Positions 1-64,000 of a stretch of 64,000 nucleotides of DNA are shown here, one piece after another. The stretch comes from Sorghum bicolor (Eukaryota > Streptophyta > Magnoliopsida > Poales > Poaceae): positions 56,587,695 through 56,651,694 of the forward strand of contig NC_012872.2 of NCBI RefSeq assembly GCF_000003195.3, given 5' to 3'. Each line of letters begins with the position of its first letter. Within the stretch, counting starts at the first letter, position 1. The notes beneath the pieces were generated by a model. The model was not told the DNA's origin, ran no database searches, and saw only the letters and a list, made by a program, of their open reading frames with translations. Position numbers and translations under genes: made by a program.

Positions 1-697
1 TCAAGGGTTTTGTTTAGAGTATCTCGCCCTACTACTTTTGATTCCTTCGTCCTGACGCCACCTGGACCTTTTTTGTCATGTAGCAGGAGGCTGACAATGT
101 TGCAACTATTCCCTAAGGTCTCTACCGCAGTCTAGTGCTTGATCGTTAGGTGTTGTCAGCTATCACGAGCCTCTCTCTCGAGTGAGCCTTCTTCAACCTT
201 CCTTGGTATGTAAGGATCCCCTGCCCTAAGGAGCTGATGAGAGGGCCCAAAGCCCTTTGGTCCATAGGCTTGGCTTGGAGAGTTCTTTTATTTTGTCTTG
301 ATGCGTCACGCCTAGCCCCAGATGTGGCCCCAATGAGAGAGTGATCGACGGTGCCTCACGGTTGTAGGACAAGATGGCGATGTAGTACGTGCTTCTATGC
401 GTGTCAGGTTCTAAGTGCTTGACAGATTTCAGAGCTGGCTTCTGGTGTTTTGTGTTGGGATGTTTGTTGGCTCCAACCCAAGGTTGGGACGGCCGCTATG
501 TCAGAGGCTTGGCCCAGGCTTCTCTTGGGTTAGGAATACCTGCAGTCCGGTCAAGTCCTGGAGCCCTGCGCGATGGTCGATCTCACCTTCTCGGTTTAAT
601 TACCTCTCTGATATCACGCATGGCCTCCTCGGGGGAGGGCTATTCATGGGCTTCTGAGGCATCCCCTTTTTGCTAGTGGGTGTGCGTGAGTGCACCC
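1..697. other. Intergenic, nothing recognised
   Basis: No conserved protein, RNA gene or terminal repeat was recognised. Short open frames near 389-676 have no recognisable domain and overlap each other in different frames. This is probably diverged repeat or intergenic sequence. Confidence 0.5.
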
Positions 698-946
698 GTT
701 GGATATCACATCCTTATCTCGGGGACTTGACCTACGACACTCTTCACCAATATTTGGCTGTGGGCTGTAAATTGGTATTTAAATTTTCTAGTTTTTAATT
801 CTCTTAGTTAAAGTTACCATGTCAATGCACTAGTATATAAAAAGTAGAAATTTAAATAAGATTTACAGCCCACAACTAAATATTGGTGACGAGTGTCTAA
901 TACCAGGGTAGGTCAAGTCTTGAATTAAGGATGCGCGATATCCAAC
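698..946. repeat. Foldback (inverted-repeat) MITE-like element
   Basis: The two halves are inverted copies of each other. The left end begins GTTGGATATC at 698 and the right end finishes GATATCCAAC at 946. Inside the arms, CACCAATATTTGG and GTGGGCTGTAAAT on the left match the reverse complement of the right arm. Arms are roughly 95 nt at about 75-80% identity by eye, with a short AT-rich loop. No coding capacity and no clear target duplication were seen, so the superfamily is unassigned. Confidence 0.6.
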
Positions 947-1178
947 AAAAAAACGATGATAGCAAGTTTTGCTTTTTATTTATTCATCTTTATATGTCGG
1001 GAAGTTGCATGGTAATATGCGTTTCTTTGTTCCCATGTTTTTTTCAGAATTGAATCCATTATAATGGTTCGATAGTAGATTATCCAACTGCAGTAACCGT
1101 GATGATCTAGAGGACTGACTCTTGTTCCTAGAGCTGTCCTCTCCTCTAGGTGTTCATACATACAAACATAAGCCACTA

Positions 1179-1408
1179 CTCCTTCCGTCCTAAATTAAAT
1201 GTTGTTTGTACTTTCCGAAAAATAATTTTATTAAATATATATTAAAAATAATATTTATGGTACATAATTAGTATTATTGAAAGATCTTTGAGTTTAGTTT
1301 TTTAACAAATTTATTTGGAGATATAAATATTTGCACGTATTTTCTACAAATTAAGTTAAATTTGTAGCACAAAAATCTAAAACGACACTTAATTTGAGAT
1401 AGAGGGAG
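1179..1408. mobile_element. Stowaway-like MITE upstream of CYP72A copy 1
   Basis: The ends are CTCCTTCCGTCC at 1179 and GATAGAGGGAG at 1408, the classic grass Stowaway (Tc1/mariner) terminal inverted repeat. TA dinucleotides at 1177-1178 and 1409-1410 fit the TA target duplication. The interior is AT-rich and non-coding. It lies about 450 bp upstream of the first P450 start codon. Confidence 0.75.
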
Positions 1409-1757
1409 TACGTAGTTTCACTCAGTGCAACTCGTTTATTGTATTCACTCTCTAGACAAGAAACAAACTATTGGGACGTCCGTTTCCTCTCGCATAGCAA
1501 CATCTTTATTGACGCGCGCGATTATAAAACCTTATCGGCCTTGTTGGCGAATTTGCGCCACACGTACGTTTTTGTGTGGTGCATCTTTTTCCACAAGCCA
1601 ACCGTACGTGCCCGCCAAGAAACCATGCATAGACATCAAACTGCAGATAAAAAAAGAACTTAAAGAAGTAACAAAAAAACATGTGATGCCAACGGAGCGC
1701 ACCAATCACTGGCCGTGGCCGGCGACACGCTCGCCCGTGCGTTGCTTACCACTACTA

Positions 1758-1765
1758 CTTATATC
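1758..1765 (+). promoter_or_regulatory. TATA box of CYP72A copy 1
   Basis: CTTATATC lies about 105 bp before the ATG. The same ACTTATAT core is found at comparable positions before copy 2 (23063-23072) and copy 3 (58768-58775). About 350 bp of upstream sequence is recognisably shared by all three copies, including the CTCTAGACAAGAAACAAA block. Confidence 0.55.
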
Positions 1766-1864
1766 GCGCTCGCTCGCTCTCGTCTCCCTCACTAATAAGC
1801 ACACACACAGTGCACGATTGTGGACTTGTGGTTGCCACACAGCACACAACTTGAAAGCAGAGCG

Positions 1865-4357
1865 ATGGACGACGACGTTGCAGCAGCTGCGCCGCCATCG
1901 CCATGGAGCCTTCTCCAGGGGCTCCTCGCCCTGCTCATCGTGTGGGGAGCCTACCGTGCCGCGCAGACATTCTGGCTGCGGCCGCGGCGGCTCGACCGGG
2001 CGCTCCGGGCTCAGGGGCTCACCGGCACGGAGTACTGCTTCCCCGCCGGCGACCTGAAGGAGAACGCCAGGCTCAACGACGAGGCGCGGTCGAGGCCCAT
2101 GCCGCCGTGCCACGACGTTGTTCCCCGCGTGATGCCGCATCTCTTCAGCACTATCAAGGAGCACGGTACGTCCGAGGTCTTTGTCGTGTTTCTCTACGTC
2201 CATCGAGAATTCGTTGAATGTTTGTTTCTGAACCGACGTGAACACTGAGGTTGACGTCGCTTGACTAGTGTTGTGAATTATTGGCCACCCGACAGACATG
2301 TATGTTGACATATGGCAAGTTTGAATTCTTCCCTTGGGCTCCCCAGTCGTCGGACCTATGATATATATTTAATTTGTTTCATGCTATAATTAAATTCGTC
2401 ACATTTGTGAAACAATATTCTTCTGCTAATATGATTTCAGTTATCTGTTTTTTTTAAAGTCCTATGATATATTTTTGTCTGTTTCATTTGCAAGTTTATT
2501 GTCCCACTTATACAAACTCGGTTATAGTAGGTGAAGATATTTTTTTTACATCAGTGTGTATAACGTTCTAATGAATTTGTGTTAATAATAATTGTCCATA
2601 ATTTATAACATTCTTTACGTACCTGCCAAGCCCTTTGTTTAAGTAAACGATTTCAGTCTTCAGATAGTCCCTGTCATGCTCAGTTCCCTAAATTTCTCCA
2701 TTGCTACAAAATTGAAAGTTCCCTAAATATCAAAGATCGAACTGAAAATTTTGTGGCTTTATCGTGGGCACAAACGCTGAACTGCAGGGAACATTTGTGT
2801 CACCTGGTTCGGACCAATTCCCAGGGTGGTCATTACGGAGGCAGAGTTAGTCAGAGACATCCTATCAAACAAGTTTGGTCACTTTGAGAAGTTCACAAAC
2901 AAGCGTCTGGGGAAATTGCTCGCCCTTGGACTTGCGAGTTACGATGGTGAGAAATGGGCAAAACACAGAAGGATCCTGAACCCCGCATTCCATCTTGAAA
3001 AGCTCAAGGTTATATCTAACTTCCTTCATACATCCAAATAATCAGCTTCAATTCTGCATGGCCTCTCAAGCAAATAGATGTGTGCGCTAATTACTAAATT
3101 ATTTTTGCAGCGCATGCTGCCGGAGTTCTCGACGTGCTGTACCGAGCTTATAGATCGTTGGGAGAACAAGATCGCTGGTTCTGACGGATCATATGAACTG
3201 GATATCTGGCCGGAGTTTCAGAACCTCACAGGAGACGTGATCTCCCGCACAGCATTCGGCAGCAGCTTCATGGAAGGGCGAAGGATCTTCCAACTTCAGG
3301 GCGAGCAAGCAGAGCGGCTAATCAAGGCCTTCCAATATATGTACATCCCAGGCTTCATGTAAGAACTTTATGATCTGTCACATGGTATAGTAACTCTAGT
3401 ACATTAAAGGTCATCACATTCACATGTGTGCGCTCATGCCGATATAATATAATTATATATGCAGATTCTTCCCGACACAGAACAATCGGAGGATGAAAGA
3501 AATCAACAGAGAAATTGAAGGGACTCTAAGGGGCATGATTGAGAAGAGGGAGCGCGCAATCGAGAACGGTGAAACCAGCGGCAACGACTTGCTCGGCTTG
3601 CTGCTGCAGTCGAACATGGATAGCGGGAAAGGCAGCCTGAGAATGAGCACCGAGGACGTGATTGAGGAGTGCAAGCTCTTCTACTTCGCAGGGATGGAAA
3701 CCACGTCGGTGTTGCTCACGTGGACGCTCGTCATTCTAGGCATGCACCCTGAGTGGCAGGACCGCGCGAGGGAGGAGGTCCTCAGCGTGTTCGGTAGGGA
3801 CAAGCAGCCCAATTTTGATGGACTAGGTCGACTCAAAACGGCAAGTGTTTCTTTATTACAATACCATGTATACATGTTTGCTCCAAGCCTATATTACCTG
3901 CTAACATTGTCTATACCTAAATGATATCCAGGTGACGATGATACTATATGAGGTGCTCAGGTTGTACCCACCGGCAGTGACCCTAAACCGAAGAACATTC
4001 AAAGACATGCAGATTGGAGGCATCACATACCCTGCAGGGGTAATCCTTGAGCTTCCCATAATCGCCGTCCACCACAATCCTCACATCTGGGGGAAGGACG
4101 CACATGAGTTCAAGCCAGAGAGGTTCGCTGAGGGGATCTCAAAGGCGACCAAGGACCAACCTGCGTTCTTCCCGTTCGGATGGGGGCCGCGGATCTGCAT
4201 TGGGCAGAACTTTGCGTTGCTTGAGGCCAAGATAGCCTTGAGCATGATCCTCCAACGCTTTGAATTCCAACTGTCGCCTTCATACACGCATGCACCCTAC
4301 ACGGTCATTACGCTGCATCCTCAGCATGGTGCGCCAATTATATTCAAGAAGATCTGA
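1865..4357 (+). CDS. Cytochrome P450, CYP72A type, copy 1 (5 exons)
   Basis: Exons are 1865-2165, 2788-3008, 3111-3358, 3465-3840 and 3932-4357, giving 523 aa, the usual length for the family. The product should be an ER-anchored haem-thiolate monooxygenase. An N-terminal hydrophobic anchor (about residues 13-32, [17 protein letters not shown]) is followed by the basic WLRPRRL hinge. The C-helix [13 protein letters not shown], the I-helix AGMETT (from residue 332), the K-helix ExxR (E389-R392), FKPERF and the haem loop [10 protein letters not shown] (Cys about 471) are all present. Four of five acceptors and donors are canonical; intron 4 starts with GC. CYP72A members oxidise gibberellins, triterpenoids, terpenoids or xenobiotics, so the substrate cannot be given. 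The start at 1865 aligns with copies 2 and 3; an in-frame ATG at 1820 lies in less conserved leader sequence. Confidence 0.93.
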
Positions 4358-4687
4358 TCGTCTTATATGACATTGTCGATCGTTACCAATAAGTATGTCA
4401 CAGTGAAAAAATAATAGTTTTGTATGAGTACAGTAATATTAGAGAGTTTAATTTTGTGTATCTGAATTTTGAGGTGGAACTAAACGGCAGGAGATATATT
4501 GCTTGTTGTAAACCTCCAGGTCAAGATACAGTCCAACCAATATGTGCACATGCTCTAATAAAAATCACTATGTGCATATAAGGTAAACAGTAGTAAACGT
4601 AGGATTGAAACTAGCTTAGCTGTCCTTTTCTAATGTTTCAATCAGCTTGTTCATCAAATTCTTTCAGCGTTCAAATTCATATCAACG
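4358..4687 (+). other. 3' flank of CYP72A copy 1
   Basis: This segment resembles the 3' flank of copy 2 (25844-26145), including GTATGTCACAGTG and CTAGCTTAGCTGTCC. It probably holds the 3' UTR. The similarity stops at ATATCAACG (4681-4687), where element C begins. Confidence 0.6.
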
Positions 4688-4866
4688 TTGAAAAGTGCGA
4701 AGGTTGTAATAAAAAGCCCGCTAAGAGTGCGAAGGTTGTAACAGGAGTCCTGATAAAAACCTCTGATCTTTATTCATGATGTCAGTACGTGCATCAATTA
4801 TTTACATCAAAAAAGGAAAAACAAAAACTTAACCCAGCATCCTTCGTCGCCAGAATGCCGGAGGTT

Positions 4867-5290
4867 CTAAGAGTCTCGTACAATTCTTAAGTATGAATCT
4901 GGTACAAACCTAAATTCATCACAGTAATCACGAGCAAGAAACTCGACCAAGCCATCAACACTACGCGTAGGACACATATGACGCCACCAATCAATCAGCC
5001 AGCCCCTCGCATACAAATCCCCGCGTTTGAATGTCACCGGGGTAACATAGCTTCCTTCGACAAAGTTCGAAGGAAGGACATCATGCCTGGGAGGAGGTCT
5101 AACAACCTGCACCAAAAAGATAAACCAATTTTTCACCTCAACCAAACGAAGGATACGACTAAAACGTAAGATGAGGTTTTCGAACCTCCCGACGCCCAGG
5201 AAGGAAACACTCTGCCAGAACTTCGGGATCCTCCGGCAACTAGCATATACCGTCATCCTCACCAAAAATACGAAGGATCGGGTACGATGA
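4867..5290 (-). pseudogene. Second antisense ORF of element C (exons b and c), decayed
   Basis: Two exon-like blocks read on the - strand. Block c (5106-4867) ends the protein with the conserved stretch LPSNFVEGSYVTPVTFKRGD and then a WWRH motif. Block b (5290-5186) corresponds to the 105-nt exon of A and B. The splice acceptor before block b is AA instead of AG, so splicing as in A and B should fail. Upstream, the exon-a segment has TGA where A and B encode Trp (RGSW). The function is unknown; the family appears only inside these retrotransposons. Confidence 0.6.
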
Positions 5291-5559
5291 TTGCAGAAAT
5301 GTATCAAACTAAATCAGAGCAGGAAATACACACAACCTAAGACAAAAAATAGAGAAGCAAATAACTACCTAAGCCGGAGGTCAAGACCCTCGGTACGCAA
5401 GCGACCGGAGGAAATCAGATCGCTCATCATCAATATCAAACTCCACAAAGTTGAACATATCAACTACACTAAGGTTAGGAAAGGCAGTTCGCCAATATTC
5501 CCACAAGTCTCCCAATACATAAATCCCGTTAAAAAAGATGGAAAGCGGAGCTTCGCAAA

Positions 5560-5598
5560 GATCCTGCGCAGGTCCTCTGCTAGAGACCTGCGCACGAC
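5560..5598. repeat. Hairpin between the two antisense ORFs (element C copy)
   Basis: GATCCTGCGCAGGTC at 5560-5574 faces GACCTGCGCACGAC from 5585 across a 10-nt gap. It is the mutated version of the perfect hairpins in A (14997-15040) and B (41775-41814). Confidence 0.7.
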
Positions 5599-5753
5599 AA
5601 AACGTAAAATAAAAAACTCATTCAAAACAACGCAAGTATATTACATAATCAACATTTCATTACAAACTCATTCAACCTTCGCCCCTTTTTTACAAAAAGC
5701 GTCACACAGAAGCTGACGCAAAAAACTAAAAAACACCTACAAACTAAAAACCC

Positions 5754-8700
5754 TCACACCTGAGGCGGAGGAGGCGCAGGAGCTTCGGGTCCCTCCAAAA
5801 CCTTGGCATCGGACCCCTCTGGAGCCTTGGCGCCAGCTTCAGGAACCTCCGCATCAGCCTGGGTCGAAGGACGTGCTTCGCTAGGAGGACGCGAGGGGCC
5901 GGCCTTGTCAACCTTAGCTTTCTTCTTGGCAACCTCCTGTGAAACCATAAACTTGAGAGACAGAGAAAAGTAGCAACACAATACGCAAAGGATAACAAAA
6001 AATATATGTACCTCAGCGCGGCGAGCCTCCGCCATCTTCTTCGCCTCAGCCCGCCCAAACCTAATTCAAAAAGAACTTATAAAGTCCCGGACAGATTTGC
6101 GCAGGCTAGAGGTGCCTTCGCCAACATCCTCCGCCGAGGCGAACTCTTCCTTTGTAACCGCCTCGGCGTGAGAGCAACCTCCACGACGCAAAAGCCTAGC
6201 GAAGGAGCTAACCGCAGCCAAAGCCCCAAAATCAACTGCTCCTCCGACAAAGTCAGAGAGCATGCTGATATGAGACTTGAGCCATGCAAGGCTAGCCCCA
6301 ACATCACCATTGGGAGGAGGAGCGGAGGTGCTACCTCCGAACTGCGCCAGCGAGCCGGAGTAGAGACCGATGACAGCCGCAGCCTCCGCCTCCGCCTTCT
6401 GCATGCGGGTCTGCACTGCAGCTGCAGACGTTCGCTCAGCGTCAAGCTCCTTGCGGAGGCGGTCAGCAATGTCCTTGGCCTTCTTGGCCCGCTGCACGGC
6501 CAAGTCTTTAGCTTTCTCCGCCTCAGTAGCGCTCGCGCGAAGGACAACTACCGAAGCTTCAGCATCCTCTTTCTCCTTCTTGAAAGCCTCCGACCAGGCC
6601 TTCAGCTGATCCCTCTCCACCCTCAGCTCCTCAACCTCCTGTCGGATCGAAGAAAAGCCCTGAACTTCCTCCGACAGGCGGGCCTTCTCAGCTTCCAAGG
6701 TTTCATTTTCCTTCTTCAAAGCCTCAATGGCCTCATCGCGGTAGATAACCTCTCGGGAGCATCGCTCCTCCAAGGCAGCAGCCATATGGTGACCCTGTTC
6801 AAAGCAACACAAATCAAACCTCCGAATGGAAATTCACAAAGGAAAAAGAAGAAAGGTCAAAACTTACAAGGCTATGGTGCTCAAACTGCACGCGAAGAAA
6901 GGTATCAAAGTCCATATGGCGAAGCTTCCGACGAAAACGATCTGTAGAACAAAAGAGGTAAGGAAAAACATAAGACAAAATAAATGTTATCGACAGCGGA
7001 GGCCAGAAACGAACCTCCGACCAAAGAATGAACCTCACGGAGTGCGTCGGTCCAACCTGTGATCAAAGGATCAGAAGCACCTGCGCAAAACCAAAAGCAA
7101 CCTTAGCACCAACCACAAATAACCAATTCACTAAAATAAACAAAAACGAAAAAATGTTTACAACTTACCGGGACCAAGAATATTAGCGGGCGAAGGCCTG
7201 CTAGCCAACGCAGAGGGCGCAAGATCGCGAGGCGGAGGAACAGCAAGGCCTTCCTGCGCGATGCTGGCACCTTTAGCCAGTTCCTCCGCGCTAGCCAGCC
7301 CCACAATAACATCCTCTGAAAAATATACAAAAAGTATAAGACCAAGACAATCAAAGCATGTAGAAATATCAGAACCAACCAAACAAAAAAATTACCCATA
7401 TACAGCGAATTTATCCCATCTCCATCTGGCCGTGGGGGATCCTCCACCTTCCTTATCCTCCGAACAGAAGCAGATTCAGCTTCGTCACTGGACTCCTCCT
7501 GCCCCTCCTTCGGCGGAGATTCTCCTCCAGCAGAAGCTTCCCGCGCAGAACTCGCACGAGGGGCCTCCGCGTCAGAGGAATCCTCACCAAGAAGCGAGGC
7601 GAAGGGCACACGGACAGACGAAACCGCGCGGGAGACCTCAACTTGAAGACCTCCAGTCACAGGAGCAGCCTTCAGGACCTCCGCCGGCTGAGACTCCACC
7701 GAATTCGACTCGGCAGCGGAGGAGCGGGCGGAGGATGACCCCACAGGAGTGTCCAGCACAACCTCCGCCTTGCGCTTCTTCGCAAGCGTCTTAGCAACAC
7801 CACCTCCCTTCCTCTTCTTTGACTCGGCAGCAGCAACAGCCTTGGAGGAATCCTTCTTCTTCTCCAAACCGAGCGGCACATCCGAAGGAACGACGTACTC
7901 ATTGTACTCGATCCCCAGCTCTTCAAAAATGCGATTAAAACGCGGCATCGTCCCCAACGTAGATTTCCTCTGGAGATACTCCTTCTCCGAAATTTTTCCA
8001 ACGATCCTTCGGGCAGAAACCTCCACGCGGTTGAGGAATGACTCCTTCGTCTCACCCTCCGGCAAAGCCGCGCGGAAGCGGGGAAATGGTAACCCCTCCG
8101 GAGGGCCAAACACTGGCACTTGTACCATTTCAATGGTAAACTCATCGGTCCGGCGGCTAAGGGGCCAGTAATCAGCAGCGACCATCTCTTCAACCAAATC
8201 ACGACCTCCAGAGAAGCGGCAGGCCAGTGCGAAGGCCTGGTCGCAGGCCCTGCGTTCCTCCGACATCGGCATCGAAGGATCAAACTTGTAGACAGGCTTG
8301 AGCTCCTTCATTTTTGATGCGTACGGATAAACCTTGTCAACCCAACCATCATCCAAAGTCTTCGACGTAGCAGGAGTCCTCACATAAAACCAAGCCCTCA
8401 TCCAATCCTTCTCCCACTTTCCCTTTTGGCAAAAGGAAATCTCACACCGCGCTCTAGGCATCGTGCGGCGCGGCATGAACGCGCAGCTTCCAAACTATGC
8501 GATGCATTCCTCTCCTTCGGCATTCTTAACCTTCTTAGGCTACCGTTGGAGGTCAAAATAGGAACAGAAAGTGTCAATGTGTGGCACCGCGCCGTAGGAT
8601 TCACACGCCCACGCAAACTTGCTGAGGGTAAGAATCCCATTCGGGCTGAAGTGCTGCAACTCCACATTGAAAGCCTCCATCACGTGGCGGAGGAAATGGT

Positions 8701-9097
8701 ACGGAGGCATCCGGAGTCCGCAGGTGAAAAAATCTCTGAAAACCACGGCGTACTCCTCCTCAGGCGCAGGCACCGTCTGGCCCGCAGGAGGAGCCTTCGC
8801 ATGGCCATCCTTGAAGAAACCAACTTCAACCATATCCGCAATATCCTCCGGCCTTACAGTTGACTCCCCAAACTCAAAAGTGATCGCAGCCATCGCCTCG
8901 AACTCCTTCGCACTAATCAAGTCCCCAACAGAAGCCTCAACGTCGGACAGAGTTTCCTCCAGATCTTGAGCAGCAGCCACCTCAAGCATCCAATCTTCGA
9001 ACCTCCGCAGCCAACCTCCTGACCTCACGCGCAGAAAATCCCGCAGAGGACTAGAAAAATCAGCCCTCAAAGGACGAGGCGAAGGAAGGAAAGCCAC
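5754..9097 (-). pseudogene. Antisense six-exon gene of element C (two nonsense mutations)
   Basis: Exons on the - strand are 9097-7396, 7315-7169, 7080-7015, 6941-6868, 6794-6012 and 5936-5754. Exons 2-6 have exactly the lengths seen in A and B (147, 66, 74, 783, 183 nt), and all splice sites are GT-AG. Exon 1 holds the domain I recognise as Pfam Transposase_28 / 'putative gypsy type transposon', and exon 5 a coiled coil. The frame is broken only by two TAG codons (8540-8542 and 8495-8497), both where A and B have CAG. As in A and B, the conserved N-terminus starts at GTG rather than ATG. The function is unknown; a lysine-rich nuclear-signal-like segment suggests a nuclear protein. Confidence 0.75.
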
Positions 9098-9245
9098 CTT
9101 AGAACCTCCGCAATCACTTAGAACTAAACCAAACAAAACCCAACTACAGCACACGCAGGCAACCAAGAGGCTAAGCAATAAACTAGCGAAGGAAGCTGGG
9201 CAGGCAATGAACGGCAAGGGGTGAGGACTCACGTCTCCCCCGCAC

Positions 9246-9261
9246 CCCCTTTTATAGGGGG
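9246..9261 (-). promoter_or_regulatory. Antisense TATA box, element C
   Basis: Read on the - strand the sequence is CCCCCTATAAAAGGGGG, about 155 bp before the presumed start of the antisense gene. The same box in the same setting occurs in A (11325-11334) and B (about 45459-45470). Confidence 0.65.
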
Positions 9262-9454
9262 GCCTGCGGACGGGCGACCGTTGCGATTCCCAGCGTACAA
9301 CGGCTATAAGCGGAGGACTCGGACTGACCGTTACGATTCCCCACCCCCAACGGCTACCAACGAAAAATTAGCGAAGACCAACGGCTAGCTGCGCGTATAT
9401 CGCCATCCGTTTAACGGATATCAACTATCCGTACAGTTGGTGCAGTAGCTTGGG

Positions 9455-9720
9455 GGGCCGCGTACAGCCGCGCAGAGCCAGAGTGACGGAGTTACCATGT
9501 GCCGTAAAATAATACTAAACTATCCTTAATTACTTTTTAGAATCTAAATAAAATAATTTTCAAAGGGGGAACCACTGGTTCCTCCCAAAGCAGTGTAACA
9601 AAGCTCTAATAGAAACATCTGATCTTTACTTTGGTAGACTCTAATCATTATTTCTATAATAATTATTTGATCTATTGGAATTTATAAAAATAATTGCCAA
9701 TCTTTGCCATTATGAAAAAT
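9455..9720 (+). repeat. Segment duplicated upstream of CYP72A copy 3
   Basis: This segment aligns with 57387-57640: GCCGCGTACAGCCGCGC, GAGTTACCATGTGCC, CGGTTCCTCCCAA and TTTACTTTGGTAGACTCTAATCAT are shared in order. It marks the upstream part of the tandem-duplication unit, here separated from copy 2 by element A and several MITEs. Confidence 0.75.
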
Positions 9721-9925
9721 ACTTAAAGTAACCCCCAATTGTGCATATAAATTATCAACCTCTGCCGTTACGAAAGATAATTCAAAATAACTCCTTACTT
9801 ATTATTATGAAAAATAATTTAACATAACCCCCTAAATTTGTATCTAAATTACCCATTTTTTCATTATAAAACGTAATTCATTGTAACCCCCTCACATTAC
9901 ACCTAAATTACCCAACTCTCTTAAA
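9695..9925. repeat. Degenerate tandem repeat, about 60-65 bp unit
   Basis: Three to four imperfect copies of a unit of the form TTATGAAAAATAATT...TAACCCCCTAA...ATAAATTACC follow each other. It is AT-rich and non-coding. A first unit is also visible in the duplicated segment at about 57625-57690. Confidence 0.6.
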
Positions 9926-9981
9926 TATATATATCTAAATACTAATATATGCTATTAGAAAAATCTATATTCATAAAGTAT

Positions 9982-9983
9982 GA

Positions 9984-10030
<47 letters not shown>
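9982..10030. repeat. (AT)n microsatellite
   Basis: An almost uninterrupted run of about 24 AT dinucleotides lies in AT-rich intergenic sequence about 210 bp left of element A. Confidence 0.95.
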
Positions 10031-10034
<4 letters not shown>

Positions 10035-10241
10035 CAAACTTTTAGAAATATGAAATTAAGTAATGAAAATGCTATGTTTGACCATGTAAATGCAAGAGAT
10101 ATGTATTCCTTATTACAAACTTCATGCATGTACTCCCTTTGAATTAACAAACCATAACACCGACAATTCCATATAGTAAATGTTTAATTAACAAACCATA
10201 TAGCAATAACATAACACCGACAATTCCCTTTGAATTATATC

Positions 10242-10976
10242 TGTTGGGGAGAGGCTCTCCGCACTCCCCAGCAGTACGGTGAATCGTGAACCTTCTCACT
10301 CGGTGCCGTGAGAGGTTTGAGCTCCAACGGACAGTAGGCTCGACAGTAGGTGAAAATAGTGAATGCTCTCTCCCTCTTTTATTAATGTCGGCGTGCTCCT
10401 TTTATAGGGCTCGGAAACCGACCTAAGACAGTTACAGATATGCCCCGTGACGGTGGGGGAATATTCCAGCATATTCGTACATCACAGTCTGCTGATCCTA
10501 AGTTACTTGCGTAATTTCACACTACAGGCTCTCCACGCGCTCCTCGTTCGGGGCTTCAGACTGTCGAACGCTCGTATCCTTCGCCCGGCAGTCGATCCTT
10601 CGACTCTTCCGCGTCGAAGGTTCCCTGAGCCGGCTGAGTCGGAGGTTGCTCGGGTTGGCCACCTCGGAGGCCGCTCGGCTCAGATGCGCCGGAGGTTTAT
10701 CTCCTCCGCCGCATCTCCCAAACATCCTTCGCCATAGGAAAGCTCGAAGGTTCCCCCCTTCTTCGCCCGCAGATCTCCGCCGGTGCTCCAGTCCCTGCAT
10801 ATGCTCAACATAGCGAGAGTCATGTCAACGTTAGCCTTTCTCAGGGTCCTCCGCATGCATCTGCACGGAGGTTTCCTGGGTGGAGGATAGCCTTAGACGC
10901 TACCAGGTCGGAGGTTACTCGGGTGAAGGATAACCTCAGACGCTACCAGGGGGAAGGATGCGGCCATTTCCCAACA
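10242..10976 (-). repeat. 3' LTR of element A
   Basis: It is 735 bp with TGTTGGGG...CCCAACA ends. It differs from the other LTR at three positions seen by eye: TTCGGGG/TCCGGGG, CCCAAAC/CCCGAAC and AGGGGGAAG/AGGGTGAAG. The TATA box reads CCCTATAAAAGG on the - strand near 10396-10407. An 14-nt polypurine tract (complement GTTCCCCCCTTTTT) abuts it at 10977. Confidence 0.93.
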
Positions 10977-11324
10977 GTTCCCCCCTTTTTGGGCTAATGG
11001 CACTCTTGCGGTCCATGTGCTCAAAAACATGCCACGTTGCGGAGGCTGCGAGCATGGTTGCTGCCTTCCCCCCTGGTGCGCAGGATGTGTTTGTTAGCGT
11101 CTTCGAAAAAATATTTCTTTTACCTAGCCATTTGTTTTGACAGGATCCTTCGATCATTGTTGTTTCTGATAGGCTGTTATCCTTCGCGCGTTAGAGTGCG
11201 AAGGGTATTATAGCCGTTGGAGTTAGCCGTTTGGGCTGGTGAATCGCAACGGTCAGGCCGAGTCCTCCGCTTTTAGCCGTTGGGCGCGGGGAATCGCAAC
11301 GGCCGCGCGGTCGCAGGCCCCCCC

Positions 11325-11334
11325 CTATAAAAAG
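11325..11334 (+). promoter_or_regulatory. TATA box of the antisense gene, element A
   Basis: CTATAAAAAG follows a C-run and precedes the conserved leader CTCACCCCTGCCGCTCATTT. The box lies inside the element, about 350 bp from its 3' LTR, and points antisense to the retrotransposon. B and C have equivalent boxes. Confidence 0.7.
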
Positions 11335-11466
11335 GGATGCTGGGGGGGCTCTGAGCTCTCACCCCTGCCGCTCATTTCCTGCACATTTTCCTTCGCCACA
11401 TTTTGCTTTCTGAGTTGCTCGCACCGCTCGCGTGTGTTATTGCTGTGTTTAGTCGGAGGGTCTACG

Positions 11467-14400
11467 GTGGCTCATCTTCCTCCGCCGCGTCCTTCGAGGT
11501 CAGATTTTTCTGGTCCTTTGCGAGATTTTCTTAGTGTAAGGTCTGGGGGTTGGCTGCGGAGGTTTGAGGAGTGGATGCTTGAGGTGGCAGCAGCTCAAGA
11601 CCTGGAGGAGACGTTGTCCGACGTCGAAGCTTCTGTTGGTGATCTGATCAGCGCGAAGGAGTTTGAGGAGATGGCTGCAATTACCTTTGAGTTTGGGGAG
11701 TCGACAGTGAGGACGGAGGATATCGCTGACATGGTTGAAGCGCGGTTTTTCAAGGATGGCCGCGCGAAGGCTCCTCCTGCGGGTCAGACGGGGCCTGCGC
11801 CTGAAGAGGGTTATGCTGTTGTATTCAGGGACTTTTTTACCTGCGGACTTCGGATGCCTCCGTACCATTTCCTTCGCGAGGTGATGGAGAGCTTCAACAT
11901 TGAGCTACAGCATTTCAGCCCCAATGGGATACTGACCCTTAGCAAGTTTTCATGGGCATGTGAATCCTACGGAGCCATGCCCCACATTGACACTTTTTGC
12001 TCATATTTCGAACTTCAGCGCCAGCCTAAGAAGGTGAGGGATGCCGAAGGTGTTGAGTGCATTGCGCAGTTTGGAAGCTGCACGTTCATGCCGCGCCGCA
12101 CAATGCCTGGGCCAAGGTGCGAGATCTCCTACTGCCAAAAGGGCAAGTGGGAGAAGGATTGGATGAGAGCCTGGTTCTACGTGAAGACCCCCGCTGCGTC
12201 GAGGACTTTGGATGATGGTAGCGTTGATAAGGTTTACCCTTACGCATCCTTGATGAAGGATTTGAAGCCTGTCTCGAAGGTTGATCCTTCGAAACCGGTG
12301 TCGGAGGAGCAGCTTGGGGCGCGATTGGCCTGCGACAAGGCCTTTGCGCTGGCTTGCCGATACTCCGGAGGTCGGGACCTGGTCGAGGAGATGGTTGCAG
12401 CCGACTACTGGCCCCTTGGCCGCAGGACTGACGAGTTCACCATTGAAATGGTGCAAGTACCGGTCTTTGGTCCTCCGGAGGGGTTGCCGTTTCCTCGATT
12501 TGGCGCGGGTTTGCCGGAGGATGAGACGAAGGAATCTTTTCTTGACCGCGTGGAGGTTTATGCTCGGAGGATCGTTGGAAAGATCTCAGAGAAGGAATAC
12601 CTCCAACGGAAGTCCGCACTTGGGACTATGCCGCGTTTCAATCGCGTTTTTGAAGAGTTGGGGATCGAGTATGAGGATTATGCCGTTCCTCCGGAGGTTC
12701 TGCTTGGCCTGGAGAATAAGAAGGATTCATCCAAGGCCGTTGCCGCGGCGGAGGCTAAGAAAAGAAAGGGTTGTGGTGCTGTTAAACAACTTGCGAAGAA
12801 GCGCAAGGCGGAGGTTGTGCTGGAGACTCCTTTGGAGTCTTCCTCTGCCCGCTCTTCTGCTGCCGAGTCTAACTCGGTGGCTTCTGTTCCTGCGGAGGTT
12901 GCTCCTGCTGGTGGAGTTCCTGAGGTTGAAGCCTCACGCGCGGTCTCTTCTGTACGCGCGCCTTTCGGGTCCCTTCTTGGGGAGGAGTCTTCCGACGCGG
13001 AGGCCCCTGAGGCGAGTCCTGCGCGGGAGGCAAATCCTGCGGTGGCTGAGAGTCCTGCGCGGGAGGTTTTGGCTGGAGGAGGATCTCCGCCGAAGGATGG
13101 GCAAGAGGAATCCAGTGATGAGGCAGAGTCTGTCTCTGTTCGGAGGATAAAGAGGGTGGAGGCTCCTCCGCGTGCGGCTGGAGATGGTATAAACTCGTTG
13201 TACATGGGTAAAGATTTTATTTTTATTGATTCTTGTTTTTCTGCGTTTTTTGCTTGACTTGGTCTCATTTTTTTTTATTTTTCAGAGGATGTTTTTGCTG
13301 GGCTGGCTACCGCGGAGGAGTTAGCTAAAGGCGCCAGCGTTGCGCAGGAAGGACTTGCTGTTCCTCCGCGGCGTGAGCCCGCGCCTTCTGCGTTGGCAAG
13401 TAGGCCTTCGCCTGCTGATGTTATTGGTCCCGGTGGGTTTCTTCTTTTTTGTTCAACTAATTGGTTTGTTTTTTGGCATTTTATTCTAAGGTTTGTTTTT
13501 GTTTTGCGCAGGTGCTTTTGATCCTTCGATCACAGGTTGGACTGATGCCTTGCGCGAGGTTCATTCCTTGGTCGGAGGTTCGTTGTCTGGCCTCCGCCAC
13601 AGGTTTTTTGTTTCTTACGATGTTTTTTCTTAATTGTTTTTGCTTTACAGATCGTTTTCGTCAGAAGCTCCGCGGCATGGACTTTGACACGCTCCTTCGC
13701 GTGCAATATGAGCACCATAGCCTTGTACGTTTGCGATGTGTTATATTTTCCTTCGCCGTTTTTCGCTCGGAGGTTGGTTGTAATTCTTATTTTTTGAGCA
13801 GGGTCATCACATGGCTGCCGCCTTGGAGGAGCGCTGCTCCCGGGAGGTTATTTGCCGGGACGAGGCTATTGGTGCTCTGAAGAAGGAGAACGAGACCTTG
13901 GAGGTTGAGAAGGCTCGCCTGACGGAGGAGGTTAAGGAGTTTTCTTCCGTCAGGCGGGAAATTGAGTCCCTGAGAAAGGAAAGGGATGACTACAAAGCTG
14001 GGTCGGAGGCCTTGAAGAAGGATAAAGAAGATGCCGAAGCTTCGGCGGCTGTCCTCCGCACGAGTGTCACTGAGGCGGGGAGAGTTAGGGACTTGGCCCT
14101 GCAGCGAGCCGAGAAGGCGGAGGACATTGCTGAACGCCTTCGCAAAGAGCTTGACGCTGAGCGGACGTCTGCGGCTGAGCTGCAGACTCGCATACAGAAG
14201 GCGGAAGCGGAGGCTGCAGCTATTGTTGGGCTCTATGCCGACTCGCTGGCGAAGTTTGGGGGTAGCACCTCTGCTCCTCCGCCCGGCGGCGACGTTGGGG
14301 CTGCCCTCGCATGGCTGAAGTCTCATATCTGCATGCTCCCTGATTTTGTCGGGGGCGCTGTTGATTTTGGGGCTTTGGCCGCGGTTAGCTCCTTTGCTAA

Positions 14401-14844
14401 GCTGCTGCGCCGCGGAGGTTGCTCCCACGCGGAGGATGTTGCCAAGGAGGAGTTTGCCACGGCGGAGGATGTTGGCGAGGGCACCTCTAGCCTGCGCAAA
14501 TCTGTCCGGAACTTCATCAGTTCGTTCTGGATTAGGTTTGGGCGGGCTGAGGCGAAGAAGATGGCGGAGGCTCGTCGCGCTGAGGTATTTTTGATTTGGT
14601 TTTTTCTTTTTGTATTTTGTTTTGCTGCTTTGCAATGTTATTTAAGATGGGTATTTTGTAGGAGATTGCGAAGAAGAAGGCTAAGATTGACAAGGCCGGT
14701 CCTTCGCGTCCACCAAGCGAGGCGCATCCTCCGACCCAGGCTGAAGCGGAGGCTCGTGATGCTGGTGCCAAAGCTCCAGAGGGGTCTGCTGCCAGGGTTC
14801 CAGAGCAGCCCGAGACTTCTGCTCCTCCTCCGCCTCAGGTGTGA
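11467..14844 (+). CDS. Antisense six-exon gene of element A (Transposase_28-type protein)
   Basis: Exons are 11467-13207, 13286-13432, 13512-13577, 13651-13724, 13802-14584 and 14662-14844, giving a continuous 997-aa frame. Introns are 73-79 bp, all GT-AG. Residues about 110-190 carry the domain I recognise as Pfam Transposase_28 ('putative gypsy type transposon': FRDFFTCGLRMPPYHFLREV, then LTLSKFSWACES). This is followed by WMRAWFYV, a bipartite lysine-rich nuclear-signal-like segment near residue 430, an acidic Ser/Glu-rich low-complexity region, and in exon 5 a coiled coil (about residues 680-800). The function is unknown despite the Pfam name; no DDE triad was seen. The conserved N-terminus begins at GTG GCT; the only upstream in-frame ATG (11239) precedes the TATA box. 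Alternatives are a start at the Met codon near 11574 or a non-AUG start. Confidence 0.8.
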
Positions 14845-14996
14845 GGCTTTTTAGTTTTTAGGTTTTTCTTAGTCTTTTTTGCGTCCAAGCATGTGACGCT
14901 TTTTTGTAAGTAAGGCCGGAGGTTTTGCTTAATTTGTAAAGACTGTTGAAAATGTAATATATTGAGTTGTTTTCAGATAAGCCTTTGTTTTACACT

Positions 14997-15040
14997 TTGA
15001 TCCTGCGCAGGTCTCTGGCGGAGGACCTGCGCAGGATCAA
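14997..15040. repeat. Perfect 17-bp hairpin between the antisense ORFs, element A
   Basis: TTGATCCTGCGCAGGTC (14997-15013) and its exact reverse complement (15024-15040) enclose a 10-nt loop. It lies about 150 bp after the stop of the six-exon gene. The stem is present in B and, mutated, in C. Confidence 0.9.
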
Positions 15041-15731
15041 TACATTACTCCCCTTTCAATTTTTTACAAAGGGATTTATGTTTCTGGCGAATTGTGGGAG
15101 TACTGGCGAATTGCCTTCCCTAACATGAGGGTGGTGGATATGTTTGAGTTTGTTGGATATGACCTAAATGACGAACGATCTGAATTCGTCCGGTCGCTTG
15201 CGCGCCGAGGTTCATGGCCTCCGGCTTAGGTGGTTGTTTTTGCTTTATTTTTCGTTTATCGTAGGTTATGTGTGTATTTCTTTGACAAGGTTTGTTGCTT
15301 TTACGCAGCCGCCATATCCTATCCTTCGCATCTTTGGTGAGAAGGATAGGGTACGCTGGGTGTCGGATGTTTCCGAGGATTTGGCTGAGCCTTTTCTCCA
15401 TGGATATCCGGAGGTTCGAAAGCTTCGTAATACGTTTTGGTTTTATCCTTCGTAATAAGTTTTGGTTTTGAAGTTTCTCTCTTTTTTTGTACAGGTTGTG
15501 AGGTCTGGTCCAGAGGATGTTCTTCCTTCGAACTTTGTCGAAGGAAGCTACGTTACCCCTGTGACGTTCAAGCGTGGAGATCTGTATGCGAGGGGTTACC
15601 TGATTGATTGGTGGCGCCATAAGTATCCTACGCGTAGTATTGATGACTTAGTTGATTTTCTTGTTCGTGATTACTGCGATGAGCTTAGGCTTATTCCAGA
15701 TTCGTATGTAAAAATTGTGCGAGGGTCTTAG
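15035..15731 (+). CDS. Second antisense ORF of element A (exons a, b, c)
   Basis: Three protein-like blocks lie on the + strand. Block a (15035-15229) contains GIYVSGELWEYWRIAFPN and ends RGSWPPA followed by TAG. Block b (15309-15413, 105 nt) and block c (15495-15731, 237 nt) are joined by a GT-AG intron in phase 0 and encode PPYPILRIFGEKDRVRW through to IVRGS and a stop. Block lengths b and c are identical in B. The role of block a is unresolved: its in-frame TAG sits directly before a GTGGTT donor in A and B alike. Block a may be reached by splicing from CAG|GTGTGA at the end of the six-exon gene, giving a longer protein. No known domain was recognised. Splicing is inferred from sequence only. 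Confidence 0.5.
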
Positions 15732-17182
15732 AACCTTCGACTCTTGACGGTCGAAGGATGTTTTTCGTTTTTGGTTGTAAACTTTTGTTGTTTATAGTTA
15801 ATAAAGATCAGACATTTTGACCATTGCTTTGGCCATGTTCTTCGCACCTTTTAGCTTTATTTTTATTTCAACCTTCGCGCTATAACGTTTATACATTGCA
15901 ACGTCACGGTGGTGTTGATCCTAAGGATCTTTGTGTTGCTGTGGCCTGCTTGTGCTTGATGCTCGATGTTGCGAAGGTGGTGTTGATTTTTTCTTGCGCG
16001 GAGGATCGCCGCTTCTTGGCCTTAGAACCTTTGACTTTATTGGTGCGAAGGAGCCTCCGCTGAATTGTGCTACTTTTTCCCTTTGCTCGACTCCCGTGGA
16101 GTGTTGTCGAGGAGAACCTTCGGGTATCTGAGTCGGAGGTTCTGAAGGGACGTTACGAGACTTCGTGCGATACCCTTCAGAGACCTCTGAGTCTGATTTC
16201 CATTATTTCTGTTGTGGCTGTACACGACTTTGTAGTCGATGTTCATCACAACGCCGCAGTTCTATTATTACGAAGCTTCGTGCAATACAAACTTTTGTTG
16301 CTGTTGTGAGGCTAACTCCTGCTTCCATGGTGGCCTATGATTTTTGCTTTTTGACTGCTAGGTTTGCACTCGATGCTCGGGTCTTTGTATACTGATCCTG
16401 ATTGAGGGTGGGGGCAAGGTGAGCCTGGTTTTATAGGCTTTCATGCATTTATTTTATGTACTCTGTTAGGTTAAAATTTATTATCGGGTTATTGATGGTT
16501 GTTGTGGTAGTTGGTTTTGCTGTACCTGACTGAGAGTTATTGTAGTTTTGTTTTATTTTCACACTTTGTTTGTTGGGGGTCTGCTTAGAGTAGCAGGATA
16601 CCTTCGACCTTATTTAGGTGAAGGTTATGTGAGTTTTGTTGAGGTCTGTCTTGTGAATGTTAAACCTCCGCTGCCTTTTGGCAAAAATAATATAGTTCCT
16701 GATGCCTGATTGTCCTCAGGTCTTTGTCAGGTCTGAAGGTTTTGTTCCTTCTGGCCATGTTGTGATGCCTGAGGAGGACAGGACTTTTTCACTTTTTGGC
16801 CATGCTATCCTTGCTGCCCGGCTCTTGGCTAGGTCTTTTGCTAAGGATTTGGTGTTTTTTCACCTTTGAGGACGTTCCGAGCTTTCTTAGCTTTTGGATG
16901 AATGCTGCGGAGGGTCCTTGTGATCACGTGATGATTTGTCGAATGCTACAGCCTCGTTGATGGCTGTTTTTCGACTTTTGGGCTTTGGTTCTGGGGTGGA
17001 TTCCTCTTTATATCTCAGAGGTTTTTACATAGGTTCTGCCTCGTTAAAAACCTCACCTCCTGGTAGGAGTACCCCTGTGAGGAAAAGAGTGCAGACCTTG
17101 GAATGCGAAAAAGTAGAGAAAAAGAAAACAAGCGTATTTAGGGATGTGGATGCCGTCGCTTATTTTGCGGGGTCATCCTTAC
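15732..17182. other. Non-coding spacer of element A between pol and antisense ORFs
   Basis: No open frame with conserved sequence is present. The spacer matches the B spacer (39416-41087) in inverted orientation and is dense in CCTTCG, CGAAGG and CGGAGG words. It contains TTCGACTCTTGACGGTCGAA, a short inverted repeat at 15737-15756, also partly present in B. Confidence 0.6.
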
Positions 17183-19739
17183 ACTCAAATGTAAAATCTA
17201 CGTAGATTGTCGACGTTCCACGTGTGGGTGGAGGTTCTACCTTCGAGGTCTTTCAGGTAGAAGGATCCTGACCTTCCCGCTTGTATTGCTGTATAAGGTC
17301 CTTCCCACTTGGGTTGCATTTTACCAGCGTTTGGGTGATCTCCCTTTTTCCTGAGTACCAGGTCCCCATCTTGTATGTCTTTCCGTACTACCTTGCGGTC
17401 TCTCCATTTCTTGGTTTCTTGTTGATACATGGTAATGTTCTCCACCGCCTCAAGTCTTATTGATTCTAAGGTTTCCTTGCAGTAGTCTTCATCTTCAGCC
17501 AACTGCTGCTTCATGGAACGCAGGCTTTGGTGTTTGATTTCTTCGGGCAACATTGCCTCTTCCCCATACAAGAGCTTGAATGGAGTAAACCCAGTTGTTC
17601 TTGAAACTGTTGTGTTATGTGACCACACAACTCTGGGTAGCTCGTCAACCCATTTCCCCTTTCGCAGGTTGAGTAAGGTCTTGGAGATTGCAGAGAATAT
17701 TATTCTGTTTGCTCTCTCCACGGCCCCATTTGACTCTGGGTGGTAGACGGACGCGAAAGCAATTTTGGTTCCTATGTGATGGCAGAATTCCTTGAACCTG
17801 TCTGAATCAAACTGCTTTCCGTTGTCAACTGTGAGAAGTCTTGGAACTCCGAATCTACAGACTATGTTCTGCCAGAAAAATTTCCTGATCGTTTCAGAGG
17901 TTATGGTTGCCAGTGGCTTAGCTTCGATCCATCTTGTGAAGTATTCGATGGCCACGACGGCAAACTTGTTTCCCCCCTGTGCAGTTGGCATCGGTCCTAC
18001 CAGGTCCATTCCCCATCTCTGCAACGGCCATGATGCTGATATAAGCTGAGTTGGTGCTGAAGGTCCTGACTGAATTGGTGAGAAGGTTTGGCAGGCTTTG
18101 CATGTCTTCACTATTTCTTCAGCATCTTTGATGTGAGTTGGCCAGTAGAAGCCTTGTCTTAATGCTTTAGCAGACAATGCGCGAGGTCCAATGTGAGACC
18201 CGCACATTCCAGAGTGTATCTCTTGCAGGAGCTCTCTGCCCTCGCTTTGTGATATGCATCTCAGCAAAGGTTGGACTACGGCTTTCTTGTACAGGATCCC
18301 GTCAATGGTGGTGTAATTCCTTGCTCTTGCCTCCATCCTCTTGGCTATTGCTTCGTCATCTGCAGCTGTCTTGCCTTTGAGGCAATCAGCTATTGCCTGC
18401 CTCCAATCTTCGCTTTCTGTCAGCAGGACTGAGCGAAAAGCTTTTGGCAACGATTCGGTTGCGGGTGTTGCAATAATCTGGTGGAAGGTTCCTTCTGGCA
18501 AGGGGGCGTTGTTGGCTGCTGCTTTCGCTAGCTCGTCTGCCTCGTAGTTCTCGGCTCTTGGAATGTACTGCAGAGTGAATCCCTTGAACCTTCTCTCCAG
18601 GCCTCTTACGACGGCCAGATATCTTGCCAGCTCCGGGTTGTGTGCTAGGTATTCCTTCTCCACTTGCCCTGCCACCACCTGGGAGTCTGTTTTGATGAGT
18701 AGGGTTTTTGCTCCCGAAGCCTTAGCTTTGTTCAGCCCGAGGATGAGACCTTCATACTCAGCTATGTTGTTTGTTGCTTTGAATTCGAGTCGTACAACAA
18801 ACTTTAGTTTGAGTCCAGATGGTGCGATTAGAACGGCTGCTGCTCCTGCTCCTGCTTGACCCCAGGCACCATCTGTATACAACGTCCACGGTTGATCGAC
18901 TACCTTCTCCTCCTCTTTGTTCGAAGGTGTCCAATCTGCCATGAAGTCAGCCAGGGCTTGAGATTTGATGGAGGTTCTGGGGACATAGGTGATGTCAAAC
19001 TGTGACAGTTCGGCCGCCCATTTTCCTATACGTCCGGAAGCCTCTTTGTTCCTAAGGATATCACCCAATGGCTGCGAAGTGGGTACTTTAATCTCATGGC
19101 TTTGGAAGTAATGCTTGAGCTTACTTGATGCACACAAGACCGCGTACGCGATTTTTTCTATCTCCGTGTAGTTCAACTTTGCTCCTGACAGAGCTTCGGA
19201 TACGTAGTAAACGGGCCTTTGCACCGTTCCCTTGCTGTCGCTTGTCTCGTGCACCAGGACACCACTGACAGCGTGCTCGGAGGCAGCCACATACAGTAGT
19301 AGTGGGGTGTCTGGCTCAAGCACTGTTACCACCAGGTTGGTTGCAATGTAATTCTTGAGCTGCCTGAAGGCCTCTGATTGTTCCGGACCCCATTCTGTTT
19401 TACCTTCTCCTCTCAGCACTTTGAAGAATGGAAGGCTCCGTTCTGCGGATCTTGAAATGAATCTGTTGAGGGCTGCTATTCGGCCAGTCAGCCTTTGCAC
19501 TTCTTTCTTGCTTGAAGGTTCCGCCATTGACATGATTGCCTTTGTCTTGTTTGGGTTTGCTTTGATTCCTTCAGGACTGATAATATATCCCAGCATTTTC
19601 CCTTTGCTGACCCCGAATACGCATTTCTCCGGGTTGAGTTTCAGCCCGGCGGTTCTGAGGTTGACAAAGGTTTCCTGTAGGTCCTTGATATGATCTTCTT
19701 TGCGCTTGCTCATGACGACAACGTCGTCAACGTAGGCTA
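17183..19739 (-). pseudogene. 5'-truncated Tat-lineage pol of element A
   Basis: The frame starts abruptly at AYVDDVVV, the RT catalytic motif, and runs without a stop to the C-terminus DNLRRFYI. It contains the RT thumb, the first RNase H ([16 protein letters not shown]), the second 'archaeal-type' RNase H typical of Tat elements ([17 protein letters not shown], then [11 protein letters not shown]), the integrase HHCC zinc finger ([10 protein letters not shown] to CKACQTF), and the D-D-E core ([27 protein letters not shown]). Everything before YVDD is absent: about 1,030 residues compared with element B. The remaining sequence is nearly identical to B. Confidence 0.9.
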
Positions 19740-19797
19740 GTAGAGCGCAAGGCTCTTAACCTTGTGGTCGTGGGTTCGAGCCCCACGGTGGGCGCCA
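19740..19797 (+). other. tRNA-Lys(CUU)-derived 58-nt segment at the primer site of element A
   Basis: The + strand reads as tRNA-Lys positions 19 to 76: the 3' part of the D arm (TAGAGC), the anticodon stem CAAGG/CCTTG with loop CTCTTAA (anticodon CTT), the variable loop, the T arm GTGGG-TTCGAGC-CCCAC, the acceptor strand GGTGGGC, the discriminator G and CCA. Element B has only the normal 18-nt primer-binding site (33732-33749) complementary to the same tRNA 3' end. CCA is not encoded in plant nuclear tRNA genes, so the source was a mature tRNA copied by reverse transcriptase. The 5' third of the tRNA is missing, so it is not a tRNA gene. Confidence 0.93.
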
Positions 19798-19798
19798 A

Positions 19799-20533
19799 TG
19801 TTGGGGAGAGGCTCTCCGCACTCCCCAGCAGTACGGTGAATCGTGAACCTTCTCACTCGGTGCCGTGAGAGGTTTGAGCTCCAACGGACAGTAGGCTCGA
19901 CAGTAGGTGAAAATAGTGAATGCTCTCTCCCTCTTTTATTAATGTCGGCGTGCTCCTTTTATAGGGCTCGGAAACCGACCTAAGACAGTTACAGATATGC
20001 CCCGTGACGGTGGGGGAATATTCCAGCATATTCGTACATCACAGTCTGCTGATCCTAAGTTACTTGCGTAATTTCACACTACAGGCTCTCCACGCGCTCC
20101 TCGTCCGGGGCTTCAGACTGTCGAACGCTCGTATCCTTCGCCCGGCAGTCGATCCTTCGACTCTTCCGCGTCGAAGGTTCCCTGAGCCGGCTGAGTCGGA
20201 GGTTGCTCGGGTTGGCCACCTCGGAGGCCGCTCGGCTCAGATGCGCCGGAGGTTTATCTCCTCCGCCGCATCTCCCGAACATCCTTCGCCATAGGAAAGC
20301 TCGAAGGTTCCCCCCTTCTTCGCCCGCAGATCTCCGCCGGTGCTCCAGTCCCTGCATATGCTCAACATAGCGAGAGTCATGTCAACGTTAGCCTTTCTCA
20401 GGGTCCTCCGCATGCATCTGCACGGAGGTTTCCTGGGTGGAGGATAGCCTTAGACGCTACCAGGTCGGAGGTTACTCGGGTGAAGGATAACCTCAGACGC
20501 TACCAGGGTGAAGGATGCGGCCATTTCCCAACA
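19799..20533 (-). repeat. 5' LTR of element A
   Basis: It is 735 bp, the same length as its partner. On the - strand it contains the TATA box CCCTATAAAAGG near 19953-19964. One spacer base (19798) separates it from the CCA end of the tRNA-derived segment. The outer end is followed by the ATATC duplication. Confidence 0.93.
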
Positions 20534-20538
20534 ATATC

Positions 20539-20849
20539 AATACTCCCTAATCATGAGTTTCATAAGTTGTTTTTAAATAGATTTACATATTTTAACTAAA
20601 ACATTATTATGTCATATCAGTATTGGTAATTTAACTTTTACAACTCTATAATATATAAAATAATACTACACACATGTAATTTGTGATCTAACAATAAAAA
20701 AGTTCGGTGCTAGGATGCAATATGAGTTTCAACTTAATTAACATGCAGAAAACAATAATACTAAGACCTAAACTTTTTAAGAAAAATAACTTTAGAATAA
20801 AAAATAAAAACACACACACTAGAGTTTCTACTTAAATACTCCCTCCGTC
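20539..20849. other. AT-rich intergenic, nothing recognised
   Basis: This is AT-rich sequence to the right of element A. ACTCCCTCCGTCTCAAAG at about 20838 resembles one Stowaway/Mariner-type terminal repeat, but I could not find a convincing partner end. Confidence 0.4.
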
Positions 20850-21060
20850 TCAAAGACCGACGTCAATGTCTCGTGGAGCAGGATGGAGCAGAGCAGCGCC
20901 CACTGCAACGGGCGGAGGAAGTCGGCGAGCAGCAGATAGAGGCCGTAGAGCACGAGAGCGCGGTGGCGAGGCCCGCGTGCGCCATGGTGATGTAGAGGGA
21001 GAGGAAGGGGTGGTGGATTTGGGGGGTTTCCGATCGCGCGTGGGAGTTGCGGTCACGTGT
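20850..21060 (-). pseudogene. Gene fragment, possibly TMEM245-like transmembrane protein
   Basis: GC-rich sequence in an AT-rich setting reads on the - strand as ALVLYGLYLLLADFLRPLQW followed by ALLCSILL. The hydrophobic stretch followed by DFLRPLQWA resembles plant TMEM245-type (AI-2E transporter family) proteins as I remember them. No complete exon, start or continuation is visible. It lies directly next to a Stowaway-like end, so capture by a transposon is possible. The identification is tentative. Confidence 0.35.
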
Positions 21061-22021
21061 TTGCCAAGTCGCAGATGGACTTGCATAAATGCCAAGTCTT
21101 CCCTGGAATTTGCCAAGTTTCTAAAAATGCAAAACCAATATGCAAAACTGTTGGAGAGGTGTTTTTGTGAATTTTGGCAAAAATCAAGAATACAAAAACA
21201 ATATGCAAAACTATTCGAGATGTTAGGTAACGAGAACGGCTCCAGTACTCCTCTTTTTAAAACTTACACGGATCCCAAAGTAGTATATTGAATTAACTAA
21301 TACCATTTTCTTAATTACTTTTCACCTATGTTACGGACGGCCCAGGCCTGTCCGAACCCAGCCCATGTCCAGGCCGCAGCCACATTCGCATTCGCATTAC
21401 CCGGCGCTGGCAACGAGGTTGATCGCTGGTCCGCTGCCGTGTGTAATTGATCGAATAATCTCGCTGCAATCTACTAATCTTCCTACTACGATTCTATATA
21501 TCCTGCATTCGTAAACACTACTAGTACACTGCTGCTCGAGACTAGTCAAGGCAAAGTTTAGATGCCACACGCCCAGACCTGTTGCGAGCCAAAGCATTTG
21601 GATGACGCCGAGACGGCACCGCTCCTCATGTGCACGTGAAACAACCGCGGCGGCAGACGTACAACGCAGCAACGCCCAGCTCTCACAATGGCGTGAAGCG
21701 GAGAATGGGGGTTCGATCCGCGGGGTGGAAATGGTCATCACCCGTCGTCTCCTTCATCAGCGAGGAAATGAAACGAGTGGGGCATCTGGGAGCGATTACT
21801 TTGGATTTGGATCAGGGCCAAACTCCCGCTAGGTTTAAACGGGCCAAACCCAGGAGAGAAAAATAATTAAGAAAAAGATAATTGGCTAATAGATGGCTTT
21901 GAGATTCATGTAATTTTTTTAAAAAGATAAGTATCGGAGCAAAAGCCCTATCTAACTAGTATTCATGTGGAAAAGGACTGACATGCTTCTTCCTCAAGCT
22001 GTCGTCCACGGTCCACACCCC
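21061..22021. other. Intergenic, no gene recognised
   Basis: No conserved frame was recognised. From about 21960 the sequence becomes P450-upstream sequence shared with copy 3 (GGAAAAGGACTGACA...CTTCTTCCTC and GTCGTCCACGG match 58441-58485). Confidence 0.5.
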
Positions 22022-22492
22022 TCTAGATCAAGGTTTTTTTTGGTAGGAAAATTTTTTCGGCACCTGCCGATAAATATGAAATTTCAGAAATTTTGGATGA
22101 AATTTAAATAAATTCAAATTGATCTTCAAAAAAATTGGCACCATTTTACTAGAAAAACTTTCTAATATATCACTCATCATAAATTTATATAATATCAACA
22201 AAATAACACAATATATCATTGCGGTAGTACAGTAGGCTGACGGTGGGCAAGCTGCATATGCTAGCGTGTCACGAAATATGTGAGTGAAAAAATTAAATAA
22301 TTTTAAGAAATTTAGGGCTTTGATAAGACCAGAAGATATGATGGGTCATTTTATTGTTGTTTGGAGTAATTTTGAAATGAAACATTAATTTAACCGAAAA
22401 ATTTGACGATATAATTTTTTTTCAAACCTCACCGAAAAATACGAAATTTCAAAAATTTTGGCAAAATTTCGTCGAAAAAGAAAACCCTGCTC
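22022..22492. mobile_element. MITE-like insertion, about 470 bp
   Basis: Copy 3 has the continuous sequence CCCCTCTAGATTCGATC at 58491-58507, while copy 2 is interrupted after CCCCTCTAGA (22018-22027). The ends look like short inverted repeats: ATCAAGGTTTT on the left, and the right end reads AGCAGGGTTTT on the reverse strand. Both ends show CTCTAG. The interior is rich in GAAATTT / AAATTTT palindromic words. The superfamily is not assigned. Confidence 0.5.
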
Positions 22493-22495
22493 TAG

Positions 22496-22742
22496 GGCCT
22501 TGTTTAGTTCCTCAAAAATTTTGCAAAATTTGTTAGATTCTCCGTCACATCGAATCTTTAGACTTATGCATAGAGTATTAAATATAGATGAAAATAAAAA
22601 CTAATTGCACAGTTTGGTCGGAATGGACGAAAGAACGAATCTTTTGAATCTAGTTAGTCCATAATTGGAAAATATTTGTCAAATAGAAACGAAAGTGTTA
22701 CTATTCCTATTTTGCAAAAATTTTTTGGAAGTAAACAAGGCC
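22496..22742. mobile_element. MITE with GGCCTTGTTTA ends and TAG target duplication
   Basis: The 247-bp element has ends GGCCTTGTTTAGTTCC and, inverted, GGCCTTGTTTACTTCC. TAG occurs at 22493-22495 and again at 22743-22745. The homologous upstream region of copy 3 reads CTCTAGATTCGATC with a single TAG, the empty site. A 3-bp duplication fits CACTA- or PIF/Harbinger-type mobilisation. Confidence 0.8.
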
Positions 22743-23159
22743 TAGATTCGATCATACGTACTTGCACACGTAAGTCACTAGTTTCTTTCAGTGCAAACCC
22801 GTCACTCTCTAGACAAGAAACAAAGCATATATAGGGACGAATGTTTCCTCTCTTAGTCAACATCTTTACTTTTCACACCCCACGATTATATGGTAAAACC
22901 TGGTTGGCCTTGTTGACGAATCTGCGCCACAGGACACTTTGACACATTGCAACCAGCAATTTGTAGCTAGCTTCGGGCCGGTGTTTGTTGTGGTGCATCT
23001 TATTGCACACAAGTCAACCGTACGTGCCCGCCAAGAAAACAATACGATGCCTACCGGCTACTACTTATATAACGCGCCCCCGCTCTCTCACGAAGCACAC
23101 ACTGCACAACTGTGGCCTTGTGGTTGTCACACAGCAAATAACTCGAAAGGAAATAAACG

Positions 23160-25843
23160 ATGGACGGCGACGTTGTAGCAGCTGCAGCAGCTTTGCCATC
23201 ACCGTGGAGCTTGCTCCAGGGGCTCCTTGCCCTGCTGATCGCGTGGGGCAGCTACCAGGCCGCGGAGACATTCTGGCTGCGGCCCCGGCGGCTCAACCGG
23301 GCGCTCCGGGCACAGGGGCTCAGCGGCACTGAGTACCTCTTCCCAGCCGGCGACCTCAAGGAGAATAACAGGCTCAACGACGAGGCACGATCGAGGTGTA
23401 TGCCGTTGTCCCATGACATAGTTCCCCGTGTGATGCCGCATCTCTTCAACACAGTTAAGGAGCACGGTATGTCGAAAGTAATTAAACACACGTTCCTTTC
23501 TTTCTTCTTGCCCACGCTGTCCTCTCCCTCTCTCGCTAAACTCACTCGCGTTGCGCACTCCTCTACCTTACATACCCACCTCTTACCCCACCCTTGCATT
23601 GCGCAAACCCATCTTTCCCTAAACCTAGGTTGCAAGCGACCACTCTACAGATAGGTCTAGGCATTAGGTATTACCGAACCATGGTTTGGTACTTCAGTTC
23701 CCACACAAATTCGGTTCCTCAAAAAATAGGCATTGGTCAGTTTATTCCAAAATTTGGTACACAATAAAATTGGTTTTGGTATTTTTGGTTTGGTTTCAGT
23801 ATTTATTGAAAACTACCGAACTGAACACAGAGACTCGTAATAGCAGGTATAAAAGCTAAATTTGCAAGAATTTCAAAGAGAATAATAGTGCAAAATACAT
23901 ACACATAAAAGTTCATAAGACTATAAGAGTAGAGTACTACAAATACATAATATAATAGTCTTTAATAATACAATCAATAATTTAACAATATTCAAACTCA
24001 GCATATTTCGCGTAGTTTGGCCAGTCCAGGCATGACTTGATTCGGACTGTTTTGGACTTGTATCACCCCCTCTAGATTTGATTTGTCACCATCTTCACGT
24101 TTAAGTAAACAAATTCACATAGTCCTTTGTAATACTCATTCCCTAAATTTGTCCATTCCAATAAACTGGAAAATTACCTAAGTTTTAAAGATTTTTTTTG
24201 AGAATACTAAGTTTTAAAGATTGAATTGAAAGTTTTGTAGACTTAACGGCACATATGCAAACGTTGAACTGCAGGCAACATTTCTATCACCTGGGTCGGA
24301 CCAATTCCTAAGGTGATAATCACGGAGGCAGAGTTAATAAGGGACGTCCTATTAAACAAGTCTGGCCACTTCAAGAAGGTCATCACGAACAAGCGTCTTA
24401 TAAAAATGCTCGCCCTTGGGATTGCGAGTCACGACGGTGAGAAATGGGCAAAACACAGAAGGATCCTAAAACCCGCATTCCATCAAGAAAAGCTCAAGGT
24501 TCTCTGACTTCCTTCACACAAGAAATCAGCCTTAGTTACAATATGCACAGCCTCAAGCATATAGATATGTGTGCTTACTAAATTTATTTTTTAGCGCATG
24601 CTGCCGGCGTTCTCGACGTGCTCTACCGAGCTTATAGATCGCTGGGAGAAAAAACTCGCTGGTTCTGACGGATCATATGAACTGGATATCTGGCCGGAGT
24701 TTCAGAACCTCACCGGAGACGTGATCTCCCGAACGGCATTTGGCAGCAGCTTCATGGAAGGGCGAAGGATCTTCCAACTTCAGGGCGAGCAAGCAGAGCG
24801 GCTATTCAAGGCCTTCCAGTATATGTACATTCCAGGCTTCATGTAAGAACTTTCTGATCTGTCACATGGTACAGTAATTCTAGTACATATATTAAAGGTC
24901 ATCACATTCATATGTGTGTGCTCATGCCGTTATATATATGCAGCTTCTTCCCGACACAGAACAATCGGAGGATGAAAGAAATCAACAGGGAAATTGAAGG
25001 GACTCTAAGGGGCATGATCGAGAAGAGGGAGCGCGCAATCGAGAATGGCGAAACCAGCGGCAACGACTTGCTCGGCTTGCTGCTGCAGTCAAACATGGAA
25101 AGCGGGAAAGGCAACCTGAGGATGAGCACCGAGGACATGATTGAGGAGTGCAAGCTCTTCTACTTCGCGGGGATGGAAACCACGGCAGTGTTGCTCACAT
25201 GGACACTCGTCATCCTAGGCATGCACCCTGAGTGGCAGGACCGCGCGAGGGAGGAGGTCCTCAGCGTGTTCGGCAGGGACAAGCAGCCCAATTTTGATGG
25301 CCTAGGTCGACTCAAAACGGCAAGTGTTTCTTTGCAATACCATGTATATGCATGTTTGCTCCAACCATTCAACATTATATTACCTGTTAACATTGTTTGT
25401 ACCTACATGATATCCAGGTGACGATGATACTATACGAGGTGCTCAGGCTGTACCCATCGGTAGTGACCCTAAATCGAAGAGTATCCAAAGACATGCATAT
25501 TGGAGGCATCACATACCCTGCAGGGGTAATCCTCGAGCTTCCCATAATCGTCCTCCACCACAACCCTGATGTCTGGGGGAAGGACGCACATGAGTTCAAG
25601 CCAGAGAGATTCGCTGAGGGGATCTCAAAGGCGACCAAGGACCAACCAGCATTCTTCCCCTTCGGATGGGGGCCGAGGATCTGCATCGGGCAGAACTTTG
25701 CGTTGCTTGAGGCCAAGATGGCCTTGAGCATGATCCTCCAACGCTTTGAGTTCCAACTATCGCCTTCATACACGCATGCACCGTACACGGTCGCTACGCT
25801 GCATCCTCAGCATGGCGCGCCAATTATATTCAAGAAGATCTGA
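23160..25843 (+). CDS. Cytochrome P450, CYP72A type, copy 2 (5 exons)
   Basis: Exons are 23160-23466, 24275-24498, 24595-24842, 24944-25319 and 25418-25843, giving 526 aa with no premature stop. The anchor, AGMETT, EVLR, FKPERF and [10 protein letters not shown] (Cys about 474) motifs are intact, so a functional haem enzyme is possible. Several residues conserved in copies 1 and 3 differ: the C-helix reads [10 protein letters not shown] instead of [14 protein letters not shown] is WVGP, and LYPP after the ExxR helix is LYPS. Intron 1 is 808 bp and shares an inserted block rich in TTTGGT words with copy 3. Intron 4 begins with GC. Substrate unknown; relaxed or shifted function is plausible. 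Confidence 0.92.
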
Positions 25844-25930
25844 TCGTCTTGTATGACATTGTCAATCGGTCGTTATCAATGAGTATGTCACAGTGCAAAA
25901 ATAGTAGATTTGTATGAGTACAGTATTATT

Positions 25931-25984
25931 TTTTTGATGAAACAGGAGGGGTGCCCCCTACTGGACTTTTATTGAAAATAAATA
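25931..25984 (-). mobile_element. 5'-truncated LINE 3' tail in the 3' flank of copy 2
   Basis: A 54-bp insertion begins with a T-run and reads on the - strand as ...GGGGGCACCCCTCCTGTTTCATCAAAAAAA, like the 3' end of a plant LINE. It is flanked by a 17-bp direct repeat ATGAGTACAGTATTATT (25914-25930 and 25985-26001). Copy 1 has the corresponding single sequence near 4424-4440. Confidence 0.75.
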
Positions 25985-26782
25985 ATGAGTACAGTATTAT
26001 TAGAGGGTTTAATTTTGTGTATCTGAATTTTGAGGTGGAAACAGTAGTAAATCGTAGGATTGAAACTAGCTTAGCTGTCCTTTTCTAATGTTTCGATCAG
26101 CTTCTTCATCAAATTCTTGTATTCAGCGTTCAAATTCATATCAACGACCTAGCCGGCCGCTGGCTTACTCCTATTTTCACAACTATATTCTATCCACTCC
26201 GAATTGTATATCACTTCGAAGTTGTCCTTTGTCGAACTTCCTTCTCTAACTTTGAAGTTCAAATAAATAATTAAACTATCAAGACATATTTTTTTGAAGA
26301 ATACGATGAAACCCTTCTCTAACTTCCTTCTGTTAGACTAATATAATTAGGCCTATAACTGTGGATGTAATCATGTAATCACGCCAATTACGGTAGCATG
26401 CCACTCAAACGTGTATATATATATATGTACTCCTGTACTCATACTTGGAATACAATCATTTATTCCCACATTCTCATGGTATCAGATAGCGGTTTCCATC
26501 CGCCACACTTCCACAACCCCATCTCGTGCAGCCGATCGCCGCACCATCGCTGCCGAACCACTCGCTGGGAGCGCCGCCAGGTCCTGATCGCGCCGCGCAC
26601 ACATCCCGATCGCCTGCCTCGTTGCTGTCCAAGCCGTTGCAGCCACCGATCCAGCTGCTTCTCCACGCGCCCGCCCGACTCCGCAGTCCGCCTCGCATCA
26701 CGCGGACTCGCCAGGCCATCCTCGCACAGAGCCGCCAGGCTGTCATCACGTCGCGCCTCTGCACGTCGCCCGCGCCGTCATG

Positions 26783-28404
26783 ATGGCGGCTGGAGACGAC
26801 GACGCTGCTGCTGCAGCAGCTGCCAAGGACGCTGAGGACAGACGCCTCGCAGATGAGGCCAAGGCTCGACTCCACGAAGCGCTCTAGGCACAAGCCAGGC
26901 GCAAGCCACTGCCGTCGTCAACAGTGGCGGAGCCAGGATTTCAAACTTGCGTATTCCCACTTCCACAAAGTTAAATTTATAGACTTAAAATATAGTCAAT
27001 GATACTGTAAGTCAGCAACTTTAAACTAATATTTGCTTTCTAGGATATAGATTTCTAATTAAAATGTCAGTTTACATGTTTTGAGCTCAAATGTGCGAAA
27101 ATACTATAGATTATAGCATTATATATTTATATATATAAATATATACACATATTTACATAAAAGTGTACCAAAATAGTTGGGTATTCCCAGAAATACTTGG
27201 GAATACCCCTAGATCCGCCCATGGTCGTCAACGTGAAGGCTCTCATCCCGGTCATCCTCGATTAGGCGACGACCACCTACACCAAGTGGTGCGGCATGTT
27301 CCTCACTGTCCTCAGCAAATATGCCCCTGACTCATCACGTCCTTGAGGACGAAACATTCCCGTCACGCCCCGCATGGGTTGAAGCCGATTGCTGCATCCT
27401 GGATCTACGACACCCTTTCTAGTGACCTGCAGCAATCTCTGATGATGCGACAGGGCCCGGCTCGCGGGGCGTGGTGCTACCTCGAGGATGAGTTCCTCGG
27501 CCAAAAGGAGTCAAGGGCGCTTTTGCTCGAGATGAAATTGATCCGCAACTTCCGTCAAGAGTCCCCGAGCATCACCGACTACTGCCGCCAGCTCGAGTCG
27601 ATGGCGGCTTCCCTTGCCGAGTTCGGTGATCCCATCGGTGATTGACAGATGGTGCTCACGCTCCTTCGCGGCCTCGGTGGCAAGTTCTGCCACATGGTGT
27701 CCATCCTCAAGATGCACAGGCTGTTCCCCACGTTTGCGGAGGCACGGGCGCATCTGCTGTTGGAGGATATGGAAATCGATGCACGTCCTCTGTCCTCGCC
27801 ATCAGCACTTGTCACTACAACGCCACGACCTGCGGCTCCAGGGGCTCCGGCGCCTCCACGTCCGGAGGCGCCTCCTCCAGCACCCCCCTGGTGCCCAACG
27901 GCCAACGCACCGGCCGTCGTCGCGGTCACGGTGGAGGCAATAGCCAACAGCAGGGCCAATCAGCGCCCCTGGCCCGGTGGCACCCCTTCGGCTGGACAAG
28001 GGGGTGCACCCCCCGGTATGCATCTGTCATTCGTGCACCCATGGGCTGGCACTATGCGGTTGTGGCCATATGACCAGTCCGGGCGCCCACCCCCACCGTT
28101 GCCAGTGTTCAGTGACGTTCCACAGTACAACAGCTTCGGTGGCGCATCTAGCGCCTATGGTGGCATCTATGGCGCTCCATCCGCTTTGTACGACACGTGC
28201 TACGGGGGAGCTGCACCCCCCGGGTTTCTAGGCGCCTGCACCGGCGTACCAGGCGGCGCCCTAGAACCCTACTCACGATGGTGCATGGCATCAGGACGCC
28301 CTTGCATACTCCTTCACCACCATGACGTTGAACCCACCACACACTACTTCTGGGTGGTACGCCGACTCTGGTGTAGGATCGCACATGACATCGGACACTG
28401 GTAA
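26783..28404 (+). pseudogene. copia gag remnant
   Basis: The N-terminus MAAGDDDAAAAAAKDAEDRR runs into a stop at 26884-26886. After the inserted MITE the gag core continues: DLQQSLMMRQGPARGAWCYL and RNFRQESPSITDYCRQLESM (UBN2-type gag), then a TGA at 27643-27645, then LTLLRGLGGKFCHMVSIL. A proline/glycine-rich tail follows. Stops and frame changes show it is dead, and no pol follows. Confidence 0.75.
26923..27223. mobile_element. 301-bp MITE (hAT- or Mutator-like) inside the copia gag
   Basis: It is flanked by the direct repeat GTCGTCAAC (26914-26922 and 27224-27232). Ends AGTGGCGGAGCCAGG and, inverted, CATGGGCGGATCTAGG form imperfect terminal inverted repeats followed by GTATTCCCA-like words. 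Removing it restores the gag sequence ...AVVNVKAL. An 8-bp duplication would be hAT, 9-bp Mutator; both readings are possible here. Confidence 0.8.
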
Positions 28405-28820
28405 AATCTCCACCCCCTCCCCCCAACTTCATTCACGCCTTCATTTATCATTGTGGGCAATGATGCTTTGGTTCCTGTCACAGCCACTGGATCACACACC
28501 TTTTCTTTACGACATCACAGTATGCCCATGTCTTCACCAAGGGTACGTCTTTCTACCTCATTATTTCAGGAGTTCCAGTCTAGTCTGATCATTAGCGATG
28601 CCTCTAATTAGACGTCGGGAGAGTGTTAGACTAATATAATTAGGCCTATGTAATCACACCAATTGCGGTAGGCTTGCATGCCACCCAAGCGTGTTATATA
28701 TGTACTCCTGTACTTATACTTGGAATACAATCATTTATTCCCACACTTCACCTTCAATTGTCTGCCGGATGAATCGGATTCCGAGGCGCGTAGCTCCGTT
28801 GCCCTGGTGTGGGTTAACAG

Positions 28821-28891
28821 CAGCCGTTATGTGTGGCTCTGCAACAGAAGGTGACAGGCGCCGTCGAGCTGGTGCTGCCGGCGGGGCCGAG
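28821..28891 (+). pseudogene. Unidentified gene exon, 5' part (split by the chromovirus)
   Basis: Joined to 48001-48053 this gives a 124-nt exon-like unit bounded by an acceptor (GGGTTAACAG) and a donor (GCAG|GTACAT). The frame reads QKVTGAVELVLPAGPSFHEQ, then ARGLSTQIREVAA. The codon pattern is gene-like and the frame closes just after the donor. I do not recognise the protein. The copia element lies immediately to the left, so the rest of the gene is not in sight. Confidence 0.4.
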
Positions 28892-29208
28892 TGTTAGCAG
28901 TAGGCAAGGGTTGGAGAAATTGGGGAAGGGAATTAAGACGAACAGCAAGCAAAGACGCAGATAGATCGGCGAAGAAACGAAGATGAGTGCTTAGGCAGTT
29001 AGAACTTGGTTTACAACTTTCTGAATGCCTCTCTTCTCTCCCAAGCCAAGTCTTATACGATACATGGGCAAAGCCCCGCCCGTGCACGCAGGCACGCTAA
29101 ACCCATTCTGGGCCGGCTAAACGGACGTTGGGCTTCCTCACGCGAACCCGAGTGCTTGACCCATGGGCTTCTTCTCCTGTGGCCTCGTCAGGTGGAGAAG
29201 TGCTGACA
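28892..29208 (-). repeat. 3' LTR of the chromovirus
   Basis: 317 bp, TGTTAGCAGTAGGC...AAGTGCTGACA. It differs from the other LTR by one C/T change (AGAACTTGG / AGAATTTGG) and a substitution plus one-base indel at TTGACCCATGG / TTGGCCATGG. Confidence 0.92.
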
Positions 29209-32200
29209 CTCCCCGGGTCTTGAGGACCTGCTTGACCCCAAGCAGGAGCATGGGGAAATGACTGACGAAGATGTGCCAAATTTTCCCAGGTAGCCATCTC
29301 CTTGGGCCAGCCAGACCAACGAACCAACCCTTGTTCCACCGAGCCATGAGCAGCAGGAACCGTGCGAGTCTGTAGAACAGCCATGGGTATACGAGGGAGC
29401 TCGGTGTCAGAAGGTAAAACAGGGGATACCTGAGTGCCAGGCAAGACAGCCGCCTTAAGCTGGGAGACGTGGAACACCGGATGAACTTATGTTGTGGGTG
29501 GCAACTGTAACTTGTATGCTACACTACCAATTCGTTCCAGAACGGTGAAGGGCCCAAAATACTTGAAGGACAGCTTCTGGTTGGCGCGAGGGGCCAGAGT
29601 AGACTGCACATAAGGTTGGAGCTTCACAAAGACCTCATCCCCCACACTGAAATGACGCTCAGAGCGATGCTTGTCAGCCTGCTTTTTCATGCGTTGTTTA
29701 GCTCAGGCCAAGTGTTGGCGAATCAGATCAGTGATCACCTGACGGTCGCGAAGCCAAGTGGGGATGTCTGGAACAACCACGTCATCCAAGACGGAAATAC
29801 CAAAGTGGCGCGGAGCATGACCATAGAGGGCTTCAAATGGAGAAAACCCAGTAGCTGAATGCGGGGAAGTGTTATACCAAAACTCGGCCAGGCCCAACCA
29901 AGAAGACCATTTGTGAGGACAAGCATTCACAAAGCAGCGAAGAAAAGTTTCCATGGTTTGATTAAGACGCTCTGTTTGCCCATCCGACTGGGGGTGGTAA
30001 CTGGAGCTCATTTGCAGAGACACATCTGCTGCACGGAAAAGTTCTTTCCAGAAGGTGCTCGTAAAGATACGATCCCGATCAGAGATAATCACCGATGGCA
30101 ATCCATGTAATTTGTAGATGTGGTTTAGGAATACCTTGGCAACATGCTGGGCAGTAAATGGATGCAAGAGGGGAATAAAATGGCCATATTTAGTGAAGGA
30201 ATCCACCACCACTAAGATGCAATTGGCATTCCCAGAACGAGGCAACCCTTCGACAAAATCCAGAGAGATGATCTGCCAAGCTGAAGCGGGTACCGGTAAG
30301 GGCTGAAGTAAACCAGGGAGGCGGGAACGATCTGGTTTTGCTCGTTGACAAGTCAGGCAAGACTCGACAAAGGAACGGACGGAGGTCTTCATGCCATGCC
30401 AATAGAATATCTGTTTCATGCGGGCATAAGTGACGGGAAATCCGGAGTGACCGCCCAAGGCCGAAGAGTGAGTTGCTTGAATGAGCCATTGTTGGAGAGA
30501 AGGGTTATCCCCAATCCATATTTGCGTTCCGCGGCGAAGAACACCATCCCTCAATGAAAACCTAGATACAGCCTGAGGGTCAATCGACAGCTTAGCAATC
30601 ATATCCAGGGTGGCCGGGTCCTTATCGTAACCCGAAGTTACTTCCAGAATCCAAGAGGGTTGGACAACAGACACCGCAGCACAGACAGAGTCATGAAAGG
30701 TCTTCCTGGACAAAGCATCAGCTGCCCGATTGGAGGATCCAGGCTTGTACACAATACGAAACTGAAGGCCAGCCAACTTAGAGAACACTTTTTGTTGCCA
30801 AGGAGTGTGTAACCGTTGGTCAGTGAGTTGGACCAGACTTTGTTGATCGGTATAAATGATGAACTCCGCCAGTTGAAGATAAGAGCGCCACTGTTGTACT
30901 GCCAAAAGGACTGCCAAATATTCTTTTTCATAAGTACTAAGCCCGCGGCTGCGAGGACCCAGCGCCTTGCTTAAGAATGCCAAAGGATGACCATCCTGAG
31001 ATAACACAGCGCCAATCCCTGTAGCACTAGCATCCGTTTCAATGCTAAACGGTTTAGAGAAATCTGGCAATGATAAAACCGGAGCAGAGCTTAATGCAGT
31101 CTTCAGCACTTGGAAGGAATCTTCATGGGCCGGAGTCCAATGAAACAAAACATTCTTCTTCAACAAGTCAGTCAATGGCTTAGCAATGATGCCAAAGTGG
31201 CGCACAAATTTCCGGTAGTAGCCAGCCAACCCGAGGAACCCGCGCAATTCCTTGAGGTTGGTAGGAGTAGGCCAACCAAAGACTGCAGCAATTTTTTGAG
31301 GGTCCGTAGCAACACCTGCTCCAGAAATAACATGCCCCAGATAAGCAATGCTACGTTGTGCAAAATCACATTTAGACAACTTAATCTTCCAATCATGAAC
31401 TTGTAACTGTTGGAAGACACACTGAAGATGTTTCAGATGTTCCTCATAAGATTTGCTGAAAATAAGGATGTCATCAAAAAAAACAAGTACAAATTTGCGG
31501 AGGAAAGGAGCCAATGTGGAGTTCATAGCCTCCTGAAATGTGCCTGGAGCGCCAGTGAGACCAAATGGCATAACTCGGAACTCAAAATGGCCGAAGTGTG
31601 TTTGAAATGCAGTCTTGAATTCCTCTCCAGGTTTGAGCAGGATTTGATGGAACCCTGAACGTAAATCCAGCTTAGAAAACCAGGAAGCACCCCCTAACTC
31701 ATCCAACAATTCATCGATAATGGGAACTGGGTATTTGCCTTTCACAGTGATGGCATTAAGATGGCGATAATCAACACAAAAACGCCAGGAATGGTCTTTT
31801 TTCTTGACTAACAGCACTGGCGAGGAAAAAGGACTGGTGCTTTTTTGAATAATGCCAGAGTCCAACATTTTCTTGACCTGACGTTCCACTTCATCCTTGA
31901 TAGTTGGTGAAAACCGATACGGCCGAGTAAAGACTGGAGAAGCACCAGAAACAAGAGGGATAGAATGATCACAACTGCGAGACGGTGGAAGCTGGTGCGG
32001 TTTCTCAAACAAGGTAGAGTAGTGCTGAATGAGGTCCTGGATTTCTGGAGGCCAAGAAGACTGATCTGGCTCGGTTGGAGGCTCAATCCCAACATGCAGA
32101 ACCGCACCAGCAGGCAACTCTGGCAATATACCCACCAACTGAACCGAATGTCCTTCATGGAAAAACTGTATCCACTTCTGGGCCCAATGTATCTCCATAG

Positions 32201-33053
32201 GACTATGGTTTTCTAGCCAATCCAGGCCTAATATCATGTCATAGGAAGATAACGGCAAGACCTTGATGTCAGAAGTAAACTGATATTGTTGAATAGACCA
32301 CTGAGCATCCGGAATATGAAATGAGCACTATAACAACTGACCATTAGCCACCTGAACCTTTAATGGAACAGCCAGAGGTTGGAGAATGTCAAGCTGGGAG
32401 GCCACAGCTGAACTGATGAATGTATGTGAACTGCCCGAGTCCAGAAGAATACGCACCGGCTGAGTACCCAGACAACCCCAGAAGCACATGGTACGAGGTG
32501 CAATAGACCCAGAAACAGCTGCAACAGATAATGTCAGGAACAATTGCTCATCTGTCTGGTCAATAGGAGCTGCATCAACCTCAGAAGCTTCATCCAGTTG
32601 TAAAACATCCAGAAGTTCCTGAACCACATGGAGCTGCACTGCCTGTGGACACTGGTGATCCCGTGACCATTTACCACCACAGCGCATACATAAACCCTGG
32701 GCACGTCGGGACGCACGAAGCGCCGACCAACGTTCTTCAGTTGAAGGAACTCGGCCACCTTCAGGCATAACTTTGGCTTCAGGAGCTGGTAATGCCAACC
32801 GGTTAGGTGGGGCTGGCAGCGGCAATGCCGTCCTCATGTTAGGACGCATCGCCACTGTGTTATCCCATCGCTTCACATCACGCCTCCTGGCAGGGTCCGC
32901 GACATCCTCCTGCAAGCGAGCCAGAACACACGCAGTATCGAATGTTTGTGGATGATGCAAGGATACAGCAACTTTAATGTAATCCTTTAAGCCATCAATA
33001 AAGCGCATAGTATAAAACAATGGATCAGAAGTGCCACCATAAGCAGTGAGTTG

Positions 33054-33730
33054 TGTTGGGGAAAAGCTGCATCCTTCCCCCCGGTAGCGCCGGAGGTTAT
33101 CCTTCACCTGGGGAACCTCCGACGCCTGGAACGTCGGAGGATATCCTTCGACGGGAAATGCTAATGTTGACGACTCGTCTGGTCGTGCAAAGTGTGTGCA
33201 GGGACTGAAGCACCGGCGGAGGTCCACGACTGAGGAAAGGTTGGAACCTCCGACCCTCCCGGGTCCGAGGATGGCGGGAGAACGTAGCCAGGCCAAGGAG
33301 GAACTCCCGGGATGGCCGGGTGAAGCAACCTCCGACCAGCCGGGCTGCGGAACCACCGACACCAAAGCGTCGGAGGATCCGCAACTGGGCGGAGGATCCG
33401 AGCCTCCGACCTGCTGAGGCCCCAGTCAAAGGATGAACGGAGGGTTCGCAATGTGAAATTACGCGAGTGTATTGGGGTCAGTAGACTGCGATGGAAGAAT
33501 ATGCTGGAATATTCCCCCACCGTCACGGGGCATTTATGTAAATGTCGTTGGGTCGGTTTCCGGGCCCTATATAAGGGGCGTGATGCTGCCATTAATAGTG
33601 AGAGAGCATTCATTGTATTCACCTACTGTTGAGCCCACTGTCCGTTACTGCTCAAGCCTCTCACGGCACCGAGTGAGAAGGTCCTCGATCTACTGTACTG
33701 CTGGGGCGTGCGAAAAGCACCTTCCCAACA
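33054..33730 (+). repeat. 5' LTR of element B
   Basis: 677 bp with TGTTGGGG...CCCAACA ends. The TATA box TATATAAG lies at 33568-33575. It differs from the 3' LTR by GAGGATGGCGG/GAGGATAGCGG and GGAACCACCGAC/GGAACCTCCGAC. Parts, such as GAATATGCTGGAATATTCC, are shared with the element A LTR in inverse orientation, so A and B are related subfamilies. Confidence 0.94.
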
Positions 33731-33731
33731 T

Positions 33732-33749
33732 TGGCGCCCACCGTGGGGC
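33732..33749 (+). other. Primer-binding site of element B (tRNA-Lys)
   Basis: TGGCGCCCACCGTGGGGC is the exact complement of the last 18 nt of tRNA-Lys(CUU) including CCA, one base after the LTR. This is the normal counterpart of the 58-nt segment in element A. Confidence 0.95.
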
Positions 33750-33766
33750 CCGAGGTATAACCTGCG

Positions 33767-36700
33767 ATGGCTGGAAAGAGAACAAGCACCACGAGACCTC
33801 GGGCAGAGCCCTCCAGGAGAGGGAGGCCGATGAGGGCCGTGCGAAGCGCGTACACGACCGTGGAGGGAGAAGGTTCTCAGGACGAGCAGCCAGAGAACGA
33901 GCAGCCGGAAACACGCCGAGAACCTCCTCCCGCCGCAGACCCGGCGCAACCCACTGCCGCACAAGAGCTCCAGCAACTGCAAACGCAATTGCGGAACCTT
34001 CAGCAAGAGCGAGACCGGATCGCTGCTGCCTACGCCGCCAGCCAAGAGGCAGCGGTAGCCGCGACGCAAGCAGCCGAGATCAGGCAGCAGCTTTCACTCC
34101 TGCAGGCAGAAATCCTTAGCATGCAACCTCCAGCTCAGCCGACAATTCAGCCCGCTGTTCTGAACAGCGCCGGCCCAACATTAGATGTGCAACCGATGAA
34201 CTACGGCGGCATGCCGCGGGGCACGTTGGACCTTCGTTCCCCTCTGTCCGAAGGATTGCAGACCTCGCCTTGGCCAACAACCTACAAACCAATCACGCTC
34301 CCTAAATTCAGCGGAAAGGCCGATCCGCGCCAATTCCTGATGAGTTTTGAGGCAGCCGTGGCCTCAGCTGGAGGGAACGAGACTGTGATGGCAAAATCTT
34401 TCGTGATCGCGGCCGAGGGAGATGCCTTGGCATGGTATTCGATGCTGAGGCCCGGGTCGATCTATTCGTGGGAGAACCTTCGAGACAAGATTTTAGCGAA
34501 TTTCCAGGGATTCGCAGTTGAATCACTAACCTCCACGGACCTATTCCAGTGTCGCCAGAGTCAGGGAGAGGCACTGCGGGATTACTTCCAAAGGTTCGTG
34601 CAGACCAAGGCGAGAGCACCCGGCGTGCCGGAGGAGGTTGCCATTGAAGCGGCCATCAAGGGTCTCCGCATAGGACCCTTCGCGGCTCATTTGGCCAGAG
34701 AAAAGCCAGCATCCATGCACGAGCTGTACCACGAGTTTGAGAAGTATTGCAGGTCAGACAACGATTACCGCAAAAGGTTGGAAGACCAAAACTCTCAGAA
34801 GAGGCAGAGCAATGATAGAAACTCACAGAAAAAGAACCTCAGCCAGGATGGACGCCGGCCACAGCAAGAGGCTGGTGGACAGATGATGAATATCGAGCAA
34901 CCGAAAAACGAAATGCCGGAAAATAACCGTCCACCAGCGGAAGCACGAAGCTCGGGACGCACACCCAATCAAGCCGGAAGAGGGGGTCGAAATGCGGGAT
35001 GGCAAAAAAATCAAAGTCAGCGACCACGGAAACAGTATTGTTTCTTCCATGGAGAGGAGAAGGGTCACTCCACCAGAGATTGCCCAGATGCAAAAGAAAC
35101 TCAGGAGAGGATCAAGAGCAGGTCAACTCCACAACCTCCGATACCAGTTGCTCAGCCTCGGGAAGTAAATCACACATTCCCTCAAACCTTCTACCATTCA
35201 TATGTCGGAGGTTCAAGCCAGCAGCACCCAGCTCCGCTTCAGCCCAGCGCACTAGCCTCCGCTTACTATCCCAGTTTCCTACCAGCTTGGCGCCCAGCCC
35301 AGCAAACCGCGGACCACAATCTTCCACCAAACTATGTTCCTCCACGACCTCCACATATCACGTACATCGAAACCCCGCAACCCCAGCAGTCACTACCTCC
35401 TCCCCCAAACCAGCTACAGCTACTCCAAGCCCCACCACCACCAAAAACCGAACCCCACCCTGATAATCAGATCGGCCCTCATACACCCCTGCCAACAATT
35501 GGAATGATCTTACCAATAGCTGGGGGGTCCTCAATGGAGTTCCAGACAAAGAAACAGAAGAAGGATCACCTCAGGCTCGTCAACAACGTTGCAGTTCAAG
35601 GGCCAGTGAGATGCACTGATTGGTCCAGAACCCCAATAACCTTCACCGAGGAAGATCTAAGATTGGAAAGCTACCCTCACACAGACGCCTTGGTCATAAC
35701 AACAAATGTTGCGGGTTGGGGAGTAAGCAGGATATTAGTAGATTCAGGGAGTTCCGCAGACATAATATTTGCTGGAACCTTCGACCAAATGAAGCTCAGC
35801 AGAAGCCAACTCCAACCTGCGGAGTCACCTTTGATCGGGTTCGGAGGAAAGCAGATACATGCTCTGGGAAAGGTCGCCTTGCCCGTATCCTTCGGCACAA
35901 CAGAGAACGCAAGAACAGAGTACGTCACCTTCGATGTGGTAGACTTGCACTACCCATATAATGCCATATTCGGGCGAGGATTCTTGAACAAGTTCAATGC
36001 GGCCGCTCATATGGGATACCTGTGCATGAAAATCCCGGCTCTGCACGGAGTCATAACGGTTCACGGAAGTCAAAAGGAGGCAAGGAACATAGAGAAAGCA
36101 ATCTACAAGTCCTTCCGGAACATAAACTCCGTAGACTCTACGCAGCATGAAGCTTCCCAGCCGCCAGACATGCCAAGGGGGAAAACAGACCTGGCTGATC
36201 AGGAGGAAACGAAGTGTATCCCTCTGCAGGAAGCTGTTCCAGATAAGAAGGTCACCATCTCCGCCACCCTTGGTAGAGAGGAGGAACTCGAATTGCTAGA
36301 CGTATTGCAAAAGAACCAAGATATCTTCGCTTGGAGTGCCGCTGACCTACAAGGAGTCAGCAGAGACATAATAGAGCATTCGCTGAACATCGATCCGAGA
36401 ATGAGGCCAAAGAAGCAAAGACAGAGGAAAATGTCTGAAGAAAGAACCTTAGCCGCGAAGGCAGAGGTACAAAGACTCCTGGACGCAAAGGTCATCAGAG
36501 AAGTCATATACCCGGAATGGTTGGCAAATGTGGTCTTGGTCCCCAAGAAAAATGGCAAAATGAGAATGTGCATAGACTTTACAGATCTCAACAAGGCTTG
36601 TGTCAAAGACTCCTTCCCCTTGCCAAGGATAGATACCTCTGTGGACAAAGCAGCTGGTTGTCAGAGATTCTCACTGCTGGACTGTTTCTCTGGTTACCAC

Positions 36701-39415
36701 CAAATTTGGCTCAAAAAAGAAGACGAAGGAAAGGCAAGCTTCACGACCCCATTCGGCACGTATTGCTACACCAGAATGCCAGAAGGTCTCAAAAACGCTG
36801 GAGCAACCTTCTCCAGAATGATGGGGAAGGTTCTAGGAAGTCAGCTACAGAGGAACATCATAGCCTACGTCGACGATGTTGTCGTCATGAGCAAGCGCAA
36901 GGAAGATCATATCAAGGACCTGCAGGAAACATTCGTCAACCTTAGATCTGCCGGGCTGAAACTCAACCCGGAGAAGTGTGTATTTGGGGTCAGCAAGGGA
37001 AAAATGCTAGGGTATATCATCAGCTCCGAAGGAATTAGAGCTAACCCAGACAAGACAAAAGCAATCATGTCAATGGCAGAACCTTCAAACAAGAAAGAAG
37101 TCCAAAGACTGACCGGCCGAATAGCAGCCCTCAACAGATTCATATCAAGATCGGCAGAACGGAGCCTCCCATTCTTCAAAGTGCTGAGAGGAGAAGGTAA
37201 AACAGAATGGGGTCCGGAACAATCAGAGGCCTTCAGGCAGCTCAAGAATTACATTGCAACCAACCTGGTGGTAACAGTGCCCGAGCCAGACACTCCACTA
37301 CTACTGTATGTGGCTGCCTCCGAGCACGCTGTCAGCGGTGTTCTAGTGCACGAGACAAGCGACACTAAGGGAACGGTGCAAAGACCCGTTTACTACGAAT
37401 CCGAAGCTCTGTCAGGAGCAAAGCTGAACTACACAGAGATAGAAAAAATCGCGTACGCGGTCCTATGTGCATCGAGGAAGCTCAAGCATTACTTCCAAAG
37501 CCATGAAATCAAAGTGCCCACATCACAGCCATTGGGTGATATCCTTAGGAACAAAGAGGCTTCCGGACGTATAGGAAAATGGGCGGCCGAACTATCACAG
37601 TTCGATATCACCTATGTCCCCAGAACCTCCATCAAATCCCAGGCCCTGGCTGACTTCATGGCAGATTGGACACCTTCGAACAAAAACGACGAGAAGGTAA
37701 TCAATCAGCCGTGGACGCTGTATACGGATGGCGCCTGGGGTCAAGCGGGAGCAGGAGCGGCAGCCGTTCTAATCGCACCATCTGAACTCAAACTAAAGTT
37801 TGCTATACGACTCGAATTCAAAGCAACAAACAACATAGCTGAGTATGAAGGTCTCATCCTCGGGCTGAACAAAGCTAAGGCTTCGGGAGCAAAGACACTA
37901 CTCATCAAAACAGACTCCCAAGTGGTGGCAGGGCAAGTGGAGAAGGAATACCTAGCACACAACCCGGAGCTGGCAAGGTATCTGGCCGTCGTAAGAGGCC
38001 TGGAGAGAAGGTTCAAGGGATTCACTCTGCAGTACATTCCAAGAGCCGAAAACTACGAGGCAGACGAGCTAGCGAAAGCAGCAGCCAACAACACCCCCTT
38101 GCCAGAAGGAACCTTCCACCAGATTGTTGCAACACCCGCAACCGAATCATTGCCAAAAGCCTTTCGCTCAGTCCTGCTGACAGAAAACGAAGATTGGAGG
38201 CAGGCAATAGCCGATTGCCTCAAAGGCGAGACAGCTGTAGATGACGAAGCAACAGCCAAGAGGATGGAGGCAAGAGCAAGGAATTACACCTCCATCGACG
38301 GGATCCTGTACAAGAAAGGCGTAGTCCAACCTTTGCTAAGATGCATATCACAAAGCGAGGGCAGGGAACTCCTACAAGAGATACACTCAGGGATGTGCGG
38401 GTCTCACATTGGACCTCGAGCGTTGTCTGCTAAAGCACTAAGACAAGGCTTCTACTGGCCAACTCACATTAAAGATGCTGAAGAAATAGTGAAGACATGC
38501 AAAGCCTGCCAAACCTTCTCACCAATTCAGTCAGGACCTTCAGCACTAACTCAGCTCATACCAGCATCATGGCCGTTGCAGAGATGGGGAATGGACCTGG
38601 TAGGACCAATGCCAACTGCCCAGGGGGGAAACAAATTCGCAGTCGTGGCTATCGAATACTTCACAAGATGGATCGAAGCTAAGCCAATGGCAACCATAAC
38701 CTCTGAAACAATCAGGAAATTTTTCTGGCAGAACATAGTCTGCAGATTCGGAGTTCCACGCTTGCTCACAGTTGACAACGGAAAGCAGTTTGATTCAGAC
38801 AGTTTCAAGGAATTCTGCCATCACATAGGAACCAAAATTGCTTTCGCATCTGTGTATCACCCAGAGTCAAACGGGGCCGTGGAGAGAGCAAACAGAACAA
38901 TATTCTCTGCAATCTCCAAGACCTTACTCAACCTACGCAAGGGGAAATGGGTTGAAGAACTACCAAGAGTTGTATGGTCACATAACACAACAGTTTCAAG
39001 AACAACTGGGTTCACTCCATTCAAGCTCTTGTATGGGGAAGAGGCAATGTTGCCCGAAGAAATCAAACACCAAAGCCTGCGTTCCATGAACCAGCAGTTG
39101 GCTGAAGACGAAGAGTACTGCAAGGAAACCTTAGAATCAATAAGACTTGAGGCAGTGGAGAACATTACCAGGTATCAACAAGAAACCAAGAATTGGAGAG
39201 ACCGCAAGGTAGTACGAAAAGACATACAAAATGGGGACCTGGTGCTCAGGAAAAAAGGAGGTCATCCAAACGCTGGTAAATTGCAACCCAAGTGGGAAGG
39301 ACCTTATACAGCAATACAAGCGGGAAGGTCGGGATCCTTCTACCTGAAAGACCCCGAAGGAAGAACCTCCACCCACACGTGGAACGTCGACAATCTACGT
39401 AGATTTTACATTTGA
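33767..39415 (+). CDS. Tat-lineage gag-pol polyprotein of element B
   Basis: It is a single 1,882-aa frame, intact. The gag core spans about residues 170-340 ([18 protein letters not shown], then [14 protein letters not shown]), followed by a zinc-knuckle-like [15 protein letters not shown] near 425-440. The aspartic protease has [10 protein letters not shown] at about 659. RT contains [12 protein letters not shown] and YVDD at about 1034. The first RNase H is [15 protein letters not shown]; a second, archaeal-type RNase H starts near 1318 ([14 protein letters not shown]). Integrase shows HHCC and D-D-E residues ([21 protein letters not shown] with Glu about 1700). No frameshift separates gag from pol, so proteins must come from cleavage. 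The ATG lies 17 bp after the primer site. Confidence 0.95.
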
Positions 39416-41087
39416 GTGTAAGGATGACCCCTGCAAAATAAGCGGCGGCATCCACATCCGTAAATACGCTTGTTTTCTTTTTCTCTACTTTTTCGCATTC
39501 CAAGGTCTGCACTCTTTTCCTCACAGGGGTACTCCTACCAGGAGGTGAGGTTTTTAACGAGGCAGAACCTATGTAAAAACCTCTGAAATATAAAGAGGAA
39601 TCCACCCCAGAACCGAATCCCAAAAAGTCGAAAAACAGCCAGCAACGAGGCTGTAGCATTCGACAAAACATCACGTGATCACAAGGACCCTCCGCAGCTT
39701 TCATCCAAAAGATAAGAAAGCTCGGAACGTCCTCAAAGGTGAAAGAACACCAAATCCTTAGCAAAAGACCTAGCCAAGAGCCGGGCAGCAAGGATAACAT
39801 GGCCAAAAAAGTGAAAAAGTCCTGTCCTCCTCAGGCATCACAACATGGCCAGAAGGAACAAAACCTTCAAACCTGACAAAGACCTGAGGAAAATCAGGCA
39901 TCAGGAACTATATTATTTTTGCCAAAAGGCAGCGGAGGTTTAACATTCACAAGACAGACCTCAACAAAATTCACATAACCTTCACCAAAAAAAGGTCGAA
40001 GGTATCCTGCTACTCTAAGCAGACCCCCAACAAACAAAGTGTGAAATTAAAACGAAACTACAATAACCCTCAACCAGGCACAGCAAAACCAACTACCACA
40101 ACAACCATCAATAACCCGACAATAAGTTTTAACCTAACTAAGTACATAAAATAAATGCACGAAAGCCTATAAAACCTGACTAAACCTGCCCCCCACCCTC
40201 AATCAGGATCAGCATACAAAGACCCGATCATCGAGTGCAAACCTAGCAGTCAAAAAGCAAAAATCCTAGGCCACCATGGAAGCAGGAGTTAGCCTCACAA
40301 CAGCAACAAAACTTTGTATCGCACGAAGCTTCGTAATACTAGAACTACGGCGTTGTGATGAACATCGACCACAAAGTCGTGTACAGCCACAACAGAAACA
40401 ATGGAAGTCAGACTCAGAGGTCTCTGAAGGGTATCGCACGAAGTCTCGTAACATCCCTTCAGAACCTCCGACTTAGACAGCCGAAGGTTCTCCTCGACAA
40501 CACTCCACGGGAGTCGAGCAAAGGAAAAAAATAGCACAATTCAGCAAAGGATCCTTCGCTCCAAAAAAGTCGAAGGTTCTAAGGCAAAGAAACGGCGATC
40601 CTCCGCGCAAGAAAAAATCAAAAACACCTTCGCAACATCAAGCATCAAGAACAAGCAAGCCACAGCAACACAAAGATCCTTAGGATCAACACCACCGTAA
40701 CGTTGCAATATATACATGCTGTAGCGCGAAGGTTGTAATAAAAATGAGATCAAAGGTTGTAGCAAACTTAAAAACTTTATTATCGATGAAGAAATCATTA
40801 CAAAAGTTCGTTTACAAAAAAAAAATGGATAAAATCATCCTTCGACCCATAAAAAGTCGAAGGTTATGGGTAGCTTGTACAAGTTCAACTTTCAAACCCT
40901 CCTTCAACTAAACAACCGAAGGATCTATGAGTCACGTACAAACTATAGCGCGAAGGCTGTCAAAATTAAAAGGTGCGAAGGCCATGTGGTAAAAATATCT
41001 GATCTTTATTAACCATATACAATGTACATAACACAAGCTTACAACAAAAAATGAAAAACATCCTCCGACCGTAAAACGCCGAAGGTT
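39416..41087. other. Non-coding spacer of element B
   Basis: It is the inverted counterpart of 15732-17182 in element A. It has no long conserved frame, but many CGAAGG, CCTTCG and CCTCCG words. The GTTAAAAACCTCAC-type block near 39540-39560 (complement) is shared with A. Confidence 0.6.
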
Positions 41088-41799
41088 CTAAGACCCTCGC
41101 ACAATTCTAACATACGAATCTGGAAAAAGCCTAAGATCATCACAGTAATCACGTACAAGGAAATCAACTAAGTCATCTATACTACGCGTAGGATACTTGT
41201 GGCGCCACCAGTCAATTAGATAACCCCTCGCGTACAAATCTCCACGCTTGAACGTCACCGGGGTAACGTAACTTCCTTCGACAAAGTTCGAAGGAAGATC
41301 TTCCAACGGAGAGGAATTCACAACCTGCGCGCAGAAAATAACTTCAAATCCAACAAAAACGAAGGATAAAACTAAAAAGCCAAACGAAGCTTTCGAACCT
41401 CCGGAAAACCTTGAAGAAAAGGCTCAGCAACATCCTCAGAAGCCTCCGCCACCCAGCGTACCCTATCTCTCTCACCAAAGATGCGAAGGATAGGATATGG
41501 CAGCTACATAAACACATCAAATCATGTCATAAAAAATATAACCAAAACCTACGATAAACGAAAAGAAAAACAAAATCATCCACCTACGCCGGAGGCCATG
41601 AACCTCGGCGCGCAAGCGACTGGATAAATCCAGATCCTTCGCCATCAATATCATATCCAACAAACTCGAACATATCCACCAATCTCATATTAGGGAAGGC
41701 AACTTGCCAATACTCCCACAATTCACCAGAAACATAAATCCCTTTGTAAAAAAACGAAAGGGGAGTAATGAAACGATCCTGCGCAGGTCCTCCGCCAGA
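41088..41799 (-). CDS. Second antisense ORF of element B (exons a, b, c)
   Basis: Blocks on the - strand are a (from the hairpin at about 41776 to TAG near 41588), b (41503-41399, 105 nt) and c (41324-41088, 237 nt). Blocks b and c match A in length, phase and splice sites. The last block ends LRLFPDSYVRIVRGS. Block a ends RGSWPPA plus TAG, just before a GTGGAT donor, as in A. No known domain was recognised. Expression and the coding role of block a are unproven. Confidence 0.5.
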
Positions 41800-41814
41800 G
41801 ACCTGCGCAGGATC
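41775..41814. repeat. Hairpin between the antisense ORFs, element B
   Basis: GATCCTGCGCAGGTC (41775-41789) and its perfect reverse complement (41800-41814) surround a 10-nt loop, in the same place as in A. Confidence 0.9.
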
Positions 41815-41969
41815 AAAGTGTAAAACAAAGGCTTATCTGAAAACAACTCAATATATTATATTTTCAACAGTCTTTACAAAATAAAACACAACCTCCGACC
41901 TTACTTACAAAAAAGCGTCACATGCTTGGACGCAAAAAAGACTAAGAAAAACCTAAAAACTAAAAAGCC

Positions 41970-44900
41970 TCACACCTGAGGCGGAGGAGGAGCAGGAGCC
42001 TCGGGAGTCTCTGAAACCTTGGCACCAGATCCCTCCGGAGCTTTGGCACCAGTATCACGAGCCTCCGCTTCAGGCTGGGTCGGAGGACACGCCTCACTCG
42101 GTGGACGCGAAGGACCGGCCTTGACAACCTTAGCCTTCTTCTTCGCAATCTCCTACAAAATACCCATCTTAATTAACATTGCAAAGCAGCGAAGCAAATT
42201 ACAAAAAGAAATAACCAAATAATACAAACCTCAGCTCGACGATCCTCCGCCATTTTCTTCGCCTCATCCCGCCCAAACCTAATCCAGAACGAACCGATAA
42301 AGTTCCGGACAGATTTGCGCAGGGAAGGGGTCCCTTCGCCAACGTCCTCCGCCGCGGCAAATTCCTCCTTGGAGACTCCCTCCGCGTGAGAGCAACCTCC
42401 GCGGCGCAAAAGCCTAGCGAAGGAGCTAACCGCGGCCAAAGCCCCAAAATCAACAGCACCTCCGACAAAGTCGGGGAGCATGCGGATATGAGACTTCAGC
42501 CACGCGAGGGCAGCCCCAACATCGCCGCCGGGCGGAGGAGCAGAGGTGCTTCCCCCAAACTTCGCAAGCGAGTCGGCATAGAGCCCGACAATAGCTGCAG
42601 CCTCCGCTTCCGCCTTCTGTATGCGAGTCTGCAGCTCAGCTGCAGACGTCCGCTCAGCGTCAAGCTCTTTGCGAAGGCGTTCAGCAATGTCCTCCGCCTT
42701 CTCAGCTCGCTGCAGGGCTACGTCCCTAACTCTCCCCGCCTCAGCAACACTTGTGCGGAGGACCGCCACCGAAGCTTCGGCATGATCTTTCTCCTTCCTT
42801 AGAGCCTCCGACCCAGCCTTGTAGTCATCCCTCTCCTTTTTCAGGGAGTCAACCTCCCGCCTGACGGAGGAAAACTCCCTAACCTCCTCCGACAGACGAG
42901 CCTTCTCAGCCTCCAAGGTCTCGTTCTCCTTCTTCAGAACACCAATTGCCTCATCACGGCAGATAACCTCCCGGGAGCAACGCTCCTCTAAGGCGGCAGC
43001 CATGTGGTGACCCTGCTCAAAAATAAATAGTTACAACAAACCTCCGAGTGAAAAACCGCGAAGGAAGATACAACAAAGCGCAAACTTACAAGGCTATGGT
43101 GCTCATATTGCACGCGAAGGAGCGTGTCAAAGTCCATGCCGCGAAGCTTCTGACGAAAACGATCTGTAAACCAAAAACAATTAAGAAAAACCATCGTAAG
43201 AAACAAAAAACCATTGGCGGAGGCCAGAACACTAACCTCCGACCAAGGAATGAACCTCGCGCAAGGCATCAGTCCAACCTGTGATCGAAGGTTCAGAAGC
43301 ACCTGCACATAACAAAAACAAACCTTAGAATAAAATGCCAAAAACAAACCAAACTGTTGAACCAAAAAGAAGAAACTCACCAGGACCAAGAACATCAGCA
43401 GGCGAGGGCCTGTTGGCCAACGCAGAAGGCGCAGGCTCACGCGGCGGAGGTACGGCAAGCCCTTCCTGCGCAACACTGGCGCCTTTGGCCATCTCCTCCG
43501 CGGTAGCCAGCCCAGCAAAAACATCCGCTGAAAGATAAACCAAAAACATGAGAACAAGTCAATCAAAACTTACATAAAAACAAAATAATCAACAAAAAAT
43601 CATTACCCATGTATAACGAGTTAATACCGTCACCAGCCGGACGAAGGGGAGCCTCCGCCCTCCTGATCCTCCGAACGGAGGCAGACTCAGCTTCGTCGCT
43701 GGACTCCACCTGAACCTCCTTAGGCGGAGACCCTCCGCCAACCGAAGCAACGCGCGGACCCTCAGACGCTGCAGGATTCGCCTCCCGCGCAGGGCTCGCC
43801 TCAGGGGCCTCCGCGTCGGAAGACTCCTCCCCAAGAAGAGACGCGAAAGGCGCGCGCGCAGAGGAGACCGCACGCGAAGCTTCAACTTCAGGAGCTCCAC
43901 CAGCAGCAGCGGCCTCCGCAGGTGCAGAAGCTACCGAGTTCGACTCGGCACCAGATGAGCGGGCGGAGGAAGACTCCACAGGAGTCTCTAGCACAACCTC
44001 CGCCCTCCGCTTCTTCGCAAGCTGCTTGACTGCGCCACCCCCTCTCCTCTTCTTCGACTCCGCCAAGGCGACAGCCTTCGAGGAGTCCTTCTTCTTCTCC
44101 AACCCAAGCAAAACATCCGGAGGAATAACATAATCCTCATACTCGATCCCCAATTCCTCAAAAACGCGGTTGAACCGGGGCATCGTCCCAAGCGCAGACC
44201 TCCGCTGGAGATATTCCTTCTCCGAGATCTTCCCGACAATCCTCCGGGCAGAAACCTCCACACGATCAAGGAAGGACTCCTTGGTCTCATCCTCCGGAAT
44301 ACCAGCGCCGAACCGGGGAAACGGCAACCCCTCCGGGGGACCAAAAACAGGAACTTGCACCATCTCAATGGTGAACTCATCGGTCCTGCGGCCAAGTGGC
44401 CAATAGTCAGCAGCGACCATCTCCTCAACCAAATCCCGACCTCCGGAATATCGGCATGCCAGCGCAAATGCCTTATCACAAGCAAGTCGCTCCTCCGACA
44501 TCTCCTGCGAAGGATCAACCTTCGAGAAAGGCTTCAACTCCTTCATCAGCGACGCGTAAGGATAAACCTTATCAACGCTGCCGTCATCTAAAGTCTTCGA
44601 CGCAGCGGGGGTCCTCACGTAGAACCAAGCTCTCATCCAATCCTTCTCCCACTTCCCCTTTTGGCAGTAGGAGATCTCGCACCTTGGCCCAGGCATTGTG
44701 CGGCGCGGCATGAACGCGCAGCTTCCAAACTGCGCAATGCACTCAACACCTTCGGCATCCTTCACCTTTTTAGGCTGGCGCTGGAGCTCAAAGTACGAGC
44801 AGAAAGTGTCGATGTGGGGCATAGCTCCGTAGGATTCGCACGCCCAGGCAAATTTGCTAAGGGTCAGTATCCCATTAGGGCTGAAATGCTGCAGCTCCAC

Positions 44901-45332
44901 GTTGAAACTCTCCATCACTTCGCGAAGGAAATGATACGGAGGCATCCGAAGTCCGCAAGTAAAGAAGTCCCTAAATACCACCGCATACCCCTCTTCAGGC
45001 GCAGGCACCGTCTGACCCGCAGGAGGAGCCTCCGCACGACCTTCCTTGAAAAACCTAGCCTCAACCATGTCAGCGATATCCTCCGCCCTCACAGTCGACT
45101 GCCCGAACTCAAAGGTAATCGCCGCCATCTCCTCAAACTCCTTCGCACTGATCAAATCACCGACAGAAGCTTCGACGTCAGACAACGTCTCCTCCAGATC
45201 TTGAGCTGCAGCCACCTCAAGCATCCACTCCTCAAACCTCCGCAGCCAACCTCCAGACCTCACGCTAAGGAAACCGCGCAAAGGACCAGAAAAATCTGAC
45301 CTCGAAGGACGCGGTGAAGGAAGCTGAGCCAC
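41970..45332 (-). CDS. Antisense six-exon gene of element B (Transposase_28-type protein)
   Basis: Exons on the - strand are 45332-43607, 43527-43381, 43302-43237, 43163-43090, 43012-42230 and 42152-41970, giving an uninterrupted 992-aa frame. Exons 2-6 have the same lengths as in A. The layout is the same: Transposase_28-like domain near 110-190, WMRAWFYV, a lysine-rich KKRRGGG...KKRR segment, an acidic low-complexity region, then a coiled coil in exon 5 (MAAALEERCSREVICRDEAI). The frame opens at GTG GCT. Introns of 73-79 bp have GT-AG borders only on the antisense strand, so they stay in the retrotransposon's genomic RNA. Function unknown; the intact frame in two elements suggests selection. 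Confidence 0.8.
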
Positions 45333-45458
45333 CGTAAAACCTCCGACAACACTTTAGAACTAAACGCACGCGAGCAGCTCAGAGAGAAAGACGTAGCGAA
45401 GGAAGGTGTGCAGGCAATGAGCAGCAGGGGTGAGAGCTCAAAGCTCCCCAGCATCCCC

Positions 45459-45471
45459 TTTTATAGGGGGG
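45459..45471 (-). promoter_or_regulatory. Antisense TATA box, element B
   Basis: Read on the - strand: CCCCTATAAAAGGGG, followed by GAGCTCTCACCCCTGCTGCTC, the same leader as in A. It is about 130 bp before the GTG start. Confidence 0.7.
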
Positions 45472-45841
45472 GGGCCTGCGACCGCGCGGCCGTTGCGATT
45501 CCCCGCGCCCAACGGCTATAAGCGGAGGAATCGGCCAGACCGTTGCGCTTCGTCAATGCCAACGGCTAACTCCAACGGCAATAAAATCCTCCGCAATCCT
45601 CCGCAATCTAACGCGCGTAGGATACCAGACTAATATAGCAGCAATGATCGGAGGATCCCGGCAAAATAAAGAAACAAGAAAAATTACGACTAAGTAAAAG
45701 AAACAGTTATCCAACATTTGCTAACAAACACATCCTGCGCACCAGGGGGGAAGGCAGCAACCATGCTCGTAACCTCCGCAGCGTAGCATGTTTTTGAGCA
45801 CATGGACCGCAGGAGTGCCATTAGCCCAAAAAGGGGGGAAC

Positions 45842-46518
45842 TGTTGGGGAAAAGCTGCATCCTTCCCCCCGGTAGCGCCGGAGGTTATCCTTCACCTGGG
45901 GAACCTCCGACGCCTGGAACGTCGGAGGATATCCTTCGACGGGAAATGCTAATGTTGACGACTCGTCTGGTCGTGCAAAGTGTGTGCAGGGACTGAAGCA
46001 CCGGCGGAGGTCCACGACTGAGGAAAGGTTGGAACCTCCGACCCTCCCGGGTCCGAGGATAGCGGGAGAACGTAGCCAGGCCAAGGAGGAACTCCCGGGA
46101 TGGCCGGGTGAAGCAACCTCCGACCAGCCGGGCTGCGGAACCTCCGACACCAAAGCGTCGGAGGATCCGCAACTGGGCGGAGGATCCGAGCCTCCGACCT
46201 GCTGAGGCCCCAGTCAAAGGATGAACGGAGGGTTCGCAATGTGAAATTACGCGAGTGTATTGGGGTCAGTAGACTGCGATGGAAGAATATGCTGGAATAT
46301 TCCCCCACCGTCACGGGGCATTTATGTAAATGTCGTTGGGTCGGTTTCCGGGCCCTATATAAGGGGCGTGATGCTGCCATTAATAGTGAGAGAGCATTCA
46401 TTGTATTCACCTACTGTTGAGCCCACTGTCCGTTACTGCTCAAGCCTCTCACGGCACCGAGTGAGAAGGTCCTCGATCTACTGTACTGCTGGGGCGTGCG
46501 AAAAGCACCTTCCCAACA
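45842..46518 (+). repeat. 3' LTR of element B
   Basis: 677 bp, preceded by the polypurine tract AAAAAGGGGGGAACTG and followed by the AGTTG target duplication. Confidence 0.94.
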
Positions 46519-47679
46519 AGTTGGTCAATGAGAGGGGTGAATTGAGTAATGTACTCATTGACAGAAGCAGTTTGGCGGATTTGGAAAAGCTGTCTAAGCA
46601 AAAGTTCTTTCTCATCCTGCCCAAAATGCTCTATAATCAGACTGGTGAAAGTGGGCCAAGAACAGTTTTGTAAGGTGGATTCAACGGATGAATACCAACG
46701 CTTAGCGTCATCCGTGAAGTTCATTTTAGCCACTCGAACCCACAGATTTTGGTCAGTCCCATATAGCTCGAAATAATCTTTGCACTGACTAAGCCAATAC
46801 TTGGGTTGGGAACCATCGAACTTAGGGAAATCGAATTTAGGTAACTTAGGACTCTGGAACCCATTATGACCCACACCAGTAGACCCGCTACGAAAACCAT
46901 GATCAATAGGAGGAGGCATAGCATGCGACATGGGTGGTGGCATAGAAGAAACGGAAGAAAGTCCAGATGGAGGTGGATTCATACCCGTGACCGGGGAATG
47001 AACTAGGGTGGAAACCACCCCAAATCCACTCTCCTGATTACTGTTGTCGACGCGGTGCCCGTTGGGCGAAGTGGCTGTAGCGCCCGCAGGGGGACGTTCA
47101 GCACCGGCAGGAGCAGCAGCGAAAACGCCCGGCGATGTTGCCGGTTGGTCGAGGATCGCGCGCTCCCAGTTGCGAGAAATCTTCGAGATCTCCAGCTTGC
47201 TCTTCGAGACCTCCAGCTTGATGTCGTCGACGGTGCCTTGAATGGATGGACGCCACTCGTCCAAGGTAGTTGTGACGCGCTCCAGCTGCTCCAGGCGAGA
47301 CGCCTGCGCCACCTCCAGATCCCCGATCTGGCGCGACAGACGGGCCTCCTGATCCGCGAACCGCGAATCCCACTTCGCATCGTGTTCGTTGAAGCGCTTG
47401 GCGAGTTCATCCAGGATGAGGCGAGTCTCCGGATTCATCATGCCCAGTCGATGTTGACGACGGGTAAAGTGGTGGTGTGCGAGGGTGGGGGACGGATCCA
47501 GATCGAGGCACCCACAAACCGATTCAAAGCGTGGAGTGGAATTACAGCGTTCCAATCGCTATCAGCAGCTCACTGCTAGCGATCGAATCAAGCCAACCAG
47601 ATCCGTTGCCAAATCGATCGATGGAATGTGTGCGCTCAGATCTGAAAGCAGACCCAAAATCGGTGTCTCTGATACCAAT

Positions 47680-47995
47680 TGTTAGCAGTAGGCAAGGGTT
47701 GGAGAAATTGGGGAAGGGAATTAAGACGAACAGCAAGCAAAGACGCAGATAGATCGGCGAAGAAACGAAGATGAGTGCTTAGGCAGTTAGAATTTGGTTT
47801 ACAACTTTCTGAATGCCTCTCTTCTCTCCCAAGCCAAGTCTTATACGATACATGGGCAAAGCCCCGCCCGTGCACGCAGGCACGCTAAACCCATTCTGGG
47901 CCGGCTAAACGGACGTTGGGCTTCCTCACGCGAACCCGAGTGCTTGGCCATGGGCTTCTTCTCCTGTGGCCTCGTCAGGTGGAGAAGTGCTGACA
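47680..47995 (-). repeat. 5' LTR of the chromovirus
   Basis: 316 bp. The primer-binding site for initiator tRNA-Met lies two bases inside it (complement at 47667-47677). The outer end is followed by CCGAG. Confidence 0.92.
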
Positions 47996-48000
47996 CCGAG

Positions 48001-48053
48001 CTTCCACGAGCAGGCCCGCGGGCTTTCGACGCAGATCAGGGAGGTGGCGGCAG
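48001..48053 (+). pseudogene. Unidentified gene exon, 3' part (split by the chromovirus)
   Basis: It continues the frame from 28891 across the chromovirus: PSFHEQARGLSTQIREVAA, ending at the donor GCAG|GTACAT. Downstream, GTGGAACAG|GTAAGG at about 48211-48226 is a second donor-like site in GC-rich sequence, suggesting more exonic material, but no clean frame was found. Confidence 0.4.
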
Positions 48054-48226
48054 GTACATGATGTGCGTCACAGGGCTGCGGTAGCCCTGGCTGCCGTCCA
48101 TATTTGTCTTCCGCCTAGGGTAGAGGTGCCCAAGGACGTTGACGTCGGATAGTTGGTTGCCGAGTGCCGACCTTGGCGCTGCCGCCAATGCCATGCTGGG
48201 GTTGTTAGCGTGGAACAGGTAAGGAC

Positions 48227-48482
48227 GCTCTTCGTCACTCGTCAGGGATGAATTCTGTCGATCTGTTTTCTCTATAAAAGGATATGTGAATAAAATTCTG
48301 ATTTGTGAGTTAGTAGTCTTCTGCAAACTTTCCCGTGTGCGCAATTGTGCGTAGTAGTAACCACCTAACGCTCGGATAGGTTAGTGTAAGGTATCCGGGT
48401 GTTGAGACTTTGCCAATCTTAAGGGGGTCCCAATAAACGCATTCATCCGAGCGGAGTGAGTCGTTGTCGCGAGATCATTTTT
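48227..48482. other. Intergenic, nothing recognised
   Basis: No conserved frame or terminal repeats were seen. Confidence 0.4.
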
Positions 48483-48497
48483 AAACTGGGTACAAGT

Positions 48498-48632
48498 TTA
48501 AAAATCCTGGGATTACTCGCGTGCGAGTTTGTCTAGTGGATAGGTTTTGGTAATCCTGAGATTACTTTGTTGGGTGTAACCGGAACTCTCTTCTCTTAAT
48601 GAAAAACGTGCGAATGCACGATCTCGAAAAAA
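48498..48632 (+). mobile_element. Short 5'-truncated LINE-like retroposon
   Basis: A 135-bp insertion ending GCACGATCTCGAAAAAAAAA is flanked by the 15-bp direct repeat AAACTGGGTACAAGT (48483-48497 and 48633-48647). The 3' end CTTAATGAAAAACGTGCG...CTCGAAAA resembles plant L1 tails. No coding part remains. Confidence 0.7.
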
Positions 48633-48647
48633 AAACTGGGTACAAGT

Positions 48648-49534
48648 GTTGTATCTAGTGTGCAGCCCCCCGAGTGTTTCGAATTGAGTGTCGTTCAGGG
48701 CTTCAGGCTAGTGTAGCCATACTCGAGAGGCGTTGCAGTCGCTTGTGGCTATGCCAACAATTTGAGTCACAGATTTGGGTTTTTAGCCCCGATCGAGTGC
48801 CTTGTTGAGTTGTTGTGTGTTAGTGTAACATTGCAAGGTACCGAGAGGAAAAAAAACAATTGTCAAAGGACATTGCATATAATCGGAACTTAGCCCCCGA
48901 GCGACCTGAGGAAGCAAACTCTAGGTCTCGGGAACACAAAGCTTTTATTCATAGCTACCTGAGACATGCATACCATTGTTGAAAAGGAAAAATCTTATAC
49001 TATTACTAATTAGAGGCCCCAATGAAGATACCATGTTAATTCTCATCAAACGCACTAGGAACAAAAATAAATCATAGAAATTCTCACAATGATTAGAAGT
49101 GAAATCTTACAGCGCTTGGAAGTAATGTGAGCCCTCCATTTTATTCATTCTGATGGTTTAAAAATAGAAAGAACCAAGTAAAAGGAACTTAAGTTGTGGG
49201 ACGTAACCAGAAATATATGGATCCAGAACTGATTTCTAATTAAATATTAAGGGTACAACAACACTTTGTCTCCGGAGCTGCTTCTTCATCCTAGCTTCTC
49301 CTCTCATATCCGTGTGTTCTTCCCAAGCAGAGACAAACAGCAGAGTCCTCGGCCCTTCGCACCCAGCCCCAGCCATCATCCCCACTTCCACTCTTTCTTC
49401 CTCGAAGCCGACGGCGCCTAGCTGCCCTTGCCGTGCAGAGCTTGCTCCGGCAGACAGCCACTGTTGATGCTCCTCTGCCTCCTTAGAAAGCCTCGATGAG
49501 CATCCCCTGTGCCCAATGCGACCTCCTCATCTCC
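48648..49534. other. Intergenic, possible old LTR debris
   Basis: No gene was recognised. CCCCCGAGCGACCTGAGG and CTCGGGAACACAAAGC near 48890-48945 look like retrotransposon LTR-type sequence, but no pair was found. Confidence 0.35.
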
Positions 49535-50834
49535 TAGCACTACCGCAGACAGCGCCTTTGCCTAGCGCCTGGTTATTTGCCGAGCGCTATTCATCGGGCG
49601 CTCGGCAAAGGCCACCTTTGCCTAGCGCAGGGCCCTCGGCAACGACTGCCCTCGGCAAACGGAGACGCTCGGCAAAGAACGTCTTTGCCAAGCGCCAGGC
49701 GCTCGGCAAAGGCTCGCTCTCGGCAAAGGCTCGCTCTCGGCAAAGAACATCTTTCCCAAGCGCCAAGCGCTCGTCAAAGGCTTGCACTCGGCAAAGAGAT
49801 AACACATATAACATGGGGTACCTGCCGTCACCCTTTGCCGAGCGCCCTCCGTTAGGCGCTCGGCAAAGGCATCTCTTTGCCTAGCGCTGATTTTTGACGC
49901 TCGGCAAAGGCATCTCTTTGCCTAGCGCTGACTTTTGGCGCTCGGTAAAGTTTTTTTTTTGATTTTTGCTTTCAAACTTTTTTGTTTTGTATTACACATT
50001 ATTTAATAGTATATGTTAAGGTTTTGGTAGTTTTTAAAATCTTTTTATTATAGTTATGATGTCTAGGTTTCTAACTAACTTCCGTGACAACATGCACAAA
50101 ATTTTACCAAATTTTTACCATAGCATCCACATGTGCTCCAAAGACGTGTCGCTAAGTTATGTAATTTTTGGACTTCATTTGCATTTTATATAATTTAATA
50201 GCACTCCACGCGCAACTTGGTCGCTGTGTTCCATACGCGGGATGTTCAATATTTCATGCGTGCTCCTGGATACGGCCTTAACATACGCTAAGTAAAGCAA
50301 ATATCAATTTTTGAACCGTCGAAATCGAAGATTCGATACATCTAGTGTTCAAAACCGTGTTTATCGCAGAAATTCAGTTAAACCAAATAAACTAACGATA
50401 TATAATAAAAAGATTTAAAAAACTACCAAAACTAAAACATATACTATTAAATAATATGTAATGCAAAACAAAAAAGTTTGGAAGCAAAAAGCATAAAAAA
50501 AATCTTTGCCGAGCGCCAAAAGTCAGCGCTAGGCAAAGACGCTTTGCCGAGGGTTGCGCTAGGCAAAGTTGACCTCTTTGCCAAGCGTTGTTCGAGAGCC
50601 CTCGGCAAAATTGTGTAATGGCCAACTTCACCCCAACAAAAAAAAACAAACAGAAAAAAATCAATTTTTTTTTGAAAAGTCAAAAAAGTCTTTGCCTAGC
50701 GTTTCCGATCTGGCGCTTGGCAAAGAATACTTTGCCGAGCGCCAGATCAGGGGCGCTCCGCAAAGGAGCCACCAGCCCTTTCCATTACACACAAGCCAGC
50801 GCAAAAAAATAAAAAATCTCACACACTCCTCACT

Positions 50835-51350
50835 ACCGCGCCGCCCCGTCCCGCCCACACCACGTGCCCGCGCCCTGCGCTGCCGCCCCGCCCTCAGCCG
50901 TTGCCGTGCCGGCCCCGACCCCGCCTCGGCCGCGCCGCCCGTCCCGGCCGCGTCCGCGCCGGCCCCGTCCTGGCCGCGCCCGCCCACGCCGACCCCGACC
51001 CCGCCTCGGCCGCGCCCGCGCTCGCGCCGCCCCGTCCCGGCCGCGCCCGCCCACGTCGGCCCCGCCACCGCCTCAGCCGCGCCCGCCCACGCCGGCCCCG
51101 ACACCGCCTCGGCCGCGCCAGTGCCGGAGCCGGCGCCGACCCCGCCCCGTCCCGGCCACGCCCGCCCGCCCGCGCTGCCCCGACCCTGCCTCGGCCGCGC
51201 CCACGCCGTCCCGCCCCGGCCGCGCCCGCACCGGCCCTCCTCCGCCGCTGCTGCCCGACCACGCCCGCGCCGGCCCCGGTCACTCTCGCCCCTACCTCGG
51301 CCCCGACTGTCGACCGCAGCACGCGCCCGCCTCATCCGCTGCGCATCGCC
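50835..51350. repeat. GC-rich minisatellite-like tract in the CACTA 5' region
   Basis: About 500 bp of over 80% GC is built from variants of GCGCCCGCCCACGCCGGCCCCGAC and similar 24-36-bp units. All frames are open because A and T are rare, so the long Pro/Arg/Ala frames are not evidence of a protein. CpG density is very high. Confidence 0.75.
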
Positions 51351-51646
51351 CCGCGCCGGTGATGTATGTGCTTGTCAGCCATCGTGTTGGTGATGTATTT
51401 GTGGTTGTCGGCCATCGTGTCGTCTTTTTTTTGCAGGTTTGGTAACCTCCCCGTACAGGGGAGGTGCTGCCGAAATTTTTTGTTCTCACTAATTGTTTTT
51501 TTTTCAGGAGGGCTCCCGTTGGAGGATAGCCGGAGGAGCACGACTCGGCACTGCCCCGCTAGCCTGTCTTCACCGGCACCTACGGTATGACCCCTCTTTC
51601 CGTCACATATGGTCTTATGTCGCGTTACCCAGTTAGGCGTCTCCCG

Positions 51647-51709
51647 TCCGAAACGGATACGGTTGGAAGTATGCGAGCTTTGCATATGTATAACCGTATC
51701 TGTTTCGGA
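51647..51709. repeat. Inverted repeat (18-bp arms) in the CACTA 5' region
   Basis: TCCGAAACGGATACGGTT (51647-51664) pairs with 51692-51709 with one mismatch. A small hairpin, TGTCCA-TGGACA, follows at 51711-51728. Confidence 0.85.
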
Positions 51710-51734
51710 TTGTCCACTTTTTTGGACAGCCCGT

Positions 51735-51925
51735 GGATGCGTAGACGAGGTTAGTTTCCATAGTCTGCTCTGATCCGAGATAGGGTTTCGGCCTCACCTC
51801 CGTGTTGTTTTCCGGATACACACTCTCCTCGCCGGGATGTGTATCTTTAGAACAGCGGGGAGGTGCTGCCGAAATTCTGTCTCAGCTCGGAGTAGCCCAT
51901 GGAAACTAACCTCGTCTACGCATCC
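51735..51925. repeat. Perfect 27-bp inverted repeat with imperfect inner stem
   Basis: 51735-51761 is the exact reverse complement of 51899-51925; the 137-nt interior pairs further, imperfectly (GCTCTGATCCGAGA with TCTCAGCTCGGAGT). It lies just before the transposase frame. AGGTGCTGCCGAAATT is also repeated directly at 51459 and 51861. Confidence 0.85.
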
Positions 51926-52023
51926 GCAGGTGGGATTAGGACCTATCCTTACCTATTAGATGGTAGGAACACGAAGTAGATGCACTTGATGTTTATGTTC
52001 ATCTTTGATATTCATGTTAGACG

Positions 52024-54119
52024 ATGGATGACCGTGAGTGGATGTATGCGGGATACACAAGTAAGCATGATTTCAGCATTGAATGGGGGCAGAAGACAGA
52101 GGCTTTCTTGGACCGTGCATTTGGCAGTGGTGTGAATAGAGCGCGATTGGCGAAATGTCCCTGTAGTAAGTGTGCAAATAGGAAATGGCAGAACCAGGAG
52201 ACCATGGCTAAACATCTTCAGTTGAATGGCTTTGTGTCGGGCTATACCCGGTGGGTACACCATGGTGAAGCGCATCGGTTGAGAGAGGAGGTTGTGCGGC
52301 CTCGCCTCGAGCATGTCGATGATGGTGGTGGGGTTGTAGACATGTTAGATGACTTCGCACAAGCACAGATCCCCGATGGACGGGCGGAGGAGGCAGAGGC
52401 ATCCGCAAAGGCGTTCTATGACATGATGGCTTCGGCATAGAAACCCCTTCATGATCGCACGACGGTTTGTCAGCTCGATGCCGTTGGACGCGTGATGGCG
52501 TTTAAGGCCGAGATCAACATGAGTCGGCAACACTTCAATGGCATGCTGGCCTTGATTGCTAGCATCCTTCCAGAGGGCCACGTGCTGCCAAAGAGCCTGT
52601 ACGAGTGCCAGAAACTCCTTGATGGACTCAAGATGCCGAACGAGCAGATACATTGTTTTCCGAACGGGTGTGTCCTGTTCAGGAAAGATCTTGAGCAGGA
52701 GAAGTACTGTCCGAAGTGCAAAGCCTCTCGGTACCTGGAGGTAGACTCTGGTGGCGGCCAGAAGGAGCAGCTTACCGTCCCGATGAAAATCCTACAGTAC
52801 CTCCCTTTCTTGCCGAGGATCCAACGGCTATACATGAGCAAGGAGCCTGCTAAGCAAATGACATGGCACAAACTAGGGAAACGATACAATCTCGAGAAAA
52901 TGGTGCATCCGTTCGATGGTTAAGCATGGCAACACTTTGATCGCATCCATCATGAGAAAGCATCAGAGGCACGTAATGTACGCGTGGCATTGGCAACAGA
53001 TGGGTTCAATCCTTATGGTATGATGGCTGCCCCGTACACGTGTTGGCCTGTGTTTGTCATCCCACTCAACCTCCCCCCGGTGTCTCCTTTCAGTGTCTGA
53101 ACGTATTCTTGTCATTGATTATTCCTGGACACCTGGGGAAGAAGATGGGTGTCTTCATGGAGCCTCTGATTGATGAACTGGTCAGTGCTTAGGAGGATGG
53201 GGTGTGGACATATGATCGAGCAACAAAGAGCGTCTTCAAAATGCACGTTTGGTACCAGTACTCCATGCATGACTTCCTAGCGTATGGGTTATTCTCCGTT
53301 TGGTGTGTCCATGGGAAGTTCCCATGTCCATTATGCAAGGCTCATCTGAGGTTCATCTGGCTCAAGAAGGGTGGCGAGTATTTGTCGTTCGACAAACATC
53401 GTCAATTTTTGCCCCTCGACAACGTATTCAGGCGAGACACCATAGGCTTTACGAAAGGTGTCGAAGTCACTGAACCTCCACCACAGATGATGACTCCTGC
53501 CGAGGTCCATGCTCAGATTGATGCTCTCGTGGAGAATGAACAAGGTGATGGGTTCATGGGATATAGCGAGGAACATATGTGGACTCATAAGTTTGGCTTG
53601 ACAAGACTCCCTTATTTTGATGACCTCCTCATGCCACATTACATTGATGTCATACACATCGAAAAGAATGTCGCGGAGGCACTCTGGGCAACGCTCATGA
53701 ACACTGAAAAGTCAAAGGACAACCCTAAGGCTTGATTGGATCTCGCAGAGTTGTGCCATAGACCACATCAAGAGATACAAGCTCCTAGTGGTGGTAGGAC
53801 ATGGAAAAGGCCTAAGGCAGATTTTGTCCTGGCCCCTAGACAAAGGAGGGAAGTACTCCAATGGATGAAGACGTTGATGTTCCCCGATGGGTATGCAGCA
53901 AATCTGAGGAGGGGAGTGAACTTAAGTATTCTTCGAGTGAACGGGATGAAGAGTCATGACTACCACATTTGGATTGAGCGTCTTCTCCCGACGATGGTTC
54001 GAGGCTTCGTCCCCGAGCCCATATAGACAGTGCTGGCAGAGTTGAGCTACTTCTTCTGCCAGCTCTGTGCCAAGGAGTTATCTCGATCCATGATTGAAGA
54101 CTTGGAAAAAGTGGCACCT
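52024..54119 (+). pseudogene. CACTA TNP2-type transposase, broken and truncated
   Basis: The N-terminus DDREWMYAGYTSKHDFSIEW with CPCSKCAN and HLQLNGFVSGYTRW is the transposon-associated zinc-binding domain of CACTA transposases. TNP2 homology follows: MVHPFDG, ARNVRVALATDGFNPYGMMA, PGHLGKKMGVFMEPLIDEL, HGKFPCPLCKAHLRFIWLKK, FDDLLMPHYIDVIHIEKNVA, and PTMVRGFVPEPI. In-frame stops occur near 52438, 52921, 53097-53102, 53190, 53733 and 54024, with at least one frame change near 53080. The sequence ends at the Sirevirus LTR and the C-terminus is not found beyond it. Function is lost; activity would need a transposase in trans. Confidence 0.88.
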
Positions 54120-56022
54120 TGAAAGGTCCAAATGGCTAGAGGGGGGTGAATAGCCTATTTAAAATTTCTACAAACTTCACTAAGCAAGTTAGTAAAACAA
54201 ATGGCGAAGCAATTCTAGCACTAGCTCAACTAAGCTATGCAAGCCATCTATACAAACTAGTACAAGGCTAAACACTAAAGCACAACAACAAGAGAGGGCT
54301 AGATACACTCCTAAACAAGAAGACTAAACTAAACAAGCTAGACAACTAGCAAGGTATACAAATAAGTAAAGGAGTGGAGAGTGATTGTTATACCAACGTT
54401 GTAGAGTAGAGATATATCCAATCAATCACTCACAATCACAAGAGAATCCTCGGCAAGAGATGACACAAGTTTTTTTACCAAGGTTCACTTGCTTCCCGGT
54501 AAGCTACTCCTCGTTGTGGTGATACACCCACTTGATGGATCACGAGCTAATTGGAAATCCAAAGCCAAACCCTCAGCGGGTGCCGCACATCCACTCACAA
54601 GATGGGGATCCTCCAAGCCACGAGCAATCCACTAGAGTAACCAATTTACGATCTCCCGCGGGGAAGGCTCAAGAACCCCTCACAAATCACTTGGTGAGGC
54701 TCGAAACAATCTCCAATCACGAGCTCAACACCACCGCTGCTCCAAGCCGTCTAGGGCGTCGGGAAACACCCAAGAGTAACAAGAAATCCGCAGCAAACTC
54801 AAGAATCAAGTGCCACTAAATGCAACTCTCAAAGCAATGCACTTGAATCTCACTCAATCTCACTAGGATTAGCAATCAAGCAAGGAGATGAGTGGTGGGA
54901 GTGTTCTCTAGCTCAATGTATGCCTCAAGTATACACATGTCCAAGAGAGAACCCCCCAAAGCCGGCCACCAACTATTTATAAGCTCTCTCAAAGAACTAG
55001 CTGTTGGCCACTTTCATTGGGCTGAAATCGGGGGCACCAGACGCTACTAAGTGAGCACCGGACGCTCGACCCCCAGCGTCCGGTGCACTAGGGTTAGCTA
55101 CGTGTCCGATTATAACGGTCACCTGCGGATCACTGGACACTCTGCAGGTCCACACCGGACGCGTCCGGTGCACATCGGACTCATGCGCAGAGAGTTCCGC
55201 AAACCTACGGGTCACCGGACGCTAAGCACCGGTAGCGTCCGGTGCTCACCGGACCCATGCGCAGAGAGGGTCGCAAAACGCCCGTTCACCGGACGCTAAC
55301 CACCGGACGCTCTCAGAGCACGTCCGGTGCTCCACCCTAGCAGGGTCAAGCACACCGGACTCCGAGGCCAGCGTCCGGTGCCTCAGCACTCAGCGTCCGG
55401 TGAGTGTTTCTTAGTGAGAAAACACTCCCGCGACTTCTCCAAAATTCCCATCGGCGCAATAGAAAATATACACGTATTTTTCTCAAAAGCGCCGAATCCC
55501 GCCTCGCAAGCTCGGCGGGAGGGAGAGAGGAACCCAAACCCCTCTCAACCCTAGGAACTCCACCTCCTTTGCAAATGTGCTAACACCAACAAGTGTCCAC
55601 CACCAAAGTGCATGTGTGTTAGCTTTTCACAAACATTTACCCAAAGGAGTTAGGTTAGCACTTTACTAGATCCTAATGCATATGCTCAAGATGTAGACCT
55701 AGTAGCACTTGATTCGAGAGATAACCGTGATTTCCCCTCTTGATAGTCGGCTATCTATCCTAAACCCGGTCAATCACTTCTCTACTCATCTTAGACCGGC
55801 AAAAGTAAAACCCTATGTTTATACCTTTGCCTTGATAACTTTGCTCCTCGTCTATCATTATGATCTCCACATCAAGCTTCATCTCTTTGTAGTCATGTGG
55901 CCACCTCTCCATGCCACCATGCACCTTCATCACATGTGTTGCTATGCCTAACTCAAATCACTTAAACACAAGGCATTAGCAACTTGGTGTCACTAATTAC
56001 CAAAACCAAACTTGGGCTTTCA
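54120..56022 (-). repeat. Sirevirus 3' LTR with clustered CCGGACGC palindromes
   Basis: 1,903 bp with TG...CA ends. Between about 55035 and 55410 the motif CACCGGACGC occurs about a dozen times in both orientations, including the perfect 18-bp palindrome CACCGGACGCGTCCGGTG at 55153-55170. Such repeats may act as enhancer or silencing targets; that is inference. Confidence 0.78.
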
Positions 56023-56640
56023 ATCTCCCCCTTTTTGGTAATTGATGACAACCATCACAAAGATATGAAATGAAATCATAATGAACTTGAATTGCTTGTC
56101 CAAAGCATTTTAATCATGAGACAAGGTTGGACAATCATTTCAATTTCGGTTTTGGTAGTACTAGCTCCCCCTACATATGTGCTTCCATGAGTTTGGTTCA
56201 AATTTGCACATATGCATGAATTGGATTTTTGGGAGATTTATTACTACCCAAATGATGCTAAGGTATATAACATGGACCTTTGAAGCGTGATACCAATCGG
56301 AGTTGCCAATATACCATCCTTAGCACCAATGTAGCTAGACATACATCAAGAAAACTCAAGATACCTCGTGAGATCACATTATATGTCTAGATACCACATA
56401 AAAATAAAACTCTATGCTAGAATTCAAAGCATCATTCAAGTTCTATTTCTAGAAAGCATCAATCAAACAAGAATAGTATATTTAAACTTGCAATGCAACA
56501 CAACATTGTGATATAGACTTTATCGCCGAATAAGTGATGCTATTATGAGATATATGTGCTATTGTGATATATATGGTGCCGGTGGTGATAAAATTGATGG
56601 AATTGTGATATAAATGATGCTACTTGTGTTCATGGTGATA
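54120..56640 (-). mobile_element. Truncated Sirevirus (copia) inside the CACTA element
   Basis: One long LTR-like block, 54120-56022 (TGAAAGGTCC...GGGCTTTCA), is followed by ATCTCCCCCTTTTTGG at 56023-56038. On the - strand this is the AAAAAGGGGGAGAT polypurine signature of Sireviruses next to the 3' LTR. About 600 bp of AT-rich 3' internal sequence follows; its right edge against CACTA sequence is approximate. gag, pol and the 5' LTR are gone. Confidence 0.8.
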
Positions 56641-57279
56641 TCAATGTGCTATTTGTTGTGTTCGCATTGAAAGAAAGCAAAAAATAAAAACTGGATTCCA
56701 GCTTTGCCTAGCGCTGCACTAGGCAAAGAGCCTTTGCCGAGCGCGGCGCTCGGCAAAGCTGGAATATTTGGCGCAGGAAAACAGCAACCTACCCAGCTTT
56801 GCCGAGTGTTGTTGGAGGTGCTCGGCAAAAATTTTTTTTAAAAAAACAAATTTTCCTCTTTGCCGAGCGCGTTGTTGGAGGCGCTCGGCAAAGAATTTTT
56901 TTTAAAAAAAAAATTAGTTTCCTCTTTGCCGAGCGTTGTCTTGTAGGCGCTCGGCAAAAAAATTTTCAAAAAAAATGTTTTGCTCTTTGCCGAGCGCAGA
57001 GTGGAGACGCTCGGTAAAGAAGGTGTCACGGTGCATAACGGTCATGCCCGTCACTTTTTTTTGCCGAAGGCCCTTGTGGCGCTCGGTAAAGGCTTTGCCG
57101 AGCGCCCGACAAAAGACGCTCGGCAAAAGAGCCTTTGCCGAGTGTTTCTTTACCGGGAGCTCTTTGCCGAGCGCCACGCTCGGCAAAAGCCTTTGTCGAG
57201 CGCAAATCGCTCTTTGCCGAGCGTCCCAGGCGCTCGGCAAAGCCGCGGTCTGCAGTAGTGTAGTAATCAGGCCGTACGT

Positions 57280-57434
57280 CGCGATTTGGTGCCGGCACCC
57301 AGCTTCGGCAAACATGAGGAACTAGACATGGTCGAGCAGAGCGCTGCGCGGCATCGACACAAGCAGGTGGTCGGCCGTGGCACCGGCGCAGGCCGCGTAC
57401 AGCCGCGCGGAGCCAAAAGGCAACGGAGTTACCA
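57280..57434 (-). pseudogene. Short gene-like fragment upstream of CYP72A copy 3
   Basis: On the - strand, ATG at 57434-57432 opens MVTPLPFGSARLYAACAGAT and continues for 37 codons to a TAG. The GC-rich start is shared with 9455-9495, where it is frame-shifted. I do not recognise it. It may be a relic of a neighbouring gene's first exon within the duplicated unit. Confidence 0.3.
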
Positions 57435-58152
57435 TGTGCCATAAAAAATACTAAACTATACCCTTAGCTACTTTTCGAAATCTCAATAATTTTCAGAGGA
57501 ACCACCGGTTCCTCCCAAGCACTGTGACAATGCTCTAGTTAAAAACATCTGACGTTTACTTTGGTAGACTCTAATCATCATTTATGATAATAGCTATTGG
57601 AATTTATAAAAATAATTACCAACCTTTGCCATTATGAAAAATACTTAAAGTAACCCTCTAATTGCGCATATAAATTATCCACCTCTGCATTTAATAATCT
57701 GACAAAAATCCTTCAAACAAATATCCCCTACCAAGTCAAGTTTGAATTTGGTTGCGTACATCTTTGAATGTAGAGACCGGATATTGTTTATCCTTTACCT
57801 AAAAAGTTTGGATGACAGGTAGGAAGTCCGAGAACTCGACTCGATGAAGAAACCGATCCATCAGTCGGGCGCAACCATGAGCTGCCCGCCGGGTATGTAT
57901 GGACTCCCCTGACTATCTTAATTATTAACTAGCCGTGGTCGGCCTTACGAGACTGTTAATGTTTTAAACATTTGTGTACTATAACAATTTTGGTGTGTTT
58001 TCTCATATGTGGATGAAGCACGATATTTTCTTCCAATATCCAAAAAAAATATGAAATGATAGGAACAAACGTATCCACTCTTAGGAACATCTTTGTTGAC
58101 ACGATTATAGTAACCTTATCGGCCTTTGTTAGCAAATTTGCGCCACATAACA
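57435..58152. other. Upstream region of copy 3, duplicated and partly rearranged
   Basis: 57435-57640 matches 9490-9720. The block 58075-58147 (GAACATCTTTGTTGACACGATTATAGTAACC and so on, split here) matches the copy 1 promoter region 1497-1562, yet lies about 700 bp too far upstream of copy 3, so part of the promoter has been duplicated or moved. Confidence 0.6.
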
Positions 58153-58172
58153 TCAATTCTACAGCAGCTATT

Positions 58173-58206
58173 TTTTTTTTCGAGACCACGCCGAGCGGCG
58201 CGTTTT
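58173..58206 (-). mobile_element. Minimal LINE tail insertion, 34 bp
   Basis: A T-run followed by CGAGACCACGCCGAGC lies between two copies of the 20-bp repeat TCAATTCTACAGCAGCTATT (58153-58172 and 58207-58226). On the - strand it ends GTGGTCTCGAAAAAAAA, like the insertion at 48498-48632. Confidence 0.7.
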
Positions 58207-58767
58207 TCAATTCTACAGCAGCTATTCATCTGCAAAGTACTAGCACGTGCATTTTGTTTTAATTTTCTACATAATTTTGTTCCTGTGTCTGAATCATCCA
58301 TGATGATAATTAATAATGTCCATATACTGTCTAGAAGATCAGTTGCATTGCATGCTAATATGCATTACTTTGTTCCCATGATGTTCCAAAATTCAATCCT
58401 GTATAATGGTCTAAAAAGTAATAATATCTAGTACTTGTGTGGAAAAGGACTGACACGCTTCTTCCTCTGACCTGTCGTCCACGGCGGTCCACCCCTCTAG
58501 ATTCGATCATACGTACTTGCACACGTAAGTCACTAGTTTCTTTCAGTGCAACCCGATTATTATATTCATTCTCTAGACAAGAAACAAAGCATAGGGACGA
58601 ACGTTTCTTCTCTTAGTCTTAGCAACATCTTTCTAGCTAGCAGGACACTTGACACATGCAACCAGCAATTTCTACCTAGCTTCGGCCGGTGTTTGGCGTG
58701 GTTCATCTTACTATTGCACAAGCCAACCGAACGTGCCCGCCAAGAAAACGATAGCCTACCACCACTA

Positions 58768-58775
58768 CTTATATC
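58768..58775 (+). promoter_or_regulatory. TATA box of CYP72A copy 3
   Basis: CTTATATC lies about 85 bp before the ATG, in a leader nearly identical to that of copy 2. Confidence 0.55.
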
Positions 58776-58855
58776 GCACTCGCTCTCTCACGAAGCACAC
58801 ACTGCACAACTGTGGCCTTGTGGTTGTCACACAGCAAATAACTCGAAAGGAAACA

Positions 58856-61496
58856 ATGGACGGCGACGTTGTAGCAGCTGCAGCAGCTTTGCCATCACCG
58901 TGGAGCTTGCTCCAGGGGCTCCTTGCCCTGCTGATCGCGTGGGGCAGCTACCAGGCCGCGGAGACATTCTGGCTGCGGCCCCGGCGGCTCAACCGGGCGC
59001 TCCGGGCACAGGGGCTCAGCGGCACTGAGTACCTCTTCCCAGCCGGCGACCTCAAGGAGAATGACAGGCTCAACGACGAGGCACGATCGAGGTCTATGCC
59101 GTTGTCCCATGACATAGTTCCCCGTGTGATGCCGCATCTCTTCAACACCGTTAAGGAGCACGGTATGTGGAAAGCAAACACACGTTCATTTCTTTCTCTC
59201 TCACTGAACTCACTCGCTTTGCGCACTCCTCTGCCTTACATACTTACCCACCTCTTACCTCACCCCCGCATATGCGCAAACCCACCCTCCCCTAAACCTA
59301 GGTTGCAAACGACCACTCTACAGCTAAGGTCTAGGCATTTGGTATTACCGAACCATGGTTCAGTACTTCAGTTCCCATAGAAATTCAGTTTCTCAAAAAA
59401 TAGGCACCGATCAGTTTGTTCCAAGATTTAGTACCCAATGAAATCGGTTTTGGTATTTTTGGTTTGGTTTCAGTATTTATCCAAAACTACGGAACTGTGT
59501 GAACACAGAGACATGTAATAGCAGGTATAAAAGCTAAATTTGCAAGGATTTTGAAGACAATAAAAGTGCAAAATGCATACACATGAAAGTCCACAAGACT
59601 ATAAGAGCAGAGTACTACAAATACATAATATAATAGTTTTTAATAGTACAATTAATAATATTATAATATTTAAACTCAGCATATTTCGCGTAGTTTGGCC
59701 AGTCCAGGCTTGACTTGATTCGGACTGTTTTGGACTTGTATCGCCCCCTTCACCATATTCACGTTTAAGTAAACAAAATTCACATAGTCCTTTGTAATGC
59801 TCATTTCCCTAAATTTGTCCGTTCCAATAAACTAGAAAGTTACCTAATTTTAAAGATTGAATTGAAGGTTCTGTAGATTTAACGGCACATGCAAATGTTG
59901 AACTGCAGGCAACATTTCTATCACCTGGTTCGGACCAATTCCTAGGGTGATAATCACGGAGGCAGAGTTAATAAGGGATGTCCTATCAAACAAGTCTGGC
60001 CACTTCGAGAAGTTCATCTCGAACAAGCGTCTTATAAAAATGCTCGCCCTTGGGATTGCGAGTCACGACGGTGAGAAATGGGCAAAACACAGAAGGATTC
60101 TGAACCCCGCATTCCATCTCGAAAAGCTCAAGGTTCTCTGACTTCCTTCACACTGCAAATCAGCCTCAGTTACGATATGTACGGCCTCAAGCATATAGAT
60201 ATGTGTGCTTACTAAATTTATTTTTTTAGCGCATGCTGCCGGCGTTCTCGACGTGCTCTACCGAGCTTATAGATCGCTGGGAGAACAAGCTCGCTTGTTC
60301 CGACGGATCATATGAACTGGATATCTGGCCGGAGTTTCAGAACCTCACTGGAGACGTGATCTCCCGTACGGCATTTGGCAGCAGCTTCATGGAAGGGCGA
60401 AGGATCTTCCAACTTCAGGGCGAGCAAGCAGAGCGACTAATCAAGGCCTTCCAGTATATGTATATCCCAGGCTTCATGTAAGCACTTTCTGATTTGTGAT
60501 CACATATATAGTACCGAAATTCTAGTACATTAAACGTCACCACCTTCATCTGTGTGCACTCATGCCATTATAATATATGCAGGTTCTTCCCGACACAGAA
60601 CAACCGGAGGATGAACGAGATCAACAGGGAAATCGAAGGGACTCTAAGGGGCATGATCAAGAAGAGGGAGCGCGCAATCGAGAACGGCGAAACCAGCGGC
60701 AACGACTTGCTCGGCTTGCTTTTGCAATCGAACATGGAGAGCGGGAAAGGTAGCCTGAGGATGAGCACGGAGGATGTGATTGAGGAGTGCAAGCTCTTCT
60801 ACTTCGCAGGGATGGAAACCACGTCGGTGCTGCTCACATGGACGCTCGTCATCCTCAGCATGCACCCTGAGTGGCAGGACCGTGCGAGGGAGGAGGTCCT
60901 CAGCGTGTTCGGCAGGGACAAGCAGCCCAATTTCGATGGCCTAGGTCGACTCAAAACGGCAAGTGTTTCTTTGCAATACCATGCATGTATGCATAGTTTT
61001 CTCCAAGCCTATTCCACATTATATATTACGCTGCTAACATTGTCTATACCTACATGCTATTGCTATCCAGGTGACCATGATACTATATGAGGTGCTTAGG
61101 TTGTACCCGCCGGCAGTGTCACTAAACCGAAGAACATTCAAAGACATGACGATTGGAGGCATCTCCTACCCTGCAGGGGTTATCCTCGAGCTTCCCACAA
61201 TCGTTGTCCACCACAGTACTGATGTCTGGGGGAAGGACGCACATGAGTTCAAGCCAGAGAGGTTCGCTGAAGGGATCTCAAAGGCAACCAAGGACCGACC
61301 AGCGTTCTTTCCATTCGGATGGGGGCCAAGGATCTGCATCGGGCAAAACTTTGCACTGCTTGAGGCCAAGATGGCTTTGAGCATGATCCTCCAGCGCTTT
61401 GAGTTCCAACTGTCGCCTTCGTACACGCATGCACCGTACACTGTTCTTACGCTGCATCCTCAGCATGGCGCGCCAATTATATTCAAGAGGATATGA
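58856..61496 (+). CDS. Cytochrome P450, CYP72A type, copy 3 (5 exons)
   Basis: Exons are 58856-59162, 59909-60132, 60230-60477, 60583-60958 and 61071-61496, giving 526 aa. Every junction keeps the frame, and intron 4 again begins with GC. The membrane anchor, [33 protein letters not shown] and [10 protein letters not shown] (Cys about 474) are intact. Exon 1 differs from copy 2 at only two residues seen by eye (KENN/KEND, RCMP/RSMP), but in exons 2, 4 and 5 copy 3 resembles copy 1 at several sites where copy 2 differs. It is the best candidate, with copy 1, for a normal enzyme. Substrate unknown. Confidence 0.93.
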
Positions 61497-61639
61497 TCGT
61501 CTTATATGACATCATCGATCATTGTCAATGAGTATGTCATAGTGCAAAAATAAATAAATTTGTATGGGTTAGTACTATATTATTATAGGGAATTTAGTTT
61601 TGTGTATCTAAATTTTGAGGTAGAAATAAAATGGCACGA

Positions 61640-62330
61640 GATATATTGCTTGGAGCTAGGGGTGTAAATAGATCAAATATGGTTGAGATCATCTATTGCA
61701 ACAACCAAAAAAATACCATTGCAACATTCAAAATCATCTGTTGCAACATCTAAAAAAATTATTACAACACAGCGAGATCTGACCCTGAAAGCTCGCTAAA
61801 ACCCTAGCCACCACAGTATCCCTTAGATCTAGGGGGGAGGACGAGGAGGAGAAGGAGGAGGAGAAGAAGAGCTTAGATCTAGAGGAGAAGGGGGAGGAGG
61901 ACAAAGAAGATGGCTCAGATCCAGAAAGGATCCACCTACCTCGCCAGAAGCCACCGCCATTGTGCTTCTCTCTGGTGCCATGGAGATCACCAGAGCAAGG
62001 GGAGGGAGGCACAGCTTGTCGAAAAGCCTCCGCTCGGTGGCATGGTGGTAGGAGCAGGGAGTCAGGGAACGAGGGAGCACCAGCGGGTGGGCGAGATGAC
62101 AGTGACTGCGCGGTGTCTGTCCTTGTTACGGGAGTGAGCGAGGTGAGGAACGGCTGCAGAAGTTATGAGAGGATAAGGATGAATGCAAGAGACAACATCT
62201 GAGAAAGCGTGCTGCAGGGGTGGGTCGGTTGGATTGGCTGTTAGATGTGTGCCGTAAGAGCAGGTCCATTCACATGTCTTCAGGTGCGTCCGTTCGTGTC
62301 CGAACCGCCGTTACCTATCATTACTGTATC
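61640..62330. other. Insertion of unknown origin with GA-rich tract
   Basis: This separates the 3' flank of copy 3 from the exon-5 relic. Repeated TTGCAACAT words (61698-61765) and a GAGGAGGA-rich tract (61830-61915) flanked by AGATCTAG are seen. No conserved frame and no clear terminal repeats were found. Confidence 0.4.
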
Positions 62331-62333
62331 CCA

Positions 62334-62727
62334 GTGACGATGATACTTTACGAGGTGCTCAGGTTGTACCCGCCGACAGTGAGTCTAAACTGAAGAACAT
62401 TCAAAGACATACAAATTGGAGGCATCACATACCCTGCAGGCCGGGGTAATCCTCGAGCTTCCCATAATCGTTGTCCACCACAATCCTGATGTTTGGGGGA
62501 ACGATGCAAACAAGTTCAACCTAGAGAGGTTTGCTGAGGGCATCTCAAAGGCGACCAAGGATGACCAACCGACGTTCTTCCCCTTTGGGTGGGGCCTGAG
62601 GATCTGCATCGGCCAGAACTTTGCGCTGCTTGAGTTCCGACTATCCCCTTTGTACATGCATGCACCGTACACTATCCTTATGATGCATCCTCAGCATGGT
62701 GCACCAATTATATTCAACAAGATCTGA
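62334..62727 (+). pseudogene. CYP72A exon-5 relic (fourth copy)
   Basis: It aligns with exon 5 of the three genes from [14 protein letters not shown] to the C-terminus APIIFNKI, and its 3' flank also aligns to about 62860. Exons 1-4 are absent. Defects: CGA to TGA at the LNRR site (about 62392-62394), a 4-base insertion in CCTGCAGG(CCGG)GG near 62437, and a 39-nt deletion after GCGCTGCTTGAG that fuses FALLE to FRLSP. The haem loop reads FGWGLRICIG. FKPERF is altered to FNLERF. It cannot encode a P450. Confidence 0.92.
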
Positions 62728-62860
62728 TCATCTTATATGACATCATTGAACGTTGTCAATGAGTATGTCACAGTGCAAAAATAATAGACTTGTATGAGTA
62801 ATGTTGTATTAGGGACTCTAGTTTTTTGTATCTGATTTTGAAGGTGGAACAAAAATGGCA

Positions 62861-64000
62861 GGAGATAGTGGGCCTGTTTGGTTAGCGCTTCGCAAACCCC
62901 TTCGCGAGCATTCGAAAAGTTAGATTTAGTTTTTTTTTGTGCTTCGCTGTGCACTAGAATGATGCTAAATTGACCACATTCGCAAATCTTATAAGTAGTT
63001 CATTTCGTTCTACTTGACAGATTCCATTTGTTTGATAGCTAGCTCTTTGTTTTGTTGGAAACTTATATGTGCACTGTTTGATTTGCTACTCAGTCATCAG
63101 CACTTGAAGCTTGTAGGAGGCTAATGACTCAAGAGGTTTATAAAGATGCAAAAGGATGTTATGTGTGTAGTGCTGATGTATGATCGAGGAGGAGGAGGAG
63201 GGATCCCGGTTTCTGCAGTTTAAACCTTTAGGCGAATCCCTAGTGAGGTCTCTCTGGAATAGTACATATCGGTGAAAACCTAGGCAAAAACACCCTGAAG
63301 CTTCAGCCTCACGCTGGATTATTGAAACATTCAAACTGTATCCTGATCGTGATGCATCTCGAGCTAACATGTGTTTTCATGAGCTGCATAAGAAGGTTTA
63401 GTCTTTCTATCTGTTGGTGGCATGCTGATTGCTGAATCTGCAGAAGTTTAGGGGTCTAGCTCTCTGTCTCTTTGCAAATCTCTGTTACTATCTGCAGATA
63501 ATATGAGGTCAAAATTTGCTACAGGACATTGAAAGTGACACCTCTTTGCTGGTGGACATTGAAAATGGCAAGATTTGCTGAAAGATACTACGATTCTTAT
63601 CAAATTTGCTAGTAGACAACGGACCTAATAAATATTCATTTTTGGCTTTTGAAGAGAGAGGATCCATGAAATGTCCTTTGTGCCCTTGCTCTTTCTTCTT
63701 CCCCTCTTTCTGGCTTTTGAGGAGAGAAGAGCAGTCAACAACACCAGCAGCACTGCAGGCGAGAACAAACTCGGTCAGGGTGGTGGCCGAGTTGAAACGT
63801 GGCGCGGTCGAGGGCTGAGCAGACACAGCTGCAGGGAGCAGGCGCAACACTGCATGGCCATAGGGAGTGGGCCAGCGGATGGCATAGGTTGCGGCATAGG
63901 GCGGTGCGACGCAGGCCGAGGAGGACGGGGCAGGGCTACACAGGGCTGGGACGGGTTGCGCAGAGACGTAGCATGGGCGGCATGGCGGCAACAGGCGCAG
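62861..64000. other. Intergenic, no gene recognised
   Basis: GGGCCTGTTTGG at about 62871 resembles one end of a common grass MITE, but no partner end was found. A - strand frame at 63991-63509 has no recognisable domain. A short GGA repeat is at 63186-63202. Confidence 0.4.

Follow-up and report, generated by a model that had tools for sequence, protein, structure and literature searches.

Retroviral plus-strand synthesis proceeds through 18 nt of the tRNA primer and halts at m1A58. For HIV-1, minor plus-strand stops at Psi55, m5Um54 and ms2t6A37 are described, and lentiviruses and spumaviruses carry a 'primer over-extension sequence' that allows the transfer of slightly longer ends (PMC13191261). 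An HIV-1 primer with an A58U substitution worked like the wild type and gave proviruses without extra tRNA bases, and the same study argues that the plus-strand stop is set by features besides m1A58 (PMC1785368). The yeast elements Ty1 and Ty3 do not pass the tRNA sequence on (PMC5371799).

We analyzed a window of 64,000 nucleotides from Sorghum bicolor (contig NC_012872.2, positions 56,587,695 to 56,651,694) containing a truncated LTR retrotransposon whose primer-binding site (PBS) runs on into a long complement of its primer tRNA. The closest parallel is the readthrough of tRNA-Lys3 in HIV-1, where copying of the tRNA likewise passes m1A58 and minor stop sites lie in the T and anticodon loops (PMC13191261, PMC1785368). 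However, the HIV-1 stop products described there come mostly from in vitro work, whereas the sorghum copies are integrated in the germ line and comprise 58 and 41-42 nt. Ty1 and Ty3 are also tRNA-primed LTR retrotransposons, with Ty3 belonging to the same broad superfamily, but in contrast to the yeast elements (PMC5371799) the sorghum tRNA sequence is inheritable in two well-defined copies. A limited search of the open-access literature found no earlier account of long primer-tRNA fusions integrated in a plant genome. The features of the truncated element are as follows (positions in the window).

10242..20533, minus strand: truncated LTR retrotransposon, the entire insertion of 10,292 bp, with an LTR pair of 99.59% identity, TG..CA ends and a target-site duplication
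19799..20533, minus strand: 5' LTR, 735 bp
10242..10976, minus strand: 3' LTR, 735 bp
20534..20538, no strand: target-site duplication ATATC, copy at the 5' LTR
10237..10241, no strand: target-site duplication ATATC, copy at the 3' LTR
17188..19739, minus strand: remaining pol, in which the last part of RT, beginning shortly ahead of YVDD, is followed by RNase H, another RNase-H-like domain and integrase (Pfam)
11227..15731, plus strand: open frames on the opposite strand, in the interval from integrase to the 3' LTR
19740..19797, minus strand: complement of mature tRNA-Lys(CUU) over 58 nt, A76 to G19, the plus strand giving the tRNA reading
19780..19797, minus strand: ordinary 18-nt PBS, A76 to G59, the same 18 nt occurring at 151 places in the assembly
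19779, minus strand: base opposite A58, a T, which is the correct complement
19739..19740, minus strand: tRNA/RT junction, no base in common

The element starts with TGTTGGG, ends with CCAACA and is flanked on each side by the 5-bp duplication ATATC (GATAT on the element strand), and the window is without any N. The two LTRs differ by three mismatches over 735 bp (99.6% identity), which bears out the original prediction of an integrated element with matching LTRs and a target duplication. At a substitution rate of 1.3e-8 per site per year, the three mismatches correspond to an age of roughly 0.16 million years. Pfam searches were made over 17188-19755 in the truncated element and 36401-37489 in its full-length relative within the window. 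In the truncated element, RT_RNaseH, RVT_3, Integrase_H2C2 and rve are all present downstream of RT. The order RT - RNase H - integrase in pol is that of Ty3/gypsy elements, as are the TG..CA LTRs, the short target-site duplication and the PBS beside the 5' LTR. RVT_3 (294-413) is positioned between RT_RNaseH (148-253) and rve (577-673). An extra RNase-H-like domain between the RNase H of RT and the integrase is, we presume, the mark of the Tat-type (Tat/Ogre/Retand) lineage, and by this placement of RVT_3 the truncated element appears to have the Tat-type domain arrangement.

The PBS of the truncated element, TGGCGCCCACCGTGGGGC, is the complement of A76-G59 of tRNA-Lys(CUU); tRNA positions follow the standard numbering and were assigned in this analysis. 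Beyond the PBS the complement continues unbroken from A58 back to G19, identical to the tRNA-Lys(CUU) genes over its whole extent, and is then followed by the RT gene at TAGCCTACGTTGACGAC (AYVDD). We presume A58 of the primer to be m1A58 and G18 to be Gm18. ARAGORN calls a tRNA-Lys(ctt) at 19726-19797, and the Rfam model RF00005 gives 32.2 bits, above its gathering score of 29. The predicted fusion of 58 nt of mature tRNA-Lys(CUU), with its CCA, to the active-site codons of RT is therefore present at 19740-19797, and the PBS-contiguous stretch directly names the tRNA that primed the element, as had been claimed. The junction itself had been slightly misread as 'GCTA|CGTCGACG'; the element strand shows ...GCGCTCTAC|TAGCCTACGTTGACGAC. 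Of the relatives found, the one closest at the join lies on contig 7; it is 99.4% identical over the adjoining 354 bp and reads ...AACATCA|TAGCC. Since this relative has ACATCA|TAGCC, whereas the tRNA would go on with C, no base is common to both sides, in line with the predicted join without homology.

The extent of the deletion was measured against a related full-length element in the same window:

33054..46518, plus strand: related full-length element with a normal PBS (33732-33749) and a single open gag-pol frame (33761-39415), the yardstick for the deletion

Its LTRs differ at 2 of 677 positions, and AGTTG is found on each flank. The alignment of the two elements stops exactly at 36861, corresponding to 19739, so that 3,111 bp (33750-36860) are absent from the truncated element, and 40 extra nt of tRNA stand in their place. 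This agrees with the loss of about 3.1 kb estimated earlier. Of the RT domain, only profile positions 148-205 of the 205 in RVT_1 are retained (Pfam, 17188-19755).

Another long tRNA copy was found on contig 7:

contig 7:3050320-3074541: unit of 24.2 kb with ATCTG on each side, its outer LTRs 99.73% identical over 734 bp

The outer LTR of this unit is 98% like that of the truncated element and is followed by the PBS and then by the tRNA complement, which reaches U35 or U36 (the join has a one-base A overlap) for a total of 41-42 nt, with one mismatch at position 38. The tRNA is joined to A|TGTTGGG, the U5 end of an inverted LTR of another subfamily; the extra A would be either an untrimmed base of the cDNA end or a base of the PBS. 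The inverted stretch comprises the 3' internal region, pol, gag, a normal PBS and an LTR missing its first 41 bp, with a 0.4-kb piece further inverted inside it (3055713-3056108), and after it the unit continues in direct orientation from pol to the 3' LTR. The identity of the outer LTRs and the ATCTG flanks of the whole 24.2 kb indicate that the unit was integrated as one pre-assembled cDNA. As the end points in the tRNA and the partners at the join are both distinct, the truncated element and the contig-7 unit represent two independent events.

A weak third case may be present at contig 2:70822894, where the PBS and a tRNA-like stretch reaching approximately position 42, with two differences, lie by a 541-bp LTR-like stretch; no partner LTR was found in the 17.9 kb examined. 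Long tRNA extensions are thus seen at 3 of the 151 exact-PBS places, one of them weak. A comparable search with a 29-nt pattern for tRNA-iMet (up to two mismatches) recovered no extension in the assembly: the pattern occurs at two places, and at each of them the mismatched bases are those opposite CCA. Generality beyond the tRNA-Lys(CUU) primer is therefore unsupported.

We propose, with a probability of about 85%, that the insertion arose through aberrant reverse transcription of a plant Ty3/gypsy-type element with tRNA-Lys(CUU) as its primer, by readthrough followed by joining and integration. The plus-strand strong-stop DNA would have copied the primer while it was still attached to the minus-strand DNA, passing m1A58, the remainder of the T arm and the anticodon arm, and would have ended at G19, either stopped by Gm18 or because the tRNA was cut in the D loop. 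A tail of 40 nt would be unable to pair with the PBS complement, so that the normal second strand transfer would fail. End joining or an end-to-end jump would then connect the extended end with an incomplete minus-strand cDNA, and integrase would insert the joined product. The readthrough past position 58 and the joining to cDNA of the RT region put forward in the original prediction are supported by the contiguity of the tRNA with the PBS, its CCA end and its fusion to RT. That an unpaired tail of 40 nt or 23-24 nt would hinder transfer would also explain why neither long tRNA copy precedes a normal leader and both are located where other cDNA has been joined on. Deletions arising from strand-transfer errors have reportedly been seen in retroviral vectors (Pulsinelli and Temin 1991, judged by its title), and at the level of that title the vectors are alike in carrying a large deletion made through faulty strand transfer.

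What ended the copying is less certain. It is possible, though we do not favor it, that the tRNA template was cut and that no modified base blocked its reading. A nick between G18 and G19 for the window copy, or in the anticodon loop for the contig-7 copy, would give run-off ends, and both ends do lie in loops: G19 in the D loop and U35/U36 in the anticodon loop. Plant tRNA fragments are cut in the D, T and anticodon loops, with RNS enzymes of the RNase T2 family implicated (PMC8215267). The window copy contains no misincorporation at A58 or G26, which speaks for a cut template, but an error-free copy would fit a hypomodified or cut primer and readthrough of a modified primer equally well. On the other side, position 37 adjoins the contig-7 end, and ms2t6A37 is a minor plus-strand stop of HIV-1 (PMC13191261), while a block at Gm18 likewise predicts an end at 19, and the well-defined ends number only two. 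Gm18 is thus a possible cause of the stop at G19, and cleavage of the tRNA within the D loop would produce the same end.

Ordinary copies of the family are variable at the very base where readthrough would begin, a feature that the original prediction did not include. A pattern running from the PBS to the leader start recovered 124 copies, 100 of which, 98 with the exact PBS, were analyzed with their flanks. The sample holds only copies fitting the search pattern, and the Fitch counts ignore recombination between copies. On a tree built from the flanks without the PBS zone, the site opposite A58 underwent 41 Fitch changes, compared with a median of 3 and a 95th percentile of 12 across 690 columns in the 100 copies, making it the second most changeable column of the 690. 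An LTR-only tree gives 42 changes and a gag-only tree 45, the site ranking 2 of 689 in each. The LTR end is quiet, with 0-2 changes per column in the six columns before the T of the PBS. The absence of changes in the PBS and in GATGGCTGGAA is uninformative, since the search pattern fixed both; the LTR end was free to vary.

Ninety-seven copies could be parsed at this site, three of the 100 being set aside as ambiguous. Between ...GTGGGGC (opposite G59) and CGAA they carry 0-4 variable bases: no insert in 18 copies, C in 27, T in 21, and 16 other strings in the remainder, with lengths of 0, 1, 2, 3 and 4 in 18, 52, 20, 6 and 1 copies. The motif CGAA, complementary to tRNA positions 54-57, follows the insert in 82 of the 97 copies. 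Thirteen copies have the variants CGGA or CGAG, which have not been reset to the tRNA sequence; copying as far as position 54 is therefore not universal. Among pairs of copies with 1-3% flank divergence, 20 of 38 differ opposite A58, as does one of the five pairs with less than 1%. Of the 100 exact-PBS places listed among the 151, 82 belong to the analyzed set and two correspond to the window and contig-2 copies; each of the remaining 16 has the leader start and, following its PBS, a short stretch that varies in a similar way. The places L176, L182 and L183 depart from the family leader soon after the variable stretch, and L185 has no LTR sequence ahead of the PBS.

The most changeable place overall is located at offset -134 (about 19933 in the window). 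In 87 of 99 copies the purine-rich stretch that holds it begins 28 nt from the first base of a TATA motif; among the 99 it takes 79 different strings, one of the 100 copies not being matched. RNA should begin there, and the stretch may therefore be a scar of the first strand transfer; it could also be a plain (GA)n microsatellite. The LTR pairs of 10242-20533, 33054-46518 and the contig-7 element align without gaps, which fits fixation of the stretch at the cDNA stage, or simply a young age.

The hypervariability opposite A58 suggests that the tRNA may be copied and inherited at the second strand transfer, with m1A58 acting as a leaky, error-prone stop. A retrovirus-like transfer of this kind fits the hotspot at A58, the quiet U5 end, the CGAA in 82 of 97 copies and the two long tRNA copies. 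A transfer of the Ty1/Ty3 type would end at the LTR/U5 end, whereas the sorghum hotspot is at the end of the PBS; this suggests that the family replicates in a retrovirus-like manner, unlike the yeast elements. The CGAA after the PBS, which complements T-loop positions 54-57, resembles the over-extension sequence of lentiviruses and spumaviruses, although in sorghum the base opposite A58 is variable, and the likeness is one of sequence. More tentatively, and a little short of an even chance in our judgment, new copies can re-read the tRNA past m1A58 to about position 54 and misread it on the way, with CGAA serving over-extension transfer. The 0-4 bases would then be a heritable, genome-wide record of this reading, the long fusions would be failed transfers rescued by end joining, and the stretch at -134 would be a scar of the first transfer.

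A competing account of the family site, plausible enough to keep in view but less so than its opposite, is that nothing is read beyond m1A58 and that RT, or alternative end joining by the host, adds 0-4 untemplated bases at the plus-strand transfer. The inserts GA, GG, AA, CA and GGCT mismatch the tRNA, as this account would have it, and a review attributes second strand transfer to alternative end joining through microhomology at the PBS (PMC12786077). Against it stand the complement of tRNA 54-57 that follows the insert in most copies and the two well-defined long extensions, which show that copying beyond A58 does occur. Alternative end joining could both make the joins and add small variable bases, and its effect is inseparable here from a misreading of m1A58.

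We searched the assembly (709 Mb, 846 contigs) for the source of the tRNA stretch and for further copies of the junction. The 55-nt tRNA part without CCA, allowing up to two mismatches, occurs at 19 places, all exact: the truncated element and 18 places with the 5' half of tRNA-Lys. None of these 18 places has CCA after the tRNA, while the truncated element does, which identifies mature tRNA as the source and upholds the earlier argument from CCA against capture of a tRNA gene. A genomic tRNA gene would be complete with its 5' half and would lack an encoded CCA; here the 5' side is RT and CCA is present. The 26-nt stretch including CCA, with up to two mismatches, occurs at 13 places. Five of these are tRNA-Lys genes lacking CCA (ARAGORN), three are the truncated element and the contig-7 and contig-2 copies, and five are ordinary elements in which the bases after the PBS match a few additional tRNA positions. 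Neither search recovered the same junction elsewhere in the assembly. The suggested check for a family sharing the junction was therefore negative, and a single copy gives no hint that the truncated element retrotransposes in its own right. Viral contigs scanned for exact matches to the 55-nt tRNA yielded none. The fusion was also absent from all 63 protein relatives with a YVDD-type motif among the best 120 of 1207 matches, the other 57 being without the motif; of the 63, only P0007 has LLA upstream, and it is preceded by N and not by tRNA-derived residues.

Although tRNA-Lys(CUU) genes exist at 18 places, the capture of such a gene or of a retropseudogene at the PBS, or filler sequence from repair after integration, is very improbable, given the lack of CCA in the genes, a tRNA piece that keeps the register of the PBS and contains all 18 nt of it, the matching LTRs with an intact target-site duplication, and the repetition of the pattern at a second locus with a different end and partner. 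An assembly chimera at 19739/19740 is just as improbable, as the element has both LTRs and its target-site duplication, the window contains no N and an analogous structure is present on contig 7.

The two copies, integrated in the germ line, are evidence that DNA synthesis in a plant Ty3/gypsy element can extend into the primer tRNA in the manner of a retrovirus. The tRNA-extended joins offer a one-step origin for internally deleted or inverted copies of such elements. The variable site opposite m1A58 could report on tRNA modification and on the fidelity of strand transfer from any copy-rich genome.

The second tRNA-extended cDNA of this family, on contig 7 of the Sorghum bicolor assembly (3050320-3074541), lies in a 24.2-kb composite that carries parts of the element in both direct and inverted orientation. 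The composite forms one integrated unit, flanked by the target site duplication ATCTG. The weaker third case, on contig 2 (70822894-70822919; L031, L042 and L043), comprises a primer-binding site with a tRNA-like extension to approximately position 42. Its LTR-like stretch measures 541 bp, and no partner LTR was found in the 17.9 kb examined. This candidate may represent strong-stop DNA that was inserted directly.

Two family copies with an exact 18-nt primer-binding site, L176 and L183, have leaders ending at an identical point, GATGGCTG followed by TAA, beyond which their sequences differ. Among 690 columns aligned across 100 ordinary copies, the most changeable is offset -134 (∼19933 of the window, in the 5' LTR), with 55 changes. 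The hypervariable stretch is purine-rich, starts ∼28 nt from a TATA motif, and is possibly either a scar of first-strand transfer or a (GA)n microsatellite.

Elsewhere in the window, gene-like repeated segments (22930-25930, 58641-61584 and 1740-4500) are 80-89% alike. A frame at 25391-25843 encodes a 13-residue stretch that resembles a cytochrome P450 haem motif. A 42-bp stretch at 9987-10029 is self-complementary, matching its reverse complement.

ARAGORN scored the fusion of tRNA complement and reverse transcriptase codons (window 19726-19797) as a complete tRNA-Lys(ctt), by chance, and the same interval exceeds the Rfam tRNA cut-off. The fusion is a trap for automatic annotation.
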